Source of the DNA: a virus
Virus record (IMG/VR): IMGVR_UViG_3300035698_003546
Span: 1 to 22,055 of that record
Strand: one strand, 5' to 3'
Length of the DNA: 22,055 nt
The translations under genes and the position numbers were made by a program. How positions within the stretch are numbered: position 1 is the first letter of the stretch; each line of letters begins with the position of its first letter. The notes under the pieces are model-generated. The model worked only from the letters and a program-made list of their open reading frames with translations. It did no database searches and was not told where the DNA came from. This document shows, piece after piece, positions 1 to 22,055 of the stretch.

Positions 1-39
1 TGTTCTATAGAAGTTATCAAAAGGCCAGAAGGGGAATAA
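1..39 (+). CDS. 3' end of an upstream gene (partial)
   Basis: An open frame starting at base 1 reads CSIEVIKRPEGE and then a TAA stop, eight bases before the next gene starts. The charged C-terminal residues and the tight spacing fit the end of an upstream co-transcribed gene. Only twelve residues are visible, so nothing can be said about function. Another frame is also open across this stretch, so the choice of frame is an inference. Confidence 0.4.
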   Translation, partial: CSIEVIKRPEGE

Positions 40-46
40 TCAATAT

Positions 47-787
47 ATGTCAGATGAATTAAAAACATATGAAGATATGTCAAACATTATAGACGTCGAG
101 CTTAAAAAAAGAAGACGAACGTGGCATTTAAATGCCGTGGCTTGGATGGATTACGATGACGTATGCCAGCTAATAAGAAATCACATACATAATAAGTGGA
201 GTATGTGGGATCAATCAAAACCGATTGAGCCTTGGGTGAACACTATCATAGGAAACCAGATTAAAAATATTCTAAGAAACGAATATAAAAGTTTCGCTCG
301 TCCATGTTTAAATTGTCCGTTCAATCAAGGAGGTGAACACAAAGTCGGAAATACTTACGTTGAGCTTTGCGGATTTACAAAAAGTGGAACGCAAAGTTCT
401 GAGTGTCCAACTTACGCCAAATGGGCTAAAACAAAAAAACAAGCTTACGACGTTAAACTTCCAGTGCCTGTGGAAAACCATTCGCAAGAAGTGTTTAATA
501 AAGGTGGGACTATAGAAATTTCAGAAGAAGTTGCGAACAAACTCCATAGGAGAGTAATGGCGGAACTTACGCCAAGACAAAAGCAAGGTTATCAACTTTT
601 GATTATTGACGGGCTAGAAGAGGAAGACGCCGCAAGGGAGATGGGGTTTGTTTCTAATGAGGGTCAGAGAAAAGCTGGATATAGACAGATCAAAAATTTA
701 TTAAAGATATTTAAGGAAAAAGCCAAGTTTATATTGAAAACTCAAGATATTATCATTTACCCTATAAATAAATATGGCAGGAATTAA
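47..787 (+). CDS. Sigma-70-like RNA polymerase sigma factor with four-cysteine insert
   Basis: This 246-residue protein is probably an alternative sigma factor that directs host RNA polymerase to phage promoters. Residues about 35-85 resemble region 2 (DYDDVCQLI, then a helix with WVNTIIGNQIKNILR). Residues about 173-225 resemble the region 4 helix-turn-helix (LTPRQKQGYQLLIIDGL, then AAREMGF and a YRQIKNLLK recognition helix). Between them lie four cysteines, C87-x2-C90, C108 and C120, which look like a structural zinc site and are not usual in sigma-70 proteins. The protein is short for a primary sigma factor and has no region 1, so a phage late or specialist sigma is likely. A purine-rich AAGGGG lies about 11 bases before the start. 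Its last 14 bases overlap the next gene. Its place at the head of the packaging and virion genes suggests late-gene control, which is inference. Confidence 0.7.
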   Translation: MSDELKTYEDMSNIIDVELKKRRRTWHLNAVAWMDYDDVCQLIRNHIHNKWSMWDQSKPIEPWVNTIIGNQIKNILRNEYKSFARPCLNCPFNQGGEHKVGNTYVELCGFTKSGTQSSECPTYAKWAKTKKQAYDVKLPVPVENHSQEVFNKGGTIEISEEVANKLHRRVMAELTPRQKQGYQLLIIDGLEEEDAAREMGFVSNEGQRKAGYRQIKNLLKIFKEKAKFILKTQDIIIYPINKYGRN

Positions 788-1847
788 TCTAACCGACGAA
801 CAAAAGAAGTGGTTGACGGAGAATTTTGACGAATCTCCAGACTTAAACATTCTTACGCAAAAGTTATTTGAGAACGATGAGCTTGATGGAAGATCTAAAG
901 AGGGTCGTGCTATCAGAAAGTTTCTTCAAAACAATAACATGGAATACAAAACCATAAAACATGAAAAAGTAGAAGATGTTCATCTTACTTCCGACCAACA
1001 AAAAGGTATCATGGATCATATGGATAAAGGTTTAAGTAGTTTAGCGATAGCTAATCTTGTTTTTGATGATATTACTAAAATTCTAACACCTCTCAGTAAA
1101 GAGACCACTAAAGTGTTTGAGTTTATGAAAACTATCGATCCAGACTATTCTTACATCGAACAAAAGACTAATACCACATATAGCCCTCCAAAAGCAATGA
1201 GTAGGGTTGTGAAACGCGTTAATGATAGCTGCGGAACAACCTTAGAAGAATCCAGGCTGACGAGAGCTACTGAGACGTGTTTGGAGAAGCTTAGAATTAA
1301 TCTAAACAACTCAAGATTTGTTCAAATAATGAATAACTTAAAAATTGCCTCCAAACGAGATTTGCTTGAGGATGAATTTATACGATTAACTTGGGACAAG
1401 CCAGATTTGACTCCAGATGATTTAGTTTTATATTTGAACCTCTGTAAGGAAATCTTAAACCTTGAGGACGCAAGTGAACACACGGAAGATCTAAAAAGAC
1501 TGTTTAAAAACGCAGTGGATGAAGATAATAAAGAATCAAAAATGACAATGAGTTTGTCTGACGCCATCAAAGCAAAAACGGATGAGTATCACAAAATTCA
1601 AGGTCGTATTGAGAGCTTGATTAAAAAACTTCAACTAGATCGCTCCGCAAGACTAAAAGATAGTCATTCAACCAACGCTTCTATCCTATCATTAGTTCGA
1701 GCGTTCCAAGAAGAAGACGAAAGAAAATTTATGATCGATCTCGCAAACAAGCAAAGGGAAGCCGTTTCCGATGCGTGTGACGAGCTTGAAGATATGGACT
1801 CATTAAAAGCTAGAATTTTAGGAATAGGAAAAAAAGATGTCTTATAA
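774..1847 (+). CDS. Helical DNA-binding-like protein, candidate small terminase subunit
   Basis: This 357-residue protein is acidic, mostly helical and has no recognisable catalytic motif. The first 50 residues (LTDEQKKWLTENF, then GRSKEGRAIRKFLQ) and a second segment near residues 80-100 (SSLAIANLVFDD) look like helix-turn-helix units. The C-terminal third (about 255-345) is rich in charged helices that could form a coiled coil. Small terminase subunits combine an N-terminal DNA-binding part with an oligomerising helical part, and sit just upstream of the large subunit. Here one nuclease gene intervenes. The start overlaps the sigma gene by 14 bases and the end overlaps the nuclease gene by 11, so translation is probably coupled. 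The assignment rests on position and predicted fold only. An unrelated regulator is possible. At 357 residues it is longer than most small terminase subunits. Confidence 0.4.
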   Translation: MAGINLTDEQKKWLTENFDESPDLNILTQKLFENDELDGRSKEGRAIRKFLQNNNMEYKTIKHEKVEDVHLTSDQQKGIMDHMDKGLSSLAIANLVFDDITKILTPLSKETTKVFEFMKTIDPDYSYIEQKTNTTYSPPKAMSRVVKRVNDSCGTTLEESRLTRATETCLEKLRINLNNSRFVQIMNNLKIASKRDLLEDEFIRLTWDKPDLTPDDLVLYLNLCKEILNLEDASEHTEDLKRLFKNAVDEDNKESKMTMSLSDAIKAKTDEYHKIQGRIESLIKKLQLDRSARLKDSHSTNASILSLVRAFQEEDERKFMIDLANKQREAVSDACDELEDMDSLKARILGIGKKDVL

Positions 1848-2778
1848 TAAAAATGACTTGCCAAAAAAGTGCAAAGAGTGCGATAAAGATTTTGACTCTC
1901 TTGGCGGTCTTCATAAACACGTTCGCTTACACAAGATGAACATGGGCGATTATTATGTCAAGTATTTTCCTAAAAAAAGTTTATTAACTGGCGATCAATT
2001 ACCGTTTAAGGATTTTAATCAATATTTTAACGACAGTTTCGCTAACACAAAAGAAGAGGAGTCTTGGATGAGATCCGCCAGCAAGGATAAAGTAAAAAAT
2101 TACGTCCTTTGTAAATACCGCCAACTTATATTTAGAAAGGAATATCCATTCGTTCCATTTTACAATTACTCTAAAACTTGCGACCATCTACCAGACGCAG
2201 AAATTTGCAGGGACACTTTCGGAAGTTATTCAGCCTTCTGTAAAGAAATAGGAAGGAAACCTTTTTTCTCCAAGGGGCTGCCAAAGAATTTTTGGTCGTG
2301 CGACCCGTATGGCATTGAATTTATGATAGATACCAGAGAACAGATACCTTTTGTTTTCCCGAAGAGCTTCGTTCAGAAGGTCGAGGTGGGCGATTACACT
2401 GCGGCGGGTGATCATTACGATTACACCTACGTCGACAGAAAAAGCATAGGCGATTTCCTTGGAACTATGACAGCATCCAACTATAAAAGATTCCAGAAAG
2501 AAATGGATCGATGTAGGCAGCTTGGCGGAAAGATATTCGTCGTTGTCGAAGGATCTCTGGAAGAAGTAGCTAAAAAGAAAAAAAATATAGGAAAACAAAA
2601 AGCTCATATAAACTACATTTGGAACAATATGAGAGAAATGCAAATTGAATACAAGGACGTGTGCCAGTTCGTGTTTTGTTTAAGCAGGGAAGACGCCTCA
2701 GACGTAACGGCGCGAATTTTACAATTCGGAAGTCAAGTGTGGGACTGCGACCTACAATATTTTATAAACAATCGATAA
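1837..2778 (+). CDS. ERCC4/XPF-type nuclease with N-terminal C2H2 zinc finger
   Basis: This 313-residue protein has two visible parts. Residues 12-32 form a textbook zinc finger, C12-x2-C15-x12-H28-x3-H32. The following MGDYYVKYFPKK resembles the tail of MucR/Ros-type fingers in phage DNA-binding proteins. The C-terminal half carries the signature of ERCC4-type nucleases: IDTREQ (D165, R167, E168), VGDYTAAG (D186) and VDRKSIGDF (D200-R201-K202, with Asp where the family usually has Glu), then a helix with RFQKEMDRC. Such nucleases cut branched or flap DNA using a metal ion. No helicase or helix-hairpin-helix part is present, so it is a minimal form. It overlaps the upstream gene by 11 bases and ends one base before the terminase start. 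That context suggests a role in packaging or in resolving replicating DNA, which is inference. Confidence 0.75.
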   Translation: MSYNKNDLPKKCKECDKDFDSLGGLHKHVRLHKMNMGDYYVKYFPKKSLLTGDQLPFKDFNQYFNDSFANTKEEESWMRSASKDKVKNYVLCKYRQLIFRKEYPFVPFYNYSKTCDHLPDAEICRDTFGSYSAFCKEIGRKPFFSKGLPKNFWSCDPYGIEFMIDTREQIPFVFPKSFVQKVEVGDYTAAGDHYDYTYVDRKSIGDFLGTMTASNYKRFQKEMDRCRQLGGKIFVVVEGSLEEVAKKKKNIGKQKAHINYIWNNMREMQIEYKDVCQFVFCLSREDASDVTARILQFGSQVWDCDLQYFINNR

Positions 2779-2779
2779 T

Positions 2780-5700
2780 ATGTGGAATCAAGGAATTCAA
2801 GAGGGAAGAAATAAATTTCCAGACTTTAATGAGGAGCTGGCGAAATTCACTGGCTATATGGAAGAGAACGCCGCGAAGATCGCGTTATACAAATTTTTGT
2901 ATAGCAACGTTACGTTTGCGACTCACTTATTAATGGGAGTAGAACTGTTCCCTTTCCAACACATTGCTGTGAAGGCTATGATGGAGACGGATTACTTTAT
3001 GGGTGTATGGGGCCGGGGAATGAGTAAATGTGTAAGGTCAAACGAGTTATGTATGACGAGTCGCGGATTGATTAAAATGGGAGATGTTGAAGTGGGGGAT
3101 TACGTTCAAAGTCAATACGAAATGAATCGAGTTCATAAAAAAGTTATTAATAAAGAACAACAGTCGTTTTTAGCGACAACATCTAGAGGTTTCGAGTCTG
3201 AAGGTTTGGATTATCATAGAGTTTTAACTTTAACTTCAGATCTTAAAAAAGAATGGCGCTATTCAAAAGATTTAGTTAATGGTGACGTTCTTGTTATGAG
3301 AAAAAATACTAAAGAAATTGTCCAAGCGGACATTTTTGATGGAATAAAAAACGTCACGGCAAAAAACGGAGCTAAGGAAGTTTTATTTAGGGACGCTTCT
3401 TTGTCTGATTGGTATTACTTTTTTGGACTACTTCTTGGAGATGGAAATATGAACGAGTCTTCGGTAAATATTACTAGCGAAGATGTTGATACTGAGGGTT
3501 GGATGGTTGAATTCTCTAAAAAAATAGGATTAAATCTAGGAGCGAATGAACATTCTGGATCTAATTGCGTTAAAAACTTAACTTTTAACAGCGTAAACTT
3601 GGTTTCAATATTAAAACAATTAGGATTCTCACACTCTTCAGAAAAGCCAGCTCATAAAAAAGAGGTTCCAGTCGGAATTAGAGCAGCAAGCAAAGAAAAT
3701 TTAGCGATGCTACTAAAAGGGTTGTTTGACACAGATGGTTATTGTTCAGAAACAAGAAATGAAAAAAAGAACTCTCAAACGGTTCGTGTTGGATTTACGA
3801 GTTCAAGTTACGAGTTAATTAAGTTCGTTAGAGCGTCTTTGCTCCAATTGGGAATAGTTAATTCTACAGCAGAATGCTTCAAAGGTGGCATGCAAAAATT
3901 TGGAGACAAATATTTTGATTGCAAAAAAGCTTGGTCTGTGAGGGTGACCGCTTTTAGTGGCGTGTCACTTTATAGGGATAAAATAGGATCCAACATTAAA
4001 AGAAAATCCAATACTTTAGATTTTATAGATAATTGTGACTACGTTCCTTTTATTGGGCCTTATTTAAGAAAAAAATACAATAAAAAAAGTCTCGCAAAAA
4101 GAATTAATGGAAAAAAAATCAGACAAAGTTTAAATAATAATATGTCAGTAAGCGCCCTCAAAAAGCTTCTTGATGTAAAGTTTGCCTTATCTAAAGAAGA
4201 TTTGGATCTAATCAATTCTTTTGTTGATGATAATTTCTTCTTTGACACGATAAAATCCGTAGAGAAGAAAGAATGCGTAACCGTCGACATAGGCGTCGAA
4301 AACGAGCATAATTATGTGGCTGATGGAATCATTAATCACAACTCATTCACCACTGGTATTTTCGCGGCAATGCACGCCATTACGAACCAAGGGGTTCATA
4401 TAGGTATTATCAGTAAATCATTTAGACAGTGCCTTCAAGAAGATGGGGTGTGCTTTACGGACAAGGGTTTGGTTAAAATTAAAGATGTCAATATTGGAGA
4501 TAAAATATTCTCTGAAAAAGGATCAAACTTAATAGTTAATAAATGGAAAAATAATCCAGCAAAAGGAGGAAAAGTAACAACATCTAGAGGGTATAGTTTA
4601 GAGGGAAAACTTAAACATAGGTTACTATGTTTTAACAAGGAGAGCCAAGAAAAGGTATACAAGAAGATTTCAGACCTATCTATAGACGATGTAGCTTTAA
4701 TACAATTAGGGTCTAACGATTTTCCAAAATCCTGCGACAAGCATTTATCTACTGACGACTCTTATTTTATGGGTATGGTTATGGGTGATGGTTGTTTTGA
4801 TAAATATAAATATGGATACGTTGATATTTGCACGGCTGATAAAGAAACTCAAGAATTTGTAGAAGGTTTTGCGGAAAATAATAATTTAAGACCTCCAGTG
4901 ATAACAAAAAAAGCTAACAGTAAAGCTGTCAGTGTTAGAATAAACAATAAAGCTTTTGTTAATAAATTTTTCAAGGATATTGATGAGAAAGCAGCCATAT
5001 TTAAAGACATTCCAGTTGAAATATTAAAATCAACAAAAGAAAACGCAAAAAACTTTTTAATGGGTCTTTTTGACGCTGATGGAACCGTAGCTAAAGACAG
5101 GGTTGAGTTACCCACTTCGTCTCCCAAAATGGCTAAATCCGTCCAAACGTTATTGTTAAAGTTTGGAATTATATCTAAAATTCAAAAAGAAAAAGCTCGC
5201 GGGGAATTCGTCACTTCGATGTGCGTTAAAACTTTTGGAAATGAATTCTTTAAAGTTAAAATAACTGGTGTTGAGTTTGTTAAAATATTCTCAGATGAGA
5301 TTGGGTTTAAATTATCTAGAAAATTAAACCTTTTAAAAGGTTATGTGGAAGAATCCAAAAAAAGAGGAAACAACAATATTATATTCGGATCTGGAGAATA
5401 TTTATCTAAAAAATACAAATTCAAAGAAACTCTTGCAAAAAATCTTTCTAAAAAAAGATTAAGAAGAATACTTTTCGAATATTCGGATAGAATATCAGAT
5501 TACGATCAGTTAAAATTTAATAAAATATTAGACTCCTCAAACTTATTTTTCGACAAAATATCAAGCATCGAGCTTGTGGACGATGTTGTTACTTACGATA
5601 TAGAGGTAGATAATGAACATTGCTACACAGCAGAAGGGTTTATTAATCACAACTCCAAGATGATCTTTAAAAAGATCCAGGACATTGCGGCGGAACCTGG

Positions 5701-7285
5701 TGCTGCTTTGTTGAGCCAATGTATAGATAAAGTTTCCAAAAGTAGTGATCAGTGGGATATGAAGATTGGGAAGAGTATGATTACCGCCCTACCGTTAGGT
5801 GATGGTGAGAAGCTTCGTGGTTTCCGTTTTCAATGTATTATTATTGACGAGTTCTTGCTTATGCCGTCAAAGATTTTTAACGAAGTTATTATGCCGTTCT
5901 TGGGTGTTGTTCAAAACCCTGTTGAGCGAGACAGGCTTTCGTCGGCAGAAACTGAACTTATTAAACAAGGTAAAATGAAACCAGAGGATCGTCACGTTTG
6001 GGAAAACAACAAACTCATCACTCTTAGTTCAGCTAGTTACAAGTTTGAGTATATGTATGAAGTTTATTGCAAGTATGAAGCGTTGATTACTGGAGTCATG
6101 GACTCTAAGTTAAAAAAGTTACTCGCAAAACAAGGAGACGGAGCTGAAACTGGCGACGTAGAGTTCGACGAGGACGCTGATAAAGCTCACAGAGTTATCA
6201 TGCACATGAGTTATGACTGCGCGCCAAAAGCCCTTTATGACCAAAACATGCTAAAGCAAGGTTTAGCTACGATGAGTAAATCTCAGTTTGATCGAGAATT
6301 TAATGCCGTATTTACGGGCGACAGTTCTGGTTATTTTAAAATGCAAGCTATGGCTGAATGCACTTATGAGGATGGAGTCGGACAGCATGTCGAGATCAAG
6401 GGAGATCCCAAAGCTCAATATATAATGTCCTTTGACCCGTCGTGGTCAGAGAACGAATCTTCGGATGACTGGGCGCTGCAAGTATTTAAGTTAAATAAAG
6501 AAAAAAAATCAAAAACATTAGTCCACAGTTATGCTATGGCTGGTGCGAATATGAAGGAACATGCTAAATATGTAAAATATATACTACAAAATTTCAACAT
6601 CGAGATGATTATTGGAGATAGAATGGGTGGGCTTCAATTTATGCAAGCCTGTAACTCAAGCTCCATCTTTAAAGATGCGGGACTCAAGTTAGACACTATT
6701 GAATCAAAAAAGATTGACGAGAAAAGCACTTACCACGCAGCTCTTAGAGAACTCAAAAATTCTATCAACAAGGAGTCTGGTAAGATAGTGTTCCTAAGAA
6801 ACCCTAGCACAAACTGGATTCGAGAAGCTAACGAAAGGTTACAAGCCGACCTAACCCATAAGAGAATTAGATTTGCTGGCGCTCCTTTGGATGAAGATTT
6901 TATAGCGGAGGTTGGCAAAGACATTCCTATTGACTCATTCAACTTTGACAAGATGTTTAGCGTTAAAAAAGAAGATAAGGGGATAGATACTTTTGATTCT
7001 TCCGCTCATCAAAAAAGAGGAATGAAAGTCGACTTTGTAGAACATATTAAAGATATGATCACACTGACAAAAGCTCAATGCGCTCTAATTCAACCCACTT
7101 CGACAACCACTGGACAGCAAAGATTTGACCTTCCGCCAAACCTTCGAAAGCAGACTGGGCCTACCAAAACAAGGAAGGACTTATACTCCGCGCTTGTTTT
7201 GGGTAACTGGGGAGCTGGAGTTTGGTTTGATATGGATTCTGGTCAGCACCAGTACAATAATGATTTTGTGCCTTTTATTGTCTAA
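2780..7285 (+). CDS. terL: Large terminase subunit precursor interrupted by two inteins
   Basis: The terminase motor pumps phage DNA into the prohead and cuts it. The 1501-residue precursor holds inteins at residues 84-521 and 551-958. After splicing, a 655-residue enzyme remains, a normal family length. In spliced numbering the ATPase has Walker A GRGMSKS (K83-S84), Walker B CIIIDEF (D177-E178) and a coupling motif TLSSAS near S237. The RNase H-like nuclease has candidate metal ligands D373 (SFDPSW), D434 (IIGDRMGG) and D621 (TRKDLYSALVLGNW). The exteins read through in one frame with no stop, and both junctions restore conserved motifs, so function should depend on splicing. It follows the nuclease gene by one base. 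Its stop codon lies at the first of two palindromic repeats before the portal gene. The start ATG follows an AT-rich stretch with no clear ribosome-binding site. Confidence 0.95.
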   Translation: MWNQGIQEGRNKFPDFNEELAKFTGYMEENAAKIALYKFLYSNVTFATHLLMGVELFPFQHIAVKAMMETDYFMGVWGRGMSKCVRSNELCMTSRGLIKMGDVEVGDYVQSQYEMNRVHKKVINKEQQSFLATTSRGFESEGLDYHRVLTLTSDLKKEWRYSKDLVNGDVLVMRKNTKEIVQADIFDGIKNVTAKNGAKEVLFRDASLSDWYYFFGLLLGDGNMNESSVNITSEDVDTEGWMVEFSKKIGLNLGANEHSGSNCVKNLTFNSVNLVSILKQLGFSHSSEKPAHKKEVPVGIRAASKENLAMLLKGLFDTDGYCSETRNEKKNSQTVRVGFTSSSYELIKFVRASLLQLGIVNSTAECFKGGMQKFGDKYFDCKKAWSVRVTAFSGVSLYRDKIGSNIKRKSNTLDFIDNCDYVPFIGPYLRKKYNKKSLAKRINGKKIRQSLNNNMSVSALKKLLDVKFALSKEDLDLINSFVDDNFFFDTIKSVEKKECVTVDIGVENEHNYVADGIINHNSFTTGIFAAMHAITNQGVHIGIISKSFRQCLQEDGVCFTDKGLVKIKDVNIGDKIFSEKGSNLIVNKWKNNPAKGGKVTTSRGYSLEGKLKHRLLCFNKESQEKVYKKISDLSIDDVALIQLGSNDFPKSCDKHLSTDDSYFMGMVMGDGCFDKYKYGYVDICTADKETQEFVEGFAENNNLRPPVITKKANSKAVSVRINNKAFVNKFFKDIDEKAAIFKDIPVEILKSTKENAKNFLMGLFDADGTVAKDRVELPTSSPKMAKSVQTLLLKFGIISKIQKEKARGEFVTSMCVKTFGNEFFKVKITGVEFVKIFSDEIGFKLSRKLNLLKGYVEESKKRGNNNIIFGSGEYLSKKYKFKETLAKNLSKKRLRRILFEYSDRISDYDQLKFNKILDSSNLFFDKISSIELVDDVVTYDIEVDNEHCYTAEGFINHNSKMIFKKIQDIAAEPGAALLSQCIDKVSKSSDQWDMKIGKSMITALPLGDGEKLRGFRFQCIIIDEFLLMPSKIFNEVIMPFLGVVQNPVERDRLSSAETELIKQGKMKPEDRHVWENNKLITLSSASYKFEYMYEVYCKYEALITGVMDSKLKKLLAKQGDGAETGDVEFDEDADKAHRVIMHMSYDCAPKALYDQNMLKQGLATMSKSQFDREFNAVFTGDSSGYFKMQAMAECTYEDGVGQHVEIKGDPKAQYIMSFDPSWSENESSDDWALQVFKLNKEKKSKTLVHSYAMAGANMKEHAKYVKYILQNFNIEMIIGDRMGGLQFMQACNSSSIFKDAGLKLDTIESKKIDEKSTYHAALRELKNSINKESGKIVFLRNPSTNWIREANERLQADLTHKRIRFAGAPLDEDFIAEVGKDIPIDSFNFDKMFSVKKEDKGIDTFDSSAHQKRGMKVDFVEHIKDMITLTKAQCALIQPTSTTTGQQRFDLPPNLRKQTGPTKTRKDLYSALVLGNWGAGVWFDMDSGQHQYNNDFVPFIV
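3029..4342 (+). mobile_element. Intein 1 in terL, with LAGLIDADG homing endonuclease
   Basis: This 438-residue intein starts at precursor Cys84 and ends with His-Asn (INHN), followed by Ser522 of the extein. All the expected landmarks are visible: the N-terminal splicing block (CVRSNELC, then GLIKMGDVEVGDYV), a block B His in GLDYHRVLTL, and C-terminal blocks VTVDIGVENEHNYVA and GIINHN. Between them lie two LAGLIDADG-type motifs, FFGLLLGDGNM (acidic D221) and LLKGLFDTDGY (D319). Both catalytic Asp residues are kept, so the endonuclease may be active. The insertion point lies between Lys and Ser of the terminase Walker A motif, so an unspliced protein should have no ATPase. Codons look more A-rich than in the flanking extein, as expected for a transferred element. 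Splicing activity is inferred from intact residues. Confidence 0.95.
4430..5653 (+). mobile_element. Intein 2 in terL, with LAGLIDADG homing endonuclease
   Basis: This 408-residue intein starts at precursor Cys551 and ends in INHN before Ser959. Visible blocks are CLQEDGVCFTDKGLVKIKDV at the N-terminus, a block B His in GKLKHRLLCF, LAGLIDADG motifs YFMGMVMGDGCF (D670) and FLMGLFDADGTV (D767), and C-terminal VVTYDIEVDNEHCYTAEG. It interrupts the extein SKSFRQ/SKMIFKK, a conserved terminase segment after Walker A, only 29 extein residues beyond intein 1. It shares several segments with intein 1: TTSRG near block B, a Y-L-x-K-K-Y stretch late in the element, NEH in block F and the terminal INHN. 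All residues needed for splicing and for the endonuclease appear intact. Confidence 0.95.
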
Positions 7286-7326
7286 AGTGACTTTCAAAGT
7301 AAAATAAGTAAAATAAAAGTGACTTT
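7284..7326 (+). repeat. Two identical palindromic 11-mers between terL and portal
   Basis: The 11-mer AAAGTGACTTT occurs at 7284-7294 and again at 7316-7326. Each copy is a perfect 5-bp inverted repeat around a central G. The centres are 32 bp apart, close to three helical turns. Between them the 9-mer AAGTAAAAT is repeated in tandem at 7297-7314. The pair starts at the terL stop codon and lies 40-80 bp before the portal start. This arrangement suggests operator sites for a dimeric regulator. No binding protein is known from the window. Confidence 0.5.
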
Positions 7327-7346
7327 TATAGTGTAAAGAACTATAA
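7326..7346 (+). promoter_or_regulatory. Possible promoter or hairpin before the portal gene
   Basis: A 6-bp inverted repeat, TTATAG at 7326-7331 and CTATAA at 7341-7346, flanks nine bases. The right arm overlaps TATAAT at 7342-7347, which would suit a -10 box about 18 bases before the portal ATG. No convincing -35 box was recognised. It directly follows the palindromic repeat pair, so this gap is the likeliest control point between packaging and head genes. This is inference from sequence shape alone. Confidence 0.3.
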
Positions 7347-7364
7347 TACAACATAACAACTCGC

Positions 7365-9413
7365 ATGGCAAGGAAATACACAAAAACAAACAAAAAGTAT
7401 TGGGAAAATAAAGGACTCAATAAAAATTCTCTAGAAAAGCATTCTGCTGACGCAGCGAAGCAAACAGAGAAGACTGTTAAAGAGATGTATGAAAAGCAAG
7501 TTAGCTCCTCCCCTAAAGAGGTGAATTTTACGCCTCTGGATTGTTATTCCGAAGAAGCTGTTGCTAAAAGATCCTCTAGAGGAGTTTACGGCGGGTCATC
7601 TGAAAATACCAGTTGTCAAGATTTCGACGGGAGATTCGCGGCTATAAATGCTCTCAGCTCGCCCTTTTTTAATGGAGGTTCTTGTTACTCTATCGCCAAG
7701 TCAATCGAACTTTGCCAGAAGGCGTATAGTTCAGTAGCTGTATTCACAAATTCTATAGACATTATGTCTGAGTTTTCTAATACGGATCATTATATCGAAG
7801 GGTCAACAGCCACTGCTAGAAAGTTTTTCTCAGCTTGGTTTTCTAAAATCGCTATCGAGAAGTTGAAGCAACAATACTTTAGAGAATACTTTAGAGGCGG
7901 CAATATCTTTCTTTACAGAATAGAAGGGAGTTTAGATATGGACGGAATCAAAAGACTATCTACTATTGGAGAAGATAACCTCAAGACTCAAAAAATACCT
8001 GTTAAATACACTCTACTAAATCCATGCAACGTCGTGGCAAAAGAAGTTTTATCTTTTGATTCTAATAGTTATTCGCAAATATTATCTAAATCGGAGCTAG
8101 ATAGACTGGCAAACCCAGTTACAGAAATGGATAACAAAGTTTTTGATTCGTTTCCTCAAGAGGTTAGAGATAAAATAAAAAGCGGAAATTACAACGAAGA
8201 CGGCATTTATATAGACATTGATCCATCTAAAGTTATCTTATCTTTCTATAAGAAGCAGGATTACGAACCGTTCGCTATTCCTTTTGGGTTTCGCGTGTTG
8301 GATGACATCAACCAAAAGCTAGAACTTAAAAAAGTTGACGCTGCCATTGCCAAGTCTGTAGAAAATGTTGTTCTTCTCATAACAATGGGCGAATCCCCAA
8401 AAGAGGGTGGTCTTGGAGTAAACCAAAAGAACATTGCCGCTGTTCAAAATATTTTTCAAACGAACAACGGTTCTGGTCGCGTTCTTGTTTCTGATTATAC
8501 TACTAAGGCTGATTTTATCATTCCAGACATTAAAAAAGTAATGTCCAAGGAAAAATACGAGATCCTAAATCAAGACATTAAAGAAGGTCTTCAAAACATC
8601 ATTGTTGGTAGCGAAAATTACAGCAGCACGCAAGTTAAAGCTAGCATGTTCCTAGAGAGATTGAAAGAAGCTCGCAACTCTTTTGTTAACGACGTTATTC
8701 AACCAGAGATTAAGCGCTTATCAAAATTACTTGGGTTTAAGAAATACCCCATCTTCAAATTTAAAGATTTAGACTTGAAAGACGAAAACACCATGCTAAG
8801 AACGGTCACTCGTTTAATGGAGCTTGGTATTCTCACTCCAGATCAAGGAATGAAGGTTATTAACACTGGGGCTTTCCCAGGTGAGGACGACATTATAAAA
8901 GGTCAAGAAAAATTTGTCGAAGACAGAAAAGAAGGGTTGTGGAATCCAATCGTTGGCGGAGTTCCAATGTATAAGAATCCAACTCTAGCAGCGCCGCTTG
9001 ATGCGGGATCTGGGACGCCAGCTAAAAAGAAAGTGGCAAAGAAAAACACCACCAACAAAACTGCTGGCAGACCGACTGGAAAAGCTTCGGCTGCGACGGT
9101 AGACGAATTTAGCTCTGTCATATCTTTAATTACAGATTTAGAAATGTCCATTAAGGAAAAAGCCTGCGCCAAATTTGGCAAGGAAGAACTTAACGAACAA
9201 CAAACAACTCTTTGTCGCAACTTATGTATGTCAATCGTCGAAAGCGAAGACCATACCGCATGGGAAGCCAAAGCCTCAGAATATATAGATGACATAAAAA
9301 AAGCCATCTCGATTCAACCAAAACAAGAAATACAATACCTATCTGACGAACATGGAATACCATCTTACTCGGCGGCGATATTATTTCATGCAATAAATCA
9401 AAAAACAGTGTAA
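7365..9413 (+). CDS. Portal protein with C-terminal extension
   Basis: This 682-residue protein is the probable portal, the dodecameric ring at one head vertex through which the terminase loads DNA and to which the neck binds. Support is its place between terL and the protease, and portal-like segments: QKAYSSVAVFTNSIDIMSEF near residue 125, YFREYFRGGNIFLYRIEG near 178, a long helix-rich clip/stem stretch (LKKVDAAIAKSVENVVLL near 325) and a helical crown region around 410-520. From about residue 550 it runs into a Lys/Ala/Thr-rich linker (AKKKVAKKNTTNKTAGRPTGK), then about 100 residues of mostly helical sequence. That extension makes it longer than many portals. The start follows a 79-bp gap containing repeats and lacks a good Shine-Dalgarno site. 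The next gene begins 8 bases after its stop. Confidence 0.85.
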   Translation: MARKYTKTNKKYWENKGLNKNSLEKHSADAAKQTEKTVKEMYEKQVSSSPKEVNFTPLDCYSEEAVAKRSSRGVYGGSSENTSCQDFDGRFAAINALSSPFFNGGSCYSIAKSIELCQKAYSSVAVFTNSIDIMSEFSNTDHYIEGSTATARKFFSAWFSKIAIEKLKQQYFREYFRGGNIFLYRIEGSLDMDGIKRLSTIGEDNLKTQKIPVKYTLLNPCNVVAKEVLSFDSNSYSQILSKSELDRLANPVTEMDNKVFDSFPQEVRDKIKSGNYNEDGIYIDIDPSKVILSFYKKQDYEPFAIPFGFRVLDDINQKLELKKVDAAIAKSVENVVLLITMGESPKEGGLGVNQKNIAAVQNIFQTNNGSGRVLVSDYTTKADFIIPDIKKVMSKEKYEILNQDIKEGLQNIIVGSENYSSTQVKASMFLERLKEARNSFVNDVIQPEIKRLSKLLGFKKYPIFKFKDLDLKDENTMLRTVTRLMELGILTPDQGMKVINTGAFPGEDDIIKGQEKFVEDRKEGLWNPIVGGVPMYKNPTLAAPLDAGSGTPAKKKVAKKNTTNKTAGRPTGKASAATVDEFSSVISLITDLEMSIKEKACAKFGKEELNEQQTTLCRNLCMSIVESEDHTAWEAKASEYIDDIKKAISIQPKQEIQYLSDEHGIPSYSAAILFHAINQKTV

Positions 9414-9421
9414 TACATATT

Positions 9422-10237
9422 ATGGATAACAACATCATACAAAATTTATCAATTATCGTTGAGCAGTCCCTCAAAGGTATTGAAGCGATGATTCCTCTAG
9501 CCCTCTACTATTCGGAGTATTTTGAAGCCTATGAATCAGAAAGTATTATTGAACATTACTTCTCTATCGGACGACTAATATCTCACGCTAAATGGGAAAA
9601 GGAATATCAAGAACGTAGTGCTTTAGAAGCCGCTCACGCTTCCGTTATCAATTACGATTCTATCCCAGAGCCTACTTCAGTAACCAATAGTTACGAAATT
9701 AAGTCTGGATCTATTATCTTAGACTTTTCAAGTAAAGGTATGACGTCATCTGAGCTTGGTTTATATAAGGATTATGTAGCATGCCACTTGGCAGAAGCTT
9801 CTTTCACTCCAGACAATACAGCGGCTCTAGCAACAGCTATTCGATCTTTCGAAAATAATAAAGAGCAAGTTTTGACAAAAATGACTGAAATTAGTGAAGC
9901 TAATTCAACTATCCTTCCAGAATCTTTCCAAGCTAAAGTTTTGCAAAATTCAGTTTCAGAAAAAACTATTACTGAAAAAGGATTATCTCAACTAGAAGCT
10001 ATTAAGCCATTTGTTGCATTCGCTGCTGAAGGGGGAACCGAACTCTTTATGAATTCTATTAAAGAAGGATCTAAGGTATTTACTAAAGACTCTAACTCTA
10101 AAAAAATCGAAATATCAAAAGCTTCGTTTGAAATATTAAGCGGAATCGAAATTACAGTCACGGACGGTATTATTTCCAAGGTTAATCCTAGTAAATTAAT
10201 GAAGTCTCTAAGGACTGACGCTAACGACAATGAATAA
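9422..10237 (+). CDS. Unassigned protein between portal and protease
   Basis: I do not recognise this 271-residue protein. It is acidic. Residues 1-80 are helical with aromatic residues (LALYYSEYFEAYESESIIEHYF), and a small beta-rich segment lies around 85-105 (YEIKSGSIILDFSSKGM). Helices follow, with a beta-rich end (KKIEISKASFEILSGIEITVTDGIISKVNP). There is no signal peptide, membrane segment or known catalytic motif. It starts 8 bases after the portal stop and its last 8 bases overlap the protease-scaffold start, so it is co-translated with head genes. By position it could be a minor head or core protein, but this is not supported by its sequence. Confidence 0.8.
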   Translation: MDNNIIQNLSIIVEQSLKGIEAMIPLALYYSEYFEAYESESIIEHYFSIGRLISHAKWEKEYQERSALEAAHASVINYDSIPEPTSVTNSYEIKSGSIILDFSSKGMTSSELGLYKDYVACHLAEASFTPDNTAALATAIRSFENNKEQVLTKMTEISEANSTILPESFQAKVLQNSVSEKTITEKGLSQLEAIKPFVAFAAEGGTELFMNSIKEGSKVFTKDSNSKKIEISKASFEILSGIEITVTDGIISKVNPSKLMKSLRTDANDNE

Positions 10238-11780
10238 AGGGGATTTTAAATACAAGGCTAAGTTTTCTTCTAAAGCGTTAGCTACAACAGTAACGAAGCG
10301 TCTGGAATCAGCTCAAGCTTCTGAATCTGTATTGGAATTCATTCCAATTACTGTGGATTTAGAGTCAAACTTTGATTTGATCGGATTTACTTATCCAGCA
10401 GCAGTAGTAAATCAATTTAACAAAAACGGACATGGAATATCTACAGCAACAGCTTTAGCAATATCTCCTACGTTTCCGCATAAACCTACAAAAGTAGACC
10501 ATAATTATGAAAAGGTTGTTGGTCACATTGTAAATTCTTTTTTTACGAAGCATAAAACTGGTGAGCCTTTATCTCCAGAAGAAATTGAAGAACTGGGCGA
10601 GGAGAAATTCGATATTAGCCTAGCTTCTGTTTTATACACCAACGCAGACTCTATGTTTACGGAGATCGCGGTTAGGTCATCTGATCCAGACGATCAATTA
10701 TACGGATTCATTTCTGCTAGTTGGGAGATTTTGTTTAACGATTTTCACATCGCCGTCGGATCGAAAGATTTGAAAGATTGCGAAATCATAACTGACCCAG
10801 AAGAAATTGAGGAAAATTCTCAGTATCTACTGTCCAGAGGTGGCACAGGAACAAACGAAGATGGGCAACTGGTTAGCCAGTTGATCGTTGGAGAAGCTAT
10901 AGCTGTTGGTATTGGTTTTACTACTAATCCAGCCGCTGATGTAAAAGGTGTGAAAAGTTCTATTTGGGAAATGCTTGCCCCTTTAGAAGAAAAAATTGCG
11001 GCTAATACAGAAAATATTTCACAAACCGCAAAAAACAATGTAAAGCAGACTAAAGTATCACCTAACTTATTAAACATGAACGAAGAAAAATTAAAATCTC
11101 TAGAAACAAAGTTCGACTTAGCTCTGGCTGGTTTCGCAAAGCAAGAAGGCTTTGAAGAAGCAAAGGCAAGTTTTTCGACCCTGCTTAAAGAGGCAATCGA
11201 AGAAGGAAACGCAAAGTATTCCAAAGAAATTAAAGTAGAGCAGGACGCAAAAGAACTTGCGGAAAAAGAACTTAAAGATTTAAACGTTAGTCTCGACGAG
11301 ATTAAAGCAGAACTTAAGGATAAGAGCGATAAGCTTACTGTTCTTGAAGCTGCTGAAGAACAAAGATCTGCTGTTGAATCTCTTAACGTTAGAGTTTCTG
11401 AACTTGATGACATTTATGAATTATCTGACGAAGTTCGTAAGGTTATTATGGACAATATTCAATCGATGGACGACGCAGCTTTCGTTTCTTATAAAGAACA
11501 ACTTGCAGTAATGCTTGCTGGTAAACTTAAAGAAAACGTTGCTAAAGCAAAAACAGACTTTGACGAGAAAGTTAAGGCTGAAGCTCTTAAGCTTCAAGCT
11601 AACCCAGCTAAGACTCCAGAACAAGCAAAAGCTTCTTCTACAGAGGTTGACGTTGAAGATATTCTTGATAATACAGAAGCTACTGAAGCGTCTGTATCTA
11701 CACACTCAAAAACAGTAACTGATTCTGACGAGTGGGCAAAAGCCTTCGAAGGAGAAAACAGTATCACTGTTCAACACTAA
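10230..11780 (+). CDS. Prohead protease fused to coiled-coil scaffold
   Basis: This 516-residue protein probably combines two head-assembly jobs. The N-terminal 180 residues look like a prohead maturation protease: KVDHNYEKVVGHIVNSF holds a candidate catalytic His (H91) before a VVGHI strand, and GFISASWEILF holds candidate serines S162/S164, in the order seen in herpesvirus/HK97-type proteases. Residues about 285-450 are highly charged, Lys/Glu-rich and predicted coiled coil, as in scaffolding proteins that fill the prohead core and are then degraded. The last 60 residues are acidic and low-complexity. An in-frame ATG at 11076 (residue 283) marks exactly where the scaffold-like part begins, but has no clear ribosome-binding site. 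The start overlaps the previous gene by 8 bases. Capsid genes follow. The protease call is moderately sure; the catalytic residues are inferred. Confidence 0.7.
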   Translation: MNKGDFKYKAKFSSKALATTVTKRLESAQASESVLEFIPITVDLESNFDLIGFTYPAAVVNQFNKNGHGISTATALAISPTFPHKPTKVDHNYEKVVGHIVNSFFTKHKTGEPLSPEEIEELGEEKFDISLASVLYTNADSMFTEIAVRSSDPDDQLYGFISASWEILFNDFHIAVGSKDLKDCEIITDPEEIEENSQYLLSRGGTGTNEDGQLVSQLIVGEAIAVGIGFTTNPAADVKGVKSSIWEMLAPLEEKIAANTENISQTAKNNVKQTKVSPNLLNMNEEKLKSLETKFDLALAGFAKQEGFEEAKASFSTLLKEAIEEGNAKYSKEIKVEQDAKELAEKELKDLNVSLDEIKAELKDKSDKLTVLEAAEEQRSAVESLNVRVSELDDIYELSDEVRKVIMDNIQSMDDAAFVSYKEQLAVMLAGKLKENVAKAKTDFDEKVKAEALKLQANPAKTPEQAKASSTEVDVEDILDNTEATEASVSTHSKTVTDSDEWAKAFEGENSITVQH

Positions 11781-11802
11781 TTTATTAACAAATAAAAAAA
11801 CC

Positions 11803-11819
11803 AACCTAAATATAAAAAA
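11803..11819 (+). promoter_or_regulatory. A-rich leader of the decoration gene
   Basis: The bases just before the start codon read AACCTAAATATAAAAAAA. The capsid gene has a closely matching leader (AACCTATAATATATAAAAAA). There is no Shine-Dalgarno sequence. The shared element may be an A-rich translation enhancer or a promoter very close to the start. Confidence 0.4.
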
Positions 11820-12440
11820 ATGAAAAGACTCTTACCATATAGAGAAGAAGACGGACATGACGTTCGTAACGGATTCGCTCTTGTTGACGCTCAAGTAAAC
11901 GACAGTATCACTACTGTTGGACTTGGTGATGACGGAGTGCTTGTTAAAGTTTCAGTATGCGACCTAGACGCAGATGTTACTTATTCAAACGACGCTTACC
12001 TCGGTAAGACGGATTACCCACATGTTTATGACTCAATGTATCCTACGAATCCTCGTAAGATTGAGGCATGTGCAGCAGGAGAAAACAGAGGAGCAGTTCT
12101 CGGTTTTACCCTTAAAGAGACAGCTCTTAAAGACGAACACGGACAAAGCTTTCTTTATGATCGTGAGAAGGCTGATAGAAACTACGTTGTTATTAAAGGA
12201 AAGTCTGTTCCAGTTCTTGTAAGGGGTGTTATTACACTTTCGCAAGCTGGTATTACAGGAACTCTCGTTACTGGCGCTGGATTCAAGCCGTCTCTTACAG
12301 AGATCGGAAAAGTTGAAACTTGCGTTGTAACAGACGTTGACTCACTTGGACTTGTTCTTGGAACAGGAACTCGTACCAGCAAGACTGGAATCACTGATAA
12401 ATTCGAGGGGCATTATGCCATGCTCGATATTAGACTATAA
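11820..12440 (+). CDS. Probable head decoration (cement) protein
   Basis: This 206-residue protein lies directly before the major capsid gene, the usual place of a head-decoration protein that stabilises the expanded shell. It is beta-rich with many Val, Thr and Gly residues (VLVRGVITLSQAGITGTLVTGAG; VETCVVTDVDSLGLVLGTGTRTSKTG). It has no signal peptide, helix-rich region or catalytic motif. Its codons (CTT, GTT, GGA, CGT, AAG) resemble those of the capsid gene and are less A-rich than those of neighbours, suggesting high expression. It also shares a leader motif with that gene. The function rests on position, composition and codon use; I do not recognise the family with certainty. Confidence 0.6.
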   Translation: MKRLLPYREEDGHDVRNGFALVDAQVNDSITTVGLGDDGVLVKVSVCDLDADVTYSNDAYLGKTDYPHVYDSMYPTNPRKIEACAAGENRGAVLGFTLKETALKDEHGQSFLYDREKADRNYVVIKGKSVPVLVRGVITLSQAGITGTLVTGAGFKPSLTEIGKVETCVVTDVDSLGLVLGTGTRTSKTGITDKFEGHYAMLDIRL

Positions 12441-12444
12441 TTTA

Positions 12445-12464
12445 AACCTATAATATATAAAAAA
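12445..12464 (+). promoter_or_regulatory. A-rich leader of the major capsid gene
   Basis: The 24-base gap between the decoration and capsid genes holds AACCTATAATATATAAAAAA right up to the ATG. It contains a TATAAT hexamer at 12449-12454, but this is so close to the start codon that a promoter here would give an almost leaderless transcript. It matches the leader of the preceding gene and is more likely a translation signal. Confidence 0.4.
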
Positions 12465-13574
12465 ATGAAAATTACTTTCGAAAAATCTAAGGAGCAACTT
12501 GAGCTAATCAAGGCTATGGCTTCTAAAGACCCTGCAAAAGCAATGAGGGCCCAATTAGCCCTTGCTACTTTTGTTGGTAAAGCACTTGCTCAAGGAATTG
12601 ACCAAGCTGAAGTTCTATCTAACTTGTTTAGAAGAATTGAATTCAACGCTGATGATAGCCCGTCTATCCCGCTTGACCTCTTCTACGACATTAGTTCAGA
12701 AGACTATGTAAACATCTGGCATCAAGATTCTGCTGGTGGACTTGGTTTTAACCAAATCACTCCTACAGACCATGAGCTTAAGATGACTACTTACGACATT
12801 GAAACTGCTGCTGCATTCGACAAGAAGCACGCTGCAAGAAGTCGTGCTGACATCGTTGCTCTTGCGTTCTCTAAGATCGCTCAAGAAATCCTAATTTGGC
12901 AAGAAAATTCATCTGCAAACATCATCCTTGGTGCTTTGGCTGGAGCTTCTACAAACGGAATCGCTCACGTTGAGAGAATGGAAGCCACTGACGAGTTCAA
13001 GCTTCATGACTTCAACACCCTCGTAACAAGAGCTGACCTCATCGACACTTCATGGGTTGGTGGAACACCAGTTGCTGAAAACAACCTTGTAACAGACCTT
13101 ATGGTTTCTCCTCTTATGGCGCAGAAGATCCGTGAGATGGCTTACAACCCAATTTCATCAGTTGGAGATCACCTTGGTTCTGATAAGATCCGTGACGGTA
13201 TTTACGCTAACGCTGGTGGAATGAACTTCTACGGAATTAACGTAATCAAGTTCAAGGAATTTGGAAGCGGCAAGAAATTCAACAGCATCTTTGATGGCGC
13301 TGCTGGAGCAACAACATACGCGAAAGCTGATGGTTCCGCAGATACAGCGTTCGTAGCTGCTAACGACGAGATTCTTGTCGGAATTAACAAGTCTAGAGAT
13401 GGATTAGTTAACATGGTAGCTGTTGATGGTGATAATGGGTCTTCTCTTGAGTTGACTCCAGACAACCAGTTTGTTAACAGACAGAAGAAGATTGGTTTCT
13501 TCGGCGGGAAACAGGAAGCGCGTGCGGTTCTTGACACTAGAGCACTCTTCGGAACGATCTATACTAAGTCGTAA
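12465..13574 (+). CDS. Major capsid protein, HK97-fold candidate
   Basis: This 369-residue protein is the best candidate for the main head shell subunit. Its place after protease-scaffold and decoration genes, its length and a strong terminator right behind it all fit. The N-terminal 60 residues are helical and charged, like the delta region that proteases remove. A central region (DHELKMTTYDIETAAAFDKKHAARSRADIVALAFSKIAQEI) resembles the E-loop and spine helix of HK97-type capsids. A later segment (NLVTDLMVSPLMAQKIREMAYNP, then GMNFYGINVIKF) resembles the A-domain strand-helix pattern common in this fold. Codon use is strongly biased and less A-rich than in neighbours, as for a very abundant protein. 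The start is preceded by an A-rich leader without a Shine-Dalgarno site. Confidence 0.85.
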   Translation: MKITFEKSKEQLELIKAMASKDPAKAMRAQLALATFVGKALAQGIDQAEVLSNLFRRIEFNADDSPSIPLDLFYDISSEDYVNIWHQDSAGGLGFNQITPTDHELKMTTYDIETAAAFDKKHAARSRADIVALAFSKIAQEILIWQENSSANIILGALAGASTNGIAHVERMEATDEFKLHDFNTLVTRADLIDTSWVGGTPVAENNLVTDLMVSPLMAQKIREMAYNPISSVGDHLGSDKIRDGIYANAGGMNFYGINVIKFKEFGSGKKFNSIFDGAAGATTYAKADGSADTAFVAANDEILVGINKSRDGLVNMVAVDGDNGSSLELTPDNQFVNRQKKIGFFGGKQEARAVLDTRALFGTIYTKS

Positions 13575-13583
13575 TAAACCTAG

Positions 13584-13598
13584 AGCCTTTTAAAGGCT
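13584..13598 (+). repeat. Small hairpin after the capsid gene
   Basis: AGCCTTT and AAAGGCT flank a single T just after the capsid stop codon. With a one-base loop it would open slightly when folded. It sits 10 bases before the main terminator and may protect the 3' end of the abundant capsid message. Confidence 0.4.
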
Positions 13599-13607
13599 GA
13601 TATTTTT

Positions 13608-13637
13608 AAAGCCACCCTAGAAATAGGGTGGCTTTTT
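13608..13637 (+). terminator. Rho-independent terminator after the capsid gene
   Basis: A 9-bp GC-rich stem, GCCACCCTA with TAGGGTGGC, closes a GAAA tetraloop and is flanked by AAA on the left and a run of five T on the right. It lies 34 bases after the capsid stop and should end or reduce read-through from the head genes. Confidence 0.9.
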
Positions 13638-13706
13638 ATTTCCCACTATGTAAGAAGTTGTGTAAAGCCGACTGTAGAAAGAATTATAAACAAATGGAAT
13701 ATTCAT

Positions 13707-13997
13707 ATGGAAAAGACTTTGGAAAAAAAAAAAACTCCAGAGCAACAATTGGAATACGTCAAAAAAATGAAAAAAATCATTAATGGCGGAAAACCTTTAT
13801 CAAACCCTTTTGGGGAAGTGAAGGAGGAGGCGTTCGCCTCAAAGCTGGATTCGATGAACTTGTACGACATACAGGCGTTATGTGTTAAAGTAAATGTGCC
13901 GCCTAGTGGGACAAGACCTTTTTTGAAACGCAAGCTTAAAGCTGAGTTCGCTAAATTTTTAGTAAAAAATAGAGACGCGTTGAATGAAAACAATTAA
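13707..13997 (+). CDS. Small SAP-like protein
   Basis: This 96-residue basic protein starts with a Lys-rich helix. Residues about 47-82 (LDSMNLYDIQALCVKVNVPPSGTRPFLKRKL) follow the SAP pattern: a hydrophobic helix, a short turn with SGT, then a basic helix. SAP modules are short DNA- or protein-binding motifs. It is the first gene after the capsid terminator, so it needs its own promoter. The 69 bases before it include TGTAAA and TTATAA, but no clear box pair. Its last 14 bases overlap the next gene. By position it belongs to the head-neck group. The SAP match is by eye only. A full antisense frame covers the same bases, but coupling with the next gene supports this strand. Confidence 0.7.
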   Translation: MEKTLEKKKTPEQQLEYVKKMKKIINGGKPLSNPFGEVKEEAFASKLDSMNLYDIQALCVKVNVPPSGTRPFLKRKLKAEFAKFLVKNRDALNENN

Positions 13998-14424
13998 TGA
14001 TATAGCTAGAGAGGTCTATGAAAACGAATTCGAATGCGACGATACCGTTGTTACATTCACCGCTATATCAGCTTGGTTTGAATCCAGCATAGGAAAACTC
14101 AATATCATTACTTATTCATGCTTTGAAGAAGTAGAACCAGATTTGAGCGATGAGGCTGCTGACATCTTCAAGTGCATGTATTTGCACCAGTTTTACCAGA
14201 AGTATGCTGCAAAGGCTCTGAGAGGCATCCTAGATGGCTCAGAGAGTTCTATATTAAGCATTAAAGAGGGTGACACTACAATTATCAAATCGAACAAGAA
14301 CGAAGTAGCTAAAACTCTTAGGGGGATAGCTAAAGACTTTAAGTCTCAGTTGGATGACTTGGTTGGTAAATATCAACTATTAAAATCTCCACCGTTAGAC
14401 GTTCAGTATGACGATGAATGCTAA
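13984..14424 (+). CDS. Probable head-tail adaptor (neck) protein
   Basis: This 146-residue protein is mostly helical: INDIAREVYENEF, AISAWFESSIGKLNIITYSCF, SDEAADIFKCMYLHQFYQKYAAKALRGIL and a C-terminal VAKTLRGIAKDFKSQLDDLVGKY. Small helical proteins of this size right after the capsid gene are typically adaptors of the HK97 gp6/SPP1 gp15 type, which bind the portal and start the neck. The helix with many aromatic and basic residues near 60-80 would suit ring packing. It overlaps the SAP-like gene by 14 bases and is followed by a two-way terminator. The assignment is from position and size; sequence alone does not prove it. Confidence 0.6.
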   Translation: MKTINDIAREVYENEFECDDTVVTFTAISAWFESSIGKLNIITYSCFEEVEPDLSDEAADIFKCMYLHQFYQKYAAKALRGILDGSESSILSIKEGDTTIIKSNKNEVAKTLRGIAKDFKSQLDDLVGKYQLLKSPPLDVQYDDEC

Positions 14425-14450
14425 TTAGCATCCACAAAAAAAGCCAATAA

Positions 14451-14478
14451 AAAAGCCACTCGAAAGAGTGGCTTTTTT
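14451..14478. terminator. Bidirectional terminator between convergent genes
   Basis: The stem AAAAGCCACTC with GAGTGGCTTTT closes a GAAA loop. A and T runs on both sides make it work on either strand. It lies 26 bases after the adaptor stop and 22 bases beyond the end of the - strand tail gene, so it separates the convergent transcripts. Both the GCCAC arm and GAAA loop match the capsid terminator. Confidence 0.9.
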
Positions 14479-14499
14479 GTTATTATATTTAGCTATTTG

Positions 14500-15660
14500 T
14501 TAAGCAGTTTGTCCACTAACGAACACTCCTGCGTTAAGGTCTTTTGGTCCACCAATTTGGGCAGTGAACGTAAGATCGACAGTTTTGTTTGACCCAATAG
14601 ATTGAGAAAAACTTTCTGATTCAAGCTCAACACCTTTAATAAGGTATTGAGCAATTGAAGGTCCGTTACACGGAGCTTTGAATGTGATCGAAAGATCCTT
14701 TGAGCCTGGAGAACAAATCAAGTCATAAACACAACCGTCTTTAAGGTCAGCAACAATAGCAGATACGTTAACCGTAATCTGAATTGGGAAGTCAACTTCT
14801 TCCGCGAAGGCGAAGTTATTACCAAGTCTTTCGAGTGGAGTTCTTGAAAGCGGGATGTTAAGAGAGAAAGATTGAATGTGAGCGCCTGTTCCGTTAGCAC
14901 CATCTGAAAGAGTAGTGTGTACTGAACTTTCGTCTAGGTCAATCACAATATCGCCAGGTCTTAATGCGGAAGGAAGCGTCGCGCTTGCTCCTGTGAAAGG
15001 AGTTAGCGTTGGGCTTGCACTGCTAACGTCGATTGTTGTCAACTCTGTTGACATTCCTGTCTCATCAGCAAATCCAGCCTTTACTTCAAGAAGCTGTCCA
15101 GTAGGAACCGTTAGTCTTTGTGAGCATTGGTTAGAAGCTTTGATTGAGAATGATGTAGTAGGGATAGATCCAACTGACGCTTCAAAAGAATAGTCTGTTA
15201 AGTAAGCCTTGCTAATTGAGATCGCTAAAACTTCTGCGTCTACTGGGAATCCACCAATGTTAGCATCGTTACCTTCTGGGCAAGTAAGCATATAAAAGTT
15301 TCTTCCAGATTTAACAGCCGCTGCAATAGGATTGCCAACGTCTGCTGAAAGTAGGTTTTTAGTGAAAGATTCTGTGAAGTCGTCGCTCAAGTTAAATCCT
15401 AGAGCTACTTCGTTTTTCATGTTACTCATTAAATAAGTAAAATCAGCAGTCACTTCTGGAGATGAAACCACAACAGTTCCAATTCTTCCTTGTTGACCCC
15501 ACTGGTTTACATCTTCTCTAGTTATGTTCATTGAGAAGTTGCCGTCTTGGACTCTGTGGATTTGTTCTACATTTGATGCTGGAATAGCTGCGTTAGGCAG
15601 GTCAGTTCCGTCATTTAAAAGTAAAACATCACATTGGTAGTTTTGTCTATTTCTATTCAT
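14500..15660 (-). CDS. Probable major tail tube protein
   Basis: This 386-residue protein is beta-rich with many Thr, Ser, Val and Asp residues and has no signal peptide. The start MNRNRQNYQCDVLLLNDG, the REDVNQWGQQGRI segment near residue 50 and the SFSLNIPLSRTPLERLGNNF segment near 262, followed by EEVDFPIQITVNVSAIVAD, fit a tail tube subunit. The order of strands, an N-terminal arm and a C-terminal beta domain (SIGSNKTVDLTFTAQIGGP) is like siphophage major tail proteins. Its codons are less A-rich than in its neighbours, as in the capsid gene, which suggests a highly expressed protein. It is the last gene of a four-gene - strand block and has its own 59-bp leader. The length is large for a tube protein, so an extra surface domain is likely. 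A structural role is fairly sure; the exact part is inferred. Confidence 0.7.
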   Translation of the reverse strand: MNRNRQNYQCDVLLLNDGTDLPNAAIPASNVEQIHRVQDGNFSMNITREDVNQWGQQGRIGTVVVSSPEVTADFTYLMSNMKNEVALGFNLSDDFTESFTKNLLSADVGNPIAAAVKSGRNFYMLTCPEGNDANIGGFPVDAEVLAISISKAYLTDYSFEASVGSIPTTSFSIKASNQCSQRLTVPTGQLLEVKAGFADETGMSTELTTIDVSSASPTLTPFTGASATLPSALRPGDIVIDLDESSVHTTLSDGANGTGAHIQSFSLNIPLSRTPLERLGNNFAFAEEVDFPIQITVNVSAIVADLKDGCVYDLICSPGSKDLSITFKAPCNGPSIAQYLIKGVELESESFSQSIGSNKTVDLTFTAQIGGPKDLNAGVFVSGQTA

Positions 15661-15719
15661 AATAAAAAAGTATAATTAGTTTGGTAGTGTTTACAGGTAT
15701 TTAATACTTATGTGAAATT

Positions 15720-16658
15720 TTAAGCCCTTGGAAATCTAGATATTGTTAATTCAAAATCTAAAAAGCCTACATAGAAGCTGGGGGCTACCTTTTTACGCAC
15801 AACGTCTTTCATTTTGGAAGAATACACGACCTCGACAAACATATTTGCTCCTGTTGGATCTTCATGGCTTTTATAATTATAATCAAACATCAAGTCGTTA
15901 TATTCGTCAAAAGGAATGTCATCAAAAGATAAAACAGGAACACAAGTTCTTACTAAGTCTTCAAAAGTTCCCAACGTAACATCTAACTCGTAAGTATCTC
16001 GCGTCATAATTACAGCTCTGAATATCATTTGGTATTGATCTTCCCCTCCAAGTGCGTATGGGACGTTCTGACCTTTAGGCATGCTTATATAAGCACAGGG
16101 TATCACATCGTCATAAGGAAGTATAGCTCTCGCTGAATCGTCATTCTCGAACTGATCCGTGTTGTCTCTAACGCTCTGACTCTTCTCGATTATCAAGTCG
16201 TCTGACACTTCGTTTGATACATATACATTTAATTCTTTGGTTGAAACAGCGGATATTGTAAGAGTGGCTATAGAATCAATGTTAATCGCGTCGTTTGAAG
16301 GGTTAACAACTTCTATACCATCTTCGTCCGTCATGTTTCCAGCTTCATTTTTGTAAAGAATAATTCTTGCGTTTTCGTAATCGACAATATGGTCAAACTG
16401 GTCGATTTGGTCGCCGCCATCTGTAAAGATGGTTGCGTTGCCAGCTACAAAAGCCCCAGTAATAGAGCTGTCCGCATTCCAAGATTTATTCTCAGCTCCA
16501 AAAGAAACCATATCCTCAAATATTCTCTCGTCTGGTTGAGCATACTTGTATAGCGTCTCATTGAATTTATTTACGAAGGACTCTGCCTTTTCGCACATTT
16601 TATGGTCGAACCACAGGGCGAAGCTTGAAAAAGCTTCTTGTTTAAAGTTTGGTTTCAT
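15720..16658 (-). CDS. Tail or neck structural protein, possible tail terminator
   Basis: This 312-residue acidic protein starts with a helical stretch (SFALWFDHKMCEKAESFVNKFNETLYKYAQPDERIFEDM). A beta-rich, Asp-rich middle follows (ITGAFVAGNATIFTDGGDQIDQFDHIVDYENARIILYKNEAG; IDSIATLTISAVSTKELNVYVSN). The end reads YVGFLDFELTISRFPRA. It begins one base after the previous gene ends and is two genes before the tube gene when read on the - strand, counting from the block start. In siphophages a tail terminator or completion protein sits just before the tube gene. Tail terminators are usually near 150 residues, so this one is long. I do not recognise the family. The helical N-terminus looks like that of minor capsid proteins, so other neck roles are possible. 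Confidence 0.6.
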   Translation of the reverse strand: MKPNFKQEAFSSFALWFDHKMCEKAESFVNKFNETLYKYAQPDERIFEDMVSFGAENKSWNADSSITGAFVAGNATIFTDGGDQIDQFDHIVDYENARIILYKNEAGNMTDEDGIEVVNPSNDAINIDSIATLTISAVSTKELNVYVSNEVSDDLIIEKSQSVRDNTDQFENDDSARAILPYDDVIPCAYISMPKGQNVPYALGGEDQYQMIFRAVIMTRDTYELDVTLGTFEDLVRTCVPVLSFDDIPFDEYNDLMFDYNYKSHEDPTGANMFVEVVYSSKMKDVVRKKVAPSFYVGFLDFELTISRFPRA

Positions 16659-16659
16659 T

Positions 16660-17325
16660 TTATAAATTTCTTATTAATAGTGTTAGTTCTTCTATATATT
16701 GATTGTATAGATCTATTAGGAATCCCTTTCTCTTAAAAATTAGGAATCTCTTTCTATTAAAAGCTCCTCCTCTTAGTTTTCCTTTTATTTGGATAGCCTC
16801 TTCTGAAGTCGAGTATCCTTTTCCAGCAAATTTTTCTGGGTCATACATAAAATTTTGCAATCCAGACACTCCCTCTTCAAGACCTTTTACCCAACTTCTA
16901 GCTGAACCTACAGTTCCTCCCATAGGTGTTTTTTGGTATATTTCTTTTTTGTTTAAAACATTACTTATTTCAAACGACATGAAAGCACTCCCTCTTGGTG
17001 AAACCCTAACTAGCCTGGAATCGTTGAACATTTCGTATAGTGTTCGAATATGATCAGCGGCTTCGTCTGAAGATAATCCAAAAAACGCATTCAGAGAGCC
17101 TTGCCCTTTTACTAATTCAGAAAGTCTTCCAGTAAGCATATCAACGACAACTGGATGAGCATTGAACTTTGCAAGATATTTCCTTCTTATTCTTCCTCCC
17201 CTAGCAACAACCTTGCTTCCGACATCCCTCTCAACAATTTTAGATGCTGCGACCTCTATTTTTCTTTGAATCTTTTTGTTTAAACCAGAATTGGCAAGAC
17301 CTTTTATTTTTCCAGCTCTCGCCAT
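16660..17325 (-). CDS. Neck or minor tail protein, gp10-like by position
   Basis: This 221-residue basic protein begins with a Lys/Arg-rich helix (KIKGLANSGLNKKIQRKIEVAASKIVERDVG), then helices rich in Arg and Lys, and ends in FLIDLYNQYIEELTLLIRNL. The N-terminal helix, then a beta part (RLVRVSPRGSAFMSFEISNVL), recalls HK97 gp10-type neck proteins, which have a long N-terminal helix and a small beta sheet. Those proteins lie between the stopper and tail terminator genes, as this one does in its own reading direction. One base separates it from each neighbour, so the block is an operon. The family match is weak and is mostly from context. Confidence 0.6.
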   Translation of the reverse strand: MARAGKIKGLANSGLNKKIQRKIEVAASKIVERDVGSKVVARGGRIRRKYLAKFNAHPVVVDMLTGRLSELVKGQGSLNAFFGLSSDEAADHIRTLYEMFNDSRLVRVSPRGSAFMSFEISNVLNKKEIYQKTPMGGTVGSARSWVKGLEEGVSGLQNFMYDPEKFAGKGYSTSEEAIQIKGKLRGGAFNRKRFLIFKRKGFLIDLYNQYIEELTLLIRNL

Positions 17326-17326
17326 G

Positions 17327-17797
17327 TTAATTATCCTCCTCTTCGACTACCTGTAAGTGAAGATCATAGTATCTATTGTTAAATACTCCGTGAGGTCTAA
17401 AATCAGAAGATATTGAATACCTTCTATCTTCCTCCAAGATAGTGACTCGTTTTGCTTCTTTAAGAATTTTATAAGTAGCTTTATCAACTCTTAGTCTAGC
17501 CCCTCCTGTTGGAATTTTAATTCTAAGCTGAGATTTTACGCTCGGATCTGCCCATAAGTCCAATCTAGGATCTTCATGCAAGACCCTGCCCTTTCCAGTG
17601 ACCTTGACAATCTCTCTGCCAGCGGTTCTGTCTCCCGTATTATTTCTCTTGTAAAACTTGTTATACGAAGTGTCAACAACAACGGTCTTGAGTTTCATGT
17701 CCTTATATATGACAATATCTTTCGAGAATTCGTTATGCACATAATCTATACATGCTTCTATTTCTTTTTTGTCTTTGTCGTTTAGAAAGTCACTCAT
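17327..17797 (-). CDS. Small neck protein, stopper-like by position
   Basis: The start chosen is the ATG at 17795-17797, giving 156 residues (MSDFLNDKDKKEIEACIDY...). A longer frame opens upstream to 18115, but its added 106 residues are antisense to the small + strand gene and have an odd hydrophobic composition. After an N-terminal helix the protein is beta-rich: VVVDTSYNKFYKRNN, LRIKIPTGGARLRVDKATYKIL, then VTILEEDRRYSISSDFRPHGVFNNRYYDLHLQVVEE. This shape fits a small beta-barrel stopper or head-closure protein, which stops DNA leaking from the head. It is first in the - strand block and starts 60 bases from the divergent + gene. The function is from position and fold impression only. Confidence 0.6.
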   Translation of the reverse strand: MSDFLNDKDKKEIEACIDYVHNEFSKDIVIYKDMKLKTVVVDTSYNKFYKRNNTGDRTAGREIVKVTGKGRVLHEDPRLDLWADPSVKSQLRIKIPTGGARLRVDKATYKILKEAKRVTILEEDRRYSISSDFRPHGVFNNRYYDLHLQVVEEEDN

Positions 17798-17803
17798 ATA
17801 AAA

Positions 17804-17834
17804 TATTACACTTTTTACGTGTTTTTGTGTAATA
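17804..17834. promoter_or_regulatory. Inverted repeat in the divergent promoter region
   Basis: TATTACAC at 17804-17811 and GTGTAATA at 17827-17834 form a perfect 8-bp inverted repeat around 15 bases. Both half-sites are followed, in opposite directions, by a gene start: the - gene 6 bases away and the + gene 23 bases away. The 15-base centre is T-rich on both sides of ACGTG. It may be a regulator site or a pair of outward-facing promoter elements. No known binding protein is assigned. Confidence 0.45.
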
Positions 17835-17857
17835 CCAAGAAAGGAATAAGGAAAATT

Positions 17858-18145
17858 ATGAAGGATAAAAAAATAGAAACCTTTATTAACGAATGCTCGT
17901 CTGAAGAAATTAAGAATCTCTTCGTCAGTTTTTTGGGAATATTGGACGACATAAAGCACGAACATGATGAGATTTTTTACAAAGTCGCAAAAAATCATCC
18001 AGAAATGATAAAAACACTGGAAATATGTGATTATCTGGACGATAATAAAATGTCTTGGTTGAGAAAGAAAGTTCTCGACTTGGGAAACGCTACAAAACGA
18101 AGAGTTCAAGGTCAAATTAAGATCAAGTTCTCTGGAAAATACTAA
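17858..18145 (+). CDS. Small charged protein at the start of the tail operon
   Basis: The ATG at 17858 is chosen because AAGGAATAAGGA lies just before it. An upstream GTG at 17819 in frame lies inside the inverted repeat and has no such site. The 95-residue product is Lys-rich and acidic: KKIETFINECSSEEIKNLFVSFLGILDDIKHEHDEIF, ending in KKVLDLGNATKRRVQGQIKIKFSGKY. It is helical with a basic end and has no known motif. It is the first + gene of the tail module, and the next gene begins 15 bases after it. Its first part is antisense to no real gene once the - gene start is corrected. Function unknown. Confidence 0.7.
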   Translation: MKDKKIETFINECSSEEIKNLFVSFLGILDDIKHEHDEIFYKVAKNHPEMIKTLEICDYLDDNKMSWLRKKVLDLGNATKRRVQGQIKIKFSGKY

Positions 18146-18160
18146 ATAAACAAAGAAAAA

Positions 18161-18907
18161 ATGAAAAAGAAAGATATTAAATCTTTATACTCTATGGAGG
18201 TAGAAAACCTCGTAGAGAAAGAAGTTAAAAAAGAGTCTAAAGATGGTGATGGCAAGGTTATAACCGTTGTTGAAAAAGAGATGGTAAATGAGCCTCTTAC
18301 GGTTTATTTCAAAAAACCAACAAGGAGATTGACAGAGGAGGCTGAAGAAATATTCTCTATTAAAATGAGTGATTGTATTAAAAAGGGAATTATTACAAAA
18401 GCTATGTTAGCCAAAAGTTATAGAGAGGGAGGCGGACCTCTCACTGACGACGAAACCCTTGACCATTCCGACGCTTATGTAAAACTTATTAAAGCTAAGG
18501 AAGATTATATTGAGCAGTGTTCTGTAAAAAGAAAAAGCAAAAAGAAGGAAGAGGATCTTATCAAACAGATTGCTAATCTAGAAAAAGAAATAAAAGATAT
18601 TGAACAGCCCTACCAAGAATTATTTTCAAATACGGCTGAAGCTAAAGCTCAAGACGAGACTATTAAGTTTTTTATTCTAATGAGTTGTTTTTATAGCGAG
18701 CCAAATTCAGATGAGGTTATTCCATTCTTTGGTGGGGAAACATTTAAAGATAAGGTGGAGCATTATTACAGGGTGTTCGAAATGGACGAAGATAAACTCC
18801 ACAAGAGATTTTCGTCTCTAAGTGAAATGACAACTATCGTCGCCCTTTGGTATATTACAAAAACAGACGATATTAAGGCTACATTAGAAGCTTTTAATGA
18901 GCAATAA
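18161..18907 (+). CDS. Probable tail assembly chaperone, first of pair
   Basis: This 248-residue protein is charged and helical, with Lys/Glu-rich parts and a predicted coiled coil near residues 125-150 (KRKSKKKEEDLIKQIANLEKEIKDIEQ). Cys and Phe residues sit in IKFFILMSCFYSEPNSDEVIPFFGGETF near 168-195. It lies two genes before the tape measure, where lambda-like and other siphophages have tail assembly chaperones (gpG/gpGT type) that coat the tape measure before tube assembly. The end overlaps the next gene by 11 bases. There is no visible slippery site in the overlap, unlike classical cases. I infer the role from position only. Confidence 0.6.
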   Translation: MKKKDIKSLYSMEVENLVEKEVKKESKDGDGKVITVVEKEMVNEPLTVYFKKPTRRLTEEAEEIFSIKMSDCIKKGIITKAMLAKSYREGGGPLTDDETLDHSDAYVKLIKAKEDYIEQCSVKRKSKKKEEDLIKQIANLEKEIKDIEQPYQELFSNTAEAKAQDETIKFFILMSCFYSEPNSDEVIPFFGGETFKDKVEHYYRVFEMDEDKLHKRFSSLSEMTTIVALWYITKTDDIKATLEAFNEQ

Positions 18908-19910
18908 TGATAACCAGCTAAACGAAGACGCTTTCTACTCCTTGTTTGATGAGGTGTGTAATGGATGCTCTCCTTTGTTTTTTAGGGGGCAGGATCTTTT
19001 TATAAAACACCCTTCCGCTTCTGATTTCGCTAGGTTTGAGAATAAAAAAAGAAGAGAGATAGAAAATTTAGTATCTCAAGGCGGTCAAACCAGCGAACAA
19101 ATCATTCAATCTATGAAGGATTCTGGAGATTGGGATTTCGATTCAGATAAGAGGATAGAGATTTTAGAGTTTGAAGTGGAAACTTCAAAAGCTTACGTTA
19201 AAACTCAAATTATAAAAGCTCGCGTTTCTAGCGAGAGGATAAAGAATAAAAAAAGGATCATTGAGATAGATGAGCTTAAAATCAAACTGGCTGAATCCAT
19301 ACCTTATGAAGGTGTAGATATTGTAGTGTCTAAAAGGTTGAATATTGATTTTTTAATACAAAGCTTGTTTAAGGACGAGCGGTGTTCTGTTGGCTTTTTT
19401 GATGAGGACGAGGATATTGAACCAGACGATCTTGATCAAATGTTTCATCTTTATGTAAGTTACAAAGAAAGATTTAGTAATGAAAATTTACAAAGGCTCG
19501 TTATTCAAGATTTTTTTAAGATTTATTACATGTTTTGCGAAAGTCCTAATGAGTTTTTTGGATTGCCAGCAAAAGATCTAACTCAAAACCAGTTATCGAC
19601 GCTATATTTCGGAAATGTATTTAAAAATTTATTCGAAAATTACTCGGAAAACATGCCAGATTCTATTAAAAATGACCCAGAATCTTTATTGGAATTTGTC
19701 GATAGTCAAAACCACAAACAAGCTCACCAACAAAAAGATTCATCGAGAATGGATCAGCACGGAAACTTGGTTATGTCTACTAAGTTTGGAGCTTCTAGAG
19801 AGGAGATGGAGACAATGTCTAATGACGGGTTTGTTGATGTTTTTAAAGCTATTCCAGAGGGTGGGGTTTTAAATGCAGAGCAATTCGCCAACGCCGTTGT
19901 AAAAGGTTAG
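18897..19910 (+). CDS. Probable tail assembly chaperone, second of pair
   Basis: This 337-residue protein is acidic and Lys-rich, with a mostly helical body. The N-terminal part (DAFYSLFDEVCNGCSPLFFRGQDLFIKHPSASDFARFE) mixes aromatic residues and a beta segment. Helical stretches follow, including a charged coil near 85-130, and the middle (QRLVIQDFFKIYYMFCESPNEFFGLPAKDLTQNQLSTLYFGNVFKNLFENY) is rich in aromatic residues. The last third is Asn/Gln/Ser/Met-rich and probably flexible. No catalytic motif is seen. It overlaps the preceding gene by 11 bases in another frame and leads to the tape measure gene by a 49-base gap. Position suggests a second tail chaperone; a minor tail protein is an alternative. 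Confidence 0.6.
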   Translation: MSNNDNQLNEDAFYSLFDEVCNGCSPLFFRGQDLFIKHPSASDFARFENKKRREIENLVSQGGQTSEQIIQSMKDSGDWDFDSDKRIEILEFEVETSKAYVKTQIIKARVSSERIKNKKRIIEIDELKIKLAESIPYEGVDIVVSKRLNIDFLIQSLFKDERCSVGFFDEDEDIEPDDLDQMFHLYVSYKERFSNENLQRLVIQDFFKIYYMFCESPNEFFGLPAKDLTQNQLSTLYFGNVFKNLFENYSENMPDSIKNDPESLLEFVDSQNHKQAHQQKDSSRMDQHGNLVMSTKFGASREEMETMSNDGFVDVFKAIPEGGVLNAEQFANAVVKG

Positions 19911-19959
19911 GTTTTTGGTGTAAATCAACGTGAGACATTAAGTTTCAAAAAAGGATGTT

Positions 19960-22055
19960 ATGGCAAAAGAAGTTAGACTAGAAGCGAATTTAACCTTAAC
20001 AGGTGATAGAGCGGTAAAAAGCAAAATAGATCAAGTAAGAAAACATGCTCAAGAACCTATTCATTTAAAATTTGACGCTTCCAAAATCAGAAGTTTAGAG
20101 CAGCCTCTTGGAAAAATATCTGGGTCTGTTGGTGAGCTGGATAAGTCCCTCGCCGCCTCAAACGCTCGTGTTTTAGCTTTTGGCGCTAGTGCTAGTATTA
20201 TTGCTGGCGTAGCTAAGTCTTTTAGTCTTGTTTTTAGGTCGGTTAAAGATGTTGAGTTGGCTTTAACTAAAATTAAATCAATTACAGGAGATTCTACTGC
20301 GTCTATCCAAAAACTTGGGCAAGAAATATTTGCTGTTGGAAAAGCTACTGGTCAAGGATTTGACGTTGCAGCCAATGCCGCCCTAGAATTCTCTAGACAG
20401 GGATTAACCGCCACAGAAACTTCTGAAAGAATGATGGCTGCTATGATCTTGGTGAGAACTGAGGGGGTGAGTGCCACCCAAGCCGTAGAGGGTTTAACTG
20501 CGGTTATTAACGGTTACAGTTCAGCCAACCTAAACGCTTTAAAAGTCCTAAATGAATTTAGTGCTATATCAAACAGCTTTGCGCTTTCTAATAAAGATTT
20601 ATTTGAAGCGTTTAAGCGTGGAGCTTCAGTTGCTGAAAACGCTGGAGTTTCTTATAGGGAATTTGGGGCTGTTGTAGCTTCTGTTCAGCAACAAACAGCG
20701 CGTGGTGGTGCTGTTATTGGTAACGCTTATAAAACTATATTTACAAGATTAAATAACAACTCTACAATAAATGCTTTAGAAGCGATTGGCGTTCAAACAA
20801 AAAAGTTTAACGGCGACTTGAGAGATTCTATTAGCATATTAAGAGACGTTGGCAAGGCTGTTGAGGGTCTTGAATCTCAACAAAAAAACTCTGTTTTAGA
20901 AAAGATAGCTGGGAAAAGACAGATAGCGTTACTTATTCCATTGATTAAGGATTTGAATAGCGAGTTTGGAATTTTTGACGGAGCTATGCAAAAAGCAGGA
21001 TCATCTACTGATGAGGCTGAAAAAAGAAATGCACTCTTGAGCAATACCCTACAAGGAATTATCGATAGGGTTAAGATTTTATCTACAGAAACTGCCGCTG
21101 GAGTGGGCACTGCATTTGCCGAAGATTTCAAAAAAAGCTTCCTTATTGTAGAGGGGGCTTTAATTAACATTCAAGCTTTAGCCCAATCTGATATTGGTAG
21201 CGGGTTCTTAAAAGGGTTGTCGACTATGATTTCTGGTCCAGGTCTAGTGCTTGCTGGAGCGGCTCTTCTCAAGATTTTTGGTCAGTTTGTTAAATTTTCT
21301 GTTAGTGGTATTGTGGGTCTGTCTGGATTTAATCAAAAAGCAAAAGATCTTCACAGAACGCAGATTTTGGTTAGGGACGTGTTGTCTCAACAAGGGGTTC
21401 ATTTAGACGGTCTTGCCGCTGACGGGTCTGGGCTGAAACAAGCAGCTAAACAAGTTTTAGAAATAATAAAAAAGCAAAACGAAGCTTACATGTTACAAAA
21501 ACAGCAGGTAAAAAGCATATCCGCTCTAGCTATGAGTAGCCCAGCGGGAAGGGTCGTCCTTAAAGACGGAGCTAAAAGAAGAGATCCAAACAGTGCCCAA
21601 GGACTTATTCCAAACTCTGCTGGTGGGACTTTAGGGGCTATTGAAAAAGAAAAAAGCGCCATAAAAAATGGTATTGGTGGAGCTAAAGGAAATTCCGTTC
21701 CAGTAATCATAGATGATTTTAATTTTGGAAATAGAACGGGTAGGATTGTGGCTAACACGTCCGAATATATTAAGAGAGATCCAAAGGGAGATTCTATCAT
21801 AAACCAAAATATGTTAAAAGGCATGCCTATGCGGGAGTTATCTTCCGCCAAGCCGATTGTAGCTGCCGCCTCTGGTTTTATTGATAAACCATTACCGTCT
21901 GGAATAAATACACCAATTGTTAAAGAGAGATATGGGTTAAACGCTTCTGATTTTAAAATATTTACATCTGAGTTAAATAAAGTTTCAAGATCAACATCTA
22001 CAGCGTCTGAATCTATGACTAGATTAAAGGCTGAATTCAATAGCGGAAAAGCTAA
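19960..22055 (+). CDS. Tail tape measure protein (partial, runs off the window)
   Basis: The tape measure protein sets tail length and leaves through the tube on infection. At least 698 codons are present and no stop is reached. The ATG at 19960 follows AAAAAGGA with good spacing; an ATG 5 bases upstream is in the wrong frame. Residues about 70-290 hold the TP901-type tape measure core: SAASIIAGVAKSFSLVF-like hydrophobic start (ASASIIAGVAKS), then GQEIFAVGKATGQGFDVAANAALEFSRQGLTA, AVIN-GYSS and AVVASVQQQTARGGAVIGNAYKTIFTRL. A hydrophobic stretch near 420-455 (MISGPGLVLAGAALLKIFGQF) may be a membrane-inserting segment. The rest is long and repeat-poor with Ala, Ser, Lys and Gly. It follows the two chaperone-like genes, the standard order. 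Confidence 0.9.
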   Translation, partial: MAKEVRLEANLTLTGDRAVKSKIDQVRKHAQEPIHLKFDASKIRSLEQPLGKISGSVGELDKSLAASNARVLAFGASASIIAGVAKSFSLVFRSVKDVELALTKIKSITGDSTASIQKLGQEIFAVGKATGQGFDVAANAALEFSRQGLTATETSERMMAAMILVRTEGVSATQAVEGLTAVINGYSSANLNALKVLNEFSAISNSFALSNKDLFEAFKRGASVAENAGVSYREFGAVVASVQQQTARGGAVIGNAYKTIFTRLNNNSTINALEAIGVQTKKFNGDLRDSISILRDVGKAVEGLESQQKNSVLEKIAGKRQIALLIPLIKDLNSEFGIFDGAMQKAGSSTDEAEKRNALLSNTLQGIIDRVKILSTETAAGVGTAFAEDFKKSFLIVEGALINIQALAQSDIGSGFLKGLSTMISGPGLVLAGAALLKIFGQFVKFSVSGIVGLSGFNQKAKDLHRTQILVRDVLSQQGVHLDGLAADGSGLKQAAKQVLEIIKKQNEAYMLQKQQVKSISALAMSSPAGRVVLKDGAKRRDPNSAQGLIPNSAGGTLGAIEKEKSAIKNGIGGAKGNSVPVIIDDFNFGNRTGRIVANTSEYIKRDPKGDSIINQNMLKGMPMRELSSAKPIVAAASGFIDKPLPSGINTPIVKERYGLNASDFKIFTSELNKVSRSTSTASESMTRLKAEFNSGKA

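Follow-up and report, generated by a model that had tools for sequence, protein, structure and literature searches.

Introduction

Inteins in the large terminase subunit (TerL) of phages have been described before. For the mycobacteriophage TerL1 and TerL6 inteins, which like those studied here lie within the TerL ATPase domain, splicing and endonuclease activity were shown experimentally by Kelley et al. (2016, PMC5050341); the portion of that report available to us describes its sites a and b, one residue apart in the P-loop, as separate insertions and, unlike the locus analysed here, does not report a stacked pair. The TerL of Microcystis phage Mic1 (PMC7156551) does carry two inteins in one precursor, although one sits in the ATPase and the other in the nuclease domain, approximately 230 residues apart, and an endonuclease domain is described for the large intein only; control of packaging was proposed for both by the authors. 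In the crAss-like Delta group, three in-frame TerL pieces are likewise parted by two inteins (OBYQ01000140, PMC7886860), which however are of the Hint-Hop type and are found together with an alternative genetic code.

Two further cases come from outside the terminases. The haloarchaeal MCM-a and MCM-d inteins (PMC10643990) form a pair of LAGLIDADG inteins that occupy nearby sites in the same ATPase gene, Walker A being one of the two, with empty, single and double alleles mixed and with one site limited by its +1 residue, but MCM, unlike TerL, is a cellular archaeal gene; in that system, co-homing into an empty allele is inefficient (PMC10643990). The Mycobacterium smegmatis DnaB inteins i1 and i2 (PMC6195587) also share one ATPase, with one intein in the P-loop, for which conditional splicing is documented, but one of the two is a class 3 mini-intein and the second lies in the H4 DNA-binding loop. 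TerL P-loop inteins, two inteins per TerL, and interference between neighboring inteins are already published. It is an open question by what route one essential gene comes to house several homing parasites, and the experimental test of it that we found is that of haloarchaeal MCM. What is new here is a series of alleles with zero to three inteins, including pairs six residues apart, and, in a small sample, a putative concentration of endonuclease decay in the stacked alleles. In the literature searched we found no tight a+b pair, no six-residue c+a pair, no triple allele and no single and double alleles within one population.

Results

Two inteins in the TerL precursor

The window, meaning the whole stretch of DNA analysed, is a 22,055-bp IMG/VR virus record that consists of one metagenomic contig. 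Its TerL gene is laid out as follows; the site labels (c, W/SRGxSK; a, Walker A K/S; b, FRQ/S; d, LPLGDG/TKIRG near Walker B) were coined in this analysis, and c, a and b are the three main insertion points.

2780..7285, + strand: TerL precursor ORF, 1,501 aa, a 4.5-kb stop-free frame
2780..3028, + strand: N-extein, 83 aa, ending in GVWGRGMSK (Walker A through Lys)
3011..3028, + strand: GRGMSK, where relatives have their third site (c), unoccupied in the window
3029..4342, + strand: intein a, 438 aa, CVRSNE...GIINHN, between Walker A Lys and Ser (K/S)
3419..3445, + strand: intein a LAGLIDADG motif 1, FFGLLLGDG, Asp intact
3710..3742, + strand: intein a LAGLIDADG motif 2, LLKGLFDTDGY, Asp intact
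4343..4429, + strand: middle extein (link), 29 aa, SFTTGIFAAMHAITNQGVHIGIISKSFRQ, Walker A Ser to FRQ
4430..5653, + strand: intein b, 408 aa, CLQEDG...GFINHN, at SKSFRQ/SKMIF
4766..4792, + strand: intein b LAGLIDADG motif 1, FMGMVMGDG, Asp intact
5054..5083, + strand: intein b LAGLIDADG motif 2, FLMGLFDADG, Asp intact
5654..7285, + strand: C-extein, 543 aa, remainder of the ATPase domain, including Walker B (CIIIDE), followed by the C-terminal nuclease domain

A sequence-only reading of this DNA had proposed that a single terminase carries two full-size inteins within its ATPase motifs, and the presence of both inteins in the ATPase domain is borne out by the anatomy of the inserts, their Pfam and TIGR01443 matches and the predicted fold of intein a. 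Splitting the ORF at the predicted splice points reproduced its numbers as well, namely a spacing of 29 residues and joined exteins of 655 aa, and the placement of the first intein between the Walker A Lys and Ser holds, this being the classic P-loop K/S point. Both inteins begin with Cys, end in INHN and are followed by a +1 Ser, which are the junction residues of class 1. Each alone exceeded the Pfam Intein_splicing cut-off of 35.8 bits (36.0 for a and 43.1 for b) and that of LAGLIDADG_3 (E 1e-11 and 8e-21), and both matched TIGR01443 intein_Cterm. The block B His63 is invariant across 27 inteins, while these lineages do not conserve the Thr of block B (TxxH). The catalytic Asp of both LAGLIDADG motifs is intact in each (GDG and DTDG in a, GDG and DADG in b), and the predicted model of intein a (pLDDT 91.7) found as best PDB matches complete, endonuclease-containing (HEN) inteins, namely TliVMA (7qss, E 5e-22), PI-PfuI and PI-SceI. 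From these features we classify the inserts as class 1 inteins with a Hint splicing domain and a LAGLIDADG homing endonuclease, predicted to excise themselves and ligate the exteins. Their GC content is 34% (a) and 31% (b) versus 41% for the extein; across the inteins compared, AT content was higher than that of the intein's own extein in 74 of 75 cases. A PF14890 search of the window's own record yielded no inteins beyond these two.

The window being a single metagenomic contig, one might ask whether the architecture is an assembly chimera, or whether domains of TerL were mis-read as inteins. We consider this exceedingly improbable: the 4.5-kb frame is free of stops, intein-free orthologues align over both junctions, and the existence of 67 orthologous ORFs that lack both inserts excludes that the inserted sequence is normal TerL sequence. 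An assembly artefact was rejected because the same architecture is repeated on independent contigs (L004, L006, L007 and others).

The host protein and its surroundings

Divergence of the window's C-extein is too great for it to match Pfam clearly; intein-free orthologues, approximately 55% identical over their full length, exceed the Terminase_6N cut-off. Because a PDB search with a single TerL sequence gave no match, and a TerL profile matched P74-26 TerL only weakly (E 0.4), we turned to fold searches, in which a model of orthologue L009, of low to modest confidence (pLDDT 59), matched T4 gp17 first (3cpe, E 2.5e-10), followed by the T7, HK97 and P74-26 terminases. The TerL alignment shows a Walker B IIIDE and conserved acidic residues in the nuclease domain. 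The ORF thus encodes a T4-gp17-type TerL, with a Walker A/B ATPase domain and an RNase H-type nuclease domain.

Relatives of this TerL are encoded on at least 566 viral-contig stretches, and none of its C-terminus was found among 50,697 isolate-phage records. The gene next to terL has a weak portal match, an ERCC4-type nuclease with a possible C2H2 finger is encoded directly upstream (1837-2778), and nearly all remaining ORFs at 9422-22040 are without PHROG or Pfam match. The window virus belongs to a poorly known group, whose TerL has no isolate relative in those records. Four relatives were found in MAG contigs, with labels (Halobacteriovorax, uncultured bacterium, Flavobacteriaceae and Verrucomicrobiales) too mixed to point to one host.

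Alleles with zero to three inteins

The sequence-only reading had also suggested a search for relatives lacking one or both inteins, and empty, single, double and triple alleles were all found. We parsed 136 non-redundant TerL ORFs, of which 67 are empty, 35 carry c, 16 carry a, 5 carry b, 5 carry c+a, 5 carry a+b, and one each carries c+a+b and a+d, with one unclear; because this set was chosen by similarity and intein searches, and is thus non-random, these counts are not allele frequencies. Where the links could be measured they are of 6 residues between c and a and of 29 between a and b. In the c+a alleles (L214, L095, L094, L089 and L216), two full-size inteins are separated by nothing but the Walker A hexapeptide SRGxSK. 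The a+b pair recurs in close relatives (L004/L006/L007, L114 and L218) and in a distant TerL clade (L235, L240, L242 and L243), and a fragment from a distant TerL (L234:2-4108) holds the C-terminal end of an a-site intein along with b and d inteins. The triple allele (L218:5761-10491, the same as L231; contig IMGVR_UViG_3300021335_000009) encodes 1,577 aa with three splicing domains detected by Pfam: a c intein of 414 aa, an a intein reduced to a 144-aa mini-intein without endonuclease, and a b intein of 400 aa in which the first motif is broken, with links of 6 and 29 residues. The close pair had been called unusual, and it is indeed rare among published TerLs, given the approximately 230 residues of Mic1, but not within this family, where a+b recurs and c and a lie only six residues apart.

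Site-specific lineages and recurrent gain and loss

Inteins a and b of the window are homologous (28% identity, E 8e-45). A tree of 54 inteins placed those of site c in a single clade (100/100), the close a-inteins in one clade of 13 that includes that of the window (100/100), and the close b-inteins in one clade of 5, again including that of the window (100/99). The inteins cluster by insertion site and not by host gene. A duplication of one intein within the gene was rejected, since a and b share only 28% identity and fall into different clades, each specific to its site; the tree points instead to a and b as old, separate site-specific lineages.

Occupancy is patchy, near-identical TerLs differ in it, and gain or loss is recurrent, an extein tree of 50 rows requiring no fewer than 17 changes for c, 10 for a and 5 for b. 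These observations bear on the proposal, raised by the sequence-only reading, that splicing might work as a switch on packaging. According to such an explanation the inteins would be kept because they act as post-translational sensors by which DNA packaging is delayed or gated, with both splicing events required as in an AND gate. Walker A is interrupted, so that ATPase activity would have to await splicing, conditional splicing has precedent in the P-loop DnaB intein (PMC6195587), and the same idea was put forward for both Mic1 inteins (PMC7156551). However, roughly half of the sampled orthologues are intein-free, occupancy differs even between sister alleles whose exteins are almost 98% identical, both window endonucleases are intact, as expected of mobile elements, and a conserved extra regulatory feature was not found. 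Rather than being fixed in the lineage, as asked of a regulatory intein, occupancy flips repeatedly and empty alleles are common. The proposed switch is therefore not supported, and we regard a gating function as very unlikely.

Stacking within one species-level group

Alleles with c only, a only and c+a coexist within one species-level group. The exteins of L213 (c only) and L093 (a only) are 97.9% identical in DNA, and those of L095 and L214 (c+a) are about 93% identical to both. The a-intein of L093, however, is 99.3-99.4% identical to those of L095 and L214, far above the extein level of 93.4-93.8%, whereas the c-inteins of L213 and L095 are 93.8% identical, close to it. The simplest reading of these identities is a recent transfer of the a-intein between one allele with a alone and another that carries c, in which the site that received or donated it is 18 bp away from another intein. 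Such recent movement applies to the relatives and not to the window allele, because the window inteins share no more than 46% (a) and 52% (b) protein identity with their nearest relatives.

The same alleles speak to whether the two inteins might move as one cassette, copied by a single repair event. That a+b is found in several lineages (window, L004 group, L114, L218 and the distant clade) would agree with joint movement, and some stacked alleles do hold an endonuclease-dead or endonuclease-free partner able to hitch-hike, such as the mini-intein of L218 or intein a of L007. On the other hand, single-site alleles segregate beside doubles (L213 and L093 versus L095), the c and a inteins of L095 differ in history, as the identities above indicate, and co-homing was inefficient into the empty haloarchaeal MCM allele (PMC10643990). 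We thus consider joint movement unlikely.

The hexapeptide SRGMSK is identical in L213, L093 and L095, with its 18 bases recoded synonymously (TCACGCGGCATGAGTAAA, AGTCGAGGTATGAGCAAG and TCCCGTGGGATGTCCAAG) between nearly identical flanks. Short co-conversion tracts or escape from cleavage could be the cause. Identity far from the insertion point versus near it was 93.8% versus 73.9% for L108 (a) and L193 (c), and 98.6% versus 92.0% for L213 and L093; the dip was clear in about 5 of 20 pairs of differing occupancy and absent in the others, with a mean of 0.028 in pairs that differ in occupancy versus 0.009 in empty pairs. Such local divergence at the insertion points of some allele pairs fits what short co-conversion tracts would be expected to leave.

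Endonuclease decay in stacked alleles

An intein was scored as decayed when either motif had lost its catalytic Asp or when the endonuclease domain was deleted. Decay affects 6 of 23 inteins in multi-intein alleles versus 1 of 55 in single-intein alleles (Fisher p 0.002), in a test that was selected after the data had been seen and on a small sample; after clustering at 90% identity the figures were 6/18 versus 1/36 (p 0.004), and within the close family only 4/14 versus 0/30 (p 0.007). The sister alleles L004 and L007 have exteins identical in DNA, yet the Asp of intein a is lost in L007; the partial allele L006, which lies outside the decay test, has a different change at that position (GNG). 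Also outside the test, the distant-clade doubles add two lesions, in L240_a and L242_b. In L114_b both endonuclease motifs are degenerate and the splicing ends are kept; in the single-intein allele L123, intein a has lost the motif 1 Asp. Endonuclease decay therefore appears to be concentrated in stacked TerL alleles, a pattern that we treat as a lead, because the test was post hoc, the sample small, and the archaeal survey disagrees: HEN domains were equally frequent in double and single MCM inteins (PMC10643990), while the TerL lesions concentrate in stacked alleles.

Limits on the insertion sites

The +1 residue of the close relatives is Ser wherever an a, b or c site is occupied, as it is in all 40 occupied c sites. 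At the unoccupied b site it is Ala in 55 of 118 close relatives, and Ala at +1 cannot support splicing. At site c of the window it is Gly and not Ser, so that an intein of class 1 would be unable to splice there and the site is at present closed to intein c. These limits at TerL sites b and c parallel the Pro/Ser limit of haloarchaeal MCM-d (PMC10643990).

Discussion

We consider it highly probable that two site-specific inteins invaded a T4-type phage terminase gene by sequential homing, and that two excisions would give an active 655-aa TerL. Translation would yield a 1,501-aa precursor with a split Walker A, from which each intein would excise itself, in either order, through Cys1, the terminal Asn and the +1 Ser as is standard for class 1, rejoining GRGMSKS of Walker A and SFRQSKMIF of the FRQ strand and helix. 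The need for two splicing events, pointed out by the sequence-only reading, is supported: both must take place before Walker A and the strand and helix after it are whole again. The packaging ATPase would presumably be inactive before both inteins leave. At the DNA level, each LAGLIDADG domain would cut TerL alleles without its intein, and repair of the break would copy the intein in, possibly spreading inteins between viral alleles within co-infected cells (for mycobacteriophage TerL inteins, splicing and cleavage have been demonstrated experimentally, PMC5050341). Cleavage of the empty TerL allele by the window endonucleases is predicted from the occupancy polymorphism and from the near-identical a-inteins in diverged alleles. 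The pair would have been built as one intein after the other homed into neighboring conserved sites of the same gene, and would not be a designed unit. For the window virus itself, working splicing and cleavage, the order of arrival of the inteins and a lack of ATPase activity in unspliced TerL are inferred. Overall, the allele series fits site-specific homing parasites that stack successively and whose splicing is obligatory for ATPase function.

More tentatively, with somewhat less confidence than we would need to favor it, we envision a ratchet by which inteins pile up in the P-loop region of this TerL family and stacked alleles become dead ends. Its steps, to be taken just as tentatively, would be homing next to an occupied site, as close as 18 bp, with a very short co-conversion footprint, and then loss of the endonuclease.

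In one viral gene family, and partly in one species-level group, a natural series of empty, c, a, b, c+a, a+b and c+a+b alleles is available, which makes sequential stacking and endonuclease decay directly testable. The six-residue spacing is an extreme test of protein splicing, as a single hexapeptide has to serve the first intein as C-extein and the following one as N-extein, and of target recognition by the endonucleases as well. If the ratchet were true, this TerL family would be a natural viral counterpart, at very short spacing, of the neighbor-interference model derived from MCM.
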